A DNA stretch of 64,000 bases from Lysobacter sp. Root76. GTDB taxonomy: Bacteria; Pseudomonadota; Gammaproteobacteria; Xanthomonadales; Xanthomonadaceae. The DNA is taken from NCBI RefSeq assembly GCF_001428685.1, contig NZ_LMIK01000005.1:852505-916504 (forward strand), given 5' to 3'. Under the pieces are notes generated by a model. It saw nothing but the letters and a program-made list of their open reading frames with translations, did not search any database and had not been told where the DNA came from. How positions within the stretch are numbered: position 1 is the first letter of the stretch; each line of letters begins with the position of its first letter. Positions 1 to 64,000 of this stretch are shown here, in pieces. Made by a program: the position numbers and the translations under genes.

Positions 1-396
1 TGGGGCTGCTTCCCCTTGCCGCGCAACGCCACCGGGCTGCGTCAGCCGGTGCACGTGGACGATCTCGCCGCAGCCGCGTTCGCCTGCGTGTCGGCGCCGG
101 CCAGCCACGGCCGCGGCTACGCCTTGCCGGGCGGCGAAACTTTGAGCTATCGCGAAATGATCGCGCGCGTGCTGGCCGTGCTGGAGCCGCCGCCGCGGCT
201 GATCGAGCTGCCGTCGCCGGTGTTCAACCTGGCGCTGTTGGCCGCCCAGGCCAGCGGCCATGCCACCGGCCTGGGCGAAGCGGCGGTGCGGCGCATGCGC
301 AGCGATCTCGTGTTCGACCTGGCGCCCGCGCAGCGCGACTTCGGTTACGCGCCGCGCCGCTTCGTGCCCGAGCGCGCGATGTTCGACCCGCGCTGA
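1..396 (+). CDS. NAD-dependent epimerase/dehydratase family protein, C-terminal fragment
   Basis: The gene enters from before the window; frame 1 is open from the first base to a TGA at 394-396. The visible ~131 residues include 'QPVHVDDLAAA', the motif by which extended SDR proteins (NAD-dependent epimerases, NmrA-like reductases) are usually recognised near the C-terminal substrate domain, and 'GYALPGGETLSYREM', typical of the same families. The Rossmann fold and catalytic Tyr-Lys pair would lie upstream and cannot be seen, so the substrate is unknown. It is convergent with the next gene, with only about 10 bp between stop codons. Confidence 0.7.
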   Translation, partial: WGCFPLPRNATGLRQPVHVDDLAAAAFACVSAPASHGRGYALPGGETLSYREMIARVLAVLEPPPRLIELPSPVFNLALLAAQASGHATGLGEAAVRRMRSDLVFDLAPAQRDFGYAPRRFVPERAMFDPR

Positions 397-406
397 AGCG
401 CCGCGC

Positions 407-1033
407 TCAGAGTTCGAAATCGCCGGGTTTGGTCTGCACGTTGGGCTTGTACGTCAGAATCGCCACGAACACGCGGCTGCCGTCGCTCATGTCGAAGCCG
501 CAGCCGCTGAGCTGGTCGTTGCTGTAATAGGCGGTGGCGCGGGCCACATCGGTGCCGAAGCTGCGCGGGTCCAGGCGCGCAGCGCGCAGCGGCGACTGCT
601 TGGCTTCCGGCAGATCGCTCAGGTCGGCGTAGCGCTTGAGTTCGCCGACGGTGCCCAGGGCGATCAGCGACAGCGAATCGGCGACGTCCGCGGTCGGGGC
701 CTTGCCGGTCGCGCCGGTGGCCTTGTCGCGCCAACGCGCGATCCCGGCCTGGGCGACGAACGTGAGTTCGTCCTTGCGGCCCGGGCGCAGAGTCAGACGG
801 AAGCGGTCCGGACGTTCGAACAACAATTCGGCGCTGTCCAAGACGGGCGCGGGATAGCTGGTCTTGCCTTTCTCCGGCGCGGCGTAGCGGGTGAGCAGGA
901 TCGTGGCCTGGCCGCTGTAGGAACTCTTGTCGAGCGACTGCAGCAGGGCGCTGGGCGAAGTGGCGGCGTGCAGGCCGATCGGCAACAGACAGGCGAGGCC
1001 GACGCTGGCGGCGAGGCGCAGGTGCAGTTTCAT
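407..1033 (-). CDS. exported protein of unknown function, LolA-like region possible
   Basis: 208 residues starting at the ATG at 1033, with a clean Sec signal peptide (basic start, hydrophobic run, 'LHAA' cleavage region near residue 20). The mature part begins 'SALLQSLDKSSYSGQATI' and continues with 'ELLFERPDRFRLTLRP'; such runs (short helix, then beta strands containing 'RPDRFR') occur in LolA/LolB-like outer-membrane lipoprotein carriers and related DUFs. I infer a periplasmic beta-rich protein, function unproven. A Cys in 'SGCGFDMSDGS' near the C-terminus is unpaired. The next minus-strand gene lies 47 bp upstream, so the two may be co-transcribed. Confidence 0.7.
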   Translation of the reverse strand: MKLHLRLAASVGLACLLPIGLHAATSPSALLQSLDKSSYSGQATILLTRYAAPEKGKTSYPAPVLDSAELLFERPDRFRLTLRPGRKDELTFVAQAGIARWRDKATGATGKAPTADVADSLSLIALGTVGELKRYADLSDLPEAKQSPLRAARLDPRSFGTDVARATAYYSNDQLSGCGFDMSDGSRVFVAILTYKPNVQTKPGDFEL

Positions 1034-1080
1034 GGCGATGGGTCCGGGGCAGGAGAGGGATGCGGGGTCGGGCGGCCGGA

Positions 1081-1872
1081 TCAGCGGCAGGCCAGCCGCA
1101 CGCGCGTGCGCAGGGCCGCCGGCGGTATCGCGCCGTCGAGGGCGCTGCAGTGCGCGGCCGGGTCCGGAATCAGGGAGCGCACGTTGACCACGCGCGCGCT
1201 GTCGATGCCGGCAGGAACGCCGCCCGCGCCCGGCGCCAGGCATTGGCCGGGCGTGAGGGTCGCGCTGAAGCTGCCGGACGTGCTCGACATTTCCACCGAC
1301 ACCGGCACGCCGTTGATGTTGCACAGCTCGACCAGGCGCACGCTCGGCGAAAGCTGCGGCGGGCCCGGGATCTCGGCAGGCGCATTGACCGGCGTGGAGC
1401 CCGCGCACATGCCGTCGTGCAGCAGTTCGTGGTCCGAGCCGGTGTAGCGGGTCATGGTGTGGGTGTGGTCGCGCAGGTTGGTGCGCTGGACGAAGATGCG
1501 CGTGCTGCCGTCGAAGCGCGCAGTCGGAATGGTCACCGCGTCGCGGTCGATGTCGAAGGTCACCGCGACGCTGTCGCCGGTGGGCGAGAAGGTGAAGCTG
1601 TCGGCGAAGGCGCGCACCGTGCGCGGCGGAAAGACCTCGGGCGCGCTGGTGATGTTCATGGTCGGGAAATGCATCGCGCAGTCGACGTCCGCGGGGCAGG
1701 TCTCCTCGCGCAGCAGATCGTAGGAGGCGGTGGCGGTATCGCCCGGGCAGTACTGCATCGGCGTCACCTGGCCCATGCCGTTCAGCGCGCTGCGCTCGAG
1801 GCGGCAGCCGCCGATCAGCGCAGCGGACAGGAGCAGCAGCGACAGGGCCGCGGTGGAAGTCCGTATCGTCAT
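1081..1872 (-). CDS. putative lipoprotein of unknown function
   Basis: 263 residues from the ATG at 1872. The N-terminus has a hydrophobic signal ending in the lipobox-like 'AALIGGC' at about residue 23, so acylation and membrane anchoring are expected. The mature protein is Cys-rich ('QYCPGD', 'REETCPADVDCAMHFP', 'HDGMCAGS', 'LCNINGV', 'GQCLAPG', 'HCSALDG'), suggesting several disulfides in the periplasm or at the surface. I recognise no family. It lies just upstream of the LolA-like gene on the same strand. A start 37 codons further upstream is possible but would bury the signal peptide. Confidence 0.65.
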   Translation of the reverse strand: MTIRTSTAALSLLLLSAALIGGCRLERSALNGMGQVTPMQYCPGDTATASYDLLREETCPADVDCAMHFPTMNITSAPEVFPPRTVRAFADSFTFSPTGDSVAVTFDIDRDAVTIPTARFDGSTRIFVQRTNLRDHTHTMTRYTGSDHELLHDGMCAGSTPVNAPAEIPGPPQLSPSVRLVELCNINGVPVSVEMSSTSGSFSATLTPGQCLAPGAGGVPAGIDSARVVNVRSLIPDPAAHCSALDGAIPPAALRTRVRLACR

Positions 1873-1983
1873 GGCAGGGCGTCCTTGTCGGTGGGCGTGG
1901 AGGTGCGGCTGACAAGGACGATCAACGGCACAACGGCGCGCGAACGGACACAACCGCGCCGCGGCCGTGCGCGGATACCGCAT

Positions 1984-2874
1984 TCAGGGCGTTTCGGAAG
2001 CCGGAATCGGGCGCGACTTGGCCAGCGCGCGCAAGGCGATGATCAGCACGCCCCCCAGGACCATAGCGCCGCCCAGCAACAGGCGCGGGCCGGGCCGGTC
2101 GCCCCAGAACGCGACGCCCAGGCCGATCGCGAACACCGGCACCAGCAGCAGCCACGGCGTGACCTGCGCGACCGGATGGCGCTGCACCAGCACGTAGTAC
2201 AGGCCGTGGCCGAGCAGCGAGGACACGAACGCGGCGTAGACCACGCCGAACCAGCCGACCCAGCTGACCGAACCCAGTGCGGCGATCCCGCCGGGTTCGA
2301 GCGTCGCGCTGATCGCCAGCAGCGGCAGCACGCTGAACAGCGCGGTCCAACCTTGCTGGCTGTAGGCGTCGAGCCCGCGCAGGCCTTTCATCAGCACCGT
2401 GCCTGCGGCGAGGAATGCGGCCGAGATCAGCATCAGCACCAGCGACATCGGCTTGTCCAGCACCAGCGGATCGAAGCCCAGCACCAGCACGCCGGCGAAA
2501 CTCACCGCGATCGCGACGCCGGTGCGCCAGGCGAAGCGCTCGCCCAGGATCAGCCAGGCCAGCAGCGCGGTCATCGGCACATAGCTCTGCATCACGATGG
2601 CCGGCGAGGACAGGTCGCCGGCGAGCTTGAGCGCGGTAAAGCTCAGGCCGAAATGCAGCACGCCGATGCACAGGCAGACCGCGATCAGACGCGGCCATTG
2701 CCCGGGCGCGGGCCGCTTGACGAAGAACATCAGCGGCAGCGCCAGGGCCGCGAAGCGCAGGCCGGTGAACAGGAACGGCGGAATTTCGCGCAGCGCGAAG
2801 GCCGAGGTCAGGAAGTTGCCGGCCCAGGCCAGGACGATCAGCAGGAGCAGGACGATGTCGCGGACGGGCAGCAT
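1984..2874 (-). CDS. EamA/DMT-family transporter (RhaT/YdcZ type exporter)
   Basis: 296 residues with about ten hydrophobic helices in two homologous halves, the layout of drug/metabolite transporters of the EamA family. Landmarks are 'AWAGNFLTSAFALREIPPFLFTGLRF' split over the first helix pair and 'LTALLAWLILGERF' / 'LLLVPVFAIGLG', where the second EamA repeat has its typical glycine pattern. The start at 2874 puts the first helix at the N-terminus; a longer frame upstream is basic and low-complexity and is discarded. Family members export amino acids or metabolites such as cysteine/O-acetylserine; substrate here is unknown. Confidence 0.85.
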   Translation of the reverse strand: MLPVRDIVLLLLIVLAWAGNFLTSAFALREIPPFLFTGLRFAALALPLMFFVKRPAPGQWPRLIAVCLCIGVLHFGLSFTALKLAGDLSSPAIVMQSYVPMTALLAWLILGERFAWRTGVAIAVSFAGVLVLGFDPLVLDKPMSLVLMLISAAFLAAGTVLMKGLRGLDAYSQQGWTALFSVLPLLAISATLEPGGIAALGSVSWVGWFGVVYAAFVSSLLGHGLYYVLVQRHPVAQVTPWLLLVPVFAIGLGVAFWGDRPGPRLLLGGAMVLGGVLIIALRALAKSRPIPASETP

Positions 2875-3080
2875 CGGCCCAGTGTCGCCGATCCTGCGCC
2901 GGCCGCGGTCCGCAATCGTGGAACGAGGATTTCCGTTAGCCGGTGACGGGCGGGTCGGAACAGGTTGCCGAGCGAAAGCCGCAACTCGCGCCCCTGCCGT
3001 CCGGCCGCGCACGCCGCATCACGGTGCACGAGCTGCGCGTGGACGGCGGCGCCGCGCTGGACGCCTGAGACGCGCTCGCC

Positions 3081-3587
3081 TCAGTACGACCAGCCGAGCT
3101 TGCGGTAGAGCTTGGCCAGCACCCAGGCCGGACCGATCAGCAGGTAGCGCAGGTCGGTGAAGAAGCTCGGGCGCTTGCCTTCGAACAGCTTGCTGTGGCC
3201 GACGAACTGGCCGATCCAGGCGATCACGAACACGCCGATGCCCAGGTAGAGCAACTGCGTCGGCCCCAGGCGCAGGTACAGCCATTGGGTCAGCCAGCCG
3301 GACAGCACGAACAGGACCAGCATGCCCAGGCCGAGCCGGCGCGAGGCGCGGTAATAGAACATCCAGGCCGCGAACATCGCCAGGCCGGCCCAGAAGCCGG
3401 CGCGGAACCAGGTGCCCGGCGAGGGGATGCACCACAGCAGGGCGATCACGCTCCAGGCGATCGCCGGCACGCAGATCACATGGATCAGCTGATTGGCGTG
3501 GTTCTGGTGATCGCCGGAATAGTTGGCGAAATAGCGGTCGATCGGACGTTGCGTCGGGTGTTGCGAAGACTCGGCGACAGTGCTCAT
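3081..3587 (-). CDS. Mpo1-like / DUF962 membrane protein
   Basis: 168 residues with four or more hydrophobic segments. The N-terminal block 'YFANYSGDHQNHANQLIHV' carries the histidine-rich pattern of the Mpo1/YGL010w (DUF962) family, where histidines at the membrane face bind Fe(II) in the yeast 2-hydroxy fatty-acid dioxygenase. 'GHSKLFEGKRPSFFTDLRYLL' near the C-terminus is also a family landmark. An oxidative role in fatty-acid alpha-oxidation is known only for the yeast member; transfer to this bacterium is inference. Confidence 0.85.
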   Translation of the reverse strand: MSTVAESSQHPTQRPIDRYFANYSGDHQNHANQLIHVICVPAIAWSVIALLWCIPSPGTWFRAGFWAGLAMFAAWMFYYRASRRLGLGMLVLFVLSGWLTQWLYLRLGPTQLLYLGIGVFVIAWIGQFVGHSKLFEGKRPSFFTDLRYLLIGPAWVLAKLYRKLGWSY

Positions 3588-3636
3588 GACGGGCTCCCGG
3601 CTGGTCAGGCGTGCGCGCGGCGGCGGACGGGGCGGT

Positions 3637-3972
3637 TCAATGCGCCCCAGTACGGGAGAATAGCTGGATTACCGTCACCCCGGCCACGATCAGGGCGATT
3701 CCGATCATTCCGGCCAGATCCAGCGGCTGTTTCAGCACCAGCCAGCCGATCAGGGCGATCAGGACCACGCCGACCCCGGACCAGATCGCATAGGCCACGC
3801 CCACCGGGACGGTCTTGAGCACCAGCGACAGGAAGTAGAACGCGATCGCATAACCGGTCGCGACGATCAGCGAAGGGCCGAGCCGGGTGAAGCCCTCGGA
3901 GGCCTTGAGCGCGCTGGTCGCCACCACTTCGGCCAGGATCGCGACGGCGAGGTAGAGCAGGCCCATGGGCAT
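3637..3972 (-). CDS. small multidrug resistance (SMR) family efflux protein
   Basis: 111 residues, four transmembrane helices, the standard SMR length (EmrE is 110). The essential membrane glutamate is visible in helix 1 ('[15 protein letters not shown]', residue 14, the same place as EmrE Glu14), and '[19 protein letters not shown]' in helix 3 matches the EmrE-type rather than the guanidinium-exporter type. It probably works as an antiparallel dimer exchanging protons for lipophilic cations. An ATG start is used; an alternative Met two codons in is possible. Confidence 0.9.
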
Positions 3973-4005
3973 GACGGTGGCTCCGATGGCAGTGCGGTGC
4001 GCGGA

Positions 4006-4270
4006 GTAGGGTGCGGTGACGACCGCACCGGCGTCGGGTGCGGCCGTACGCGACGATGCGTCGCCTGCGGCTCACCGCATCCTACGGGGGCAGTCGTAGG
4101 GTGCGGTGATAACCGCACCGGCGTCGGGTTCGATGCGGTTCGGCTCACCGCATCCCGCGGACGTTGCTGTGTGCGTTGACAACCGCATCGCCGCATCTGC
4201 GTTCGAGGCGATGCGGTTCGCCCAGGGCTCGCCGCATCCTGCGCCGCATCGCGGCCAGCATCGCGGTCAG
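4006..4270. repeat. three degenerate tandem copies of an ~80-bp palindromic repeat
   Basis: The space between the SMR gene and purC is filled by repeats starting near 4006, 4096 and 4171. The first two begin 'gtagggtgcggtga' and continue to 'accgcaccggcgtcgggt', so 'tgcggt' and 'accgca' form small stems; each copy ends with 'gctcaccgcatcc' or a close variant. The third is more divergent. They look like members of a dispersed intergenic repeat family. No coding region is supported here. Confidence 0.75.
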
Positions 4271-4286
4271 CGTCACCCGGCCGACC

Positions 4287-5225
4287 TCAGTCGACCGAAA
4301 TCCCCGCCAGCTTCTGCAGCGCCTCGGCGTACTTGGCGCGGGTGCGTTCGATCACGTCGCCGGGCAGCGGCGGGCCCGGCGGGGTCTTGTCCCAGCCCAG
4401 CGCTTCCAGATAGTCGCGCACGTACTGCTTGTCGTAGCTGGGCGGGCTGGTGCCGACCTGGTACTCGTCGGCGGGCCAATAGCGCGAGGAGTCGGGCGTG
4501 AGCATCTCGTCCATCACGTACAGGCGGCCGTCGGCGTCGGTGCCGAACTCGAATTTGGTGTCGGCCAGCAGGATGCCGCGCTGCGCCGCATAGTCGGCGG
4601 CGTAGCGGTACAGGCGCAGGGTGGCGTCGCGCACGGCTTCGGCCAGTTCGGCGCCGACGGTGCGCACCGCGGTGTCGAAATCGATGTTCTCGTCGTGGTC
4701 GCCGACCGCGGCCTTGGTCGAAGGCGTGAAGATCGGCTCGGCGAGTTTTTCCGCCTGGCGCAGGCCGTCGGGCAGGGCGATGCCGCTGATCCGGCCGGTG
4801 CGCTGGTAGTCCTTCCAGCCGCTGCCGATCACGTAGCCGCGCGCGATGCACTCGATCGCCACCGGTTTCAGGCGTTTGGTCACCACCGCGCGCTTGGCGT
4901 ACGGCGCCGGGTCGGTGCCCCCGGGCAGGACCGCGGCGACGTCGATGCCGGTGAGGTGGTTGGCGACGATGTGGGAGGTCTTGCCGAACCAGAAGTTGCT
5001 GATCTGGCACAGCATCTCGCCCTTGCCCGGAATCGGGTCGGGCAGGACCACATCGAAGGCGCTGAGGCGGTCGGTGGCGACGATCAGCAGATAGTCGCCG
5101 GCCGGCGTGCCCGGCGGCAGGCGCTCGAGCGGCAGGTCGAATACGTCGCGGACCTTGCCGCGATGACGCAACGGCAGGCCGGGCAGGTTGGATTCGGAAA
5201 GGGCGGATCGCAGAGTGTTCGACAA
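4287..5225 (-). CDS. purC: phosphoribosylaminoimidazole-succinocarboxamide synthase
   Basis: 312 residues; SAICAR synthase, which ligates aspartate to CAIR with ATP in purine synthesis. Family landmarks are '[13 protein letters not shown]' (glycine-rich ATP loop), '[12 protein letters not shown]', '[13 protein letters not shown]' (substrate binding), 'DTKFEFG' and '[13 protein letters not shown]'. I place the start at a TTG (5225): it sits 7 nt after a GGGGA ribosome-binding site and gives the family-typical N-terminus '[20 protein letters not shown]'; no in-frame ATG fits. It is divergent from the J-domain gene, 141 bp away. Confidence 0.95.
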
Positions 5226-5366
5226 CGTGTAGTCCCCATGGCGGCGGGCGGAATCCCCGTCGCCGTGCCGCGCGCGCGGTCGCGACGGGGCCGGGCAGTG
5301 TACGCCGGCCGGGCGTCGCGTGCAGGTAGACTGGCGGCCGGTTCTGGGCAGGCGGTTGCGGCGGCG

Positions 5367-5708
5367 ATGGCGACGAAACGCTGGTACGGCAAGTTGCTGG
5401 GCTTTTTCGCCGGTGCGGCGCTGATGCGCGCCAACCCGTTCCTGGGGGCGCTGATCGGGCTGCTGATCGGCCACGCCTTCGATAGCGACTGGTTCCGGCT
5501 GAGCCGCGACAACCCCTACGCGGTGCTCGGCCTGACCGCCGACGCCAGCGACGCCGAGGTCGACCAGGCCTACCGCCGGCTGATCTCGCAGTACCACCCC
5601 GACCGCCTCAACGGCGCTGCGCCGGAGCTGCGCCAGCAGGCCGAGGGCAAGGCGCGCGACATCAACGGCGCCTACGACCGCATCAAGACCCTTAGAGCTA
5701 GGAAATAG
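5367..5708 (+). CDS. membrane-associated J-domain (DnaJ-like) protein
   Basis: 113 residues. A hydrophobic, glycine-rich segment (residues about 10-35, '[20 protein letters not shown]') precedes a C-terminal J domain with the invariant HPD motif in '[13 protein letters not shown]' and '[24 protein letters not shown]' before it. The order membrane segment, short linker, J domain resembles DjlA but the central TerB domain is absent and the protein is less than half DjlA length. It likely recruits Hsp70 (DnaK) at the inner membrane. The ATG at 5367 is the last start keeping the hydrophobic segment. Confidence 0.85.
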
Positions 5709-5838
5709 TGGCCAGGAATTAGGGACTGGAGGCGGGTTCCGCTGTTACTGGTTCCAAATTCCCGGCCACGGGTTCCTGCTCCTTGGCCCGGGGGGGCAGC
5801 GGGGCGACAATGGCCGCCTGTCCGCCCGAGCCCCGCCC

Positions 5839-6528
5839 ATGCAGCCCACCGTGATCGCCCCGTCCATCCTCTCGGCGAACTTCGCCAAGCTCGGCGAGGA
5901 GGTCGACGCCGTGCTCGCGGCCGGCGCCGACTGGGTCCACTTCGACGTGATGGACAACCATTACGTGCCCAACCTGACCATCGGCCCGCTGGTCTGCGAG
6001 GCGCTGCGCAAGCACGGCGTGACCGCGCCGATCGACGTGCACCTGATGGTCGAGCCGGTCGACCGCATCGTCCCCGACTTCGCCAAGGCCGGCGCCAGCA
6101 TCATCAGCTTCCATCCCGAAGCCAGCGCGCACGTGCACCGCACGGTCCAGCTGATCAAGTCGCACGGCTGCCAGGCCGGCCTGGTGCTGAACCCGGCCAC
6201 CCCGATCGAGGTGCTGGACTGGGTGCTCGAAGACCTCGACCTGGTGCTGCTGATGTCGGTCAACCCCGGTTTCGGCGGCCAGAGCTTCATTCCCTCGGCG
6301 CTGGACAAACTGCGCCGCGTGCGCGAGCGCATCGACCGCAGCGGCAAGCCGATCCGGCTGGAGATCGACGGTGGGGTCAAGGCCGACAACATCGCCGAGA
6401 TCGCCGCGGCCGGCGCCGACACCTTCGTCGCCGGCTCGGCGATCTTCAACGCTCCGGGCGCGAACCAGCAGGCCTACGCGGACGTGGTCGAGCGCATGAA
6501 AGCCGCGGTGCAGGGCGCGCGCGGATGA
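5839..6528 (+). CDS. rpe: ribulose-phosphate 3-epimerase
   Basis: 229 residues, full length. Interconverts ribulose-5-phosphate and xylulose-5-phosphate in the pentose phosphate pathway. The TIM-barrel landmarks are all present: '[15 protein letters not shown]', '[19 protein letters not shown]' (metal-binding His and Asp), '[14 protein letters not shown]', '[15 protein letters not shown]' and '[10 protein letters not shown]' with the second catalytic Asp. Its last four bases overlap rraA (ATGA), so the two are translationally coupled. Confidence 0.97.
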
Positions 6529-6998
6529 ACACCTGCGACCTGTGCGACCTGCACGGCGATCGCGTGCGCGTGATCGACCTGCCGCTGCGCGACTACGGCG
6601 GACGCCTCGCGTTCGACGGCCTGGTCAGCACGGTGCAGGCGCACGAGGACAACTCGCGCGTGCGCGAGGCGGTGGCCGAGCCCGGCCAGGGCCGGGTGCT
6701 GGTGATCGACGGCGGCGGCTCGATGCGGCGGGCGATGCTCGGCGACCTGCTCGCGGCCAAGGCGGTGGAGAACGGCTGGGCCGGGGTGGTCGTGATCGGC
6801 GCGATCCGCGACAGCGCCGCGATCGGCACCCTGGAGCTGGGTGTGAAGGCGCTGGGCACCTGCCCGCGCAAGACCGACAAGCACGACCGCGGCGTGCGCG
6901 ACGTGGCGGTGGAAATCGGCGGTGTGGTGGTGCGGCCGGGCGACTGGCTGTGCGCCGACGAGGACGGCGTCGTCCTGTCCGACGCCGTCCTCCGCTGA
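6525..6998 (+). CDS. rraA: RraA family protein (ribonuclease E activity regulator)
   Basis: 157 residues, close to E. coli RraA (161). RraA binds RNase E and inhibits mRNA decay; some family members are instead 4-hydroxy-4-methyl-2-oxoglutarate aldolases with a conserved GD-(x)n-RD metal site. Here '[26 protein letters not shown]' (in two pieces: GDLLAAKA and GAIRDS) keeps that site. The N-terminus '[20 protein letters not shown]' resembles RraA. The regulator call is favoured by length and N-terminus. The start overlaps the rpe stop. Confidence 0.88.
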
Positions 6999-7235
6999 TT
7001 CCCGCTTTTTAGCCACGCCAGGCGTCCTGCCCGGCGTCCTGGACGGGCGCCGCGGCACCCGTCCGAAATATTGGAGGCAATCCAGCCTCCGCCCGTCGTC
7101 CCTGATATGGCCTTCGATACTCCGGGCCGGCGATGACGCGACGATGACAGCAGTGCGACCGTGGCCTGCAGCGTTCACTGAGACTTAGCGCCGCGCTGCT
7201 AGCCTCGCCGATCCTTCCGCGCGAGAACCCGCCTG

Positions 7236-8192
7236 ATGCCGATGCCGCATTGGCGTCTGATCCTCAACGGCAAATCCGCCGGCGACGATGCCCTGCGCGA
7301 GGCCGTCGCCGCGATCCGTGCCGATGGCGTCGCCCTCGACGTGCGCGTGACCTGGGAAAGCGGCGACGCCGAACGCTACGTCGCCGAGGCGATCGCCGAC
7401 GGCGCCGATACCATCGTCGCGGCCGGCGGCGACGGCACCCTCAGCGAGGTCGCCACGACGCTGGCGCACCGCGACGAAAACGCCGACGCGCTGCCCTCGC
7501 TGGGGCTGGTGCCGCTGGGCACCGCCAACGACTTCGCCACCGCCGCCGGCCTGCCCGACAACGCTTGCGAGGCCTTGCGGCTGATCCGCTCGCGCCGGGC
7601 ACAGCCGATCGATCTGCTGCGCCTGCAGGCCGCCGACGGCCTGCACTGGGCCGCCAACCTCGCCAGCGGCGGCTTCGGCACCCAGGTCACGGTGGAAACC
7701 GACGAAGGCCTCAAGAAGATGCTCGGCGGCCTGGCCTATCTGATCACCGGCATCTCCAAGCTCGGCCGCATCGACCCGATCCGCGCGCATCTGAGCGGCG
7801 AAGGCTTCGATTGGCGAGGCGACTTCATCGCCCTGGGCATAGGCAACGGCCGCCAGGCCGGCGGCGGCCAGGCCCTGTGTCCGGACGCGCTGATCGACGA
7901 CGGCCTGCTCGATCTGAGCGTGGTGCCCGAGCTCTCCGGCGAGGTCGGCGCCACCGTCAGGACCTTGCTGACCCAGGGCCAGCACGCCGCGCTGGAGCGG
8001 GTCGCGGTGCGCGCGCGGCTGCGCAGCGTCGAGATCGATGCCGAGTCGGAACTCACCCTCAACCTGGACGGCGAGCCGGTGAGTTCGCGCCATTTCCGCA
8101 TCGATTGCGTGCCCGCGCGCGTGCGCATGCACCTGCCCGAGGGCTGTCCGCTGCTCGCGGCCTCGGTCGCGGCGCAGCTCCGGTCCGCCTGA
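7236..8192 (+). CDS. yegS: lipid kinase YegS-like (diacylglycerol kinase family)
   Basis: 318 residues with the DAGK catalytic domain at the N-terminus: '[10 protein letters not shown]' then '[16 protein letters not shown]', the nucleotide-binding GGDGT motif, 'PLGTANDFA' and the C-terminal beta domain with '[18 protein letters not shown]' and 'LDGEPV'. YegS phosphorylates phosphatidylglycerol in vitro; the physiological lipid is uncertain. A Met two codons downstream (7242) is an alternative start. A GC-rich stem (8196-8221) after the stop may end the transcript before the trp leader. Confidence 0.92.
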
Positions 8193-8195
8193 GCG

Positions 8196-8221
8196 GCCGG
8201 GCCCCGTCGCGCCGGCCCGGC
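8196..8221 (+). terminator. GC-rich hairpin after yegS, possible transcript end
   Basis: 'gccgggcc' (8196-8203) and 'ggcccggc' (8214-8221) form an 8-bp perfect stem, 3 nt after the yegS stop codon. There is no U tract, so intrinsic termination is uncertain; it separates yegS from the trpE leader region. Confidence 0.35.
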
Positions 8222-8228
8222 GAAGCCG

Positions 8229-8348
8229 TTAGAGTGTCGGCCATGAAAGCCTGGGCGAACCCGCATTCCTTTTGCGCCGACGTGGGTTGGCGATGGTGGC
8301 CGTCGGCCATCGTCGCTCCTGCCCACTCGCCCATGAAGGAACCGCCGC
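8229..8348 (+). promoter_or_regulatory. trpE leader/regulatory region with hairpin over tandem Trp codons
   Basis: A -10-like 'tagagt' lies 7 nt before the leader ATG (8243), so the transcript may start at or next to that ATG. Downstream, 'gatggtggcc' (8292-8301) can pair with 'ggccatcgtc' (8305-8314) across a 3-nt loop; the left arm contains the Trp codons at 8294-8299. A ribosome waiting at those codons would disrupt this stem. The trpE ribosome-binding site 'aagga' (8336-8340) follows. No U tract follows the stem, so I infer translational coupling or stalling control rather than classic transcription termination. Confidence 0.5.
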
Positions 8349-8386
8349 GTGATTTCGCCCGAACTCTTCCAGCAACAGGCCGCTAA
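8243..8386 (+). CDS. Trp-rich leader peptide upstream of trpE (trpL-like)
   Basis: A 47-codon frame beginning '[10 protein letters not shown]' and containing 'GWRWW' at residues 15-19; four Trp in the first 19 residues. It runs out of frame into trpE and ends at 8386, 38 bases past the trpE GTG start. Known Trp leader peptides (E. coli, rhizobia) contain adjacent Trp codons read by stalling ribosomes. A second frame sharing the ANP and GWRWW blocks stands before trpG (13715-13876), the main reason to believe both are translated. Expression is not shown by sequence alone. Confidence 0.65.
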
Positions 8387-9839
8387 CGGCTACACCCGCA
8401 TCCCCGTCGTGCGCGAGGTCCTGTCCGACCTCGACACGCCGCTGTCGGTCTACCTCAAGCTCGCCGACGGCCCGCACACCTACCTGTTCGAATCGGTCGA
8501 GGGCGGCGAACGCTTCGGCCGCTATTCGATCATCGGCCTGCCGGCCAAGCGCGTGTACGCCTTCGCCGGCCACACCCTGTTCGTGACCGAACTGGGCGAG
8601 CTGATCGAAACCCGCACCGTCGAGGATCCGTTCGCCGAAGTCGAACGCCTGCGCGCCGCGCATTCGGTGCCGCGCATCGAAGGCCTGCCGGGCTACACCG
8701 GCGGCCTGGTCGGCTGGTTCGGTTTCGAATGCATCCAGTACATCGAGCCGCGCCTGGCCGGTCCGCAGGCCGACGGCAGCTCCAAGCCCGACGAACTCGG
8801 CACGCCCGACATCCTGCTGATGCAGAGCGAGGAAGTCGCGGTGTTCGACAACCTCAAGGGCCGGCTGTACCTGATCGTGCACGCCGATCCCAGCGAGCCG
8901 CAGGCCTACGCGCGCGCCAACCGCCGCCTCGATCAGCTCACCCACCGCCTGCGTCACGCCGGCGCCGGCTATCCGGAAACCCTGGACTCGGTCGGGCTGG
9001 AAGAAGATGACTTCGTCTCGGGTTTCACCCGCGAGGGCTTCATCGCCGCGGTCGAGAAATCCAAGGAGCTGATCCGCGCCGGCGACATCTTCCAGGTGGT
9101 GCTGTCGCAGCGCCTGAGCGTGCCGTTCAAGGCGCGCCCGGTCGACGTGTACCGCGCCCTGCGCGCGCTCAATCCGTCGCCGTACATGTACTTCCTCGAC
9201 GTCGGCGAGACCCAGGTCGTGGGTTCGTCGCCGGAAATCCTGGTGCGCCTGCAGGACGGCGAGATCACGGTGCGCCCGATCGCCGGCACCCGCCCGCGCG
9301 GCAAGACCGTCGAAGAGGACAACGCGCTCGAGGCCGAACTGCTGGCCGATCCCAAGGAGCGCGCCGAGCACCTGATGCTGATCGACCTGGGCCGCAACGA
9401 TGTCGGCCGGGTCGCCGAGCCGGGCACGGTGCAGGTCGGCGAGCAGTTCGTGATCGAACGCTATAGCCACGTGATGCACATCGTCAGCGAGGTGACCGGC
9501 CGTCTCAAGCCGGGCTTGAGCTACGCCGAAGTGCTGCGCGCGACCTTCCCGGCCGGCACGGTCAGCGGCGCGCCCAAGATCCGCGCGCTGGAAGTCATCC
9601 GCGAGCTCGAACCGATCAAGCGCAACGTCTACTCCGGCGCGGTCGGCTACATCGGCTGGCACGGCGACGCCGATACCGCCATCGCGATCCGTACCGCGGT
9701 GATCCAGGACGGCCGCCTGACCATCCAGGCCGGTGCCGGCATCGTCTACGACTCCGATCCGCAGAAGGAATGGGAAGAGACGATGAACAAGGGCCGCGCG
9801 TTGTTCCGCGCCGTGGCCCAGGCGGCGCGCGGCTTGTAA
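8349..9839 (+). CDS. trpE: anthranilate synthase component I
   Basis: 496 residues; converts chorismate and ammonia (from TrpG) to anthranilate, the first committed Trp step. Landmarks: '[19 protein letters not shown]' in the N-terminal regulatory half (position of the LLES-type Trp feedback site), and chorismate-binding motifs '[10 protein letters not shown]', 'PSPYMYFLD', '[10 protein letters not shown]', '[12 protein letters not shown]', '[15 protein letters not shown]' and '[11 protein letters not shown]'. GTG start at 8349 behind 'aagga'. It stands alone, 4.2 kb before trpG, with its own leader ORF. Confidence 0.97.
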
Positions 9840-9885
9840 TCGCGTCGCTCCGGCGCCGCCGTGCCGCGGCGCCGGCTGTTCGCCG

Positions 9886-10125
9886 TGGGGTAGGAGCGGC
9901 GTAAGCCGCGACCCCGCAGCATGTGTTCGCGATGCGATTCCGGGCCGGCGCGGTACGCCGATTGCCGTGGTCGCGACTTACGTCGCTCCTACACATGCCG
10001 CGGCGCCGGCGGTTCGCCGTGGGGTAGGAGCGGCGTGAGCCGCGACCGCAGCATGCGTTTGCGATGCGATTCCGGGCTGGCGCGGTACGTCGACTGTCGT
10101 GGTCGCGACTCACGTCGCTCCTACC
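9886..10125. repeat. two tandem REP/BIME-like palindromic pairs
   Basis: The 422-bp gap between trpE and the SIMPL gene holds two ~130-bp units. Each starts 'taggagcggcgtaagccgcg' (or gtgagccgcg) and ends with the inverted form 'cgcgacttacgtcgctccta' (or cgcgactcacg); the spacers share 'gcgatgcgattccgggc' and 'ggcgcggtac'. The same palindrome recurs near 24700-24860 and 27190-27268. They are noncoding repeats that could form large stems and act as transcript ends or mRNA stabilisers. Confidence 0.85.
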
Positions 10126-10261
10126 CCAAAGCGGCTTGCGCCTGCCTCGGGCGATGTTCGATAACCCCATGCCGCCGCCACGCCCGTTGCGATGAGTAGG
10201 CGCGGCCCGCGACGGGCCCGCGAACTCGCATCGACACGACGATCGTCATCAAGGAGGCGAC

Positions 10262-11044
10262 ATGCTGTTCCGTACCCTCGGCCTGCTCGGGCTGGCTTTG
10301 CTATCCAACGTCGCGCAGGCGCAGGTCAACGCCCTGCCGCCGACACGGCACATCCTGGTCTACGGCGACGCGCAGGCGCGGGCGGTGCCGGACCGGTACA
10401 AGATCGCGATGCAGTTCGACGCGGTCGATGCCGATCCGGCGGCGGCGCGCGAACGTGTCGAAACCCAGGTGCAGGACGTCATCGGCAAGCTCAAGGCCGT
10501 CGGCGTGGCCGAGCATGAGATCGTCGCCACTTCGCTGCAGATCGATGCCCGCCAGCGTTACGACAGCGAATCGCGCGAACAGGTGTTTCTCGGCACCGGC
10601 GTGCGCCGCACGCTCACCGCGCGCTTCGGTCAGAAGCAAGCGCTGGAGCGGTTCCTGGCGACGGTACGGACGTCCAAGGAGTTGTCGATCTCCGGCGTCA
10701 CCGCCGAACTGGCCAGCGAAGCCGAACTGCGCCGTCAGCTGCGTCAGAAGAGTATCGAGTCCTCGCGCGAAAAAGCCGAGGTCATCGCCCGCGCGTACGG
10801 CGCGAAGCTCGGCGGCGTCTACAGCGTGTCCGATGTTGCGCCGCAGTTTCAGTACGGCGTGCAGGAAGGCTCGTGGCCGACGGCTTACGACTGGAACACC
10901 TACGGCTATGCCGCCGGCAGCGGCAACCTGGAGCGCGTCGTGGTCAGCGGCAGCCGTCTGCGCGCCGGCGCGGCCCCGTCCTTCCAGGCCGGCTACATCG
11001 ACTTCCAGGACAAGATCTACACCGTCTTCCTGCTCGCCGACTGA
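10262..11044 (+). CDS. SIMPL domain (DUF541) exported protein
   Basis: 260 residues with a Sec signal peptide (cleavage near 'NVAQAQ', residue 20-22). The mature region matches the SIMPL/DUF541 pattern: 'RHILVYGDAQARAVPDRYKI' at the start, repeated strands, 'LTARFGQKQALERFL', and 'KSIESSREKAEVIARAYGAKLGGVYSVSD' towards the C-terminus, where the family has 'A..A..KA..lA...G..lG'. SIMPL proteins (e.g. YggE, BP26) form periplasmic ring or channel-like assemblies; their biochemical role is unresolved. A ribosome-binding 'aaggagg' stands 6 bases before the ATG. Confidence 0.88.
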   Translation: MLFRTLGLLGLALLSNVAQAQVNALPPTRHILVYGDAQARAVPDRYKIAMQFDAVDADPAAARERVETQVQDVIGKLKAVGVAEHEIVATSLQIDARQRYDSESREQVFLGTGVRRTLTARFGQKQALERFLATVRTSKELSISGVTAELASEAELRRQLRQKSIESSREKAEVIARAYGAKLGGVYSVSDVAPQFQYGVQEGSWPTAYDWNTYGYAAGSGNLERVVVSGSRLRAGAAPSFQAGYIDFQDKIYTVFLLAD

Positions 11045-11219
11045 CGCCGGCGCGGCTCCGAACCCTGCATGCGCGGGCCGCGACGGCCCGCGCCGAACAT
11101 TACGGATAGTTCATGTGCCGGAAAGCTCGCCGCCAGCCCGCGGCGCGCAATCTGTACCTGCGATGGGGCCCGACCCCACCGGCAATGAACCCATCCATAC
11201 AGTGTCCAGGAGCCCCATC

Positions 11220-11402
11220 ATGAACGTCCGCAATGCCCTGTTCGCGCTCGCCCTGACCGCCGTCGCCGGTTCGGCTTTCGCCGCCGCCCCGGCCCCCGCC
11301 CCGGGCGCCGCCGCCCCGGCCAAGACCGCCACGGTCAAGCACAAGGTCCACAAGGCCAAGGCCGACACCAAGGCCGGCGCGCCGGAAGCCAAGAAGAGCT
11401 GA
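11220..11402 (+). CDS. small exported Ala/Pro/Lys-rich protein
   Basis: 60 residues: a signal peptide 'MNVRNALFALALTAVAGSAF' cleaved near AAA, then a short Ala-Pro segment and a Lys-rich tail ('KHKVHKAKADTKAGAPEAKK') with no Trp or Cys. Composition resembles small periplasmic acid-shock-type proteins, but I do not assign function. A ribosome-binding 'aggagcc' precedes the ATG, and a strong terminator follows at 11493-11527, both supporting a real gene. It is immediately upstream of a two-component system. Confidence 0.65.
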   Translation: MNVRNALFALALTAVAGSAFAAAPAPAPGAAAPAKTATVKHKVHKAKADTKAGAPEAKKS

Positions 11403-11492
11403 TCCACCGCGTAAGCCTGCGTCTGCGGTTCCCTCCTACGTTCCACCGTTCTCCATTACGTCCCCGAAGCCCACCTCGACCCCAGGTGGCTG

Positions 11493-11527
11493 CCCCGCCG
11501 GCTTCCTCCCGGCGGGGTATTCTTTTT
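11493..11527 (+). terminator. intrinsic terminator after the small exported protein
   Basis: Perfect 9-bp stem 'ccccgccgg'/'ccggcgggg' with a 7-nt loop, followed by 'tattcttttt'. It separates the 60-residue gene from the response regulator. Confidence 0.85.
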
Positions 11528-11545
11528 GCGAGACCGGGAGTCGGC

Positions 11546-12220
11546 ATGCGCGTCCTGTTGATCGAAGACGATCCCCACACAGCGGGTTTCATCGCCAAGG
11601 GCCTGCGCGAGGACGGGCACGCCGTCGATCATGCCGACAACGGCAAGGACGGCCTGTTCCTGGCCACCACCGAGAGCTACGACGCGATCGTGCTCGACCG
11701 CATGCTGCCCGCACTGGACGGCCTGATCCTGCTGCAGACCCTGCGCGGCGCCGGCAATCGCACGCCGGTGCTGCTGCTGACCGCGCTGGGCGAGGTCGAT
11801 CACCGGGTCGAAGGCCTGCGTGCCGGCGCCGACGATTATCTGGTCAAGCCCTTCGCCTACGCCGAACTCAGCGCGCGCCTGGACAGCATCCTGCGCCGCG
11901 GCAGCGCCGGCGGCAGCGAGCCGACCCGGCTGCGCGTGGCCGATCTCGAACTCGACCTGCTCAGCCGCGAGGCGCACCGCGGCGGCAAGCGCATCGAACT
12001 GCAGCCGCGCGAGTTCCGCCTGCTCGAATACCTGATGCGCCAGGCCGAACGCGTGGTCACCCGGACCATGCTGCTGGAGGCGGTCTGGGACTATCACTTC
12101 GATCCGCAGACCAACGTCATCGACGTCCACATCAGCCGCCTGCGGCAGAAGATCGACCTGGGCCATCCGAAGCCGCTGTTGCACACGGTGCGCGGCGCGG
12201 GCTACCGGTTAGGCGGATGA
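11546..12220 (+). CDS. OmpR/PhoB-family response regulator
   Basis: 224 residues. Receiver domain (1-115) with acidic pocket 'LIEDD', phospho-acceptor Asp51 in 'DAIVLDRMLP', conserved Thr in 'LLLTALGE' and Lys in 'LVKPFAYAEL'. Winged-helix DNA-binding domain (about 130-224) ending 'VIDVHISRLRQKID' and 'HTVRGAGYRL', as in QseB/CopR-type regulators. Stop and histidine-kinase start overlap (ATGA), so it pairs with the downstream kinase. Signal and targets unknown. Confidence 0.93.
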   Translation: MRVLLIEDDPHTAGFIAKGLREDGHAVDHADNGKDGLFLATTESYDAIVLDRMLPALDGLILLQTLRGAGNRTPVLLLTALGEVDHRVEGLRAGADDYLVKPFAYAELSARLDSILRRGSAGGSEPTRLRVADLELDLLSREAHRGGKRIELQPREFRLLEYLMRQAERVVTRTMLLEAVWDYHFDPQTNVIDVHISRLRQKIDLGHPKPLLHTVRGAGYRLGG

Positions 12221-13596
12221 GCCCGACCCTGCGCTCGACCAGCGCGCGCCTGGCGCTGGCCGTCACGGCCTCGTTCCTGCTCGCGTTCGTGCTGCTCGGC
12301 GCGGGCGTGCATTACGCGGTATCGGCGCTGCTGGTCGAGGACGCGCGCGAGGTCGTGCGCGCCGACGCCGCCGGCCTGGTCGAGCTGTACCGCGAAGGCG
12401 GCCGCGACGCGCTGCAGTCCGAACTGCGCGAGCGCATCGCCGCGCAGGACGACGCCGACGCGGTCTATGCCCTGATGACGGCCGATGGGCGCGTACTTGC
12501 CGGCCGCTACGGCGGGCGTCCGCTCGCGCACGCGAGCAAGCTGCGCTGGACCGAATTCGTCGAGCGCGACGGCGACGAACGCCTGCGCGTGGTCGCGCAG
12601 TTGCAGCGCCTGTCCGGCGGCGACACTTTGCTGACCGGCGTGCGCCTGCGCTCGCAGGGTCGCTTTCTGGCACTGATGCTGCGCACCGCCCTGGCGGCGC
12701 TGCTGGTCGCGACGACCCTGGGCGCGCTGGTCGGCTGGTTGACCTCGCGCTGGGTGTCGCGGCGCCTGCGCAACCTGGACGACACCGCCGAACGGGTCGG
12801 CGCCGGCGAGCTGGCCTTGCGCGTGGCCCTGGACGGCAGCGACGACGCCTTCGACCGGCTCGCGCGGCGCTTCAACGGCATGCTCGACCGCATCGGCGAA
12901 CTGCTGGGCGGCGTGCGCCACGCCACCGATCACATCGCCCACGACCTGCGTACGCCGTTGACCCGCCTGCGCAACCGTCTCGAAGAACTGCGCGATCGCC
13001 CGGACGATGCCGGTCGCGACGCCGAACTGGACGCGGCGATCGCCGAAACCGACCAGCTGCTGCATTCCTTCGGCGCCTTGCTGCGGCTGGCGCGGATCGA
13101 GGCGCAGCCGCCGGTGCACGACGAGCCGGTGCTGGACCTGGCCGAACTCGCGCGCGACGCGGTCGAGCTGTACACGCCGAGCGCGGCCGAGCGCGGCATC
13201 GTCCTGCGCACCGAACTGCCGCGCGCCGACGAAGCGCCGGCGACGGTGCGCGGCGACGCCGACCAGTTGTTCCAGATGCTGGTCAACCTGCTCGACAACG
13301 CGGTCAAGTACGCGCCGGCCGGCACCGAGGTCGGCGTGGGCCTGCGCCGCGAGCGCGGCGCGGTGGTGCTGCGCATCGGCGATCGCGGCCCGGGCATCCC
13401 GGTCGCCGACCGCGAGCGGGTGTTCGACCGTTTCCAGCGCCTGGAGGCGCACCGCGGCTCGCCCGGCACCGGTTTGGGCATGAGCCTGGTGCGCGCGATC
13501 GCGCACCGCCACGGCGGCCACGTCAGCCTGGGCGACAACGCGCCCGGGCTGGAGGTGCGGATCGCACTGACGCCGGCCGAACCCGGCCCGGCCTGA
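12217..13596 (+). CDS. sensor histidine kinase
   Basis: 459 residues: transmembrane helix near residues 13-35, periplasmic sensor about 36-150, second helix about 150-178, HAMP linker, phospho-acceptor His242 in 'DHIAHDLRTPLTRLRN', then a HATPase domain with N box 'NLLDNAVKYAP', G1 'GDRGPGIP' and G2 'GTGLGMSLVRAI'. It should phosphorylate the response regulator whose stop it overlaps. The sensor domain shows no motif naming a ligand. Confidence 0.93.
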   Translation: MSPTLRSTSARLALAVTASFLLAFVLLGAGVHYAVSALLVEDAREVVRADAAGLVELYREGGRDALQSELRERIAAQDDADAVYALMTADGRVLAGRYGGRPLAHASKLRWTEFVERDGDERLRVVAQLQRLSGGDTLLTGVRLRSQGRFLALMLRTALAALLVATTLGALVGWLTSRWVSRRLRNLDDTAERVGAGELALRVALDGSDDAFDRLARRFNGMLDRIGELLGGVRHATDHIAHDLRTPLTRLRNRLEELRDRPDDAGRDAELDAAIAETDQLLHSFGALLRLARIEAQPPVHDEPVLDLAELARDAVELYTPSAAERGIVLRTELPRADEAPATVRGDADQLFQMLVNLLDNAVKYAPAGTEVGVGLRRERGAVVLRIGDRGPGIPVADRERVFDRFQRLEAHRGSPGTGLGMSLVRAIAHRHGGHVSLGDNAPGLEVRIALTPAEPGPA

Positions 13597-14074
13597 TCTT
13601 GCCCGGCCTGATCCGCCCTGCCTGATCCGCCCGGCCGCGCTTCGGCCTCGACGCGGCCGGCCGCGAGGGCAGGGCGCCGTCGCGTCGCGGCGGCGGAGCG
13701 GCTACAGTAGGGCCATGACCGTTCGCGCGAACCCGCAATTCCCGTCCAAGGCCGCTCCGGGCTGGCGATGGTGGCGTGCTGCCTCCGTCTGCGTTCCGCC
13801 GTCCTTCCGGGAAACCCTGCGTGATCTATCCGCCTTCGATCCAGCACCACGCCGTCCGCTGCGCAGCGACCGCTGAACGCCGCGCGCGCGTCCCCGCGCC
13901 GACCGCCGCCCCACCTCTCCGATCGTTATTTCCCGCGGACCGTCCGCGGCCGGATAATCGCGGGCCGGCGACCCCGGCCCCATGGCCGCAGGGCGCGTGC
14001 GCGCGCGACGGGTCGTGGTCCGGCACCCGCATCCGCCGTTGCCCACCCGGCCTCCCCCGAATCCGAGACGCGTC
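13597..14074 (+). promoter_or_regulatory. trpG upstream region with leader ORF and GC hairpins
   Basis: This 478-bp gap contains a -10-like 'tacagt' 6 nt before the leader ATG at 13715 (so a near-leaderless transcript is plausible), the leader ORF, and then perfect stems near 13934 ('ccgcgga'/'tccgcgg') and 13964 ('gggccgg'/'ccggccc'). A 'gataat' element between the stems could be a second -10. No U-tract terminator is visible, so any Trp response would need a mechanism other than simple intrinsic attenuation, or antitermination by Rho. Confidence 0.45.
13715..13876 (+). CDS. Trp-rich leader peptide upstream of trpG (trpL-like)
   Basis: 53 residues beginning 'MTVRANPQFPSKAAPGWRWW'; three Trp at residues 17, 19 and 20. 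The ANPxF and GWRWW blocks match the trpE leader frame at 8243, and the DNA around the ATG ('ggccatga', 'gcgcgaacccgca', 'tggcgatggtggc') is conserved, while the remainder diverges. It ends about 200 bp before trpG, unlike the trpE leader, which overlaps its gene. Translation is inferred. Confidence 0.6.
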   Translation: MTVRANPQFPSKAAPGWRWWRAASVCVPPSFRETLRDLSAFDPAPRRPLRSDR

Positions 14075-14656
14075 ATGTCCGTTCTGATGATCGACAACTA
14101 CGACAGCTTCACCTACAACCTCGTGCAGTACCTGCAGGCGTTGGGGGCGGAGGTGAAGGTGATCCGCAACGACGACCTGTCGGTGGCGCAGATCGAGGCG
14201 CTGCAGCCGGAGCGGATCGTGATCTCGCCCGGTCCGTGCACGCCCAACGAGGCAGGCGTGTCGCTGGAACTGATCCGCGAGCTCGGCGCGCGCGTGCCGA
14301 TCCTGGGCGTCTGCCTCGGCCACCAGAGCCTGGGCCAGGCCTACGGCGGCGACGTGGTGCGGGCCAAGACCATCATGCACGGCAAGACCTCGCGCATCCG
14401 CCACGAAGGGCAGGGCGTGTTCGCCGGATTGCCCGATCGCTACGAGGCCACGCGCTACCACTCGCTGGTGGTGTCGCGCGAGACGCTGCCCGAGTGCCTG
14501 GAGATCACCGCCTGGACCGAGAACGAGGACGGCAGCTTCGAGGAGATCATGGGCCTGCGCCACCGCGAGCATCCGGTCGAAGGCGTGCAGTTCCACCCCG
14601 AGTCGATCCTGACCGAGCACGGCCACGCCCTGCTCAAGAACTTCCTGGAGCGTTGA
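14075..14656 (+). CDS. trpG: anthranilate synthase component II (glutamine amidotransferase)
   Basis: 193 residues. Class I amidotransferase supplying ammonia to TrpE; such subunits in bacteria can also serve aminodeoxychorismate synthase. Motifs: '[16 protein letters not shown]', oxyanion '[12 protein letters not shown]', catalytic Cys80 in '[15 protein letters not shown]', and the His-Glu pair in '[10 protein letters not shown]'. ATG at 14075; the upstream open frame is GC-rich leader DNA. It starts the trpG-trpD-trpC run. Confidence 0.96.
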
Positions 14657-15007
14657 ATGACCCGTACCCACCGAGCCCTCGCCGCCGCCGTCCTGCTGGC
14701 CGGACTGGCTGGCCACGCGTCCGCGGCCACCAAGCCGTCCAGCCATGCCTGCGCCGCCGACGCCCTGATCCAGGCCCAGAAGCTGCTGGCCTTCCACACC
14801 GACGACGACGAGCGCGCCCGGGTGTCCGGGCCGGCCAAGCCGTTGCCGTCCATCGTCAATCCGGCCAACGCCAAGCAGCGCTTCGACGTGCTCGAAGTCT
14901 GGGGCTACGTCTACAAGGGCCAGTACCGGATGCGCCTGGAGTACTACCGCCTCGGCAACGACTGCGTCCTGATGGGCCAGGAAATCCTCGAGCACGCCTC
15001 GCTCTGA
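14657..15007 (+). CDS. small exported protein of unknown function in the trp operon
   Basis: 116 residues with a signal peptide ('[18 protein letters not shown]') and a mature part holding two Cys ('SHACAADAL', 'GNDCVLMG') that could form a disulfide. The sequence '[19 protein letters not shown]' suggests a small beta structure. The start codon directly follows the trpG stop and trpD begins 13 bp after it, so it is co-transcribed. No family is recognised and nothing in it points to Trp metabolism. Confidence 0.75.
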
Positions 15008-15020
15008 CCCGGACCGCATC

Positions 15021-16052
15021 ATGCCCCTGACTCCGCAAGAAGCCCTGCAGCGCACGATCGAGCACCGCGAGATCTTCCACGACGAGATGGTCGATCTGAT
15101 GCGCATGATCATGCGCGGGGAAGTCTCGCCGACCATGACCGCGGCCATTCTTACCGGCCTGCGGGTGAAGAAGGAAACCATCGGCGAGATCGCCGGCGCG
15201 GCCACGGTGCTGCGCGAATTCGCGCGCCCGGTCGAGGTCGCCAACCGCAGCGGCCTGGTCGACATCGTCGGTACCGGCGGCGACGGCGCCCATACGTTCA
15301 ACATTTCCACCGCCAGCATGTTCGTGGTGGCCGCGGCGGGTGCCAAGGTCGCCAAGCACGGCAACCGCAGCGTGTCCTCGAAGTCGGGCAGCGCCGACGT
15401 GCTGGAAGCGCTGGGCGCGGCGATCGAGCTGCAGCCCGAGCAGGTCGCGCAATGCATCGACGACACCGGCATCGGCTTCATGTTCGCGCCGGTGCACCAC
15501 CCGGCGATGAAGGTGGTCGCGCCGGTGCGCCGCGAGATGGGCGTGCGCACCTTGTTCAACATCCTCGGGCCGCTGACCAATCCGGCCGGCGCGCCCAGCA
15601 TCCTGATGGGCGTGTTCCACCCCGACCTGGTCGGCATCCAGGTGCGCGTGCTGCAGGAACTCGGCGCGCAGCGCGCGCTGGTGGTCTGGGGCCGCGACGG
15701 CATGGACGAGTTGTCGCTGGGCGCCGGTTCGCTGGTCGGCGAGCTGCGCGACGGCGTGGTGCGCGAGTACGAAGTGCACCCGGAGGATTTCGGCATCGCC
15801 ATGGCCGCCAGCCGCAATCTGCGCGTGGCCGATGCGGGCGAGTCCAAGGCGATGGTGCTGCAGGCGCTGGAGAACCGCGACGGCCTGCCGCGCGAGATCG
15901 TCGCGCTCAACGCCGGCGCCGCGCTGTACGTGGCCAACGCCGCCGAGAGCATCGCCGACGGCATCGTCCGCGCCCGCGCCGCGCTCGCTTCGGGCGCCGC
16001 GCGGGCCAAGCTGGACGAGTTCGTCGCCGCGACCCGTCGGCTCGCGTCCTGA
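15021..16052 (+). CDS. trpD: anthranilate phosphoribosyltransferase
   Basis: 343 residues. Transfers phosphoribosyl from PRPP to anthranilate. Motifs: '[18 protein letters not shown]' (PRPP loop GTGGDG), '[21 protein letters not shown]', '[30 protein letters not shown]' in pieces, and 'GRDGMDELS'. Full length. Followed after 34 bp by the monooxygenase-like gene rather than trpC, the usual neighbour. Confidence 0.97.
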
Positions 16053-16086
16053 TTCCTTTCGCCAGCCTTAGCCAGCGAGTCCGTCC

Positions 16087-16437
16087 ATGAGCGATCCTTT
16101 CGCCAAATTGCCCGCGCCGCCGTACTACGCGGTGATCTTCAGCTCGCAACGCAGCGACCAGGACGATGCCGGCTACGGCGAGGCCGCCGACCGCATGGTC
16201 GAACTGGCCGCGCAGCAGCCCGGCTACCTCGGGGTCGAGTCCACGCGCGGCGCCGACGGCTTCGGCATCACCGTCAGTTACTGGACGGACGAGGCCTCGA
16301 TCGTGGCCTGGAAACGCAATCTCGAACACGCCGCGACCCGCGAGCGCGGCCGCAAACACTGGTATGGTCGCTACGAATTGCGCGTGGCCAAGGTCGAGCG
16401 CGCTTACGGCTGGACCAAGGGGCCACAGGATGAATGA
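16087..16437 (+). CDS. antibiotic biosynthesis monooxygenase (ABM)-domain protein
   Basis: 116 residues, one ABM-like ferredoxin fold: 'YYAVIFSSQRSDQDDAGYGEAADRMVELAAQQPGYLGVES' (in parts) and 'ISYWTDEASIVAWKRNLEH' fit the dimeric alpha-beta barrel pattern 'GYLG.....W.s.e....W'. Such proteins include heme-degrading enzymes, quinol monooxygenases and proteins of unknown role, so substrate is open. Its 3' end overlaps the isoaspartyl dipeptidase start by 8 bp. Confidence 0.8.
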   Translation: MSDPFAKLPAPPYYAVIFSSQRSDQDDAGYGEAADRMVELAAQQPGYLGVESTRGADGFGITVSYWTDEASIVAWKRNLEHAATRERGRKHWYGRYELRVAKVERAYGWTKGPQDE

Positions 16438-17635
16438 CGCCGCGCCGCAGGCCGGATTGCGCTTGCTGCGCAACGCCGAAGTCTATGCGCCGCAACCGCT
16501 GGGCCGGCAGCATCTGCTGCTGGGCGGCGGCAAGATCCTGTGGATGGGCGCCGATGCGCCGTCCCTGCCGGCCGAACTGTCGGTCGAGAGCATCGACCTG
16601 GAAGGCCGGCGCCTGATCCCGGGCCTGATCGACGGCCACGTCCACGTCACCGGCGGCGGCGGCGAAGCCGGCTTCCGCACCCGCGTGCCGGCGCCGATGC
16701 TGTCGCGCTACACCCGCGCCGGCGTGACCAGCGTGGTCGGGCTGCTCGGCACCGACGACCTCGCGCGCAGCACGCGCGAGCTGGTCGCGGCGATTTACGC
16801 CTTGCGCGAAGAAGGCCTGAACGCCTGGGGCTATTGCGGCGGCTACCACCTGCCGCCGACCACGCTGACCGGCAGCGTGCGCGGCGACGTGGTTTTCGTC
16901 GAACCGCTGATCGGCGTGGGCGAGGTCGCGATCAGCGACCACCGTTCCAGCCAGCCGACCCTGGACGAATTGCTGCGGTTGGCCTCGGATGCGCACGTCG
17001 CCGGGCTGATGACCGGCAAGGCCGGCATCGTCCATCTGCATCTGGGCGACGGTCCGCGCGGGCTGGAGTTCGTGCGTCAGGCGCTGGAGCGCAGCGAACT
17101 GCCGGCGCGCGTGTTCAACCCGACCCACGTCAATCGGCGCAAGGCCTTGTTCGAGGAAGCGCTGGAGCTGGCGCGGCGCGGTTGCTGGATCGACCTGACC
17201 GCGTTTCCGGTCGAGGACGGCGAGGACGCCTGGAGCGCCGACGAGGCCCTGATCCGCTATCTCGACAGCGGCGCGCCGCCGGAGCGGGTGACGGTCAGTT
17301 CCGACGCGGGCGGCTGTCTGCCCTGTTTCGACGCCCATGGCCGCGTCTGCGGCATGGACGTGGGCGAGTCGGGCGCGCTGCTGCAGTGCCTGAACGCGGT
17401 ACTGGCGCGCGGCGTCGCCCTGGAGCGCGCGCTGCCGGCCTTCACCCGCAACCCCGCGCAGTTGCTGCGCCTGGACGGCAAGGGCCGGATCGAGGTCGGC
17501 TGCGATGCCGATCTGGTGTCCCTGGACGGCCGCGGCGCGGCGCATGATGTCTTCATCGGCGGACGGCCGCACCTGCGCGATGGCGCGGTGCTGCGCCATG
17601 GTCAGTTCGAAACCCCGTCGCAGCATTCCGAATAG
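16430..17635 (+). CDS. iadA: isoaspartyl dipeptidase (beta-aspartyl dipeptidase)
   Basis: 401 residues, amidohydrolase family. Cleaves beta-Asp-Xaa dipeptides, including beta-Asp-Arg released from cyanophycin. Metal ligands: His70-Val-His72 in 'DGHVHVTGGGGE', histidines in 'KAGIVHLHLGDG' and 'FNPTHVNR', and Asp292 in 'VSSDAGGCLP'; the family-typical 'GVGEVAISDHRSSQPT' is present. ATG at 16430 overlaps the preceding gene. Directly before cyanophycinase (22 bp), it completes depolymerisation to Asp and Arg. All key residues appear intact. Confidence 0.93.
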   Translation: MNDAAPQAGLRLLRNAEVYAPQPLGRQHLLLGGGKILWMGADAPSLPAELSVESIDLEGRRLIPGLIDGHVHVTGGGGEAGFRTRVPAPMLSRYTRAGVTSVVGLLGTDDLARSTRELVAAIYALREEGLNAWGYCGGYHLPPTTLTGSVRGDVVFVEPLIGVGEVAISDHRSSQPTLDELLRLASDAHVAGLMTGKAGIVHLHLGDGPRGLEFVRQALERSELPARVFNPTHVNRRKALFEEALELARRGCWIDLTAFPVEDGEDAWSADEALIRYLDSGAPPERVTVSSDAGGCLPCFDAHGRVCGMDVGESGALLQCLNAVLARGVALERALPAFTRNPAQLLRLDGKGRIEVGCDADLVSLDGRGAAHDVFIGGRPHLRDGAVLRHGQFETPSQHSE

Positions 17636-17657
17636 TTAGTAGAAGCGAGTACGTAGG

Positions 17658-18500
17658 ATGGCACCCAGCAAAATCCCCGATGGCGAACAGCGGGGTTGGA
17701 TCGTTCCGATCGGCGGAGCGGAAGACAAGGAGAACGACACCGCCATCCTGCGGCGTTTTCTCAAGGTCAGCGGCGGCAGCGCCGCCGACATCGTGGTGAT
17801 CCCGACCGCCAGCCGTCTGGCCGACACCGGCGATCGCTACGAGAAGCTGTTCACCGAGCTCGGCGCGGCGCAAGTCGAGGTGATGGACTTCGACACGCGC
17901 CGCGACTGCCACGAACCGGGCCGGGTGCGGCGGATCGAGCGCGCCAGCGGCATTTTCTTTACCGGCGGCAATCAGATCCGGATTTCGACCATGCTGGGCG
18001 GCACGCCGGTTGCGCAAGCGATCCGTGCGCGCAATGCTCAGGGCGTGACCGTCGGCGGGACCAGCGCCGGCGCCAGTATTCTCAGCGAGCACATGATCGC
18101 TTACGGTGTCGAAGGGGCGTCGCCGCGCGCCAACAGCGTCCGGCTCGCGCCGGGCCTGGGTCTGACCAACCGCGTGGTGATCGACCAGCACTTCCGCCAG
18201 CGCGACCGTCTCGGCCGTCTGGTGGCGTCGCTGGCCTACAACCCGTTCGCGGTCGGCATCGGTCTGGACGAGGACACGGCGGCGTTCATCGGTCCCGACA
18301 ATACGATCGAGGTCGAGGGCAGCGGTTCGGTCACCGTGGTCGACGCCGACGGTCTGCAGTTCTCGTCCATGCACCTGGTCGGCGAGAACGAGCCGGTGTG
18401 CCTGCTCGGCCTGGGCGTGCACATACTCACCAAGGGCGCCACGTTCAATCTCAACACCCGCAAAGCATCCGCCGGTTCGCTGGCGCCACCCAAGACATGA
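17658..18500 (+). CDS. cphB: cyanophycinase
   Basis: 280 residues, peptidase family S51. Hydrolyses cyanophycin to beta-Asp-Arg dipeptides. The nucleophile is Ser136 in 'TVGGTSAGASILSEHM'; 'WIVPIGGAEDKEND', 'FTGGNQIRISTML', and 'VVIDQHFRQRDRLGRL' (catalytic His region) are family landmarks. The length matches well-studied cyanophycinases (~270). No signal peptide, so it works in the cytoplasm. It lies 12 bp before cphA, in the same direction. Confidence 0.95.
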   Translation: MAPSKIPDGEQRGWIVPIGGAEDKENDTAILRRFLKVSGGSAADIVVIPTASRLADTGDRYEKLFTELGAAQVEVMDFDTRRDCHEPGRVRRIERASGIFFTGGNQIRISTMLGGTPVAQAIRARNAQGVTVGGTSAGASILSEHMIAYGVEGASPRANSVRLAPGLGLTNRVVIDQHFRQRDRLGRLVASLAYNPFAVGIGLDEDTAAFIGPDNTIEVEGSGSVTVVDADGLQFSSMHLVGENEPVCLLGLGVHILTKGATFNLNTRKASAGSLAPPKT

Positions 18501-18512
18501 AGTGAGGTTCAC

Positions 18513-21302
18513 ATGCGCATACTCGAACGCACCGTCTACGTCGGCCCTTCGCTGTATGCGCATTTTCCGGTCATACGGCTGGAGCTGGACCTGCAGGCGC
18601 TGGAAGCCTGGCCGACCGCGCGCCTGGGGCCGGCCTTCGTCGACGGTCTGCTCGCCGCGCTGCCCGGGCTGGGCGAACACGGCTGTTCCTATCGCGAGGC
18701 CGGCGGCTTCGTGCGGCGCCTGCGCGAGGACGAGGGCACCTGGCTGGGCCACGTGCTCGAACACGTCGCGATCGAGCTGCAGAACGTCGCCGGCGAGAAC
18801 GTCACCTTCGGCAAGACCCGCAGCGTCGGCGACGAGCGTCCCGGCGTGTACTCGGTGGTCTACGAGTACGCGCAGCGCGAGGAGGGCATCGCCGCCGGCG
18901 AACTCGGCCTGAAGCTGCTGTGCTCGCTGCTGCCGGCCGAACTGCGTCCGGCCGGCAGCGTGCCCGAGGATTGGGATTGGGAATCGGCGCGCGACGACTT
19001 CATCCGCTACGCCCAGCGCCGCGCGCTGGGCCCGTCGACCGCCTCGCTGGTGCGGGCGGCCGAGGAGCGCGGGATTCCGTGGCTGCGCCTGAACACCCAG
19101 TCGCTGATCCAGTTCGGCCACGGCAAGTACCAGCAGCGCATCCAGGCCACGATCACCGGCCGCACCCCGCATATCGCGGTCGAACTGGCCAGCGACAAGG
19201 AAGAAACCAACAAGATCCTGGCCTCGCTGGGCCTGCCGGTGCCGCGCCAGGAACTGGTCACCGACGCCAGCGGCGCGGTGCGCGCGGCGCGCAAGCTCGG
19301 CGGCGCGGTGGTGACCAAGCCCTACAACGGCAACCACGGCCGCGGCATCACCATCAACATTTCCGCCGAGGACGAGATCCGCGCCGGCTTCGAAGCCGCG
19401 CGCGAGCATTCGCGCTCGGTGATCGTCGAGACCTACGTCGGCGGCGACGACCATCGCCTGCTGGTGGTCAACGGCGAACTCATCGCCGCGACCCGGCGTA
19501 CTCCCGGCCATGTGGTCGGCGACGGCAAGCGCACGATCGCCGAACTGGTCGAAGCGGTGAACCAGGACCCGCGCCGCGGCGTCGGCCACGAGAAAGTGCT
19601 GACCCGGCTGGAGCTCGACGCCCAGGCCGCGCTGATGATGGAGCGCGTGGGCTACACCGCCGAATCGGTGCCGGCCGACGACGAGGTCGTCTACCTGCGC
19701 TCCACCGCCAACCTGTCCACCGGCGGCACCGCCACCGACGTCACCGACATCATCCATCCCGACAACCGCGACATGGCGGTGCGCGCGGTGCGCGCGATCG
19801 GCCTGGACGTGGGCGGCGTCGACTTCATCTCGCCCAATATCGCCGAGAGCTACAAGAACGCCGGCGGCGGCATCTGCGAGATCAACGCCGCCCCCGGCTT
19901 CCGCATGCACGTCGCGCCCAGCGAAGGCACGCCGCGCGATGCGGCCGGTCCGGTGATCGACATGCTGTTCCCGCCCGGCGCGCCGTCGCGGGTGCCGATC
20001 GCCGCGGTCACCGGCACCAACGGCAAGACCACCACCGCGCGCATGCTCGCCCACATCGCCAAGATGGGCGGCTACACCCCCGGCCTGACCACCACCGACG
20101 GCGTCTACATCGACGGCCAGCGCACGGTCGAAGGCGACATGACCGGGCCGGTGTCGGCGCGCATGGTGCTGTCGGATCCGCAGATCGACTTGGCGGTGCT
20201 CGAAACCGCCCGCGGCGGCCTGCTGCGCGCCGGCATGGGCGTGTCCGAGGTCAACGTCGGCGCGGTCATCAACATCCAGTCCGACCATCTCGGCCTGAAG
20301 GGCATCGACACCCTGGAGCAGCTGGCCGAGGTCAAGCGCGTGGTGGTCGAGGTCGCCAAGGACTGCGCGGTGCTCAACGCCGACGACCCCAACGTGCTGA
20401 AGATGTCGGCCTACACCGACGCCAAGGTGATCTGTTACGTCACCATGAACCCGGCCCACGCGCTGGTGCGCGAGCACATACGCGCCGGCGGCCGCGCCTG
20501 CGCGCTCGAGGCCGGCGTCAACGGCCACATGATCACCCTGTACGACAAGGGCAGCCATATTCCGCTGCTGTGGACCCACCTGATCCCGGCGACGATGGAA
20601 GGCCGCGCCCTGCACAACGTGCAGAACGCGATGGTCGCCGCGGCCATGGCGTTCTCGATGGGGATCAAGCTCGATGCGATCCGCCACGGCCTGCGCACCT
20701 TCGACACCACGTTCTTCCAGGCGCCGGGGCGCATGAACGTCTACAACGAGCATCCATTCAAGGTGCTCATGGACTACGGCCACAACGCGCACGCGGTCGG
20801 GGTCATGGCCGACCTGGCCCAGCGCCTGGACGTGGCCGGGCGCCGCCTGGTCGTGGTCGCCGGTCCCGGCGACCGTCGCGACGAAGACCTGCACGCGATC
20901 GCCGAGGCCGTGGCCGGCAAGTTCGACCACTACGTCTGCCGCCGCGACGACGGCCTGCGCGGGCGCGACGGCGACGAGGTGCCGCGCATCATCGCCAAGG
21001 CCCTGCAGGCGCGTGGCGTGAGCGCCGAAGCGATCACGATCATCCCCGACGAACAAGCCGCGATCGACGGCGCCCTGCGCATGGCCCAATTCGGCGATCT
21101 GCTGCTGGTGTTCGCCGATGCCCTGGCGCGGTCGTGGAAGCAGATCATCCACTTCCAGCCCGAGGGCGCGGTGGCCGCGGCGACGGCACGGATCGAATTG
21201 CCGCCGCTGGAACAGACCCTGGACGAGGCCGTGGTCGCGGCCATGGAAGGCGTGGTCCGCGACGAGCGCGGGCTGCGTTTCGAACGCGAAGAGAGCGATT
21301 GA
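18513..21302 (+). CDS. cphA: cyanophycin synthetase
   Basis: 929 residues, the standard size (~870-930). Polymerises Asp with Arg side-chains into the multi-L-arginyl-poly-L-aspartate storage polymer. N-terminal domain about 1-160; ATP-grasp domain about 170-480 with Lys269 in 'VTKPYNGNHGRGITINI'; Mur-ligase-like domain from about 490 with P-loop 'GTNGKTTT' at 501-508, 'NIQSDHLGLKGI' and 'MDYGHNAHAVGVM' near 750. In known enzymes the ATP-grasp half extends the Asp backbone and the Mur-like half adds Arg. Stop is immediately followed by the GTG of the next gene. Confidence 0.97.
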   Translation: MRILERTVYVGPSLYAHFPVIRLELDLQALEAWPTARLGPAFVDGLLAALPGLGEHGCSYREAGGFVRRLREDEGTWLGHVLEHVAIELQNVAGENVTFGKTRSVGDERPGVYSVVYEYAQREEGIAAGELGLKLLCSLLPAELRPAGSVPEDWDWESARDDFIRYAQRRALGPSTASLVRAAEERGIPWLRLNTQSLIQFGHGKYQQRIQATITGRTPHIAVELASDKEETNKILASLGLPVPRQELVTDASGAVRAARKLGGAVVTKPYNGNHGRGITINISAEDEIRAGFEAAREHSRSVIVETYVGGDDHRLLVVNGELIAATRRTPGHVVGDGKRTIAELVEAVNQDPRRGVGHEKVLTRLELDAQAALMMERVGYTAESVPADDEVVYLRSTANLSTGGTATDVTDIIHPDNRDMAVRAVRAIGLDVGGVDFISPNIAESYKNAGGGICEINAAPGFRMHVAPSEGTPRDAAGPVIDMLFPPGAPSRVPIAAVTGTNGKTTTARMLAHIAKMGGYTPGLTTTDGVYIDGQRTVEGDMTGPVSARMVLSDPQIDLAVLETARGGLLRAGMGVSEVNVGAVINIQSDHLGLKGIDTLEQLAEVKRVVVEVAKDCAVLNADDPNVLKMSAYTDAKVICYVTMNPAHALVREHIRAGGRACALEAGVNGHMITLYDKGSHIPLLWTHLIPATMEGRALHNVQNAMVAAAMAFSMGIKLDAIRHGLRTFDTTFFQAPGRMNVYNEHPFKVLMDYGHNAHAVGVMADLAQRLDVAGRRLVVVAGPGDRRDEDLHAIAEAVAGKFDHYVCRRDDGLRGRDGDEVPRIIAKALQARGVSAEAITIIPDEQAAIDGALRMAQFGDLLLVFADALARSWKQIIHFQPEGAVAAATARIELPPLEQTLDEAVVAAMEGVVRDERGLRFEREESD

Positions 21303-23117
21303 GTGACGGCGGATTCCCAAGGCGACGTCGCGGCACCGGAGTTCGAGTTTCCGTTCGAGGATTCGCGCCGGCTGACCGGTGCGAATCTGTATTTCGACCG
21401 GCCTGGCGTCGTGCTGGAAACACGCGGCGCGCGGCCGCCGGCGCAGGCGCTCGCGCGTTGGCGGACCAACATCGCCGGCGCGCGCGAGCTGCTGCAGTGG
21501 TCGCAGCAGGACGATATCGTCGTGCGTGAGCACGCCAGCGGCGCTTCCTTGGCCTTCGTCGCACCGCTCGACCGCCTGTACGCCGCCACCGAAATCAACG
21601 AATGGGCCTGGGCCGAAGTCGTCGGGCTGGTTCCGCAGGACGCGTTGCCGCCGCATGCGCCCGGGCATGCCGCGTACTGGGATCGCGACGACGCCTTGCG
21701 CACGCTGCATGCGCTGGCGCGTGCCGAAGCGCGTTCCGATTTGCTCGTCTTGATCGAGCAGGCGCGGGCGCAGGGCGTGCTCGCCTACAGCGACGACGAG
21801 GCGCTGTCCCTGGGCGAGGGCGCGACCAGTCGGACCTGGAGCCTCGACGATCTTCCGTCGGGCGACGAAGTGCCCTGGCAGGACCTGCGCACGATCCCCA
21901 AGGCTGTCGTTACCGGCTCCAACGGCAAGACCACCAGCGTGCGCCTGCTCGCGGCGATGGCGCGCGCGCAGGGTTGGAACACCGCGCACAGCAGTACCGA
22001 TGGCCTCTACGTCGGCGGCGAATGCATCGACGGCGGCGACTATTCCGGCCCGGTCGGCGCGCGCACCCTGCTGCGCCGGACCGATGTCGAAGCGGCGATC
22101 CTGGAAACCGCGCGCGGCGGCCTGCTGCGCCGTGGCCTCACCCCGCAGGGCGCGCGCGTGGCCCTGGTCACCAATATCAGCCCCGATCATTTCGGCGAGT
22201 ACGGCATCCACAACCTCGACGACCTGGCGCAAGTGAAGCTCACCGTCGCGCGCAGCCTGGCCGAGGACGGCCTGCTGGTGCTCAACGCCGACGACGAGCT
22301 GCTGGTCCGGCACAGCGCGGCGTTGCCGCAGCGGATCGGCTGGTTCGCGCTCGACGAATCGCATCCGCGCCTGCGTGCGCACCGGGAGCAGGGCGGCGCG
22401 ACTTGCGGCGTGCGCGACGGCCGGCTGCGCCTGCATTACGACGGCCGCGATCACGACCTGGGCGAAGTCGCCGCGATGCCGCTGACCCTCGGCGGCCGCG
22501 TCGCCTACAACCTCGCCAACCTGGCCGGCGCGGCGCTGGCCGCGGCCGCGCTGGGCGTCGCACCGGAGCGCATCGCCCAGGTGCTGGCGCGTTTCGGCGC
22601 CGCACCCGGCGACAACCCCGGGCGCCTGCAGCGCTGGTCCTACGGCGACAGCGAGGTCTACCTGGACTACGCCCACAACCCCGACGGCCTGGGCAAGCTG
22701 CTCGAAGTCGCGGCCCGGCCCGGGCACCGGCTCGGCCTGCTGCTGGGGCAGGCCGGCAACCGCGAGGACCGCGACATCCGCGAACTCGCCGCGGTCGCGG
22801 CGGGTTTCCGCCCCGATCGGGTCGTGCTCAAGGACATGGAAGGCTACCTGCGCGGCCGCGCCGAGGGCGAAGTCGCGGGGATCCTGCGCGACGAACTGCT
22901 GCGCCACGGCCTGCCCGAGGACGCGCTGGAGGTGTGCCTGCAGGAGGTCGAGGCCGCCACGCGGCTGCTTCGCTGGGCCGGGCCGGGCGACGTGCTGGTG
23001 CTGCCGATCCACAACAGCCAGGCCCGCGAGGCGGTCGTCGTCTTGCTCGATCGGCTGCAACTGGGACAATGGCGCCCCGGCCGGCCCCTGACGGGCGAAG
23101 TGGAGATGATGGAATGA
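21303..23117 (+). CDS. second cyanophycin-synthetase-like protein, Mur-ligase domain only (CphA'-like)
   Basis: 604 residues. Residues about 195-604 match the Mur-ligase half of cyanophycin synthetase: P-loop 'GSNGKTTS' at 205-212, '[12 protein letters not shown]', '[11 protein letters not shown]', '[12 protein letters not shown]' and '[10 protein letters not shown]' near 455, all intact. The first ~195 residues show no ATP-grasp signature, so it cannot do both cyanophycin reactions. The GTG start abuts the cphA stop and the end overlaps trpC by 4 bp. A cphA' paralogue next to cphA is known in some betaproteobacteria; whether it is the same protein type cannot be settled here. Confidence 0.85.
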
Positions 23118-23905
23118 CCGATGTCCTGCGCACGATCCTGGCCCGCAAGGCCGAGGAGATCGAACAGCGCAGCCGGGTGCGCTCGCTGGACGACCTGCGC
23201 GTGCGCGCGGCGCAGCAGGCGCCCACGCGCGGCTTCGTCGACGCGATCAAGCGCAAGCACGCCGCCGGCGAGGCCGCGGTGATCGCCGAGGTCAAGAAGG
23301 CCAGTCCGTCCAAGGGCCTGATCCGCGCCGATTTTCAGCCCGCGCAGATCGCGCGCAGCTACGAGGCCGGCGGCGCGGCCTGCCTGTCGGTGCTGACCGA
23401 CGTCGATTTCTTCCAGGGCAGCAACCTGTACCTGGGCGAGGCGCGCGCGGCCTGCTCGCTGCCGGTGCTGCGCAAGGACTTCACCATCGACCCCTACCAG
23501 GTCTATGAGGCCCGGGTGATCGGCGCCGACGCGATCCTGCTGATCGTGGCCGCGCTCGAGGACGGGCCGATGATCGAGATGGCCGGGCTGGCGATGGAGC
23601 TGGGCATGGACGTGCTGGTCGAGGTCCACGACATCGACGAGCTCGAGCGCGCGCTGCAGACCGATTGCGAGCTGATCGGCGTCAACAACCGCAACCTGCG
23701 CACCTTCGAGGTCTCGCTGGACACCAGCATCGCCCTGCGCGACGCCGTGCCGCGCGACCGCACCCTGGTCACCGAGAGCGGCATCGCCACCGGCGCCGAC
23801 GTGGCCAAGATGCGCGCGGCCGGCATCGAGACCTTCCTGATCGGCGAAAGCTTCATGCGCGAACGCGACCCGGGCGCGGCCCTGCAGCGGCTGTTCGCGG
23901 CATGA
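23114..23905 (+). CDS. trpC: indole-3-glycerol phosphate synthase
   Basis: 263 residues, TIM barrel that closes the indole ring in Trp synthesis. Motifs: '[19 protein letters not shown]' (catalytic Lys), '[15 protein letters not shown]', '[28 protein letters not shown]' (second catalytic Lys) and '[13 protein letters not shown]'. The ATG overlaps the CphA'-like stop (ATGA), so its translation is coupled to the cyanophycin genes instead of trpD. Confidence 0.97.
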
Positions 23906-24642
23906 GCGCGGAGGGGCGCTTCCCGCCCGCGCGCGAGGACGCGCCGCTGGTGGTGTTCGACTTCGACCACACCCTCTACGACGGCGATTCCGGCAGTCAC
24001 CTGTTCGCCTGGCTGATCCGGCGCTCATGGTGGCGGCAGCTGCTGGCGCTGCTGATCGCGCCGGTGTTCGGGCCGATGATCGCGTTCCTGCCGACCCGGC
24101 GGGTCGGTATTTCCGGATTCGTCTGGGTCGGTTCGGTCGGCATGGGCGGACGCCGCGAGTTCGACGCCGCCATCGACCGCTACGTCGCCGCGCACACCGA
24201 CGAGATCCGGCGCCGGCTGCTGCCGGTGGCGCTGGACGTGCTGCATCACCACCGCGAGCGCGGCGACCGGGTGGTGATCGCCACCGGCGCGCCGCCGGAG
24301 CTGGCGCGCGCGATCCTGGCCTTCGTCGCCCACGAGGACGTGCCGGTGGTCGGCACCCTGGTCGGTCCGCGCCTGGGCGCGGTCGGCGCGCTGCGCCACT
24401 GCCACTCCGAAATGAAGATGACCATGCTGCGCGAGGCGGGCTATACCGCGCCGGTCGAGGTCGCCTATTCCGACAGCAGCGCCGACCTGCCGCTGCTCAA
24501 GGCCGCGCGCCGGCCGGTCGTGGTCAACCCGAAACCGCGCCGGATCGAGATGTTCCGGCAGGTGCTGCCCCCGGGCACGCCGATCCTCAATTGGGGTTGC
24601 CCCGGGCGCGGCGGCGACGCGGTGGCCTCGGCGGCGGGCTAG
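23902..24642 (+). CDS. HAD-IB family phosphatase
   Basis: 246 residues. Nucleophile motif '[14 protein letters not shown]' (DxDxT), motif II '[10 protein letters not shown]', and motif III/IV '[14 protein letters not shown]', as in SerB-like HAD-IB enzymes and 'PAP/CicA'-type phosphatases. Substrate is unknown. Start overlaps the trpC stop (ATGA), making it the last gene of the trp-cyanophycin run; repeats follow. Confidence 0.88.
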
Positions 24643-24650
24643 GGATCGGA

Positions 24651-24860
24651 ATTGGGATTGGGATTGGGATTGGGCCTGCGTCGGCTTGCGGGGTGTCGCG
24701 ATCGCGGCTTACGCCGCTCCCACAGAAGGCAAGTACGACCCGCTGTGGGAGCGGCGTAAGCCGCGATTCGCGTGAATTCGCGCGCCGGCGCAGTGCCGAA
24801 GAAGGCTGCGGCGCTCGCCGCACTCACCATCGCTCTGGGGTAGGAGCGGCGTAAGCCGCG
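24651..24860. repeat. hexamer tandem repeat and three REP-like palindromes
   Basis: After the HAD gene come four copies of 'attggg' (24651-24674), then 'cgcggcttacgccgctccca' near 24710, its inverse 'tgggagcggcgtaagccgcg' near 24745, and another copy 'taggagcggcgtaagccgcg' near 24840. These belong to the same family as 9886-10125. Nothing coding is supported in the 311-bp gap. Confidence 0.8.
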
Positions 24861-24953
24861 ACCACGCACCCCCAAGGCCCGCAGTCCTTCCGGCGCAGCC
24901 GTTCATTCCCCATCGGATAGCAGCATTCCGCCGTCGGCGGAACACTCAGGCCC

Positions 24954-25415
24954 TCAGTCGCCCAGCGCCTTAACAAACCGCAGCGAACCATCGCTGTAGC
25001 CGCAATCGCGGTAGAACGCATGCGCCTCGCTGCGGCGCAGGTTGCTGGTGACCTCGATCCGCGACACGCCGGTGCGGCGCGAAATCAGCTCGACCTCGCG
25101 CAGCAGGCGCCGGCCGATGCCCTGGCGCTGGCAGGTCGGCGATACCACCAGCGCGGTGATCCGCGCCAATTCGTTGCCGTGGACGACCGAATAGAGGGTG
25201 TAGAGCGAGACCAGGCCGCAGGCTTCGCCGTCGATCTCGGCCAGCAGCAGGTGCTGGCGCGGATCGTGACGGACCACCGCGATGCGTTCGGCGGCCTCGT
25301 CGCGGTTGCAGGGATAGCCGAGGTCGCCGAGCAGGCGGGCGACATCGTGGGCATCGCCCAATTCCGCCGGACGCACCCGGGGTGCGGTCTCGGCGGAGGT
25401 GGCGGCGCGGCCCAT
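24954..25415 (-). CDS. GNAT family N-acetyltransferase
   Basis: 153 residues with the acetyl-CoA loop 'ALVVSPTCQRQGIGRRLL' (Q/RxxGxG/A) and the C-terminal 'EAHAFYRDCGYSDGS' pattern. A GNAT gene directly downstream of clp is familiar from Xanthomonas; here the gap from the clp stop is about 10 bp, so co-transcription is likely. Substrate unknown. Confidence 0.9.
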   Translation of the reverse strand: MGRAATSAETAPRVRPAELGDAHDVARLLGDLGYPCNRDEAAERIAVVRHDPRQHLLLAEIDGEACGLVSLYTLYSVVHGNELARITALVVSPTCQRQGIGRRLLREVELISRRTGVSRIEVTSNLRRSEAHAFYRDCGYSDGSLRFVKALGD

Positions 25416-25425
25416 CGTCGGCGGC

Positions 25426-26117
25426 TCAGCGCGTCCCGTACAGGACGACGGTCTTGCCGCGGGCGTGGAGCTTGTTGTCGGCCTGCAGCTTCTTGAGCAC
25501 GCGGCCGGCCATTTCGCGCGAGCAGCCGACCAGGCGCGACAGCTCCTGGCGCGACACCCGCAACTGGGTGCCCTGCGGGTGGCTCATGGCCTCGGGGGTT
25601 CCTTGGCCAGGTCGTGCAGGGCGCGCACGATGCGGTCGGTGACGTCGAGGAAGGCCAGACGGCCGGCCTTGCGGCTGGTATCGAGCAGGCGCCGCGAAAT
25701 CTGCGCGCCGATCGCGTACAGCAGCTTGGGCGCGTCCAGCGACAGCCGGGTCAGCAGCAGGTCGTAGAGGCGCTCGTGGCCGATCTCGGCGAGCTCGCAG
25801 GTGCTGCGCGTGCGCAGGATCACCTCGCGATGGTCGCTTTCGATGAACAGGCCGAGCTCGCCGACGAATTCGCCGGGGCCGAAGTAGCCGAGCACCAGTT
25901 CGCGGCCGTCTTCTTCCTCGGTGATGATGCTCACCGAGCCGGAAACGACGTAGTACAGGGTGCTGGCGGGGTCCCCCGGGCGGAACACGTCGGTCCGCGA
26001 CGGATAGCGTCGGCGGTGGCAGTGCGCCAGGAAGCGTTCGATCGTTGCGCCGTCGGGCAGCAACGGGCTATTGGTTCGACGCAGGGCAGTCAAGGGGGCT
26101 ACCGGGTTGGCTGACAT
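25426..26117 (-). pseudogene. clp: Clp (Crp-like global regulator), split by a 1-base frameshift
   Basis: The ATG at 26117 starts 177 residues of the cyclic-nucleotide-binding-type sensor and dimer helix ('IERFLAHCHRRRYPSRTDVF', 'LVLGYFGPGEFVGELGLF', 'FLDVTDRIVRALHDLAKEP'), then a TGA at 25584-25586. The DNA-binding domain continues in another frame from 25587 to 25426 ('LRVSRQELSRLVGCSREMAG', 'HARGKTVVLYGTR'). The break is at a C5 tract; one extra C would restore a 230-residue protein, the length of Xanthomonas Clp. The N-terminal stop overlaps an ATG (ATGA) opening the second piece. Sequencing error, phase variation or a true mutation are all possible. Confidence 0.85.
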
Positions 26118-26339
26118 GGGATTGGGCTTAGGTTATCGAGTGAGCTTAGGGCGAACCGGGGGATTGGGCAAATAGCGTCAACCTAAGGCACTCTACGTCA
26201 CCCCAGCCCGATATGTGCAGTCCCCCGAGCAGACAGTCGCCACCCGGCGTATGACTGCGGGGTGACAGGGCGCGTTTCCCCCCGCCGCCGTTTGCCGCAT
26301 AATCCGCGTCTTCGCCGTCCGACCGGGAATCCCCCTACC

Positions 26340-27131
26340 GTGGTCAAGCCGTTGCCGCGCCTGAGGTTGCAGGGTTTCAACAACCTCACCAAGGCCCTCT
26401 CGTTCAACATTTACGACGTCTGCTACGCGGTCTCCGAAGAGCAGCGCCAGCGGTACATCGAGTACATCGACGAGGCCTACAACGCCGACCGCCTGACCCA
26501 GATCCTCACGGATGTGGCGGACATCATCGGCGCCAACATCCTCAACATCGCGCGCCAGGACTACGATCCGCAGGGCGCGTCGGTGACGATCCTGATCTCG
26601 GAAGAGCCGGTGATCGACAAGTCGGCTGCCAAGGGCGTGATCTCCGACGCCGTGGTCGCGCACATGGACAAGTCGCACATCACCGTGCACACCTATCCGG
26701 AGACCCACCCGGACAACGGCATAGCGACCTTCCGCGCCGACATCGACGTGGCGACCTGCGGCGTGATTTCGCCGCTGAAGGCCCTGAACTACCTGATCGA
26801 GAGCCTCGAGTCCGACATCGTGGTGATGGACTACCGCGTGCGCGGCTTCACCCGCGACGTGAAGGGCCGCAAGCACTACATCGACCACAAGATCAACTCG
26901 ATCCAGGACTACCTGGCCAAGAACGTGAAGTCGCGCTACGAGATGCTCGACGTCAACGTTTATCAGGAAAACATCTTCCACACGAAGATGCACCTGAAGG
27001 AATTCGACCTCGACAATTACCTGTTCGAGGAGAAGGCCAAGAATCTGTCGTTCAAGGAGCGCATGAAGATCGAAGCGCGGCTCAAGCGCGAGATCGAAGA
27101 GCTGTTCCACGGCCGTAATCTGGTCGACTGA
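26340..27131 (+). CDS. speD: S-adenosylmethionine decarboxylase proenzyme
   Basis: 263 residues; supplies decarboxylated SAM for spermidine synthesis. Self-cleaves to form a pyruvoyl group at Ser112 in '[17 protein letters not shown]'. The GTG start at 26340 gives the N-terminus '[19 protein letters not shown]' and places this serine at position 112, the same number as E. coli SpeD, which supports the choice. Divergent from clp across a 222-bp region, an arrangement I know from Xanthomonas. Terminator at 27151-27176. Confidence 0.95.
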
Positions 27132-27150
27132 TCGGAACCGCGCGCAGCGA

Positions 27151-27176
27151 AAGGCCGGCGAAAGCCGGCCTTTTTC
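27151..27176 (+). terminator. intrinsic terminator of speD
   Basis: Stem 'ggccggc'/'gccggcc' (27153-27159, 27164-27170) with a GAAA loop and a run of five T. Confidence 0.92.
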
Positions 27177-27189
27177 GTTTCTAGGGGCT

Positions 27190-27270
27190 TCGGGGTAGGA
27201 GCGGCGTAAGCCGCGACCACGCCGGCCACCGAAGTTTCGCGGTCGCGGCTTACGCCGCTCCTACCCCAGG
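27190..27270. repeat. REP-like palindromic pair between speD and coq7
   Basis: 'taggagcggcgtaagccgcg' near 27194 and its inverted copy 'cgcggcttacgccgctccta' near 27245 flank a ~25-bp spacer. Same family as at 9886-10125 and 24710-24860. Confidence 0.85.
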
Positions 27271-27286
27271 GCGGCGCTGGGCGCGC

Positions 27287-27931
27287 TCACAGCCGGTACG
27301 CCACCGTCTTCATCAGCTTCGACGCGGCCGCCATCAGGCTGGGCATTGGCGGCGGCAGCAGGCGCGCGCCCGCGGCTTCGGCGTTGGCGGCGTGGCGGGC
27401 CTCGTCTTCCTTCATGGTGCGCAGGATCGCGCGGCTGCGCGCATCGGCTTGCGGCAGCGATTCCAGGTGTTCGTCGATGTGGGCTTCGACCTGGTGCTCG
27501 GTTTCGACCACGAAACCCAGGTTCCAGCCGTCGCCGCGCAGCCCGGCCAGCGCGCCGATCGCGTAGCTGCCGGCGTACCACAGCGGGTTGAGCAGGCTGG
27601 GGCGGCTGTCGAGTTCGTCCAGACGCTGCGCGCACCATGCCAGATGGTCGGTTTCTTCCTGCGCGGCTTCGAGCAGGTGCTCGCGCGTGGCCGCGTCGCG
27701 CGCGACCGCGGCCTGGCCGCAGTACAGCGCCTGCGCGCAGACCTCGCCGACGTGATTGATGCGCATCAGGCCGGCGGCGTGGCGGCGCTCGGCGTCGTCG
27801 AGTTCGATCTGTGCGGTGTCGGCGGCCGGGTTGGGCCGCTCGGCGCGGGGTGCGCCGAAGACGGTGTCGAGGGCGCGCTGCGCATCGCTGAGCAGGCGGT
27901 CCAGGGGAGTCAGCTCGCGGATCGTGTTCAT
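27287..27931 (-). CDS. coq7: coq7-type ubiquinone hydroxylase (demethoxyubiquinone monooxygenase)
   Basis: 214 residues. Di-iron enzyme that adds the last ring hydroxyl in ubiquinone synthesis. The carboxylate/histidine ligands lie in '[14 protein letters not shown]', '[11 protein letters not shown]', '[17 protein letters not shown]' and 'MKEDEARHA', the ferritin-like four-helix pattern. Bacteria use either this type or flavin-dependent UbiF; presence here is typical of xanthomonads. No terminator is visible between it and the REP pair. Confidence 0.94.
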
Positions 27932-27940
27932 GCGGCGAGT

Positions 27941-29143
27941 TTACGTTGCGGCGGGGTTCGCCGGCAGTGAATCGGGCGTGCCTTCCGCGCCGGCCTCGGC
28001 CAGCCCGGCCAGGAACTCCAGCGGATGCGCGACCGGTGCGGCGAGCGCCGCGCTCAGGTGCAGGCGGCAGCCGATGTTGGCGCTGAGCAGGCGGGTAGCG
28101 CCGCTGTCGGCGAATTGGCGCAGCAGCGGCGCGCGGTAGTCGGCGGCGCGCTCGGGCTCGGTCAGCATCTGAGTGCCGGCGGCGCCGCAACAGCCGTAAC
28201 CGGCGTTCAGTTCGATCACCTCCAGCCCCGGCACCCGCGCCAGCAGACGCCGCAGGGCCGGCGCCGAACCGACCACGTTGCGCTGGGTGCAGGGCAGGTG
28301 CAGGGCGACGCGTTCGCGCTGCGGACGCAGGCGCAGGGCGTCGGCGTGGCGGTCGAGGAAGGCGATCGCATCGAGCGTGCACGGGCCGCCGTGCAGGGCC
28401 TGGGCGAGCGCTTCGTGGCAGCCGCTGGTCAGGGTCAGCACGGTGTCGACGCCGGCGAATGCGGCGCGGTTGCGGGCGCCCAGGGCCTGTGCACGGGCCT
28501 GATCGCCGGCGTGCGCGTGCAGGCTGCCGCAGCAGGTCTGGTCCTGGACCGCGCGGACCCGGTAGCCGAGGCTGCGGCAGAGCCGGGTCAGCGCGTCGCG
28601 CAATCCGGTCTCATAAGGCCCGGCGACACAGCCGACGAACAGGGCCAGCTCGCCGCGCCGGCCGTCATCGGTGGGCTCGGTGGGGACGGTGGGGCCAGCG
28701 CGCCGGCCTGGAGGGCGCGGCAGGGGCCGCCAGGCCGTGGGCAGGACCGGGTAGGCGAGGCGATACAGCCCCAGCAGGGTCGCCAAGGCGCGCGGCCGGG
28801 CCGCCAAGGCTTCGATCCAGCGCTGCCGGCGTGCGGGCGGACGGCGCTCGCGCTGACGGTTGCGCGCCAGGGTAAGCAATTCCCCATACTGCACGCCCGC
28901 CGGGCACACGGCTTCGCAGCTGCGGCAGCCCAGGCAGTGGTCGAGATGGGTGTCGGCGACCGTGGTCGGCTCGATGGCGTCCAGGGCCCAGGCCCGCGCC
29001 ACGGCGATGCGCCCACGCGGGGATTCGGCTTCCGATCGGTCGTGGCCATAGGTCGGACAGGCCGGCAGGCACAGCCCGCACTGGACGCAGCGGTCGGCCA
29101 GCGCCACCAGCGGGTCGGCGGAGGGCAGGCGGGCGGCGGACAT
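27941..29143 (-). CDS. (Fe-S)-binding oxidoreductase, GlcF-like
   Basis: 400 residues. Two 4Fe-4S motifs near the N-terminus: '[12 protein letters not shown]' (residues about 19-30) and '[12 protein letters not shown]' (about 68-79). Two CCG domains follow ('[12 protein letters not shown]' and '[13 protein letters not shown]', with '[10 protein letters not shown]'), which bind another cluster or heme-like cofactor in glycolate oxidase GlcF, LutA and GlpC relatives. A glycolate oxidase iron-sulfur subunit is the best match, but no GlcD/E neighbour is present. Stop is about 10 bp before the coq7 start, so the two form an operon. Confidence 0.85.
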
Positions 29144-29312
29144 AAAGGACGATGCTAGCACGCAGGTCCGGCCGACTTGCAGGGGCTGGCCGACCCCGCT
29201 ATCATTCCGCCTCTTTCGTTCCACATTCACAACGCGAGGCGAAATTCCGACGCCGCGGCCATTCTGGACGCAAGCGGAATCAGCCCGACCAGGTACCCAT
29301 AGCAGATCTTTC

Positions 29313-29741
29313 ATGAAGACTTTTACCGCCAAAAACGAGACCGTCCAGCGCGACTGGTACGTCGTTGACGCGTCGGGCAAAACGCTCGGCCGCTTGAGCT
29401 CCGAAATCGCGCGTCGTCTGCGCGGCAAGCACAAGCCCGTCTACACCCCTCACGTGGATACCGGCGATTACCTCGTGGTGATCAACGCCGAAAAGATCGC
29501 TGTCACGGGCAACAAGCTCCAGGACAAGATCTACTACCGGTTCACCGGCTACGTCGGCAATCTGAAGAGCGAAACCCTGGGCCAGGCGCTGGAGCGCCAC
29601 CCGGAGCGCGTCATCGAGATCGCCGTCAAGGGCATGCTGCCGAAGAATCCGCTCGGTCGTGCCATGTACCGCAAGCTCAAGGTCTACAAGGGCTCCGAGC
29701 ATCCGCATGCTGCCCAGCAGCCGCAGCCGTTGGACATCTAA
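29313..29741 (+). CDS. rplM: 50S ribosomal protein L13
   Basis: 142 residues, full length. L13 landmarks: '[20 protein letters not shown]', '[18 protein letters not shown]', '[19 protein letters not shown]' and '[14 protein letters not shown]'-type (here '[19 protein letters not shown]'). Assembles early in the large subunit. Operon with rpsI after 15 bp, as in most bacteria. The ~170-bp region before it lacks a gene and presumably holds the promoter. Confidence 0.98.
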
Positions 29742-29756
29742 GGTAAAGACACGCAC

Positions 29757-30149
29757 ATGGCTATCCAGCAGAACTACGGCACCGGCCGCCGCAAGTCTTC
29801 CACCGCTCGCGTGTACCTGCGCAAGGGCGACGGCAAGATCACCATCAACCAGCGTTCGATCGAAGAGTTCTTCGGTCGCGAGACGGCGCGCATGATCGTG
29901 CGCCAGCCGCTCGAGCTGACCCAGTCCAGCGACAAGTTCGACGTCAACGTCACGGTCGCCGGCGGCGGCATCACCGGCCAGGCCGGTGCGATCCGCCTCG
30001 GCATCGCCCGCGCGCTGGTCGAATACGACGAGACGCTGAAGTCCGAGCTGCGCAAGGCCGGCTTCATGACCCGCGACGCCCGTGAAGTCGAGCGTAAGAA
30101 GGTCGGCCTGCACAAGGCACGTCGCGCCACGCAGTTCTCGAAGCGTTAA
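29757..30149 (+). CDS. rpsI: 30S ribosomal protein S9
   Basis: 130 residues, full length, ending in the family-conserved '[18 protein letters not shown]', whose basic tail contacts P-site tRNA. Also '[16 protein letters not shown]' and '[20 protein letters not shown]'. Second gene of rplM-rpsI. Confidence 0.98.
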
Positions 30150-30191
30150 TCGCAGCAGCAATTCTGCGTTTTTTGCTAAGATTTGTTTTAT

Positions 30192-30266
30192 AGCCCCGTC
30201 GCCAAGCGGTAAGGCACCTGACTCTGACTCAGGCATTCGGTGGTTCGAATCCATCCGGGGCTGCCA
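30192..30266 (+). tRNA. tRNA-Gln (anticodon CTG)
   Basis: 75 nt with CCA encoded. Acceptor stem agccccg/cggggct, discriminator G; anticodon stem 'cctga'/'tcagg' with loop 'ctctgac', anticodon CTG, reading CAG. The T arm 'ggttcgaatcc' is standard. T8 and 'cgccaagcggtaaggc' D arm match E. coli tRNA-Gln. 42 bp after rpsI; an AT-rich stretch before it may be its promoter. Confidence 0.95.
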
Positions 30267-30308
30267 AACCAGGACGATCCACGCCGGCAACGGCGCGGAT
30301 CGGCAACG

Positions 30309-30336
30309 AAAAACCCGCCATCCGGCGGGTTTTTTG
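30309..30336 (+). terminator. intrinsic terminator after tRNA-Gln
   Basis: Stem 'acccgcc'/'ggcgggt' (30313-30319, 30324-30330), loop 'atcc', then six T. It is preceded by an A run, so it may act on both strands. Confidence 0.92.
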
Positions 30337-30346
30337 TTTTGGGGCT

Positions 30347-30391
30347 CCGCGTCCGGATGTTCCGCGTCCGTATGTTCCGCCTCCGGATGCT
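30347..30391. repeat. three 15-bp direct repeats
   Basis: Units of 'ccgcgtccggatgtt' with small changes (copy 2 has 'tatg', copy 3 has 'cctcc...gctc'). They lie in the 330-bp gap between tRNA-Gln and the fumarylacetoacetase-like gene; nothing else is seen there except the terminator. Confidence 0.6.
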
Positions 30392-30596
30392 CGCGGATCG
30401 GCGGCTGCGGGTTCGCTGTCGTGCTCGTCGGCAGTAGGCGTCGGGCCTGGGGCGAATCGCATCGGCGCACCGCAGCACGACTCGTCCGTCACCGCCGCTT
30501 CCCGTAGGGTGTAGGCCGGTTCGCGGGTCTGGGTCCGCGGCGATTCGGTTACAATTGAAACCATTGCGCTGCGGCGCCCTGCGATTTGAGGTCTGG

Positions 30597-31586
30597 ATGA
30601 AGCTCGGTTCCCTGAAGGAAGGCGGCCGCGACGGCACGCTGATCGTCGTCTCCCGCGATCTGACCCGCGCCGTGCGCGCTACCGGGGTTGCCGAGACCCT
30701 GCAGCGCGCGCTGGAAGACTGGAGCAACGCCGCGCCGCGCCTTAACGCGCTGTCCGACGCGCTCAACGCCGGCACCGCCGAAGGCGCGTTCGATCTGGAC
30801 TGCGCCGCGCTGGCCTCGCCGCTGCCGCGCGCCTACGAGTTCGTCGACGGCAGCGCCTACCTGCCGCACGTGGAGCGCGTGCGTCGCGCACGCGGCGCCG
30901 AGGTGCCGGAGAGCTTCTACGTCGATCCGCTGATGTACCAGGCGGTCAGCGCCGGCTTCTACGGCCCGCGCGATCCGGTGCGCGTGGTCAGCGAGGACTA
31001 CGGCATCGACCTGGAAGCCGAAGTCGTGATCGTGACCGACGACGTGCCGATGGCAGCCACGCCCGAGCAGGCCGCCGCCCATATCCAACTGGTCGGCCTG
31101 GTCAACGACGTGTCGCTGCGCAACCTGATCCCGAACGAGCTGGGCAAGGGCTTCGGTTTCCTGCAGTCCAAGCCGCGCTCGGCGTTGAGCCCGGTGTTCG
31201 TGACCCCGGACGAGCTCGGCGACGCCTGGCAGGACAGCAAGGTCCACCGCCCGCTGCTGACCCACGTCAACGGCGAATGGTTCGGCGCGCCCGAGGCCGG
31301 CGTCGACATGCAGTTCAACTTCGCCCAGCTGGTCGCGCATGCGGCCAAGACCCGTCCGCTGTCGGCCGGCACCATCGTCGGTTCGGGCACGGTCGCCAAC
31401 CAGGACACCTCGCTGGGCGCGTCCTGCTTCGCCGAGCGCCGCACGGTCGAAACCCTGGAGCACGGCAAGCCGCTGACCCCGTTCATGAAGTTCGGCGATA
31501 CCGTGCGCATCGAGATGCTCGACGCCGACGGCCGCAGCATTTTCGGCGCGATCGAACAGCGCATCGAACAACAGCCGTCCGCCTGA
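30597..31586 (+). CDS. fumarylacetoacetate hydrolase family protein (probable fumarylacetoacetase)
   Basis: 329 residues. Cleaves fumarylacetoacetate in tyrosine/homogentisate breakdown if the call is right. FAH landmarks: 'YEFVDGSAYLPHVERV', 'GIDLEAEVVIVTDDVPMAA', 'LVGLVNDVSLRNLIP' (metal site), 'GFGFLQSKP', and 'GTIVGSGTVANQD'. ATG at 30597 starts 'KLGSLKEGGRDGTLIVVSRD', typical of this subfamily. The maleylacetoacetate isomerase ~100 bp downstream supports the pathway. hmgA is not in the window. Confidence 0.9.
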   Translation: MKLGSLKEGGRDGTLIVVSRDLTRAVRATGVAETLQRALEDWSNAAPRLNALSDALNAGTAEGAFDLDCAALASPLPRAYEFVDGSAYLPHVERVRRARGAEVPESFYVDPLMYQAVSAGFYGPRDPVRVVSEDYGIDLEAEVVIVTDDVPMAATPEQAAAHIQLVGLVNDVSLRNLIPNELGKGFGFLQSKPRSALSPVFVTPDELGDAWQDSKVHRPLLTHVNGEWFGAPEAGVDMQFNFAQLVAHAAKTRPLSAGTIVGSGTVANQDTSLGASCFAERRTVETLEHGKPLTPFMKFGDTVRIEMLDADGRSIFGAIEQRIEQQPSA

Positions 31587-31682
31587 CGGCAGCGGCGCAC
31601 CGGACGAGAGGTATCCCCGGCGCGCCGGCCAACGGCTAAGGTGACGGTCGATCCGGCACGACGGCAGATCCAGGGACAGGCA

Positions 31683-32345
31683 GTGGGCGAGCAACTCAGG
31701 CTGTATTCGTACTGGCGGTCGAGCGCGTCCTATCGGGTGCGCATCGGCCTCAATCTCAAGGGCCTGGCGTACGAGACCGTGCCGGTGCATCTGGTCCGCA
31801 ACGGCGGCGAGCAGCACAGCGAGGCCTATCGCGAGATCAATCCGCTCGGCCTGGTGCCGGTGCTGGAGCACGGCAATCGCAAGATGCGGCAGTCGATCGC
31901 GATCCTCGAATACCTGGACGAAACCTGGCCGCAGCCGGCCCTGCTGCCGGCCACCGCGCGCGACCGCCAGCGCGTGCGCGCGCTGGCCCAGACCATCGCC
32001 TGCGACATCCATCCGCTCAACAACCTGCGCGTGCTGCAGTACTTCGACCATACCTGGAGCGTGCCGCACCCGGAGCGCGAGGACTGGATCAAGCACTGGG
32101 TGCGCGAGGGCTTCAGAGCGGTCGAGGCGACCCTGATCGACCACCCGGCCACCGGGCGCTATTGCGAGGGCGACACTCCGACCCTGGCCGACTGCTGCCT
32201 GGTGCCGCAGGTCTACAACGCGCGCCGTTTCGGCGTGCCGCTGGACGAGTTCCCGACCATCGTGCGGATCGAGCAGGCCTGCCTGGAGCTGCCCGCGTTC
32301 GACGCGGCGCGGCCGGAGAACCAGCCGGACCGGCCTCCGGAGTGA
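31683..32345 (+). CDS. maiA: maleylacetoacetate isomerase (zeta glutathione transferase)
   Basis: 220 residues. Isomerises maleylacetoacetate to fumarylacetoacetate with glutathione. The zeta-class signature 'YSYWRSSASYRVRIGLNLKGL' (N-terminal part shown) and the C-terminal GST helices 'GDTPTLADCCLVPQVYNARRF' are present. I choose the GTG at 31683 with 'aggga' 6 nt before it; another GTG at 31641 lacks spacing. The terminator at 32370-32405 is shared with convergent pilU. Confidence 0.93.
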   Translation: MGEQLRLYSYWRSSASYRVRIGLNLKGLAYETVPVHLVRNGGEQHSEAYREINPLGLVPVLEHGNRKMRQSIAILEYLDETWPQPALLPATARDRQRVRALAQTIACDIHPLNNLRVLQYFDHTWSVPHPEREDWIKHWVREGFRAVEATLIDHPATGRYCEGDTPTLADCCLVPQVYNARRFGVPLDEFPTIVRIEQACLELPAFDAARPENQPDRPPE

Positions 32346-32369
32346 GTGCGTAGCCGCTGGTTGACCGAC

Positions 32370-32405
32370 AAAAAAGCCGGACGTCTCGCGACGCCCGGCT
32401 TTTCA
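32370..32405. terminator. bidirectional terminator between maiA and pilU
   Basis: A run of A, stem 'agccggacgtc'/'gacgcccggct' (one mismatch) around a 'tcgc' loop, then 'ttttc'; the A and T flanks allow termination from both sides. Confidence 0.88.
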
Positions 32406-32428
32406 TTGTCGCGAGACCCGCGGCGCGC

Positions 32429-33541
32429 TCAATGCGCGGCGTTGGCGTCGTACATGTCCGCGTAAGGATCGTGCTCGGCGCCGCCCTCGGAGAGGCGGAA
32501 CTTCAGCGCCAGGCCGTCGCGCGAGTCGGCGGCCTTGAGCGCCTCCTCCATCTCGATCCGGCCTTCCTTGTAGAGCCGGAACAGGCACTGGTCGAACGAC
32601 TCCATGCCTTCTTCCAGCGACTCTTCCATCGCCTGCTTGATCTCGTGCACCTGGCCGCGCCGCATCAGATCGCGCACGTGCGGGGTGTTGATCAGGATCT
32701 CGGCCGCGGGCAGGCGGCGGCCGTCGGTGCCGACCACCAGGCGTTGCGACACCACCGCCTTGAGGTTCAAGGCCAGGTTCATCAGCACGTTCTTGTGCGC
32801 CGACTCGTTGAAGAAGTTGAGGATGCGTTCCAGGGTCTGGTCGGCGTTGTTGGAGTGCAGCGTCGCCAGGCACAGGTGACCGGTCTCGGCGAAGGCGATC
32901 GCCGCCTCCATCGTGGTCGCGTCCAGGATTTCGCCGATCAGGATCACGTCCGGCGCTTCGCGCATCGCGTTCTTGAGCGCGTTGTGGAAGGCGTGCGTGT
33001 CCAGGCCGACCTCGCGCTGGTTGACGATCGACTTCTTGTGCTTGTGCAGGTACTCGATCGGATCCTCGATGGTGAGGATGTGGCCCGAGGTGCTGCTGTT
33101 GCGGTGGTCGATCATTGACGCCAGCGTCGTCGACTTGCCCGAGCCGGTACTGCCCACGATCAGCACCAGGCCGCGCGGGGCCATGATGATCTCCTTGAGC
33201 ACCTGCGGCAGCTGCAGTTCTTCGATGCTGGGGATGATGCTGCGGATGGCGCGGATCACCATGCCGACTTCGCCGCGTTGCTTGAACACGTTGATGCGGA
33301 AGCGGCCGGCATCGGGCAGCGCCAGAGCCATGTTCAGCTCCAGGTCGCGTTCGAACTGGGGCACCTGGCCCTCGTCCATCAGCGAATAGGCGATCTTCTT
33401 GACCATGCCCGGCGGTAGACCGGTGTTGCCAAGCGGGTACAGTCTGCCCTCGACCTTGATGTAAACCGGCGCCCCGGTGGTCAGGAACATGTCAGACGCG
33501 TTTTTTTCCGTCATCAGCTTCAGGAAATAGCCGATGTCCAT
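32429..33541 (-). CDS. pilU: type IV pilus ATPase PilU (PilT/PilU family)
   Basis: 370 residues. Hexameric ATPase assisting pilus retraction. The start 'MDIGYFLKLMTEKNASDMFL' is characteristic of PilU. Motifs: Walker A 'GSTGSGKSTT', Asp box 'TIEDPIEYLH', Walker B 'PDVILIGEI', His box 'ATLHSNNADQTLERI'. PilT normally lies upstream but this neighbour is divergent here, so pilT must be elsewhere. ATG at 33541; a start two codons further is possible. Overlaps none of the divergent gene from its chosen start. Confidence 0.93.
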   Translation of the reverse strand: MDIGYFLKLMTEKNASDMFLTTGAPVYIKVEGRLYPLGNTGLPPGMVKKIAYSLMDEGQVPQFERDLELNMALALPDAGRFRINVFKQRGEVGMVIRAIRSIIPSIEELQLPQVLKEIIMAPRGLVLIVGSTGSGKSTTLASMIDHRNSSTSGHILTIEDPIEYLHKHKKSIVNQREVGLDTHAFHNALKNAMREAPDVILIGEILDATTMEAAIAFAETGHLCLATLHSNNADQTLERILNFFNESAHKNVLMNLALNLKAVVSQRLVVGTDGRRLPAAEILINTPHVRDLMRRGQVHEIKQAMEESLEEGMESFDQCLFRLYKEGRIEMEEALKAADSRDGLALKFRLSEGGAEHDPYADMYDANAAH

Positions 33542-33635
33542 GCACACACCCCTTGTTAACGACTACGTACCGTTGCAAGCACGCCGCCGGCTTCCGACAA
33601 TGGCCGAGCGCACTCCTTACGCAACGGCATCCCCT

Positions 33636-34031
33636 ATGACCGCAAGCTTCGCACGAATCAGCTTCTCACAGATGCGCTCCGCGCTGCTGGCACTAGTTCT
33701 CGCTTCGGCGTTGAGCGCATGCGCCTCGCTGCCGCCGCCGACCGCGGAGCTGTCCGCCGCCCAGCAGGCGGTCTCGCGCGCCGACGGCGCCGACGCCGAC
33801 CAGTACGCCCCGCAGGAACTGGCCGCGGCGCGCAACGCCCTGGGCCAGGCCCAGGGGGCGATGTCGCGCGGCCGGGAGGACGATGCGCGCCGCCTGGCCG
33901 CATCCGCCGCGGTCGACGCCGACCTCGCTACGGCCAAGAGCCGCGACGCGGTGATCAACGCCGAACTCACCCAGCGCCGCGCCGAGATCGCCGATTTGCG
34001 CCGCCGCCTGCAGACCGGAGACGACCGATGA
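33636..34031 (+). CDS. DUF4398 lipoprotein
   Basis: 131 residues. Signal with lipobox-like 'ALSACASLPPP' (Cys about residue 28), then an Ala/Arg/Gln-rich predicted coiled coil ('QELAAARNALGQAQGAMSRG', 'LTQRRAEIADLRRRL'), typical of the DUF4398 family. Start at 33636 fits the signal; a Met at 33672 would also. Its stop overlaps the OmpA-like start (ATGA), so the two are made together and likely form an envelope complex. Confidence 0.82.
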   Translation: MTASFARISFSQMRSALLALVLASALSACASLPPPTAELSAAQQAVSRADGADADQYAPQELAAARNALGQAQGAMSRGREDDARRLAASAAVDADLATAKSRDAVINAELTQRRAEIADLRRRLQTGDDR

Positions 34032-34918
34032 GCCTGCGCCACACGATCTGCTGCACCCTGCTGGCCGCGGCCCTGAGCGCGGCGCTGCCGTCCGCGCGGG
34101 CGGCCGAGGACCCCGACGTGGCGCGGCTGTCGCGGCGCCTGTCCGCCGTCGAAGCGGACCCCGCGCTCAACAGCTTCGGCGCCTACGAGCGCCTGCAGGC
34201 GCGCCAGGCCGTGCAGGCCCTGGCCGAGGCCAACCGCCGCGACCGCGACGGCGCCTTCTACATCGCCGAGCGCCGGGTCCAGATCGCCGAGATCGCCGCG
34301 CACAGCCAGGCCGCGCAGCGCGAGGTCGACCGCCTCGACCGCGAACGCAGCGATCTGCTGGTCGAAGCCAGCCGCCGCGACGCCGACCGCGCCCGCGCCG
34401 AAGCCGAACGCCTGCGCCTGCAGGCGCAGATGCAGGCCGAGGAGGCCGAGCGTCTGCGCGCCCAGGCCGCCGCCGACGCCCTGACCATCCAGGACGCCGA
34501 TGCCGCGCTGGCGACCGTCGGCGACGCCCAGACCGCCAAGCTCAACGCCGCGCGCGAACGCGAAGCGGCGCTGGCGCGCCAGGAAGCCGAACTGATGGCC
34601 GGCGGCAAGCTGCCCGCGTCCAAGCGCGACGCGCGCGGCGAAGTGTTCGCCCTCAACCGCGACGCCTTCGCGGCCGGCAAGGCCGCCCTGGGCGGCGCTG
34701 CGGCCGGTCAGGTCAAGACCCTGGCGGCCTACGTCCAGGCCGGCCCCTCGGGCACGGTCAAAGTCGAAGCCCAGGCCGGCGACGCCAAACTCGCCCAGCG
34801 CCGCGCCGACGCGGTGCGCGATGCCCTGGTCGCCGGCGGCGTCGCCAAGAGCAAGATCCAGAGCAGCGGCCGCAGCGGCAAGGGCGACCGCATCGACGTC
34901 GTGGTTTCCGACAAATAA
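34028..34918 (+). CDS. OmpA-like domain envelope protein with long coiled coil
   Basis: 296 residues: signal peptide to about residue 25 ('SAARA'-like), then an extended Ala/Arg/Glu coiled coil (residues about 30-190) and a C-terminal OmpA-C-like domain from about 215 ('VFALNRDAFAAGKAAL', 'YVQAGPSGTVKVEAQAGDAK', 'NRADAVRDAL'-type repeats), which in relatives grips peptidoglycan. The usual 'TDs.Gs..yN..LS..RA' segment is altered ('AGDAKLAQRRADAVRDALVA'), so binding may be weak. Translationally coupled to the lipoprotein. Confidence 0.85.
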   Translation: MSLRHTICCTLLAAALSAALPSARAAEDPDVARLSRRLSAVEADPALNSFGAYERLQARQAVQALAEANRRDRDGAFYIAERRVQIAEIAAHSQAAQREVDRLDRERSDLLVEASRRDADRARAEAERLRLQAQMQAEEAERLRAQAAADALTIQDADAALATVGDAQTAKLNAAREREAALARQEAELMAGGKLPASKRDARGEVFALNRDAFAAGKAALGGAAAGQVKTLAAYVQAGPSGTVKVEAQAGDAKLAQRRADAVRDALVAGGVAKSKIQSSGRSGKGDRIDVVVSDK

Positions 34919-35248
34919 TCTTAAAAATCAGTTATTTGTGGCTTAAGTCCGCGCCGGGAGCACCGCCCCGGCGCGGATTGTATGCCGAAGCTGCCGAATG
35001 CGACGTTCGGCCTTGCCGGTCCCGAAAAGGAGGAGTAGGGTCGAATACCCAAGCGGCCGGATTTCCGCTTGGCGAAGAGCCAGGCCGATGACGCAAGCCC
35101 ACCTTCTGCAGGACCCCGCCACCGCAAGCAAGTCGGTGGCCGGCCTGTATGAGGCCGGCCGTACGCCCCGCCTGGCGCCCCTCACGGACCCCCCGCGACG
35201 CCCTGGTCATCGACCGGGGCGTTTGCTTTTCTGCTGAAGGAGGCTTTC
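34919..35248 (+). other. 330-bp noncoding region with several perfect stems before the YdcH-like gene
   Basis: From ~34955 a GC stem 'ccgcgccgg'/'ccggcgcgg' may end the OmpA-like transcript. Further on are stems 'ccaagcgg'/'ccgcttgg' (near 35048-35072), 'gccacc'/'ggtggc' (near 35118-35139) and 'ggccggc'/'gccggcc' (near 35138-35160), and the single-stranded-looking 'gatgacgcaagccc' between them. The region precedes 'gaaggagg' at 35236, the ribosome-binding site of the next gene. A structured 5' UTR or small RNA is possible; I recognise no class. Confidence 0.4.
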
Positions 35249-35467
35249 ATGTTCGAAGAACGACCGCAGCCCGAAATCGACGCGCTGATCAAGAGCAACC
35301 CCGAGTTCAAGCAGCTCTACCAGCGCCACAAGGACCTCGATAAGAAGGTGATGGACGCGGAACTCGGCGTATTGCCGATCGACGATGTCACCCTGGCGAA
35401 GATGAAGCGCGAGAAGCTGGCTGCGAAGGATCGATTGACCCAGTTGTACGACACGCAAACCCACTGA
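35249..35467 (+). CDS. YdcH/DUF465 family small protein
   Basis: 72 residues, predicted alpha-helical hairpin, ending 'LYDTQTH'. 'IDALIKSNPEFKQLYQRHKDLDKKV' and 'LAKMKREKLAAKDRL' match the DUF465 pattern (an H/K-rich loop between two helices). Function is unknown in the family. Strong 'aaggagg' ribosome-binding site. A 16-bp perfect hairpin follows. Confidence 0.85.
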   Translation: MFEERPQPEIDALIKSNPEFKQLYQRHKDLDKKVMDAELGVLPIDDVTLAKMKREKLAAKDRLTQLYDTQTH

Positions 35468-35479
35468 ATCTTCTTCAGC

Positions 35480-35520
35480 GCGGGCGGTGGCGGCCATCCT
35501 CGTCGGCCGCCACCGCCCGC
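35480..35520. terminator. 16-bp perfect inverted repeat after the YdcH-like gene
   Basis: 'gcgggcggtggcggcc' (35480-35495) and 'ggccgccaccgcccgc' (35505-35520) pair perfectly with a 9-nt loop. It starts 12 bp past the stop codon. No U tract, so either a Rho-assisted 3' end or a stabilising stem. The remaining ~215 bp up to the CBS gene show nothing further. Confidence 0.6.
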
Positions 35521-35736
35521 GGCTACCGGACAGGCCGTGAGCATCGCCGGCCCGCCGATCCTCAGTTTCCAGCGAATCCGACGAACCCGACCGGTCCGCC
35601 CGCGGCCGACGCAGGCCCGAGCTGCGACGGCGGCATAAGCGCGTGCCGGCTTGGGCGCTTCGCGGCGCGCGGACCGCCGCTAGAATGGCCGGGTCCCGCC
35701 GCGCCGTATGCGGCCCCGCAGAAGCCGCGTAACCGC

Positions 35737-37107
35737 ATGGCCATCCACCAATCCGTACTCGAACTGATCGGCCAGACGCCGATCGTCAAAGCCCAGCGCC
35801 TGGACACCGGCGTGTGCGAGCTCTACCTCAAGCTCGAATCGCAGAACCCCGGCGGTTCGATCAAGGACCGCATCGGCCTGTCGATGATCGAAGCGGCCGA
35901 GAAGGCCGGCAGGATCAAGCCCGGCGACACCCTGGTCGAAGGCACCGCCGGCAACACCGGCATCGGCCTGGCCCTGGTCGCCCAGCAGAAGGGCTACAAG
36001 CTGCTGCTGGTGGTGCCGGACAAGATGAGCCGCGAGAAGATCTTCAATCTCAAGGCGATGGGCGCGCAGGTGGTGCTGACCCGTTCGGACGTGGCCAAGG
36101 GCCATCCCGACTACTACCAGGACCTGGCCGAGCGCATCGCCCGCGAAACCCCGGGCGCCTACTTCATCAATCAGTTCGGCAACCCCGACAACCCGGCCGC
36201 GCACGAGCTCGGTACCGGCCCGGAAATCCTGGCCCAGATGGACGGCAAGCTCGACGCGATCGTGTTCGGTTGCGGCAGCTCCGGCACCATGACCGGCCTG
36301 TCGCGCGCGTTCGCCAAGCTGTCGCCGGACACCGAACTGGTGCTGGCCGACCCGGTCGGTTCGATCCTCGAGGAATACATCAACCGCGGCACGCTCTCGG
36401 ACAAGTCGGCGAGCTGGATGGTCGAGGGTATCGGCGAGGACTTCCTGCCGCCGATCTCGGACTTCACCCGGGTCAAGAAGGCCTACGCGATCAGCGACAA
36501 GGAAAGCTTCCTGACCGCGCGCGAGTTGCTGGAGAAGGAGGGCATCCTCGGCGGCTCCTCGACCGGCACCCTGCTGGCCGCGGCGCTGAAGTACTGCCGC
36601 GAACAGACCGAACCCAAGCGCGTGCTGGTGTTCGTCTGCGACACCGGCAACAAGTACCTGTCGAAGATGTACAACGACTACTGGATGCTCGACAACGGCT
36701 TCATCCAGCGCGAAAGCCACAACGATCTGCGCGACCTGATCCTGCGCCCGTACTCGCAGCGCGACACCGTGGTGGTCGGCCCCAACGACCTGCTGGTCAC
36801 GGCGTATCAGCGCATGAAGCTGTACGACGTGTCGCAGCTGCCGGTGATGGACGGCGAGCACATCGTCGGCATCGTCGACGAGAGCGACGTGCTGCTGCAC
36901 GTCTACGGCGACGAATCGCGATTCCGCGATCCGGTCTCGACCGCGATGGTCAGCAAGCTCGACAAGATCCCGGTGGCCGACCCGATCGAGTCGCTGCTGC
37001 CGGTGTTCGATCGCGGCCATGTCGCCATCGTCATGGATGGCGAGCGCTTCCTCGGCCTGATCACCCGCATCGACCTGCTCAACTTCCTGCGGCGGCGCGT
37101 GCAGTGA
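35737..37107 (+). CDS. cbs: cystathionine beta-synthase
   Basis: 456 residues. PLP enzyme joining serine and homocysteine. PLP Lys43 in 'NPGGSIKDRIGLSM', phosphate loop 'GTAGNTGIGLAL' and 'GSSTGTLL'; the C-terminal ~120 residues hold a pair of CBS domains ('VTAYQRMKLYDVSQLPVMDG...' and 'RGHVAIVMDGERFLGLI'). The full domain pair distinguishes it from cysteine synthase. With the cystathionine lyase 2.1 kb downstream it forms a reverse transsulfuration route, methionine to cysteine. GTGA overlap with the next gene. Confidence 0.93.
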   Translation: MAIHQSVLELIGQTPIVKAQRLDTGVCELYLKLESQNPGGSIKDRIGLSMIEAAEKAGRIKPGDTLVEGTAGNTGIGLALVAQQKGYKLLLVVPDKMSREKIFNLKAMGAQVVLTRSDVAKGHPDYYQDLAERIARETPGAYFINQFGNPDNPAAHELGTGPEILAQMDGKLDAIVFGCGSSGTMTGLSRAFAKLSPDTELVLADPVGSILEEYINRGTLSDKSASWMVEGIGEDFLPPISDFTRVKKAYAISDKESFLTARELLEKEGILGGSSTGTLLAAALKYCREQTEPKRVLVFVCDTGNKYLSKMYNDYWMLDNGFIQRESHNDLRDLILRPYSQRDTVVVGPNDLLVTAYQRMKLYDVSQLPVMDGEHIVGIVDESDVLLHVYGDESRFRDPVSTAMVSKLDKIPVADPIESLLPVFDRGHVAIVMDGERFLGLITRIDLLNFLRRRVQ

Positions 37108-38048
37108 GCGCGGCGGCGGCCGAACGCTGGCTGCCGGGCGACCGCCTGCCCGACGTACGCCTGCGCGATGCCGCCGGCGTCGCCCAGACCCTGCACGCCG
37201 AGTTCGCCGGCGCGCCGCTGTGGCTGGCGACGCCGTCCGATGAAGCCGCGACCGCCGCTCTGCCGGCGCCGCCGGCCGGCACGGTCGCCTTGTGCCTGGG
37301 ACCCATCGCGTACGCCCGCCCGCCCACGGGCTGGCGCGCCTACGCGACCGAGCCGCGCTGGTTGGCCGGGCTGGGCGCGGATGCGCTGTGGCTGGCCGAC
37401 GCCAATCTGCGCCTGCAGGCCGCGACGCGCCTGCCGGCGGCCATGGCGCCGCCGCCCACGACCGGCGAAGCCGCGCTAATGCCCGCACAGACCGCGCGCA
37501 TCGCACCGGTACTGCAGATCCCCGACGTGTTCGAAGCCGAGCTGTGCGCGGACCTGATCCGGCATTTGGACAGCGATTGCGGCGGCGGCGACGCCTCCGG
37601 CGTCCTGGTGCTGGAGGACGGCGAACAGCGCTTCCAGCTCGACCCCAACGTGAAACAGCGGCGCGAGAGTTTCCCGCGCGATCCCGCGCTGGAGGCGCGC
37701 ATGCACGAACGCCTGCTGCGTCGCGCGCTGCCCGAGATCGCGCGTGTCTATCAGTTCCAGGTCGGCCGGCGCGATCCCTTCAAGCTGCTCGCCTATCCCG
37801 AGGACGCGGGGTATTTCCGCGCCCATCGCGACAACGAAACTCCCGACGTCGCCTATCGCCGCTTCGCGCTGTCGGTGAACCTCAATACCGGCGGTTACGA
37901 GGGCGGCGAATTCCGCTATCCCGAGTTCGGCCCGCATCTGTTTTCGCCGGCGACCGGATCGGCGCTGGTGTTCTCGTGCTCGCTGCTGCACGAAGTGCTG
38001 CCGGTGCGACGCGGCACGCGCTATGCGATGACGACCTTTCTTGCCTGA
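37104..38048 (+). CDS. 2OG-Fe(II) oxygenase family protein with thioredoxin-like N-terminus
   Basis: 314 residues from the GTG at 37104, overlapping the CBS stop. The C-terminal ~180 residues have the prolyl-4-hydroxylase-type iron and 2-oxoglutarate site: 'FRAHRDNETPDVAYRRFALSVNLN' (HxD) and 'HEVLPVRRGTRYAMTTFLA' (distal His and Arg). The N-terminal ~130 residues begin 'GDRLPDVRLRDAAGVAQTLH', similar to peroxiredoxin/thioredoxin-like starts, but lack a CxxC. Function unknown; co-transcription with CBS suggests a sulfur or redox role. Confidence 0.8.
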   Translation: MSAAAAERWLPGDRLPDVRLRDAAGVAQTLHAEFAGAPLWLATPSDEAATAALPAPPAGTVALCLGPIAYARPPTGWRAYATEPRWLAGLGADALWLADANLRLQAATRLPAAMAPPPTTGEAALMPAQTARIAPVLQIPDVFEAELCADLIRHLDSDCGGGDASGVLVLEDGEQRFQLDPNVKQRRESFPRDPALEARMHERLLRRALPEIARVYQFQVGRRDPFKLLAYPEDAGYFRAHRDNETPDVAYRRFALSVNLNTGGYEGGEFRYPEFGPHLFSPATGSALVFSCSLLHEVLPVRRGTRYAMTTFLA

Positions 38049-38131
38049 GCGCGAGTCGCCGCGAACACGCGGCTTACCGCGATGCAGCGCCTGCGCGTCG
38101 CCTCGCCCGACGCGGACTCAACCGTACGGAC

Positions 38132-39154
38132 TCAACCACGCAATCCCAGTCGCGGCCGCAGCGCTTGCGCATCCAGTGTTTCCAGCGCCGCCCCAGCCCA
38201 GTCCAATCCTTGCGCGATCTGCGCCGCATGCGCCTGCGCCGCCGCGGCCAGTTCGCGCTCGCGCGCATCGGCGTCGAAGGCCTGGCGCGGGTCCTTGGCG
38301 TAGCGCTGCAGCAGCCCCGAGTCGGCGATCCGGGCCGCCCAGTCTTCGGGCACCGTCAGGCCGTAGTGCACGGCCAGGCGCGCGGTCTGGCCGGCCGGGT
38401 CGGCCAGCACTGCGGCGAAATCCAGGTCGATCAGGCGCCCGGCCAGGGCCGGATCGGCGACCAGCCGGCGCCAGCGCAACTGCTCGGCCAGCCACAGCCG
38501 GGCCAGACGGGCGCCGTCGCCGGAGGCCGGCGGCAGGCCTTCGGGCCCGAATTCGGCCAGGCGCAGGGGCTCGCCGGCCAGGGTGTCGTCGCGTAGGCCC
38601 TCGTCGCGCAGCATCGTCGCCAACCAGCTGCGCAGGTCGATCCAGAGCAGGCAGGCCCGGCCCGGCGCCTGCGCCAGCAGCCGTCCGGCGATGGTGGTCA
38701 CCGCGCTGGTCGGCTTGACCACCACGGCCTGGGTGTCGCCGAACCCCCTGTTCAGCAAGCGCAGCACCGGGCCTTGCCAACGTTGCGTGGCGGGATCGGC
38801 GACGCCATGGGCGAGGCTCAGCAAGGGCAGGGGCTCGCGCAAGCCGAGCACGCCGGTTAGCATATCCAGAAATTTGCTGACCAAACTGGAGCCGCAGTGT
38901 CCGATATGGAAAATCCAGTGCAGGGGCAGCCCCGGCTCCGGCGGCGCCAGCGCGGCCTCGATCTCGGCGATCGAAAGCTCCCAGCCGCTGACCTTCCGGT
39001 GGTCCAGGGCGCGCTGATCCAGGAAGCTCGCGCGGCGGTAATCCTGGGGCTCGAAATGCAGCACCCAGCCGCGTCCCGTCGCCGCATCGAAAGCGAACAA
39101 CGGAAAGGCTGCACTGTGACTGAAGTCGGGCGGCAAGCGCCGGGTCGGACTCAT
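38132..39154 (-). CDS. putative sulfotransferase-like protein
   Basis: 340 residues. Near residue 80 'FHIGHCGSSLVSKFLDML' resembles the 5'-phosphosulfate-binding loop of sulfotransferases, and later 'VVVKPTSAVTTIAGRLL' and 'LIDLDFAAVLADPAGQ' fit the same fold. A PAPS-dependent transfer is a hypothesis; the loop Cys is unusual. It stands in the opposite direction between the oxygenase and the cystathionine lyase, so it is not in either operon. Confidence 0.55.
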   Translation of the reverse strand: MSPTRRLPPDFSHSAAFPLFAFDAATGRGWVLHFEPQDYRRASFLDQRALDHRKVSGWELSIAEIEAALAPPEPGLPLHWIFHIGHCGSSLVSKFLDMLTGVLGLREPLPLLSLAHGVADPATQRWQGPVLRLLNRGFGDTQAVVVKPTSAVTTIAGRLLAQAPGRACLLWIDLRSWLATMLRDEGLRDDTLAGEPLRLAEFGPEGLPPASGDGARLARLWLAEQLRWRRLVADPALAGRLIDLDFAAVLADPAGQTARLAVHYGLTVPEDWAARIADSGLLQRYAKDPRQAFDADARERELAAAAQAHAAQIAQGLDWAGAALETLDAQALRPRLGLRG

Positions 39155-39206
39155 GGGCGATGTTAGAATTCGCGTTTGCGCATGCTAGCCGAAGCGGAAG
39201 GACGCA

Positions 39207-40385
39207 ATGACTGAACAACAGCCGGATGGCGGGGCGCACAAGCCCGGACTGGGTACGCTCGCGATCCATGCGGGACAGTCGCCCGACCCGACCACGGGTG
39301 CGGTGATGACCCCAATCTACGCCACCTCGACCTACGCCCAGAGCAGCCCGGGTATGCACCAGGGTTTCGAGTACTCGCGCAGCCATAATCCGACTCGCTT
39401 CGCCTACGAGCGCTGCGTCGCCGGCCTGGAGGGCGGCAGCCACGGCTACGCCTTCGCTTCCGGCCTGGCCGCGACCTCGACGATCCTGGAAATGCTCGAC
39501 TCGGGCAGCCACGTGATCGCCATGGACGACGTCTACGGCGGTACCTATCGCCTGTTCGAGCGCGTGCGCCGCCGCTCGGCCGGCCTGGACTTCAGCTGGG
39601 TCGACCTCAGCGACCTGGCCGCGTTCGAAGCCGCGATCCGTCCCGAGACCAAACTGGTCTGGATCGAAACCCCGACCAACCCGCTGCTGAAGCTGGTCGA
39701 CATCGCCCGTATCGCCGAGATCGCGCGCAAGCGCGGCCTGATCGTGGTCGTCGACAACACCTTCAGCTCGCCGATCCTGCAGCGCCCGCTCGAACTGGGC
39801 GCGCACCTGGTCATGCATTCGGCGACCAAGTACCTCAACGGCCACTCCGACATCGTCGGCGGCATGGTCGTGGTCGGCGACGACGCCGGCATCGCCGAGC
39901 AGATGACCTTCCTGCAGAACGCCGTCGGCGGCGTGCAGGGCCCGTTCGACAGTTTCCTTGCGCTGCGGGGCCTCAAGACCCTGCACCTGCGCATGAAGGC
40001 ACACTGCGAGAACGCGCAGGCACTGGCCGAGTGGCTGCAGACGCATCCCTCGGTGGAGAAAGTGATCTACCCCGGCCTGACTTCGCACCCGCAGCACGAA
40101 CTGGCCAAACGCCAGATGCACGGCTTCGGCGGCATGGTCAGCATCTTCGTCAAGGGCGGCATGGACGGCGCGCGCCGGATGATGGAGCGCTGCGAGCTGT
40201 TCGCCATCGCCGAATCCCTGGGCGGCGTGGAAAGCCTGATCAACCACCCGGCGGTGATGACCCACGCCTCGATTCCGCCGGACCGGCGCGCCGCGCTGGG
40301 CATCGCCGACAATCTGGTTCGCCTGAGCGTGGGGGTCGAGGATCTGGCGGATCTGCGCGCCGAACTAGAAGGCGCGTTGGCTTGA
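39207..40385 (+). CDS. cystathionine gamma-lyase/synthase (Cys/Met metabolism PLP enzyme)
   Basis: 392 residues. PLP Lys208 in 'VMHSATKYLNGHSDIVGG', 'EYSRSHNPTR', 'DDVYGGTYRLFE' and 'SLGGVESLINHPAVMTHASI' define the Cys/Met metabolism family. Sequence does not separate lyase from synthase; the cystathionine beta-synthase in the same neighbourhood favours gamma-lyase (cystathionine to cysteine). Divergent from the sulfotransferase-like gene, 52 bp away. Confidence 0.92.
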   Translation: MTEQQPDGGAHKPGLGTLAIHAGQSPDPTTGAVMTPIYATSTYAQSSPGMHQGFEYSRSHNPTRFAYERCVAGLEGGSHGYAFASGLAATSTILEMLDSGSHVIAMDDVYGGTYRLFERVRRRSAGLDFSWVDLSDLAAFEAAIRPETKLVWIETPTNPLLKLVDIARIAEIARKRGLIVVVDNTFSSPILQRPLELGAHLVMHSATKYLNGHSDIVGGMVVVGDDAGIAEQMTFLQNAVGGVQGPFDSFLALRGLKTLHLRMKAHCENAQALAEWLQTHPSVEKVIYPGLTSHPQHELAKRQMHGFGGMVSIFVKGGMDGARRMMERCELFAIAESLGGVESLINHPAVMTHASIPPDRRAALGIADNLVRLSVGVEDLADLRAELEGALA

Positions 40386-40473
40386 TGCGGGTCGCAACGC
40401 GATCGCATGCCTGGCTCTCGGCCGGCATCCGCGGTATCGGAGGAGCCGTTCCGCGGTCGCAGGGGGTGCAGGC

Positions 40474-41304
40474 ATGAATCCGCATTCGAAACACCCCGCC
40501 AGCTTGGGCTCGATGTTCGCCAGCCTGCGCCGCAACTGGTCGCTGATCACCCAGATGACCAAGCGCGATGTGATCAGCCGCTACCGCGGTTCGCTGATCG
40601 GCCTGGCCTGGTCGTTCTTCAACCCCTTGCTGATGCTGGCGATCTACACCTTCGTGTTCTCGACCGTCTTCAAGGCGCGTTGGGGAGTCGGTCATGAGGA
40701 GACGCGCGCCGGCTTCGCTGCGATCATGTTCGTCGGCGTGATCATTCATGGCCTGCTTGCCGAATGCATCATCAAGGCGCCCGGCCTGGTTTTGGGCAAC
40801 GTCGTCTACGTCAAGCGCGTGGTGTTCCCGCTGGAAGTGCTGCCCTGGGTCGCGATCGGCTCGGCGCTGTTCCACGCGCTGGTCAGCTTCGTCGTGCTGA
40901 TGGTGGCGCAGCTCGCCCTGGGGCACGAGATCCCATGGACCGCGGTGTTCTTCCCGATCGTGGTGCTGCCGCTGGTATTCGTGGCGATGGGTTTCGGCTG
41001 GCTGCTCGCGGCGACGTCGGTATTCGTGCGCGACATCGGCATGATCACCGGCCTGTTCACCACAGCGCTGATGTTCATGGCGCCGGTGTTCTACCCGCTT
41101 TCGGCGCTGCCGAAGGAATTTCGCTGGTACATCCTGTTCAACCCGCTGACCTTCATCATCGAGCAGAGCCGCGCCGTGCTGATCGCGGGGGAGACGCCGG
41201 ACTGGATCGGGCTGGGAGTGTATTCGGTGCTCGCGGTGGTGTTCGCGTGGATCGGCTATTGGTGGTTCCAGAAGAGCCGCAATGGATTCGCCGATGTCGT
41301 CTGA
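40474..41304 (+). CDS. polysaccharide ABC exporter permease (Wzm-like)
   Basis: 276 residues with about six transmembrane helices. 'LITQMTKRDVISRYRGSLIGLAWSFFNPLLML' (in parts) is the cytoplasmic-to-first-helix motif of ABC-2 polysaccharide permeases, and 'YPLSALP', 'WYILFNPLTFIIEQSR' the C-terminal landmark. Works with the ATPase starting 11 bp downstream to move an undecaprenol-linked chain across the inner membrane. Confidence 0.93.
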   Translation: MNPHSKHPASLGSMFASLRRNWSLITQMTKRDVISRYRGSLIGLAWSFFNPLLMLAIYTFVFSTVFKARWGVGHEETRAGFAAIMFVGVIIHGLLAECIIKAPGLVLGNVVYVKRVVFPLEVLPWVAIGSALFHALVSFVVLMVAQLALGHEIPWTAVFFPIVVLPLVFVAMGFGWLLAATSVFVRDIGMITGLFTTALMFMAPVFYPLSALPKEFRWYILFNPLTFIIEQSRAVLIAGETPDWIGLGVYSVLAVVFAWIGYWWFQKSRNGFADVV

Positions 41305-41314
41305 GGAGCGCGCC

Positions 41315-42706
41315 ATGACCGAGATCGAAACCCAGGTCGCGCCGGACGCCGCGGACGAGCGCGAGATCGCGATCCGCGTCGAATCGGTGTCCAAGTGCTA
41401 TCAGGTCTACGGCCGCCCTGAGGACCGACTGAAGCAGTCGATAATGCCGCGCCTGCAGCGGCTGGCCGGCCGCGCTCCGCGCGCGTACTTCAAAGAGTTC
41501 TGGGCGCTGCGCGACGTCTCGCTGGAAATTCGTCGCGGCGAGACGGTCGGCATCATCGGCCGCAACGGCTCCGGCAAATCGACCCTGCTGCAGACCATCT
41601 GCGGCACGCTGACCCCGACCAGCGGCAGCATCGACGTCAACGGCCGCGTCGCCGCGCTGCTGGAGCTCGGCGCCGGCTTCAATCCGGAGTTCACCGGCCG
41701 CGAAAACGTCTACATGAACGGCGCGGTGCTGGGCCTGACCCGCGAGCAGATCGATCAGCGCTTCGACGACATCGTGGCTTTCGCCGATATCGGCGACTTC
41801 ATCGAGCAGCCGGTGAAGACCTATTCCAGCGGCATGTATGTGCGCCTGGCGTTCGCGGTGATCGCCCATGCCGACGCCGACATCCTAGTGATCGACGAGG
41901 CGCTGTCGGTCGGCGACGTGTTCTTCGGCCAGAAGTGCATGCGCTTCCTGCGCAAGTTCCAGGAAACCGGCACGGTGATCTTCGTCAGCCACGACGCGAC
42001 GGCGGTGACCAGCCTGTGCGAACGCGCGATCCTCATGGAGTCCGGTCATCTGCGCATGAGCGGCGACGCCAAGACCGTGTGCGAGGCCTATCACGCCAGC
42101 ACCTACGATCAAACCGTGCGGCCCGCGGCCGTTGCGCGTCGCGTCGTCGCACCGGAACCCGTTCGTCCGGATTTCCGGATCGAACGCATCAACGAATCCG
42201 CGCTGCGTAACGACATCGAAGTGTTCAAGTTCGATCCCAACCGCGCCGGCTTCGGCAATGGCGCGGCTTCGATCGCATCGGTCAGGCTCACCGACACCGA
42301 GGGGCACACGATGCCGTGGGTCGTCGGCGGCGAGGTGGTGCGCTTGGAGGTCGAGATCGATGTGAATCGAGACCTGACGCAACCGATCGTCGGCTTCTTC
42401 GTCAAGGACCGTCTGGGCCAGCCGCTGTTCGGCGACAACACCTATCTGAGCTACCAGCACCAGCCGGTCGGCGTGACCGCCGGCGAGTCGCTATCGGCGG
42501 TGTTCGAGTTCGCGATGCCAATCCTGCCCCAGGGCCATTACTCGTTCGACATCGCGGTCGCCGACGGCACCTATATAGAGCACGAGCAGGCCGACTGGAT
42601 CCACGACGGCCTGGTGGTCGAATCGCATACTTCGAGCGTGTCGACCGGCCTGGTCGGCATCCCGTTCCGCAGTATCCGCCTGCAGGCGCGCAAGGGCGCT
42701 GCATGA
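41315..42706 (+). CDS. polysaccharide ABC exporter ATPase with C-terminal domain (Wzt-like)
   Basis: 463 residues. ATPase half: Walker A 'IIGRNGSGKSTLL', signature 'YSSGMYVRLAFAV', Walker B 'ILVIDEALSVGD'. Residues about 290-463 are an additional Wzt-type beta domain ('MPWVVGGEVVRLEVEIDVN', 'GHYSFDIAVADG'), which in E. coli O9a Wzt reads the chain terminal cap. ATG at 41315, with 'gaggag' 8 nt upstream, preferred over two nearer starts. The extended C-terminus implies that capped chains are selected for export. Confidence 0.93.
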   Translation: MTEIETQVAPDAADEREIAIRVESVSKCYQVYGRPEDRLKQSIMPRLQRLAGRAPRAYFKEFWALRDVSLEIRRGETVGIIGRNGSGKSTLLQTICGTLTPTSGSIDVNGRVAALLELGAGFNPEFTGRENVYMNGAVLGLTREQIDQRFDDIVAFADIGDFIEQPVKTYSSGMYVRLAFAVIAHADADILVIDEALSVGDVFFGQKCMRFLRKFQETGTVIFVSHDATAVTSLCERAILMESGHLRMSGDAKTVCEAYHASTYDQTVRPAAVARRVVAPEPVRPDFRIERINESALRNDIEVFKFDPNRAGFGNGAASIASVRLTDTEGHTMPWVVGGEVVRLEVEIDVNRDLTQPIVGFFVKDRLGQPLFGDNTYLSYQHQPVGVTAGESLSAVFEFAMPILPQGHYSFDIAVADGTYIEHEQADWIHDGLVVESHTSSVSTGLVGIPFRSIRLQARKGAA

Positions 42707-42786
42707 AGCCGCGCCGCGCCCTGGCGCCCCGAATTCTCCCCGCCAAGTCCGTTCGCGGCCCGCGAACGGCCCCCTGGAGCGCTTAA

Positions 42787-43377
42787 GTGCACGTCAGTTC
42801 GTACGAACACATGCAGGACCTGGTGGCCCGCCATCTGGACCCGCAGCAGTCGCTGTCGGTCGTGGACATCGGGTCCTACGACGTCAACGGTTCCTACCGC
42901 ACCCTGTTCGGCCAGTCGAAGTGGTCCTACACCGGCATCGACCTGGAAGCCGGTCCGGGCGTGGACGTGGTTCTGGCCTCGCCGTACCGGCTGCCGTTCG
43001 CGTCCGGCTCGGTCGATCTGGTGATCTCCGGACAGGCCTTCGAGCATGTCGAGTTCTTCTGGATGAGCTGGCTGGAGATGGTGCGGGTGCTGAAGCCGGG
43101 CGGCCGGATCTTCTTGATCGCGCCTTCACGCGGCCCGGAGCATCGCTACCCGCAAGATTGCTGGCGGTTCTATCCCGACGGCTACCGCGCGCTGGCCAAG
43201 TTCGGCGCCTGCGAGCTGCTGGAAGTCAGCACGGATTGGGAGCGCAACCATCCCGATCCGAGCAGCCAGGACTGGGGCGATACCGTGGGCGTGTTCCGCA
43301 AGCTGCGCCTGGGCCTGCGGGCCCGTGTATTCCAGGTCGCGATGCGAGTTGCATTCCGCTTTTACAAGAGCGCATAG
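42787..43377 (+). CDS. class I SAM-dependent methyltransferase
   Basis: 196 residues from a GTG. 'SVVDIGSYDVNGSYRTLF' is the SAM loop (GxxxxNG variant), 'FASGSVDLVISGQAFEHVEFF' the acidic region, and 'VRVLKPGGRIFLIAPS' the post-loop strand. Small size suits a sugar or lipid O-methyltransferase. Position after Wzt and before another methyltransferase implies polysaccharide modification. The 80-bp gap before it has no other gene. Confidence 0.82.
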   Translation: MHVSSYEHMQDLVARHLDPQQSLSVVDIGSYDVNGSYRTLFGQSKWSYTGIDLEAGPGVDVVLASPYRLPFASGSVDLVISGQAFEHVEFFWMSWLEMVRVLKPGGRIFLIAPSRGPEHRYPQDCWRFYPDGYRALAKFGACELLEVSTDWERNHPDPSSQDWGDTVGVFRKLRLGLRARVFQVAMRVAFRFYKSA

Positions 43378-43379
43378 CC

Positions 43380-44738
43380 ATGACGATGTTCGATCTCAAC
43401 CCCAGCATGTGCATGCGCCCGGTCAAGCTGCCGCCGAGCGCATGGCAGGGCCATATCCCGTTCGCGGCATGGCTGGTCGAAGAGCTCAAGCCGTCCATGC
43501 TGGTCGAGCTGGGCACTCACAACGGCGCCTCCTACCTGGCCTTCTGCCAAGCGGTGAAGCAGAACGCGCTGCCGACCAACTGCTTCGCGGTCGACACCTG
43601 GGAGGGCGACGAACATGCCGGCCACTACGGCGAGGACGTGTACAGCACCCTGCTGCAGCACCACCAGAAGCATTACGCCGGTTTCTCGCAGCTGCTGCGC
43701 ATGACCTTCGACGACGCCTTGGCCTGCTTCGAAGACGGTACCGTCGAACTGCTGCACATCGACGGCCTGCACACCTACGAAGCGGTCAAGCACGACTTCG
43801 ATACCTGGCTGCCCAAGGTTTCGCAAAAGCGCGGCGTGATCCTGTTCCACGACACCCAGGTGCGTGAACGCAACTTCGGTGTGTGGCGCTTGTGGGACGA
43901 GCTGTCGGCGCGCTATCCCAGTTTCGAATTCCGCCACACCCACGGCTTGGGTGTGCTGCTGGTCGGCAGCGAGCTGCCCGAATCCGTGCGGCGCATGGCC
44001 GAGCTGGGTCGTGGCGATGCCGGCGCGCAGGTGAATCGCCTATTCGAAGTGCTGGGCGATGGCGTGCGCAACGCCGAGATCGCCGAGGTGATGAGCGCGG
44101 GCGTGGCGGATCGCGATGGCCAGATCAAGCATTACCTGCACGTGATCGAAGAGCGCGGCACGCTCATCGCCCACCTCAAGCAGGGTGTCGCAGACCGTGA
44201 AGCCGAGCTGGTGACGCACAGTCGCGAATCGGTCGCGCGCGAAGAGCTGATCGCGCAACTCAAGGGCGAGCTGGCCACGTATCAGGCCAATGTCCTGCAG
44301 CGTGTGGATCGCGCCGATGCGCGCTCCAGCATGCTGCCGGAGATGCAGGTTCAACTCGATGCCCTGCGCGGCAAGCTGGACGGCCAGAGCGCAGACCTGA
44401 TCGCCTTGTCCGAGGTGCTCAGCGACAAGGAGCGTGAGCTGCTGGGCACGACCCACATCGCCGATCGCCAGGGTTCGCAGCTGGCGACGTTGGGCGAGCA
44501 TGTGGCCGATCTGAACGAGCGTCTGGAGGCCCTGGCGCGCCAGGGTGCCGAGGCTTTGAGCTCGCTCGAACGCCTGCACGAGGAGCTGGATGCCGCGCAC
44601 CGGCACGAAGCCGCGCTGCAGAACGATTTGATTCAACGTCAGGGAGAATTGACCGAAGTGTTCAATTCCCTGAGCTGGCGCCTGACGAAGCCGCTGCGCT
44701 GGATGTCTCAGCACTTGCTCGGGAGAGCGCATGGCTAA
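43380..44738 (+). CDS. SAM methyltransferase fused to a long predicted coiled coil (possible chain-length cap enzyme)
   Basis: 452 residues. Residues about 1-215 are a Methyltransf_24-like domain ('MLVELGTHNGASYLAFCQAV', 'ELLHIDGLHTYEAVKHDF', 'GVILFHDTQ'). Residues about 225-430 are low in Gly/Pro and rich in Glu/Leu/Ala/Gln, consistent with a long coiled coil. The last 24 residues are basic and amphipathic ('SLSWRLTKPLRWMSQHLLGR'), a likely membrane foot. This order recalls E. coli WbdD (methyltransferase, kinase, coiled-coil ruler, membrane tail), but no kinase is seen. Overlaps the glycosyltransferase by 8 bp. Confidence 0.8.
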   Translation: MTMFDLNPSMCMRPVKLPPSAWQGHIPFAAWLVEELKPSMLVELGTHNGASYLAFCQAVKQNALPTNCFAVDTWEGDEHAGHYGEDVYSTLLQHHQKHYAGFSQLLRMTFDDALACFEDGTVELLHIDGLHTYEAVKHDFDTWLPKVSQKRGVILFHDTQVRERNFGVWRLWDELSARYPSFEFRHTHGLGVLLVGSELPESVRRMAELGRGDAGAQVNRLFEVLGDGVRNAEIAEVMSAGVADRDGQIKHYLHVIEERGTLIAHLKQGVADREAELVTHSRESVAREELIAQLKGELATYQANVLQRVDRADARSSMLPEMQVQLDALRGKLDGQSADLIALSEVLSDKERELLGTTHIADRQGSQLATLGEHVADLNERLEALARQGAEALSSLERLHEELDAAHRHEAALQNDLIQRQGELTEVFNSLSWRLTKPLRWMSQHLLGRAHG

Positions 44739-47700
44739 GTTGAGGTCATGGATCGGCCGGGCGCTGCATGCGTCCTATCGCCGCTTGCCGCTCGATTGGG
44801 AGCGACGGCTGGCGATCAAGGGATGGCTGTTCCGAAATTTCCGGTCGGTGTTCGGCCGTACCAACGCCTATCAGCGCTGGCTGAACCATGGCGGCAGCTT
44901 CGCCGTGCCCGCCATGGTCGAGGCCGGCTCGCCGGGCTTCCAGAGCGCTTCAGGCGCGCCGCAGTCGTCCGCGCTGCTTGAGCGCTACGCCGAAGCGTTG
45001 CGCGCGCATTCGTCGACCGCGCACGGCTCCGAGTACGTGGCCATGCCGGCCGACCTAGCCGCTCCGACCCAGTTGGCGGCGAAGGCGATCGCGTTCTACC
45101 TGCCGCAGTTCCATCCGATCGCCGAGAACGACGAGTGGTGGGGGCGCGGCTTCACCGAATGGACCAACGTTTCCAAGGCGCTGCCGCAGTTCATCGGCCA
45201 TCACCAGCCGCATCTGCCCGGCGAGTTGGGTTTCTACGATCTGCGTCTGGTCGACGTGATGCGTCGGCAGGCCGAACTGGCCAAGCTGTACGGCCTGCAT
45301 GGTTTCTGTTTCCACCACTACTGGTTCTCCGGCCGACGTCTGCTGGAGCGCCCGCTCGATCAGCTGATCGCCCATCCCGACATCGATCTGCCGTTCTGCC
45401 TGTGCTGGGCGAACGAGAACTGGACGCGCCGTTGGGACGGTCACGACGAGGACATCCTGCTCGGGCAGGACCATAGTCACGACAACGATCTCAACTTCAT
45501 CCACGATGCGTTGCCGTACCTGCGCGACTCGCGCTACATCCGTATCGACGGGCGCCCGCTGCTGATCGTCTATCGGCCGTCGCTGCTGCCCGATTGCAAG
45601 CGCACGCTGGAAGTCTGGCGCGAGCATTGCCGCGAGCAGGGCTTGGGCGAGATCTTCCTGGCGATGGTGCAGTTCGACATCGACGATCCGGGCGTGTTCG
45701 GTTTCGACGCCGCCCTGGAATTTCCGCCGCACAAGATCGGCCGTGGCCTGCGTTCGATCAATCACACCGTCGAGATCGTCAACCCGGACTATGCGGGGCA
45801 TATTCTCGACTACGCCGAACTGGCCGACCGCGGCAAGCATTGGCCGACGCCGAACTACCCGCTGTTCAAGGGCGTGGTGCCGCGTTGGGACAATGAAGCG
45901 CGCAAGCCCGGCAAGGGCTACAGCTTCGCTCACTCCACCCCGGAGCGTTACCGCGACTGGCTCGAACATGCGGTGAGCTACTCGCACGAGCACCCGGTTT
46001 GCGGCGAAAGCGTCGTCTTCATCAATGCCTGGAACGAATGGGCCGAGGGCGCGCACCTGGAGCCCGACCGCCGCTACGGCTACGCCTACCTGCAGGCGAC
46101 CCGCGACGCGATCGAGGTTCCGTCGATCCGGCCCAGCGCCGATATCGGCGCGGTCGCGATCGTCGCCCACGATGCGCACCCGCACGGCGCTCAGTACCTT
46201 TCGTTGAATCTGGTGCGGGAACTGGCACGCATGGGCGTTCCGGTCGAGGCGGTGCTGCTCGGCGGCGGCATGCTCGAACCGGAGTTCCACGATTCGGCGC
46301 CGACGACCGTGCTGGACGCGTCCAACGACGCCGAACTGGCGAGCGCCGCGCGGGCCTTGCGCGCGCGCGGGGTCGATGTGGCCATCGCCAACACCACGGT
46401 GAGCGGCCGCTTTGCGCGCCACCTGTACGAGGCGGGCATCGAAGTCGTGTCTCTCGTGCATGAGCTCCCCGGCGTCATCGAGCAGTACAGCCTGGCCGGG
46501 CACGCTTGCGACATCGCCGACACGGCGGTGCGCGTGGTGTTCGCTGCCGATGCCGTGAAGCAGGGCTTCGAGCGTTACGCCTCGCTGGCGCCGCAGCAGG
46601 CCCTGATCCGGCCGCAGGGTCTGTACAAGCGCAATGCGCTGCGCCACGACATCGCCAGCGCGCGTCGCGAGCTGCGCGACGAACTAGGCCTGGCTCAGGA
46701 CGCCGAGATCGTGCTCTGCGTGGGCTATGCCGACCTGCGCAAGGGCGTGGACCTGTTCGTGCAGGTGGCCGAGCGCGTCTGTCGCGAGCGTGCCGCCGCC
46801 CACTTCGTCTGGGTCGGGCATCCGGACGTGTCGATCGAGCGCGAGGTGCGCGCGTCTGTCGCGCGCGCGGGCCTGGCCGATCGGCTGCATTTCATCGGCC
46901 GGCGCAGCAATACCGATCACTACTACGCCGGTGCCGACCTGTATGCGCTGACCTCGCGTGAGGACCCGTATCCCTCGGTGGTGTTGGAGTCGTTCGACGT
47001 CGGCGTGCCTGTGGTCGGCTTTGCCGGTACCGGCGGACTCGACGCCCTGATCCAGCATCAGTGTGGGTCGCTGGCGCCGATGCTCGACATCGAGGCCTAC
47101 GCGGATCAGTGTCTGAAACTGCTCGCCGATAGGCCGCGTCGCCAAGAGATCTCGGAACGCGTGCGCGAACTGATCGAGTCCGAGTACTCGTTCCGTTCCT
47201 ACGTACTGGATCTGCTCGCACTGACCCGTCAGCAACGGCCGTTGGTTTCGGTGGTCGTGCCGAATTACAACTATGCGCACTATCTGGCCGAGCGCCTCGA
47301 TTCCATCGTTCGCCAGACCCTGCCGGTGTACGAAATCATCGTGCTGGACGATGCATCCTCGGACGAAAGCGTGTCCCTGCTGCGCGAGTTGCAGGCGTCC
47401 TCGCCCGTGCCGCTGCGGGTGATCGCTTCGTCGCAGAATTCCGGCTCGGTATTCCGCCAATGGCTGAAGGGCGTAGAAGCCGCGCGCGGCGACGTGGTCT
47501 GGATTGCCGAGGCGGACGATCTGTCGGCGCCGGATTTCCTGGCCACGGTGACGGCCCCGCTGGCGCGTTCCGCCGTTGCCATGAGCTACTGCCAATCGAC
47601 CCAGATCGACGGCACCGGCCGGACCTTGGCGCCGGACTACTTGGATTACGTCAGCGACCTCGGCCGCGAACGCTGGACCCAGTCCTTCGTCGCGACCCTG

Positions 47701-48129
47701 TCCGAAGAACTCGATCATGGCCTGGCGGTCAAGAACACCGTGCCCAACGTCAGCGCTGCCGTATTCCGCCGCGACGTGCTGCTGCGCAGTCTGAAAGGCG
47801 CGATCGACGAGATCACCAGCTATCGCATCGCCGGCGACTGGCTGACTTATCTCAAGGTGCTGGAACACGGCGATCTGGCGTTCGCGCCGATCGCGCTCAA
47901 CCGCCATCGCCGCCATTCGGGCAGCGTGACGATCGGCAGCGACAACCTGCCGCATCTGCGCGAAGTCCTGCGCATGCAGCAGCTGGTGCGCAAGAAGTAC
48001 AGCGTGTCGCCCAGGATGCAGGCGCTGGCGCGCGAATACGCCGAACATCTGCACCATTACTTCGGTCTGGCCGACGAGCAGGTGAAGGTCCTTTCGGATC
48101 GCAAGGAAGTACAGGACCTACTGACATGA
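44731..48129 (+). CDS. three-domain glycosyltransferase (WbsX-like, GT4, GT2)
   Basis: 1132 residues. About 112-460 is a WbsX-like glycosyltransferase domain ('IAFYLPQFHPIAENDEWWGR', 'FCLCWANENWTRRWDG', 'INAWNEWAEGAHLEPD'). About 470-820 has GT4 features ('VLCVGYADLRKGVDLFVQVA', 'ALTSREDPYPSVVLESFDVG'). About 836-1060 is GT-A/GT2 ('VSVVVPNYNYAHYLAERLDS', 'VLDDASSDES', 'IAEADD'). Three transferases in one chain could add several sugars of a repeat. Sugar identities cannot be read. Its stop overlaps the acyltransferase remnant. Confidence 0.88.
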   Translation: MAKLRSWIGRALHASYRRLPLDWERRLAIKGWLFRNFRSVFGRTNAYQRWLNHGGSFAVPAMVEAGSPGFQSASGAPQSSALLERYAEALRAHSSTAHGSEYVAMPADLAAPTQLAAKAIAFYLPQFHPIAENDEWWGRGFTEWTNVSKALPQFIGHHQPHLPGELGFYDLRLVDVMRRQAELAKLYGLHGFCFHHYWFSGRRLLERPLDQLIAHPDIDLPFCLCWANENWTRRWDGHDEDILLGQDHSHDNDLNFIHDALPYLRDSRYIRIDGRPLLIVYRPSLLPDCKRTLEVWREHCREQGLGEIFLAMVQFDIDDPGVFGFDAALEFPPHKIGRGLRSINHTVEIVNPDYAGHILDYAELADRGKHWPTPNYPLFKGVVPRWDNEARKPGKGYSFAHSTPERYRDWLEHAVSYSHEHPVCGESVVFINAWNEWAEGAHLEPDRRYGYAYLQATRDAIEVPSIRPSADIGAVAIVAHDAHPHGAQYLSLNLVRELARMGVPVEAVLLGGGMLEPEFHDSAPTTVLDASNDAELASAARALRARGVDVAIANTTVSGRFARHLYEAGIEVVSLVHELPGVIEQYSLAGHACDIADTAVRVVFAADAVKQGFERYASLAPQQALIRPQGLYKRNALRHDIASARRELRDELGLAQDAEIVLCVGYADLRKGVDLFVQVAERVCRERAAAHFVWVGHPDVSIEREVRASVARAGLADRLHFIGRRSNTDHYYAGADLYALTSREDPYPSVVLESFDVGVPVVGFAGTGGLDALIQHQCGSLAPMLDIEAYADQCLKLLADRPRRQEISERVRELIESEYSFRSYVLDLLALTRQQRPLVSVVVPNYNYAHYLAERLDSIVRQTLPVYEIIVLDDASSDESVSLLRELQASSPVPLRVIASSQNSGSVFRQWLKGVEAARGDVVWIAEADDLSAPDFLATVTAPLARSAVAMSYCQSTQIDGTGRTLAPDYLDYVSDLGRERWTQSFVATLSEELDHGLAVKNTVPNVSAAVFRRDVLLRSLKGAIDEITSYRIAGDWLTYLKVLEHGDLAFAPIALNRHRRHSGSVTIGSDNLPHLREVLRMQQLVRKKYSVSPRMQALAREYAEHLHHYFGLADEQVKVLSDRKEVQDLLT

Positions 48130-48357
48130 CCGCTGCCATACGGGCCAGTCATGCGCTTGCGGCGGCAGTGTGTTTGGACTTTCTCGATGCCTTGCGCGGC
48201 CTGGCTGCGTTCTCTGTGGTCGATAACCCTGGTCGCCGCGATCTTCGTGTCCGAGCTGACCTGTCGTTCCGTCGAGGAGCTGGGAATCCGGTTAGGACAG
48301 CGCGTCAATATTGCGTTACGCGCCCGCGCCCGCCGGGAGGTCGCGGACACGCCGTGA
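48126..48357 (+). pseudogene. remnant of an acyltransferase-3 (OafA-like) gene
   Basis: A frame from 48126 begins with 'LDFLDALRGLAAFSV', the opening of acyltransferase-3 proteins (typically ~350 residues). It is then lost; in another frame near 48215-48355 the sequence 'LWSITLVAAIFVSELTCRSVEELGIRLGQRV' looks like the C-terminal last helix of the same family. So the middle ~300 residues are deleted and the ends joined out of frame. O-acetylation of the polysaccharide may have been lost. The following ~180 bp have no gene but include an AT-rich stretch that could be a promoter. Confidence 0.65.
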
Positions 48358-48535
48358 AGCGGGCATATTCTGTCGCGATGCACCACACCGGGCCGGTGCC
48401 GATGGCGTATATTCGCGGCAGCTCGGGTTGGCATCTGTAGGGCCGGAGCGTCGCCGTCGCGCGCTCCTGCGTATCTGCGCTTCTATGTGGTTTCTTTGAA
48501 TATTTTCTGCGCTAACTAGAGAAATGGGAAAGACT

Positions 48536-49168
48536 ATGTCGGATCTTAAATCGTCGGTCGAAGTTGTCGGTGAACCGTGGAAGGAAAGCCAGTACTACGC
48601 GGATGCGGAACGCTGGACTTTCATGTTCTGGAACTCGGATCATCTGTTCCGTCCCTACTTCGATCGTCTCGACCTGGATAACGTGGTCGAGCTCGCGTGC
48701 GGCCATGGCCGTCACTCCGAGATGGTCGCGCCGATGGCGAGGCAGCTCACGCTGATGGACATCCATGAGGAGAACCTCGAGGTTTGCCGTCGCCGTATGG
48801 AGCGCTTCGAGGGCGTCCAGGTCATTCGCAACAACGGCTACGATTTCCAGCCGCTGGAAGCGGAGAGCGCCACCGCGATCTTCTGCTACGACGCGATGGT
48901 CCATTTCAGCCCCGATCTGGTGGCGTCCTATTTGCGCGACTCGGCGCGGATCCTGAAGTCCGGCGGCATGGCGCTGTTCCACCACTCCAACTACGACGCC
49001 GATCCGAGTCAGCATTACGGCATGAATCCGCATGCGCGCAACAAGATGACGATGGAAACCTTCCATCGCTACGCCGCCGAGGCGGGCCTGGAAGTGGTTC
49101 AGTCGACCACGCTCGATTGGGGCGATGCGCGCGATCTGGACGGTCTGACGCTGGTGCGCAAGCTCTGA
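48536..49168 (+). CDS. class I SAM-dependent methyltransferase
   Basis: 210 residues. SAM loop 'VVELACGHGRHSEMVA', then 'LMDIHEENLEVCRRRM' and 'AIFCYDAMVHFSPDLVASYL', 'RILKSGGMALFHHSN'. ATG at 48536 behind 'gggaaag'; a Met four codons upstream is possible. Substrate unknown. It starts a second run of polysaccharide-locus genes after the remnant. Confidence 0.82.
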   Translation: MSDLKSSVEVVGEPWKESQYYADAERWTFMFWNSDHLFRPYFDRLDLDNVVELACGHGRHSEMVAPMARQLTLMDIHEENLEVCRRRMERFEGVQVIRNNGYDFQPLEAESATAIFCYDAMVHFSPDLVASYLRDSARILKSGGMALFHHSNYDADPSQHYGMNPHARNKMTMETFHRYAAEAGLEVVQSTTLDWGDARDLDGLTLVRKL

Positions 49169-49252
49169 GTCGGAACGGCGGCGGGCTTCGCCTGCGGCCG
49201 TGAGCCATAGGCGGCTGCGCGCCGCTCCATTTTCTGCAGAACGAGACTATTC

Positions 49253-50104
49253 ATGGAACATATCGGCGGTAACGAGAATGCTTGGCTGGGCACCCTGATC
49301 CAAAGCCTGGAGTCCACTCAGGTCAGCCCTCTGGGCGAAAAGCTGCCGGCGTTCCCGACCGAAGAGCTGCAGCGCAACACCACCGGCCTGTCGTCGGAGG
49401 CCGCGCTGCGCCAGGCCCACGCGTTCTACGAGAACGTGGTCGATGCTGCGGGCCGCATCGGCCTGCCGCTGGACCGCAATACCCGCGCGCTCGACTTCGG
49501 CTTCGGCTGGGGTCGCATCTCGCGGGTGTTCATGGAGCACCTGAGCGTCGAGAACATCCACGGCCTGGACGTCGATCCGTGGTTCGTCGACGTCACCCGC
49601 GATCTGTTCCAGTCGTCGCGCTTCGAGGTCTGTACGCCGTTCCCGCCGACCCGGCACGCCGATGCGTCGTTCGACCTGATCTACTCGTACTCGGTGTTCT
49701 CGCACCTGTCCGAGGCCGCGTGCCAGGCCTGGATGCAGGAGTTCGCGCGCATTCTCAAGCCGGGCGGGATGGTCGCGTTCACCACGCGCCACGAAACCTT
49801 CTTCGACTACTGCGCCTGGTGCAAGGAGCAGGATCCGGTGGCGGCGCCGTACGCGGCTGCGCTCGGCTCGCTGTTCCCGGACCTGGACGCGGCGCGCGCC
49901 GCTTACCGCGAAGGCCGCATCGTGCACGCTTCGTCGGCCGGTGTCGGTGGTGGCGGACCGCGCGACGAGAGCTTCTACGGCGAGACCTGGATTCCGGAAG
50001 CCTACGCGCGTACGCAGTTCGGCGACCAGTTCGAATTCGTCGCCGGCTACTTCGATGGTGCGAAGTACGACCAGGCTTGTTTCGCGCTCAAGCGCAAGGG
50101 CTGA
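49253..50104 (+). CDS. class I SAM-dependent methyltransferase
   Basis: 283 residues. 'ALDFGFGWGRISRVFMEHL' is the SAM loop, 'HGLDVDPWFVDVTRDL' the acidic strand, and 'FDLIYSYSVFSHLSEAACQAW', 'RILKPGGMVAFTTRHETF' the class I landmarks. Substrate not readable. The next gene is 32 bp downstream. Its C-terminal half ('GGGPRDESFYGETWIPEAY') is unlike the other methyltransferases nearby. Confidence 0.85.
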   Translation: MEHIGGNENAWLGTLIQSLESTQVSPLGEKLPAFPTEELQRNTTGLSSEAALRQAHAFYENVVDAAGRIGLPLDRNTRALDFGFGWGRISRVFMEHLSVENIHGLDVDPWFVDVTRDLFQSSRFEVCTPFPPTRHADASFDLIYSYSVFSHLSEAACQAWMQEFARILKPGGMVAFTTRHETFFDYCAWCKEQDPVAAPYAAALGSLFPDLDAARAAYREGRIVHASSAGVGGGGPRDESFYGETWIPEAYARTQFGDQFEFVAGYFDGAKYDQACFALKRKG

Positions 50105-50136
50105 TCCATAAAAGGCGAGCTCGACAGGGAGCGTCC

Positions 50137-50910
50137 ATGTACAACCTCGATTTGATCAACAAGTGGGTCAGCGAATACAACGCAGCACCGATCGACGCGG
50201 AAATCGCTCCGAACGATCTGATGAATAACCAGTGGTATTTCGAGGTGGGACGCAGTGCGATCGAGGTGATCCTCGCGGGGATCATGTCGAGCTATCTGCA
50301 TCGGGTGGATCGCGTTCTGGATCTGCCCTGCGGCCACGGCCGGGTGCTGCGGCACCTGGTCCGGATGTTTCCGCAGGCGCAGTTCCATGCCTGCGACCTG
50401 GATACCGACGGCGTCGCTTATTGCGCGCAGCGCTTCAACGCGACGCCGGTGGTGTCCAAGCCGGAACTGACCGAGGTCGACTTCGGGACCGAGTTCGAAC
50501 TGATCTGGGTCGGTTCCTTGTTCACCCATGTCGCGGAAGAGCAGTCGGCGCGCTGGCTGGCGCATCTGGCGCGATTCCTGGCGCCGAACGGCATCATCGT
50601 GGCCACGATGCACGGACGCTGGTGCGAGCAGGTCCATCAGCGCTCGCCGTATCTGGGGGCCGAAAAGTGGGCTCAGGTGATGGACGGTTACCGCGAACGC
50701 GGTTATGGCTACAGCGACTACGCGCCGGCGGAATCGAGCCAGTATGTGCCCGGCAACTACGGCGTATCGCTGGCCAAGCCGCACGCGATGTTGCGGATGA
50801 TCGAACAGATTCAGGGTGTGCGCATATTCAGCTACATCGAGCGTGCGTGGGCCGACCATCAGGACGTGATCGTTTTCGGCCGCCCCGGTTACGACGCCCC
50901 CTGGGGCTGA
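50137..50910 (+). CDS. class I SAM-dependent methyltransferase
   Basis: 257 residues. 'VLDLPCGHGRVLRHLVRMFP' (SAM loop), 'HACDLDTDGVAYCAQRF', 'LIWVGSLFTHVAEEQSARWL', 'LAPNGIIVATMHGRW'. Fifth methyltransferase in the locus, with its own N-terminal extension (residues 1-55). ATG at 50137. Shares an overall layout with the previous gene, possibly a diverged pair. Confidence 0.85.
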   Translation: MYNLDLINKWVSEYNAAPIDAEIAPNDLMNNQWYFEVGRSAIEVILAGIMSSYLHRVDRVLDLPCGHGRVLRHLVRMFPQAQFHACDLDTDGVAYCAQRFNATPVVSKPELTEVDFGTEFELIWVGSLFTHVAEEQSARWLAHLARFLAPNGIIVATMHGRWCEQVHQRSPYLGAEKWAQVMDGYRERGYGYSDYAPAESSQYVPGNYGVSLAKPHAMLRMIEQIQGVRIFSYIERAWADHQDVIVFGRPGYDAPWG

Positions 50911-50992
50911 GGCACAGGGTATCGACGGTCCATCACGAAGCACATGCAAAACTAGGCCTTACGACGGCCGGTAACCGGAGACAGTGAAGACA

Positions 50993-51616
50993 ATGAGCAA
51001 GAAGTTCGCAGTGGGTCTGGGCAGCGCGATCGCGTTTATGGCCTTGGGCACCGGTTGTTGGAAGGACAGCAGCTCCGACGCGGCCAAGACCGAGCCGGCA
51101 GCGGCCCCGGCCGCCACTGCGCCCGAGACGCCGGCCGCCGTCGCGCCGGCCGCCGCACCGGCCGCCGCACCGGCGAAGCCGGCCAAGGCCGATCCGGTGG
51201 CCGCCGCCGACCTCAAGGCCGGTTTGGCTGCGCTCACTCCGCGCATCGTCGCCACCGTCGACGGCTACCAGAAGGTCGAGCCGCGTCAGGACGATCGTTT
51301 CGCCATGCATCCGGACGCCGGCAAGAGCGCTAGCATCGAGTTCGACGTCAAGGGACTGCAGTCGCTGACCCTGTCGCCCTACATGGCCGATTTCAGCAGC
51401 GTCGCCGACTGCGACGGCAATCCGCAAGCGGGCGTGGTGCGCATGCGCTGGAGCCTGGACGGCGGTGCGAGCAACGACGTCGCCGTCGATCGCACCTACG
51501 CTGCGACGATCAACGTCGATGTCAGCAAGGCTTCGCGACTGAAGATCGAGGCGGACGAGGGCAACGGTGTGCCTTATTGCGATTGGTTCGGCGTCGGCAT
51601 CGTAAACGTCAAGTAA
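50993..51616 (+). CDS. NPCBM-like carbohydrate-binding lipoprotein
   Basis: 207 residues. Lipobox 'MALGTGC' (Cys about residue 23), an Ala/Pro linker (about 30-70), then an NPCBM/NEW2-like domain: 'DRFAMHPDAGKSASIEFDVKG', 'VRMRWSLDGGASNDVAVD' and 'SRLKIEADEGNGVPYCDWFG', matching the closing 'L.v.d.g.gn...Dwa' of NPCBM modules. Thus a probable sugar-binding outer-membrane lipoprotein tied to the polysaccharide locus. ATG at 50993; a GTG three codons upstream is less likely. Confidence 0.7.
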   Translation: MSKKFAVGLGSAIAFMALGTGCWKDSSSDAAKTEPAAAPAATAPETPAAVAPAAAPAAAPAKPAKADPVAAADLKAGLAALTPRIVATVDGYQKVEPRQDDRFAMHPDAGKSASIEFDVKGLQSLTLSPYMADFSSVADCDGNPQAGVVRMRWSLDGGASNDVAVDRTYAATINVDVSKASRLKIEADEGNGVPYCDWFGVGIVNVK

Positions 51617-51702
51617 CAGCGTCATGGGCGCCGTCGTAAGCGGCGGCGCCGGTTCGACCGGGCGGGCTTCCCTCCCGTGACTATGGATATACGGAGTTTG
51701 TA

Positions 51703-52674
51703 ATGGCGGTGATCGGAAAGAACGAGTGGATGGCGTCGCGACCGTGGATCGATCAGGACGATCCCGATTTCAAGCGTTTTCTCGACAAGCATTCCGAGGC
51801 TTGCGATTTCGACCTCGAGCAGAAGCTAAAGGATTGGAAGCGCGACGGCATCGTTATTTTCGAGAACGTTGTGGATCCGCAGCTGATCGACGCGTTCTTC
51901 GGCGATATCGATTATCTGCGCAAGCATCACCTGGATTTCGATCTGCTCGCCGAGTTCAAGGCCAAGCAGGGGCACGTTCGCGATTTCAGCGCCGCCGAAC
52001 TCGAGTCGGACGGCGTCAAGTTCAACAGCATCCATACCATTTCCTACGCCGCCGCCAAGCTCAGCCTGACCCGCGAGCTGATGCAGTTCTTGAGCGCGGT
52101 GTTCGACGATGCGCCCTGCGCGACCCAGTCGCTGACTTTCTATAAAGGCAGTCAGCAGCCGATCCACATCGATTACCCGTACGTGCGCACGCAGACCAAG
52201 CTCGCGCATCTGGCGGCGAGCTGGATTCCGCTGGAAGACATCAGCCCCGATTCCGGGCCGTTGGCCTACTACCCGGGCTCGCATCAGGTCGAAGTATCGG
52301 ACTTCTTCGACTGGGGTGACGGCTCGATCCTGCTCGAGGCCGACAGCGTCAAGGACCCCGGCCAGTTCGCCGAGTACCTGTACGCGCGGATGCGCGAGAT
52401 GAAGGTGGAGCCGCGGGTTTTCCTGCCGCGCAAGGGCGATGCCCTGATCTGGCACGGCAACCTCGCGCACGAGGGCACCGCGATCCGCAACCAGGCGCTG
52501 ACGCGGATGTCGTACGTGACCCACTACACCTCGCTGGGCGCCTACCCGCAGGCTTTCCTCAAGCCGGGCGCTCCCGAGCAGGGCGTGATCTGCGCGGAGA
52601 ACGGCGGCTATATCTTCGAGTATTCCTGGCAGGATCAGCTCAAGCAGTTGCCGAGCATCGCATTGCGCCGCTGA
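51703..52674 (+). CDS. phytanoyl-CoA dioxygenase family protein
   Basis: 323 residues. 2OG/Fe(II) fold with 'QQPIHIDYPYVRTQTKLAHL' (HxD iron ligands), 'EDISPDSGPLAYYPGSHQV' and 'DALIWHGNLAHEGTAIRN' (distal His and Arg). Such enzymes hydroxylate lipids, amino acids or sugars. Location at the end of the polysaccharide run suggests surface-glycan or lipid modification; substrate unknown. Confidence 0.87.
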   Translation: MAVIGKNEWMASRPWIDQDDPDFKRFLDKHSEACDFDLEQKLKDWKRDGIVIFENVVDPQLIDAFFGDIDYLRKHHLDFDLLAEFKAKQGHVRDFSAAELESDGVKFNSIHTISYAAAKLSLTRELMQFLSAVFDDAPCATQSLTFYKGSQQPIHIDYPYVRTQTKLAHLAASWIPLEDISPDSGPLAYYPGSHQVEVSDFFDWGDGSILLEADSVKDPGQFAEYLYARMREMKVEPRVFLPRKGDALIWHGNLAHEGTAIRNQALTRMSYVTHYTSLGAYPQAFLKPGAPEQGVICAENGGYIFEYSWQDQLKQLPSIALRR

Positions 52675-52905
52675 GGCGCTGTAACCGGTTCCCGGGGCTT
52701 GCTGAGAGACCCTGGGCCGGCCCCTGCCTCTCGACGGTAGCCAGGGCCATTCAGATAGCTGGCGCGCTCGGAAACGGCCCGTCGACCGGCCCCCCGTATC
52801 GGCGCGGTTTGCTGCTTCCGTCGCATTGACTCGCGGATTTTGGCGCTATTCTTGTGCCGAAGCCCGGCGCACACGGCGCGCGGGCCAAACCTCGGGGTAA
52901 ACACC

Positions 52906-55251
52906 GTGCGACATCTAGTATTGGCCGTCACCCTGCTTGGCCTTGCGGCCTGCAGCATGGACCCCGCCGAGACCGGCAAGGACACGTCGAGCGGCGCGCG
53001 CAGCGATGCTCGAAATACCGGATCGCAGCCGCAGCGCGCCCAGGTCGCGCGGACCGTGCGCTTCGCCCCGCAACCGGCGCGCGCCGGCTACGCCAAGCTC
53101 GCCGATACCGGCGTGCTGCTGGGCTACGACCGCCGCAGCGCGATTCGTCGCGAAGGCGCCTACACCTCCTACCCGGTCAGCATCAGCGAAGATCACGCGA
53201 TGCGGGCGATCGCCGACGGCCAGATGGTCGTTACCGCGCCCGATGGCCGCAAGCTGCAGCTGAACTACGAACGCCACATCGAACATGCCGATGGCAACTG
53301 GACCTGGGTCGGCCGCCTGGACGGCGCCGGCGTCGGCGACGAAGCCATCATCACCTTCGGCGAAAAGGCCGTGTTCGGCGTGGTCCCGGAAGGCAACGGC
53401 AACAACCTGCGCCTGACCATGGCCCAGGGCCGCTCCTGGTTCGTCAGCACCGACCGCAGCAAGCTGCCCGGTTCGCACGATGTCGCCGGCGCCGAGCCGG
53501 ACTACTTCGTCCCGCCGTCGTTGGCCAGTTCGATCGGCACCAGCTCCGGCCCCATGACCGCAGCCGCGGGCGCCGAGCCGGCCGCCACGGCGGCCACCAC
53601 CGTCGACGTGCTGCTCGGCTATACCACCGGCCTGGCGGCATCGCTGGGCGGCGAGTCGCAGGCGGTCACCCGTCTGAACAACGTGGTCGACGTCACCAAC
53701 CAAGCCTATATCAACAGCCAGGTCCCGGCGACCCTGCGTCTGGTCGGCACCTTGCAGGTCAACTATCCGGACGCGACCGACAACGGCGACGCGCTGGAGA
53801 AGCTGACCGGCTACAAGGGCGGCACCGGTACGATTCCGGTCGACCCGGCCTTTACTACCTTGCGCACGCTGCGCGACCAGATCGGCGCCGACCTGGTGTC
53901 GCTGGTGCGCAAGTTCCGCACCCCCGAAAACGACGGCTGCGGCATCGCCTGGTTGATCGGCGGCGGCGGTACCGGCATCGACAACAGCGACAGCCCGTTC
54001 GGCTATTCGGTGGTCAGCGACGGCAACGACCTCGACGAAGGCGACAACAAGACCTACTTCTGCCGCGACGAAACCCTGGCCCACGAGCTGGGCCACAACA
54101 TGGGCCAGGCGCACAACCAGGAAGACAGCAGCAGCACCGGTGCGCACGTCTATTCCTACGGCTATCGCGAGACTTCGACTAGCGGTTTCTACACCGTCAT
54201 GGCCTACCGCCTGCCCGGCAGCAGCCAGGTCGCGATCCGCTACTTCGCCAACCCGAACATCAGCTACCAGGGACGTCCCACCGGCGTCGCCAACCAGTCC
54301 GACAATGTGCGCAGCATGACGCTCACGATGCCGATCGTCGCCGGATTCCGCGCCAGCGTGATCCCGAGCAATCCGAGCCGTGCGCGCAACGACATGGACG
54401 GCAACGGCAAGTCGGATCTGGTGTGGTGGAACCAATCGCTGGGCGCGCTCGCCTACTGGAGCATGAACGGCACCACGATCGCCAGCGGCTACAACCAGGG
54501 ATTGAGCCCGACCCTGACGCCGGCCACGATCGGCCGTTCGACGGCCAGCGGCCGAGCCGACATCCTGATGCGGCGCAGTTCCGACCGCATGCTGTTCTCG
54601 TATCAGTCGCAGGCGGCGGGCTTCGTTCCGTTCACCATCGGCCAGTATCCGGACGGCTGGGTGGTGGCCGGGCAGGGCGACATCGACGGCGACGGCAAGG
54701 ACGACATTTTCTGGCGTCAGCCGCAGGCCGGTTATTTCGCGTACTGGCTGATGGACGGCCCGACCTACAAGGGCGGCCAGAGCTACACGCCGCCCGCGGA
54801 CTACCTGATCGCCGCGATCGCCGACTTCAACGCCGACGGCAAGGTCGACATCATCTGGAACTCGCCGAGCACGCGCACCATGTCGATGTGGCTGAGCGCG
54901 GGCTCCGGATTCACCGTCGCCCAGATCGGTCAGTACAGCGCGGATTGGACGCTGGTCAGCGCGGTCGACGTGACCGGCGACGGCAAGGCCGATCTGATCT
55001 GGCGCAATGCCGCCAATACCTACATGGCTTACTGGCGCATGGACGGTGCCAGCTATATGGGTTCCTTCGCCCAGGGCACGCCGACCAACTTTACCTTCGC
55101 GACCAGCGGCGACTACAACGGCGATGGTTTCGGCGACCTGATCTGGCTGCGTCCGAGCGACCGCGGCTTGTTCATGTGGATCGGCACCGGCACCGGCTTC
55201 AATCAGGCCCAGGTCGGCCAGTACGCCGCGGACTGGACCTTGCAGCCTTGA
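52906..55251 (+). CDS. secreted zinc metalloprotease with VCBS/FG-GAP repeats, lipoprotein-like signal
   Basis: 781 residues from the GTG at 52906, placing 'LVLAVTLLGLAACSM' (lipobox) at the N-terminus. Residues about 40-225 look like a propeptide, about 230-485 a reprolysin-like (M12B) catalytic domain with 'HELGHNMGQAHNQ' (HExxHxxGxxH at His393) and Met-turn 'FYTVMAYRL'. Residues about 492-781 carry six calcium-type repeats such as 'DMDGNGKSDLVWW', 'DIDGDGKDDIFW', 'DVTGDGKADLIW', which usually form a beta-propeller. Likely an extracellular protease that binds Ca. A bidirectional terminator follows. Confidence 0.9.
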   Translation: MRHLVLAVTLLGLAACSMDPAETGKDTSSGARSDARNTGSQPQRAQVARTVRFAPQPARAGYAKLADTGVLLGYDRRSAIRREGAYTSYPVSISEDHAMRAIADGQMVVTAPDGRKLQLNYERHIEHADGNWTWVGRLDGAGVGDEAIITFGEKAVFGVVPEGNGNNLRLTMAQGRSWFVSTDRSKLPGSHDVAGAEPDYFVPPSLASSIGTSSGPMTAAAGAEPAATAATTVDVLLGYTTGLAASLGGESQAVTRLNNVVDVTNQAYINSQVPATLRLVGTLQVNYPDATDNGDALEKLTGYKGGTGTIPVDPAFTTLRTLRDQIGADLVSLVRKFRTPENDGCGIAWLIGGGGTGIDNSDSPFGYSVVSDGNDLDEGDNKTYFCRDETLAHELGHNMGQAHNQEDSSSTGAHVYSYGYRETSTSGFYTVMAYRLPGSSQVAIRYFANPNISYQGRPTGVANQSDNVRSMTLTMPIVAGFRASVIPSNPSRARNDMDGNGKSDLVWWNQSLGALAYWSMNGTTIASGYNQGLSPTLTPATIGRSTASGRADILMRRSSDRMLFSYQSQAAGFVPFTIGQYPDGWVVAGQGDIDGDGKDDIFWRQPQAGYFAYWLMDGPTYKGGQSYTPPADYLIAAIADFNADGKVDIIWNSPSTRTMSMWLSAGSGFTVAQIGQYSADWTLVSAVDVTGDGKADLIWRNAANTYMAYWRMDGASYMGSFAQGTPTNFTFATSGDYNGDGFGDLIWLRPSDRGLFMWIGTGTGFNQAQVGQYAADWTLQP

Positions 55252-55295
55252 TCCGCGCTCGCGTTCCGCGCCGTCCATGGCGCGCAACCGGTGCA

Positions 55296-55327
55296 ACAAA
55301 AAAGGCCGCCCTCGGGCGGCCTTTTTC
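55296..55327. terminator. bidirectional terminator between metalloprotease and etfA
   Basis: A run of A, stem 'ggccgcc'/'ggcggcc' (55304-55310, 55315-55321) and five T. Convergent genes on both sides suit two-way use. Confidence 0.9.
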
Positions 55328-55346
55328 GTGATTCAGGCGTTAGCGA

Positions 55347-56285
55347 TCACAGCGCCTTTTCGAGCTCCGGCAACAACGCGAACAGATCGCCGACCAGACC
55401 GATGTCGGCGATCTCGAAGATCGGCGCGTCGCCGTCCTTGTTGATCGCGACGATGGTGCCCGCGTCCTTGATGCCGGTCAGGTGCTGGATCGCGCCGCTG
55501 ATGCCGATCGCGACGTACAGCTCCGGGGCGATGATCTTGCCGGTCTGGCCGACCTGGAGCTCGTTGGGCACGTAGCCGGCGTCGACCGCGGCGCGCGAGG
55601 CGCCGACGGCGGCGCCGAGCTTGTCGGCGAAGTCGTAGATGATCTTGAAGTTCTCGGCCGAGCCGACGCCGCGGCCGCCGGAGACGACGCGCTTGGCGCT
55701 TTGCAGGTCGGGGCGGTCGGACTTGCCGGCGGCCAGGCCGACGAAGCGGGTGTGGCTCGGCAGGGTCGCCTCGGCGGTGGCCGCTTCGACCGCTGCGCTG
55801 CCGCCCTTGCCGGCTTCCGGCCAGGACGCGGTGCGCACGGTGGCGACGACGGTGTGATCGGCCGGGGCCTCGACGGTGATGATGGCGTTGCCGGCGTAGA
55901 TCGGACGCTTGAAGGTGTGGCTGCCTTCGACGGCCATGACGTCGGAGACCTGGGCCACGCCCAGCAGGGCGGCGACGCAGGGCAGCAGATCCTTGCCGAA
56001 GGTGGTCGAAGGGCCGAACACGTGGCTGTAGCCGGAAGCGAGCGCGGCCACCTGCGGCGCCAGCACTTGCGCGATCGCGTCGGCGTTGGCGGGGTTAGCC
56101 ACGGTCAGCACGCGCGCGACGCCGGCGATCTGCGCGGCCTCGGAGGCGATCCCGGCCGGGTCGGCGGCCAGCACCACCACGTCGATGGCGTCGGGCTTCA
56201 ACGCCTGCGCCGCGGACACGCACTTGGCGGTCGAGGCGTTGAGCTTGCCGCCCAGGTGTTCGGCAACGATCAGAACCTTGCTCAT
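55347..56285 (-). CDS. etfA: electron transfer flavoprotein alpha subunit
   Basis: 312 residues, full length. Binds FAD in its C-terminal half: '[20 protein letters not shown]', '[23 protein letters not shown]' (in parts), '[13 protein letters not shown]'. Accepts electrons from acyl-CoA dehydrogenases and passes them to ETF-ubiquinone oxidoreductase, whose gene lies at the right edge of the window. Start overlaps the etfB stop by one base (TGATG). Confidence 0.96.
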
Positions 56286-57031
56286 CACAGCAACCCCTTC
56301 TGCTTCAGTGCGGCGACCAGTTCGGCCGCGTCCTTGACCATCACGCCGCGGCTGCGCTTCGGCGGCGGCGCGTAGTGGGTGGTCTTGAGGGTGTCGCCGG
56401 TGTCGACGCCGAGGTCGGCGAACGGGATCGACTCCAGCGGCTTGCTCTTGGCCTTCATGATGTCCGGCAGCTTGATGAAGCGCGGCTCGTTGAGGCGCAG
56501 GTCGGTGGTGACCACGGCCGGCAGGTCGACTTCCAGCGTTTCCAGGCCGGCGTCGACTTCGCGGGTGACGGTGGCCTTGCCGTCGGCAACTTCGAGCTTG
56601 GACGCGAAAGTCGCCTGCGGGCGGCCCCACAGCGTGGCCAGCATCTGGCCGGTCTGGTTGGCGTCGTCGTCGATCGCCTGCTTGCCCAGGATCACCAGGT
56701 CCGGCTGTTCCTTCTCGATCAGCTTGAGCAGGGCGCGCGCGGCGGTCAGCGGCTGGATCGGCTGGTCGCTGACGACGTGGATGGCGCGGTTCGCGCCCAT
56801 CGCCAGGCCGTTGCGCAGGTGCGCCTGGGCGTCGGCGGGGGCGATCGTGGCGACCACGACCTCGGTCGCGATGCCCTTGTCGCGCAGCCGCAGCGCTTCT
56901 TCCAGGGCGATTTCGTCGAAGGGATTGGCCGACAGCTTGACGCCGTCGGTGACCACGCCGGAGCCATCCGGCTTGACCTGAATGCGGACGTTGTAGTCCA
57001 CCACGCGCTTGTAGCCGACGAGGATCTTCAT
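56285..57031 (-). CDS. etfB: electron transfer flavoprotein beta subunit
   Basis: 248 residues. Starts 'MKILVGYKRVVDYNVRIQV'; 'DLVILGKQAIDDDANQTGQ' and 'DLPAVVTTDLRLNEPR' (ETF-beta signature) are present. Holds AMP and partners EtfA. Operon etfB-etfA. Confidence 0.96.
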   Translation of the reverse strand: MKILVGYKRVVDYNVRIQVKPDGSGVVTDGVKLSANPFDEIALEEALRLRDKGIATEVVVATIAPADAQAHLRNGLAMGANRAIHVVSDQPIQPLTAARALLKLIEKEQPDLVILGKQAIDDDANQTGQMLATLWGRPQATFASKLEVADGKATVTREVDAGLETLEVDLPAVVTTDLRLNEPRFIKLPDIMKAKSKPLESIPFADLGVDTGDTLKTTHYAPPPKRSRGVMVKDAAELVAALKQKGLL

Positions 57032-57218
57032 CGTGCGGGGGTTCCTTGGGGGTGCCCGTTGGGAGGTGCGCGGCCCGGGGGCCGAGAACCGCCAATTCTA
57101 ACGGAGACCGTGAGTGGGCGCAGGAGGGGCCGATGTCCGCGGCAGGGCCGGGCGAGGTCGAACGGCGCTCAGCTTGCAGCCAACGTGCGGTCATCCATAC
57201 GGATCGAGGCGTCGGCGT

Positions 57219-58019
57219 CTAGTCCTCGACGGTCAGGATCTGGCGCCCGCTCCAGCTCGCGCCCGCCGCCAGCGACACCGGCATCGCGGCGGCGGCCGCT
57301 TCCACGCAGACGAAGCGGGCGTGCTCGCCGGCGCCGAGGTCGGCCAGGCGGGCGGCGAGCGCGGCGCCGGGGTTCCAGACCACGGTGTCGGGGAAACCCT
57401 CGGCGTCGATGCGCAGACGGCGACCGACTGCGTCCAGCCGCAGCCCGCCGGCGACGCCGGGGTAGAGCCGGTCGAGTTCGCTTTCGAAGCGCAGGGCGGC
57501 CTCGTGTTGGACGCCGGATTCGCCATCGCGAGTGGCGTCGGAATACTCACGGCCGCCCAGTCCTTGCAGCCGGACCACGGCCAGATCGTCCACGCCCAGG
57601 TAGGTGTGCAGCGCGGCGGTGAACGCGAACGGCTCGGCGCCGGTGTTGTCCACGCGCAGGGCGATCGCCAGCGAGTCCGCGCCCAGCTCGACCGTCAGTT
57701 CGGCCTGAAACCGATGCGGCCAGGCCGCGTGGTCGGCCGCGTCATCGCGCAACCCGAAGCGCCCGTCGCCCGCATGCGTCCACTCGCGCAGGCGCGCGAA
57801 GCCGTGGCGCAGGCCGGGGCCGCGATCGGAAAACTGCGGAAAGATCACCGGCACGCCGCCGCGGATCGCCTGGCCGGGCGCGTAGTTCGCACGCGGGCTC
57901 AGGTACAGCCGTTCGCGGCCGCCGCAGATCCACGACAGGACCTGGCCGCCGTAGCGGCTGACCAGCGCGCTGGCCCCGTCCGCGCCGTGCAGCCGCACCG
58001 GCTCGCCGTGGCCGTTCAC
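57219..58019 (-). CDS. D-hexose-6-phosphate mutarotase (aldose 1-epimerase family)
   Basis: 266 residues. 'LSPRANYAPGQAIRGGVPVIFPQF' is the YeaD-type signature; 'RHGFARLREW', 'ALHTYLGVDDLA' (catalytic Glu later: 'RFVCVEAAAAAMPVSLAAGASW') fit. Interconverts anomers of glucose-6-phosphate-like sugars. Divergent from the mannose gene by 135 bp. Confidence 0.88.
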   Translation of the reverse strand: MNGHGEPVRLHGADGASALVSRYGGQVLSWICGGRERLYLSPRANYAPGQAIRGGVPVIFPQFSDRGPGLRHGFARLREWTHAGDGRFGLRDDAADHAAWPHRFQAELTVELGADSLAIALRVDNTGAEPFAFTAALHTYLGVDDLAVVRLQGLGGREYSDATRDGESGVQHEAALRFESELDRLYPGVAGGLRLDAVGRRLRIDAEGFPDTVVWNPGAALAARLADLGAGEHARFVCVEAAAAAMPVSLAAGASWSGRQILTVED

Positions 58020-58153
58020 GCCGCCTCCGCGTCGCCGCGCCGAGGCTGCGTGACTGCCGCCTGAGCGCGGTGGGCACCGGCGACGGCGGCGACCGGCCGA
58101 CGCACGTCCGCGATCCGGTACCCTTCACGGCGTAACCCCAGTGCGGAGTCGAA

Positions 58154-59566
58154 ATGCTTCACCCGGTCATCCTCAGCGGCGGTAGCGGAACCCGATTGTG
58201 GCCGCTTTCGCGACAGAACCAACCCAAGCAGTTCCTGTCGCTGGTCGGGGACCATTCGCTGTTCCAGGAAACCGTATTGCGCGCCAATGCGCTGCCCGAC
58301 GCGCAGCCGCCGATCACGGTCTGCGCCGACGACCACCGTTTCATGGTCGGCGAGCAGTTGCAGGCGATCGGCGTGCGCAGCGGCGGCATCCTGCTGGAGC
58401 CGGTCGCGCGCAGCACCGCGCCGGCGATCGCGGCCGCGGCGCTGCATGCGCTGGCCGGCGACCCCGAAGCGCTGCTGCTGGTGATGCCGGCCGACCATCT
58501 GATCGAGGACGAGGCGGCGTTCCGCGATGCGGTCGCCGCGGCGATGCGCCTGGGCGACGAGCACTGGCTGGTCGCGTTCGGCATCCGTCCGGACTACGCC
58601 GAAACCGGCTACGGCTACATCCTGCGCGGCGAGGCCCTGGGCGCCGACGGCTACCGCATCGAGCGTTTCGTCGAGAAACCCGACCAGGCCACCGCCGAGC
58701 GTTACCTGGCCGAAGGCACCTACGCCTGGAATTCGGGCATGTTCCTGTTCCGCGCGCGCAGCTATCTGGACGAACTGGCGCGGCTGGCGCCGGCGATCCA
58801 CGCCGCCGCAGTCGCCGCGTTCGCCAGCGCCGGCACCGATCTGGATTTCCTGCGCCTGGGCCAGGACGCGTTCGCGGCCAGCCCCAGCGATTCGATCGAC
58901 TACGCGGTGATGGAGAAGACCGATCGCGCCGCGGTGGTGCCGGTGAGCTGCGGCTGGAGCGACATCGGTTCCTGGTCGTCGCTATGGTCGGTGGCCGAAC
59001 GCGACGCCGACGGCAACCGCCACGAAGGCGACGTGATCTCGCTCGATACCCGCGACAGCCTGGTGCGGGCATCCGACCGGCGCATGATCGCGACCATCGG
59101 CGTCGAGGACCTGGTGATCGTCGACACCGCCGATGCGACCCTGGTCGCGCGCAAGGACCGCGTGCAGGACGTCAAGATCATCGTCGACCAGCTCAAGGCC
59201 GCCGGCCGGCAGGAGCACCTGTTCCACCGCAAGGTCTATCGGCCGTGGGGCAGCTACGATTCGATCGGCGTCGGCGAGCGTTTCCAGGTCAAGAAGATCG
59301 TGGTCAAGCCCGGCGCCGCGCTCAGCCTGCAGAAGCACCAGCACCGCGCCGAGCATTGGGTCGTGGTCTCGGGCGTGGCCGAAGTCACCTGCGACGACAA
59401 GGTGTTCGAGCTGCGCGAGAACGAGAGCACCTATATTCCGCGCGGCAGCGTGCACCGTCTGCGCAACCTCGGCAGCGAGCCGGTGGAACTGATCGAAGTG
59501 CAGTCCGGCGGCTATCTGGGCGAGGACGATATCGTCCGCCTCGAGGACGTGTACGGGCGCTCCTGA
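58154..59566 (+). CDS. mannose-1-phosphate guanylyltransferase / mannose-6-phosphate isomerase (ManC/XanB/AlgA type)
   Basis: 470 residues. Bifunctional: nucleotidyltransferase half with 'ILSGGSGTRLWPLSR' and 'FVEKPDQATAERYL', 'YAWNSGMFLFRA', then a cupin isomerase half with 'RPWGSYDSIGVGERFQVKKI', 'QKHQHRAEHWVVVSG' (metal-binding). Makes GDP-mannose, a likely donor for the polysaccharide locus upstream. Known as XanB in Xanthomonas. Confidence 0.95.
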   Translation: MLHPVILSGGSGTRLWPLSRQNQPKQFLSLVGDHSLFQETVLRANALPDAQPPITVCADDHRFMVGEQLQAIGVRSGGILLEPVARSTAPAIAAAALHALAGDPEALLLVMPADHLIEDEAAFRDAVAAAMRLGDEHWLVAFGIRPDYAETGYGYILRGEALGADGYRIERFVEKPDQATAERYLAEGTYAWNSGMFLFRARSYLDELARLAPAIHAAAVAAFASAGTDLDFLRLGQDAFAASPSDSIDYAVMEKTDRAAVVPVSCGWSDIGSWSSLWSVAERDADGNRHEGDVISLDTRDSLVRASDRRMIATIGVEDLVIVDTADATLVARKDRVQDVKIIVDQLKAAGRQEHLFHRKVYRPWGSYDSIGVGERFQVKKIVVKPGAALSLQKHQHRAEHWVVVSGVAEVTCDDKVFELRENESTYIPRGSVHRLRNLGSEPVELIEVQSGGYLGEDDIVRLEDVYGRS

Positions 59567-59600
59567 GGCGCCCGCTCGGATCGCCGATGCGTCGTCGCGC

Positions 59601-60509
59601 TCAAGGCGCGGAGAGCCGGGCCTGCAGGCTCGCGACGAAACGGTCGGCGCTGCCCTGCGCATACGGGAAGAACAGCGAAGGCTCGCACAGCTCCAGTTCC
59701 AGCAGCTGCGGCCTGCCGTCGCCGTCGCGGATCAGGTCGACGCGCGCGTAGGGCAGGGGCGCATCCAGTTGCAGCGCGTCGTGCGCGGCGGCGAGTACGG
59801 CCTGCGCGAGCGCGCGTTCGTCCTCGCCGGGCTCGCGCGCGACGATCTGCTCGGGCGCGAACAGCGCTTCGGTGGCGCCGGTGTCGGGGCGCAGCAGCGC
59901 GCCCTTGCGGATCGCGTGGCTGTAGACGCCGTCGAAATAGAGCAGGGCGGTCTCGCCGTCGCGATCGACCGAGGCCAGGTAGGGCTGCAACAGCACGCTG
60001 CGGCCGGCGTCGAGCAAGCGCGCGATATGGTTGGCGGCGGCGAATTCCTGGGCGCGCGCATACCGTTGCGTATCGCGCGAGCCGGCGCTGACCGTGGGCT
60101 TGACCACGAACTCGGCGGCGTCGGCATGCATCGACAGGAAGGCCTGCAGCGCCGGCAGCGGTTCGGCCTCGGGTTCGACGAAGGCGCTGGGCACCACCGC
60201 CACGCCGCGCTCGGCCAGCGCGGCGAGGTAGTGCTTGTCGGTGTTCCAGCGCACCACCGGCAGCGGGTTGAGCAGGCGCGACTGCGCGGCCACGCGCTCG
60301 CACCAGGCCAGAAACTCCGGCAGGCGTTCGGTGTAATCCCAGGGCGAACGCAGCAGCGCGGCGTCGTAACGGGTCCAGGCCACGCTGGGGTCGTCCCAGG
60401 CGCGGACCTCGGCGGCCAGCCCGGCGCGGGCGCAGGCTTCGATCAACGGCACCATATCCGTGTCCGTTCCGGTCGCGGCGATGGCGGTGACGAGGGCGAT
60501 TTTGCTCAT
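59601..60509 (-). CDS. ATP-grasp domain protein (RimK-like)
   Basis: 302 residues. '[19 protein letters not shown]' is the ATP-grasp Lys loop, and '[26 protein letters not shown]' carries the conserved Asp/Glu metal ligands; '[18 protein letters not shown]' is the common N-terminal landmark of a family of uncharacterised ligases. May form an amide bond; acceptor unknown. Convergent with the previous gene, 34 bp between stops. Confidence 0.8.
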
Positions 60510-60625
60510 GGGCCGAGTCTAACGTCGGGCCACACCGCGGGACGAGTGACCATTGCCCTAAGGTCCGGTGGGGGCCGGCGGCCGGGCGCGCTAAACTGCG
60601 CCTATCCCGCAAAGGAGTTTCCCCC

Positions 60626-61363
60626 ATGGCCGAGGCCATTGCCGCGACGCGCAGCGCCGGCGACGCGAAGAACAAGGTGTTCCCCAATGCCGAGGCAGCG
60701 CTGCACGGACTGGTCGCCGACGGTCAGACGCTCGCGGTCGGCGGCTTCGGCCTGTGCGGCATTCCCGAGGCGCTGATCGCGGCCCTGCGCGACAGCGGCG
60801 TCAAGGGCCTGACCGCGATCTCCAACAACGCCGGCGTCGACGGTTTCGGCCTCGGCCTGCTGCTGGAGACGCGCCAGATCCGCAAGATGATTTCGTCCTA
60901 CGTCGGCGAGAACAAGGAATTCGAACGCCAGTTCCTGTCCGGCGAACTCGAACTCGAGTTCAACCCTCAGGGCACCTTGGCCGAACGCCTGCGCGCCGGC
61001 GGCGCAGGCATCCCGGCCTTCTTCACCCGCACCGGTTACGGCACCGTGGTCGCCGACGGCAAGGAGACGCGCGAGTTCGACGGTCACCATTACGTGATGG
61101 AAACCGCGCTCAAGGCCGACGTCTCGCTGGTCAAGGCCTGGAAGGCCGACAAGGCCGGCAACCTGGTGTTCCGCAAGACCGCGCGCAACTTCAATCCGGC
61201 CTGCGCGATGGCCGGCCAGGTCTGCGTGGCCGAAGTCGAGGAAATCGTCGAGATCGGCGCGATCGATCCCGACCACGTCCATCTGCCCGGCATCTACGTC
61301 GACCGCATCGTGCTCAACGCGACGCCCGAAAAGCGGATCGAGCAGCGCACCGTGCGCGCCTGA
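60626..61363 (+). CDS. scoA: 3-oxoacid CoA-transferase subunit A
   Basis: 245 residues. '[17 protein letters not shown]' and '[17 protein letters not shown]' are family-I CoA-transferase alpha landmarks; '[27 protein letters not shown]' (in parts) too. Moves CoA from succinyl-CoA to acetoacetate with ScoB. Downstream scoB 55 bp away. Confidence 0.95.
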
Positions 61364-61418
61364 GCGGCGCCCGGTAATCCGACGACTCGACGCTTACGAC
61401 ACTTTCAAGGAATTCGAC

Positions 61419-62054
61419 ATGGCTTGGACCCGCGATCAAATGGCGCAGCGCGCCGCGCAGGAACTCACCGACGGCGCCTACGTCAACCTCGGCATCGGCC
61501 TGCCGACGCTGGTGGCCAACTTCATTCCCGAGGGCATGGACGTGTGGCTGCAGTCCGAGAACGGCCTGCTCGGCATCGGCCCGTTTCCGACCGAGGCCGA
61601 GGTCGACGCCGACCTGATCAACGCCGGCAAGCAGACCGTGACCGCGCGCGCCGGCGCCAGCTATTTCGGCAGCCACGACAGCTTCGCGATGATCCGCGGC
61701 GGTCACATCGATCTGGCGATCCTGGGCGCGATGCAGGTCACCGACAAGGGCGACCTGGCCAACTGGATGGTGCCCGGCAAGATGGTCAAGGGCATGGGCG
61801 GCGCGATGGACCTGGTCGCCGGCGTCAAGCGCGTGGTGGTGCTGATGGAGCACAGCGCCAAGAACGGCGAGCACAAGATCCTGCCCGAATGCACGCTGCC
61901 GCTGACCGGCCTGGGCGTGGTCAACCGCATCATCACCGAACTGGCGGTGATGGACGTCACCGCCGACGGCCTGGTGCTGGTGGAATCCGCGCCGGGCGTG
62001 AGCGAGGACGAGCTGCGCGAGAAGACCGGCGTGGCGTTCAAGCGCGCGGCATGA
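61419..62054 (+). CDS. scoB: 3-oxoacid CoA-transferase subunit B
   Basis: 211 residues. Catalytic Glu in '[13 protein letters not shown]'; '[18 protein letters not shown]' and '[14 protein letters not shown]' also match. Partner of ScoA. The gap to the next gene, galE, is about 40 bp. Confidence 0.95.
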
Positions 62055-62093
62055 CGATCACGCTCGCGTCGTGTCGCCGCGATGGTTGAATCC

Positions 62094-63068
62094 ATGAACG
62101 TGCTGGTCTGCGGTGGCGCGGGCTATATCGGTTCGCACATGGTCCGGCGCCTTGCGGCGGCCGGTCACCAAGTCACGGTGTTCGACAACCTGTCCACCGG
62201 GCATCGCGAGGCGGTCGCCGGCGCGGAGCTGGTGGTGGGCGACCTGCTCGATCCGTCGGCGCTGGCGCAGCTGTTCGGCCAGCGCCGCTTCGATGCTGTG
62301 GTGCATTTCGCCGCGCGTTCGCTGGTCGGCGAATCGGTGGCGCAGCCGTATCTGTACTACGAGAACAACGTCGTCGGCTCGCTCAACCTGCTGCGCGCGA
62401 TGCGCGAGGCCGGCGTCGAGCGCATCGTGTTCTCGTCCACCGCCGCGGTGTTCGGCCATCCGGAATGCGAGCCGATCGACGAGGATCATCCGACCCGCCC
62501 GATCAATCCCTACGGCGCCAGCAAGCTGATGGTCGAGCGCCTGCTCGCCGACGCCGCGCAGGCCTACGGGCTGCGCTCGGTAAGTCTGCGCTACTTCAAC
62601 GCGGCCGGCGCCGCGACCGAGGGCGGCATCGGCGAGGCGCACGAGCCGGAAACGCATCTGATCCCGAACGTGCTGCGCAGCGCGCTGGGGCGGGGGCCTG
62701 CGCTCAAGGTGTTCGGCACCGACTACCCGACCCGCGACGGCACCTGTGTGCGCGACTATGTGCACGTGGACGATTTGTGCGAGGCGCACCTGGCCGCGCT
62801 GAGGTTCATGGGCGAGACCGCCGGCGCGCATCTGTTCAATCTCGGCAACGGCCAGGGCTTCAGCGTGCTGGAAGTGCTGGACGCCGCCGCGCGCGTCGCC
62901 GGCGCCAAGATCGACTACGAAACCGCGCCGCGCCGCGCCGGCGATCCGGCGGTGCTGGTGGCCTCCAGCCGCAAGGCGCGCGAGCAATTGGGCTGGTCGC
63001 CGCGGCGTACCGATATCGAAGCCATCATCGCCAGCGCCTGGAACTGGCATCGCGCGCCGGCGTATTGA
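62094..63068 (+). CDS. galE: UDP-glucose 4-epimerase
   Basis: 324 residues. NAD loop 'VCGGAGYIGSHM', catalytic Ser in 'VFSSTAAVFG', Tyr-x3-Lys in 'NPYGASKLMVER', 'RDGTCVRDYVHVDDLCEAH'. Makes UDP-galactose for surface sugars. ATG at 62094 chosen because it gives the usual 'MNVLVCGG' start; another ATG four codons earlier is possible. Confidence 0.95.
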   Translation: MNVLVCGGAGYIGSHMVRRLAAAGHQVTVFDNLSTGHREAVAGAELVVGDLLDPSALAQLFGQRRFDAVVHFAARSLVGESVAQPYLYYENNVVGSLNLLRAMREAGVERIVFSSTAAVFGHPECEPIDEDHPTRPINPYGASKLMVERLLADAAQAYGLRSVSLRYFNAAGAATEGGIGEAHEPETHLIPNVLRSALGRGPALKVFGTDYPTRDGTCVRDYVHVDDLCEAHLAALRFMGETAGAHLFNLGNGQGFSVLEVLDAAARVAGAKIDYETAPRRAGDPAVLVASSRKAREQLGWSPRRTDIEAIIASAWNWHRAPAY

Positions 63069-63270
63069 GCATGCCGGCGGTTCGTCCGCCACTCGGTATC
63101 GCGATCCCCGGAGTTTGAGTGCGATGCCTCGGCTTGAGTGCGACGGGTATCCATGAGGTATCGGTGGATGCCGGAGCGGAATCGGCCGGCGCGACCCATA
63201 GCCAGCCGGCGGTCGCGGCGACCGCCAGCGCCAGGGTCCAAAGCGCGACGCGCGAGCCGCGAATCGGCAC
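63025..63270 (-). CDS. possible small membrane-anchored protein of unknown function
   Basis: 81 codons from a GTG at 63270, starting two bases after the ETF-QO stop. 'ALWTLALAVAATAGWLWVA' is a single hydrophobic helix, followed by a Ser/Pro/Arg-rich tail with no domain. Its 3' end overlaps the galE 3' end by 44 bp, which argues against the last part. It may be translated as an ETF-QO operon member; doubtful. Confidence 0.3.
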   Translation of the reverse strand: MPIRGSRVALWTLALAVAATAGWLWVAPADSAPASTDTSWIPVALKPRHRTQTPGIAIPSGGRTAGMLNTPARDASSRRWR

Positions 63271-63272
63271 GC

Positions 63273-64000
63273 TCAGAGATTCTGATAATTCGGCCCCGAG
63301 CCGCCTTCCGGCGTGACCCAGGTGATGATCTCGTACGGGTCCTTGATGTCGCAGGTCTTGCAGTGCACGCAGTTGGCGGCGTTGATCTGCAGGCGCTTGG
63401 CGCTGCTTCCGTCGGCCGCGGCTTCCTCGACGATCTCGTAGACGCCGGCCGGGCAGAAGCGGGTGCAGGGGTTGTCGTATTCCTCGACGCAGCGGGTCAC
63501 GCAGATCGAAGTGTCGGCGACCTTGAGGTGCACCGGCTGGTCTTCGTCGTGCTCGGTGGCGGCGAAGTAGACGCCGGCCAGGCGGTCGCGCGGCGCCAGC
63601 GTGCGGTCGACGTAGTCGCGCTTGGGCTTCTCGGCTTCGCTGAGCTTCTGCAGCGAGGACCAGTCGGGCTTGTTCTTCAGCGTCCACGGCGAGAGTCCGC
63701 CGGTGACGGTTTCCCAGGCCGCGTTGAGCATGCCGAACCACAGGCCGCGCTTGAAGGCGGGCTTGATGTTGCGGACCTTCTTGAGCTCGTCCATCGCCGG
63801 CGAGGCGCGCAGCTTGGCGTCGTAGCCTTCCGGCGCCAGTTCGGAGGCGGCCAGGTGTTCGGCGGCGAGCATGCCGCTGCGGATCGCCTGGTGGGTGCCC
63901 TTGATCTTGGGCACGTTGAGCAGGCCGGCGGTGTCGCCGATCAGCAGCGCGCCGGGCATCTCGACCTTGGGCAGCGACTGCCAGCCGCCGGTGACGATCG
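63273..64000 (-). CDS. electron transfer flavoprotein-ubiquinone oxidoreductase, C-terminal part
   Basis: Runs off the right edge; ~242 residues visible. 'GGWQSLPKVEMPGALLIGDT' and 'LNVPKIKGTHQAIRSGMLAA' are ETF-QO landmarks. A 4Fe-4S cluster motif near the C-terminus, 'NCVHCKTCDIKDPYEIITWV', has three Cys here, with the fourth in 'DNPCTRFCPAGVYEIV' upstream. Takes electrons from EtfAB to ubiquinone; etfBA lies 6 kb away on the same strand. Confidence 0.95.
   Translation of the reverse strand, partial: IVTGGWQSLPKVEMPGALLIGDTAGLLNVPKIKGTHQAIRSGMLAAEHLAASELAPEGYDAKLRASPAMDELKKVRNIKPAFKRGLWFGMLNAAWETVTGGLSPWTLKNKPDWSSLQKLSEAEKPKRDYVDRTLAPRDRLAGVYFAATEHDEDQPVHLKVADTSICVTRCVEEYDNPCTRFCPAGVYEIVEEAAADGSSAKRLQINAANCVHCKTCDIKDPYEIITWVTPEGGSGPNYQNL

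What the first reader, a model, noticed from the sequence alone, without database searches (positions are those of the whole stretch)
14075..24642. Cyanophycin synthesis and degradation genes embedded between trpD and trpC
Seen: trpG, exported protein, trpD, ABM protein, iadA, cphB, cphA, CphA'-like, trpC and a HAD phosphatase all run in one direction with overlaps or gaps of 34 bp or less. Family knowledge: iadA and cphB together break cyanophycin to Asp and Arg; cphA makes it. Inference: a polymer storing nitrogen is transcriptionally tied to Trp synthesis, and trpC translation is coupled to the second cph gene. I know of no described link between the two. A Trp-sensing leader stands in front, so the storage genes would inherit Trp control.
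Basis: partly seen in the sequence, partly recalled or inferred. Interest (0 to 1): 0.8.

Follow-up and report, generated by a model that had tools for sequence, protein, structure and literature searches.

The report
Nitrogen-storage genes inside tryptophan operon
In this soil bacterium and several related genera, the genes that make and break the nitrogen-storage polymer cyanophycin sit inside a tryptophan-making operon; this is real and old, but the storage genes probably keep their own promoter, so it may be the last tryptophan gene that depends on them rather than the other way round.

Summary
Confirmed: trpG, a small exported protein, trpD, an ABM protein, iadA, cphB, cphA, a second CphA-like gene, trpC and a HAD gene run in one direction with gaps of 34 bp or less and three overlaps. 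Relatives explain it: the common family order is trpD-(abm)-trpC, and a ready-made cph operon sits directly before trpC in 17 of 80 other loci (Lysobacter, Thermomonas, Solilutibacter, Luteimonas). The linked blocks share one cph clade that also holds some unlinked copies, so insertion was old and followed by moves. The Trp leader is real: a GWRWW leader peptide with a -10-like box precedes trpE in much of the family, and Lysobacter has a second copy before trpG. That the storage genes simply inherit Trp control is doubtful: an extended -10-like element lies within 200 nt before the first or second cph gene in 18 of 18 linked loci, and none within 130 nt of trpC (0 of 18). My reading: one unit with two inputs, in which trpC (one copy found) is fed by read-through from the cph block. 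The motif was counted after it was noticed, and no transcript data exist. No paper found in my searches links the two pathways.

The parts
8230..8386 (+). trpE leader: -10-like TAGAGT (8230-8235), leader ORF from ATG 8243 with GWRWW, ending 35 nt inside trpE
   Evidence: read; conserved geometry in relatives; hairpin over the Trp codons, z -2.98
13703..13876 (+). second Trp leader, before trpG: -10-like TACAGT (13703-13708), leader ORF ATG 13715 to stop 13876 with GWRWW
   Evidence: counterparts in L031-L034
13821..14087 (+). possible relic of a duplicated trpE start (GTG 13821), open frame running 12 nt past the first base of trpG
   Evidence: alignment A1, ORF list; inference
14075..14656 (+). 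trpG
   Evidence: PF00117, TIGR00566
14657..15007 (+). small protein, exported by the look of its N-terminus; no family
   Evidence: among the 17 linked loci seen in L031 and L032 only
15021..16052 (+). trpD
   Evidence: TIGR01245
16087..16437 (+). ABM-domain protein, an old neighbour of trpC (present in 36 of 53 cph-less trpC loci)
   Evidence: PF03992
16360..16368 (+). extended -10-like element TGGTATGGT inside abm, 70 nt before iadA; the only TG-N-TA-NNN-T on the + strand of 13501-24700
   Evidence: candidate only
16430..17635 (+). iadA, isoaspartyl dipeptidase
   Evidence: TIGR01975 above cut-off
17658..18500 (+). cphB, cyanophycinase (GTSAGAS in the translation)
   Evidence: TIGR02069, PF03575
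18513..21302 (+). cphA, full-length cyanophycin synthetase
   Evidence: TIGR02068; phmmer to 7lgm over residues 1-904
21303..23117 (+). cphA'-like: CphA relative without a recognisable ATP-grasp domain
   Evidence: AlphaFold2 pLDDT 90.9 and Foldseek best hits CphA1
23114..23905 (+). trpC, the only match at E <= 1e-30 in the genome
   Evidence: NF001373
23902..24642 (+). HAD-family phosphatase
   Evidence: PF12710

Best explanation
A ready-made cyanophycin operon (iadA-cphB-cphA-cphA') was inserted long ago near the end of a Lysobacteraceae trp operon and has been kept there in Lysobacter, Thermomonas, Solilutibacter and Luteimonas. Shown by sequence: the gene order, the cph-less order in relatives, the common cph clade, the Trp leader. 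Inferred: RNA polymerase enters twice, at the Trp-leader promoter before trpG (13703) and at an extended -10 promoter just before the cph block (16360 here). The cph genes are therefore made from their own promoter plus Trp-controlled read-through, while trpC, with no promoter-like element of its own, is made only by transcription that has crossed the 6.7-kb block. The coupling would thus run from storage genes to trpC at least as much as from Trp to storage genes. The polymer chemistry is the ordinary one (family knowledge): CphA makes cyanophycin from Asp and Arg, CphB and IadA take it back; CphA' is probably an accessory Mur-ligase-type enzyme.
For: Order and gaps. 17 of 80 fetched relatives have the block directly before trpC, 16 of them with trpD seen on the other side. 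In 53 loci with trpC but no cph beside it, trpD is seen in 51 and abm in 36. CphA+CphA' trees: 18 linked rows lie in one group of 27 with 9 unlinked rows (77 rows, SH-aLRT 90, 5 changes), or of 25 with 7 unlinked (97/98, 3 changes; 41 of 77 rows, the unlinked rows L076 and L106 of that group left out). TG-N-TA-NNN-T before the first or second cph gene: 17 of 18 linked loci within 130 nt, 18 of 18 within 200; before cphA 0 of 18, cphA' 0 of 18, trpC 0 of 18 (130 nt); before trpC in cph-less loci 0 of 53; random stretches 0.85% per 130 nt. The only such element on the + strand of 13501-24700 is at 16360. In 7 other Lysobacter iadA genes, where CGT and GGT are 5.6% and 5.8% of their codons, the element is built with CGT-GGT in the ones printed. 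One trpC match in the genome. Leader.
Against: The -10-like motif is permissive, was noticed first and counted afterwards, and in Lysobacter and Thermomonas it lies in coding sequence; in Thermomonas the codons CGT and GGT are not so rare (20% and 13%); linked loci are related, so 18 of 18 is not 18 independent events. The stricter two-hexamer scan finds no promoter in 13500-25000. The trpG leader region folds no better than shuffles (z +1.34) and the leaders show no clear covariation, so how the leader acts is unknown. One strictly monophyletic set of linked blocks is rejected (AU p 0.0098), unlinked rows L076, L106 and L228 fall inside or beside the Thermomonas-type rows, and in G071 the block lies before abm, not after it, so there was more than one event. 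On the trp tree linked loci lie in separate lineages among cph-less ones (6 changes). No transcript data exist here.
Confidence: 0.6

Rival explanations
1. One reading: in the window's subclade the cph genes are transcribed only from the Trp-leader promoter before trpG and so follow Trp starvation; cyanophycin is then made when Trp shortage stalls protein synthesis and Arg and Asp pile up.
For: Trp leader with its own -10-like box stands before trpG in the window and L031-L034; abm/iadA overlap by 8 bp and all gaps are 34 bp or less; the element found before cphB in Luteimonas and Thermomonas types is missing in window, L031 and L032; two-hexamer promoter scan empty.
Against: TGGTATGGT 70 nt before iadA in this subclade (window, L006, L007, L010, L012, L031, L032; some of these may be one genome fetched twice); the cph block survives away from trp in G080; CphA' is Trp-rich; breakdown genes are in the same unit, so induction by Trp starvation would raise synthesis and breakdown together.
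Confidence: 0.25
2. Pure hitchhiking: the block landed in an operon gap by chance, is transcribed by its own promoter, and the trp setting has no regulatory meaning for either pathway.
For: The block is patchy: 10 of 20 genomes of the genus (own included) have a cyanophycinase over the cut-off, 26 of 129 family genomes (own included) have a strong CphA' match, and by comparison of coordinates only 8 of these 26 have it within 409 bp of trpC. 63 of 80 fetched loci show no trpC beside cph, 56 of them with at least 900 nt downstream. G080 keeps cph away from trp.
Against: The placement is shared by several genera, and no element of the kind counted lies before trpC in 18 of 18 linked loci, so trpC cannot be indifferent unless a promoter of another kind exists.
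Confidence: 0.15

Closest known systems
Cyanophycin gene clusters with iadA (Sharon et al. 2023, PMC10206079; abstract and passages seen)
   Same: cphA, cyanophycinase and iadA side by side; 37 of 231 genomes with all three cluster them according to that paper
   Different: Its main text has no occurrence of 'trp', Lysobacter or Xanthomon-; here the cluster is inside a trp operon
cphA-cphB of Lysobacter capsici AZ78 (PMC4742617; passages seen)
   Same: Same genus, cyanophycinase followed by cyanophycin synthetase
   Different: Described as a two-gene cluster; main text has no occurrence of 'trp'; iadA, cphA' and the trp neighbours are not in the passages seen
Neighbouring long and short cphA copies (PMC10687191; passages seen; it cites Fuser and Steinbuchel 2007, which I did not see)
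   Same: A full cphA next to a second cphA copy, the shorter one noted in Tetrasphaera
   Different: Those clusters lie with glycogen genes or insertion sequences, not trp genes
Amino-acid leader-peptide attenuators (trpL of E. coli, recalled; peTrpL, PMC7298713, search listing and start of abstract only)
   Same: Short ORF with clustered Trp codons before trp genes
   Different: No Rfam Trp_leader match, no terminator-like site on + before 23385; the leader before trpE starts 7 nt after a -10-like box and overlaps trpE by 35 nt

Membership tests
Cyanophycin metabolism cluster (cphA1 + cyanophycinase + isoaspartyl dipeptidase) | full-length CphA with ATP-grasp and Mur-ligase domains | tested here: met
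   TIGR02068 1100.8 bits against 850; PF08443, PF08245, PF02875, PF18921; 7lgm over residues 1-904
Cyanophycin metabolism cluster (cphA1 + cyanophycinase + isoaspartyl dipeptidase) | cyanophycinase, S51 family | tested here: met
   TIGR02069 264.6 against 126.6; PF03575; GTSAGAS in the translation (its role as nucleophile motif is recalled)
Cyanophycin metabolism cluster (cphA1 + cyanophycinase + isoaspartyl dipeptidase) | IadA | tested here: met
   TIGR01975 376.8 against 331.25
Cyanophycin metabolism cluster (cphA1 + cyanophycinase + isoaspartyl dipeptidase) | polymer is made in the cell | not testable with these tools
   needs granule or polymer assay
CphA1 (for the second gene, 21303-23117) | ATP-grasp domain and full family score | tested here: not met
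   320.4 bits against 850; no ATP-grasp family among its matches. Its model still finds CphA1 structures first. Filed as CphA'-like, not as CphA1
Ribosome-mediated Trp attenuator | short leader ORF with clustered Trp codons before trp genes | tested here: met
   29 of 42 trpE rows examined (three of the 42 are the window's own locus; several misses had a wrongly placed start); 5 of 5 Lysobacter trpG, window and L031-L034
Ribosome-mediated Trp attenuator | competing hairpins with a terminator or start-site mask | tested here: inconclusive
   trpE leader z -2.98, trpG leader z +1.34, no clear covariation, no + strand terminator-like site between 13500 and 23384
Ribosome-mediated Trp attenuator | match to Rfam RF00513 | tested here: not met
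One polycistronic operon | same strand, short gaps, no terminator between genes | tested here: met
   the one terminator-like site on + (23385-23402) lies inside trpC
One polycistronic operon | a transcript spans abm-iadA and cphA'-trpC | not testable with these tools
   no RNA data

The most novel reading that the evidence does not exclude
Cyanophycin genes have taken over the transcription of the only trpC: in these genera a nitrogen-storage promoter plus a Trp leader jointly set the indole-glycerol-phosphate step of Trp synthesis, so that storage state and Trp supply are tied through one mRNA, an operon fusion kept across several genera.
Probability: 0.35. Interest if true: 0.7.

Novelty: new variant of a known kind. 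Interest (0 to 1): 0.52.

Why it matters
It is a clear case of a storage-polymer operon built into an amino-acid biosynthetic operon and shared by several genera. It offers a test of how an inserted operon and its host operon share promoters, and a way to ask whether N storage in non-cyanobacteria answers to amino-acid supply. If trpC really hangs on the cph promoter, disrupting cph genes would give Trp phenotypes that have nothing to do with cyanophycin, which anyone making cph mutants in Lysobacter or Luteimonas must know.

Tried and rejected
Rejected: that the arrangement is an artefact of one assembly (17 of 80 other loci show the block directly before trpC). Rejected: a single strictly monophyletic linked set (AU p 0.0098). 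Rejected as support for Trp-starvation expression: Trp avoidance (CphA 0.745% W in 18 linked against 0.739% in 59 unlinked, p 0.36; CphA' 1.86% in 18 against 1.73% in 63, p 0.17). Led nowhere: Rfam at relaxed threshold on 8100-14200 (one sub-threshold hit); pattern TGGCGNTGGTGG in the whole genome (35 hits against 25 for the reversed control, so the pattern alone is not specific); consensus folding of leaders; strict TGNTATNTTG in the window (0 hits). The first codon test at the abm WYG site had few rows and was redone.

Limits: the 80 loci are the best 80 of 198 relatives. 7 of the 63 not-linked ones have under 900 nt downstream of cphA', so their status is less sure. The CphA+CphA' tree used 77 of 81 rows (4 lacked a long enough CphA); the careful trees used 41 of 77 (without the unlinked L076 and L106, which one search puts among the linked rows) and 37 of 77 plus L228 and L230, chosen by me. 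Adjacency was judged by eye from coordinates.
Full report
OBSERVATION. The window lies in a 4.36-Mb genome; among named loci its nearest relative here is Lysobacter sp. cf310 (trpC 98%). From 14075 to 24642 ten genes run on the + strand: trpG, a 116-aa protein that looks exported, trpD, an ABM protein, iadA, cphB, cphA, a second CphA-like gene (here cphA'), trpC and a HAD phosphatase. Gaps are 0, 13, 34, -8, 22, 12, 0, -4 and -4 bp (coordinates of these genes; junctions).

WHAT THE PARTS ARE. IadA, CphB and CphA pass NCBI's curated cut-offs; CphA aligns with the Acinetobacter baylyi enzyme 7lgm over residues 1-904. CphA' does not pass the CphA cut-off (320 against 850 bits) and has Mur-ligase domains only by Pfam. 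Its AlphaFold2 model (30 sequences, pLDDT 90.9) finds CphA1 structures first (7lgj, TM 0.74 by query length, 890 alignment columns for 604 residues). I infer a CphA without the ATP-grasp part; its own task is unknown to me.

THE ANCESTRAL OPERON. In 53 loci with trpC but no cph beside it (26 of the 30 fetched, the other 4 being linked; 27 of 27 fetched), trpD was seen within 1.5 kb in 51 and abm in 36. abm ends in a 4-bp overlap with trpC in 12 of these 36. So abm is an old member of this trp operon, and the tight join at trpC is not a special mark of cph.

THE INSERT. Of the 80 best relatives of CphA' (of 198 found), 17 have the cph block directly before trpC: Lysobacter (L031-L034), L. tolerans/Solilutibacter (L036), Thermomonas (L039, L051), Luteimonas and allies (L038, L040, L049, L052, L053, L063, L080, L090, L095) and L042; trpD is seen on the other side in 16, L042's contig being too short. 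The other 63, among them the Pseudoxanthomonas, Arenimonas, Dokdonella and Chiayiivirga loci fetched, show no trpC beside cph; 56 of the 63 have at least 900 nt downstream. In an unnamed sample of 129 family genomes, 26 have a strong CphA' match (E below 1e-140) and in 8 it lies within 409 bp of trpC (coordinates compared by eye; own genome included). So a pre-existing cph operon entered the trp operon.

HOW OFTEN. In the 77-row CphA+CphA' tree the 18 linked rows lie in a group of 27 with 9 unlinked rows (SH-aLRT 90), with 5 changes of label. In a careful tree of 41 of these rows, from which the unlinked L076 and L106 of that group were left out, 18 linked and 7 unlinked rows (6 Pseudoxanthomonas and L035) form one clade (97/98) with 3 changes; one strict clade of linked rows is rejected, p 0.0098. 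In a third tree (39 rows) unlinked L228 (G080) and L076 lie among the Thermomonas-type rows, and so does L230 (G071), where the block lies before abm rather than after it. On a TrpC+TrpD tree the linked loci lie in several lineages among cph-less ones, with 6 changes, of which supported branches force 3. One old insertion with several exits and re-entries fits, in my judgement, best; repeated transfer by recombination at the trp flanks is not excluded.

THE LEADER. Upstream of trpG is an ORF with GWRWW, with counterparts in L031-L034. Upstream of trpE the same motif occurs here and in relatives: 29 of 42 trpE rows had the Trp-codon cluster in an open frame within 300 nt (three of the 42 are the window's own locus; several of the 13 misses had a wrongly placed start). 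In 19 of the 29 the first Trp codon is 61 nt before trpE, and in 27 of 29 the leader ends 35 nt inside trpE. A TAnAnT box stands about 7 nt before the leader ATG in the 14 of 14 sequences that I aligned, with T, A, A, T invariant, so the leader mRNA probably starts at or near its own AUG (inference). The copy before trpG aligns with the trpE copy through the trpE start, so it looks like a duplication made when trpE and trpG were parted by 4.2 kb of other genes in Lysobacter (inference). The trpE leader of the window folds better than shuffles, with a hairpin over the Trp codons (z -2.98); the trpG leader region does not (z +1.34).

PROMOTERS. A permissive extended -10 pattern, TG-N-TA-NNN-T, was noticed before cphB in Luteimonas and then counted. 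It is found within 130 nt before iadA or cphB in 17 of 18 linked loci and within 200 nt in 18 of 18: before iadA at -70 in window, L031, L032; before cphB at -50 (L033), -161 (L034), -40 to -50 (4 of 4 Thermomonas type) and -39 to -101 (9 of 9 Luteimonas type). Within 130 nt it is found before cphA, cphA' and trpC in 0 of 18 each, and before trpC in 0 of 53 cph-less loci. Nine Lysobacter loci (L001-L007, L010, L012) all have it, but some may be the same genomes. Random 130-nt stretches have it at 0.85%. Among unlinked loci it is before iadA in 4 of 23, cphB in 11 of 46, cphA in 4 of 53, cphA' in 0 of 56. The pattern was chosen after seeing the data, and in Lysobacter and Thermomonas it lies in coding sequence, so it is a candidate, not a proof. 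In the other Lysobacter loci printed it is written with CGT-GGT, each about 6% of their codons there; in Thermomonas these codons are 20% and 13%. In the window subclade it depends on TAT-GGT in abm, while 39 of 45 abm genes with WY at that place use TAC. The stricter two-hexamer scan found nothing.

A NATURAL TEST. Its single trpC match and single trpD match lie in a trpE-G-D-C set that is 36-47% identical to the window's. The block can thus live without its trp hosts.

MECHANISM. I read the unit as one transcription unit with two entries: the Trp-leader promoter before trpG and a promoter just before the cph block. trpC has one match in the genome and no such promoter-like element, so it would be made only by polymerase that has crossed the block. 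Steps shown: order, conservation, leader, motif positions. Steps inferred: promoter activity, read-through, Trp response.

LITERATURE. Full-text searches for cyanophycin with trpC, with Lysobacter, with Xanthomonadaceae, with 'tryptophan biosynthesis' and operon, with anthranilate, with isoaspartyl dipeptidase and operon, and for cyanophycin synthetase with Mur ligase and CphA2 gave no paper whose listing, or passages where I looked, links the two; only open-licence PMC papers are in that library. The Lysobacter capsici AZ78 paper reports cphA-cphB without the trp setting (passages).

VERDICT.

Noticed in passing
25501-26117 (- strand): The clp (CRP-like regulator) gene next to this locus has a reading frame that is cut short in its 3' part; real change or assembly error not settled.
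   Followed up: no
9840-14075: trpE and trpG are parted by a SIMPL-domain protein, a small ORF and a response regulator/histidine kinase pair; in Luteimonas panaciterrae (L063) a similar pair stands directly before trpG.
   Followed up: partly
13703-13876 and 8230-8386: Two copies of a Trp leader (GWRWW) with a -10-like box about 7 nt before the ATG, suggesting a leaderless leader-peptide mRNA; the second copy seems to be a duplication carrying the trpE start.
   Followed up: partly
16087-16437: The ABM-domain protein is an old partner of trpC in this family (36 of 53 cph-less loci); its role in Trp synthesis is unknown.
   Followed up: partly
   Followed up: partly
L063, L070, L075, L081, L083, L089, L090, L097, L107: cphA' matches in two parts with about 500-600 bases between them near its N-terminal third, in two linked Luteimonas and seven unlinked loci; a shared insert would fit exchange between them.
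   Followed up: no
9880-10130 and 24690-24860: Seen by eye: repeated GTAGGAGCGGCGTAAGCCGCGAC-type palindromic elements in the trpE-trpG gap and after the end of the unit.
   Followed up: no
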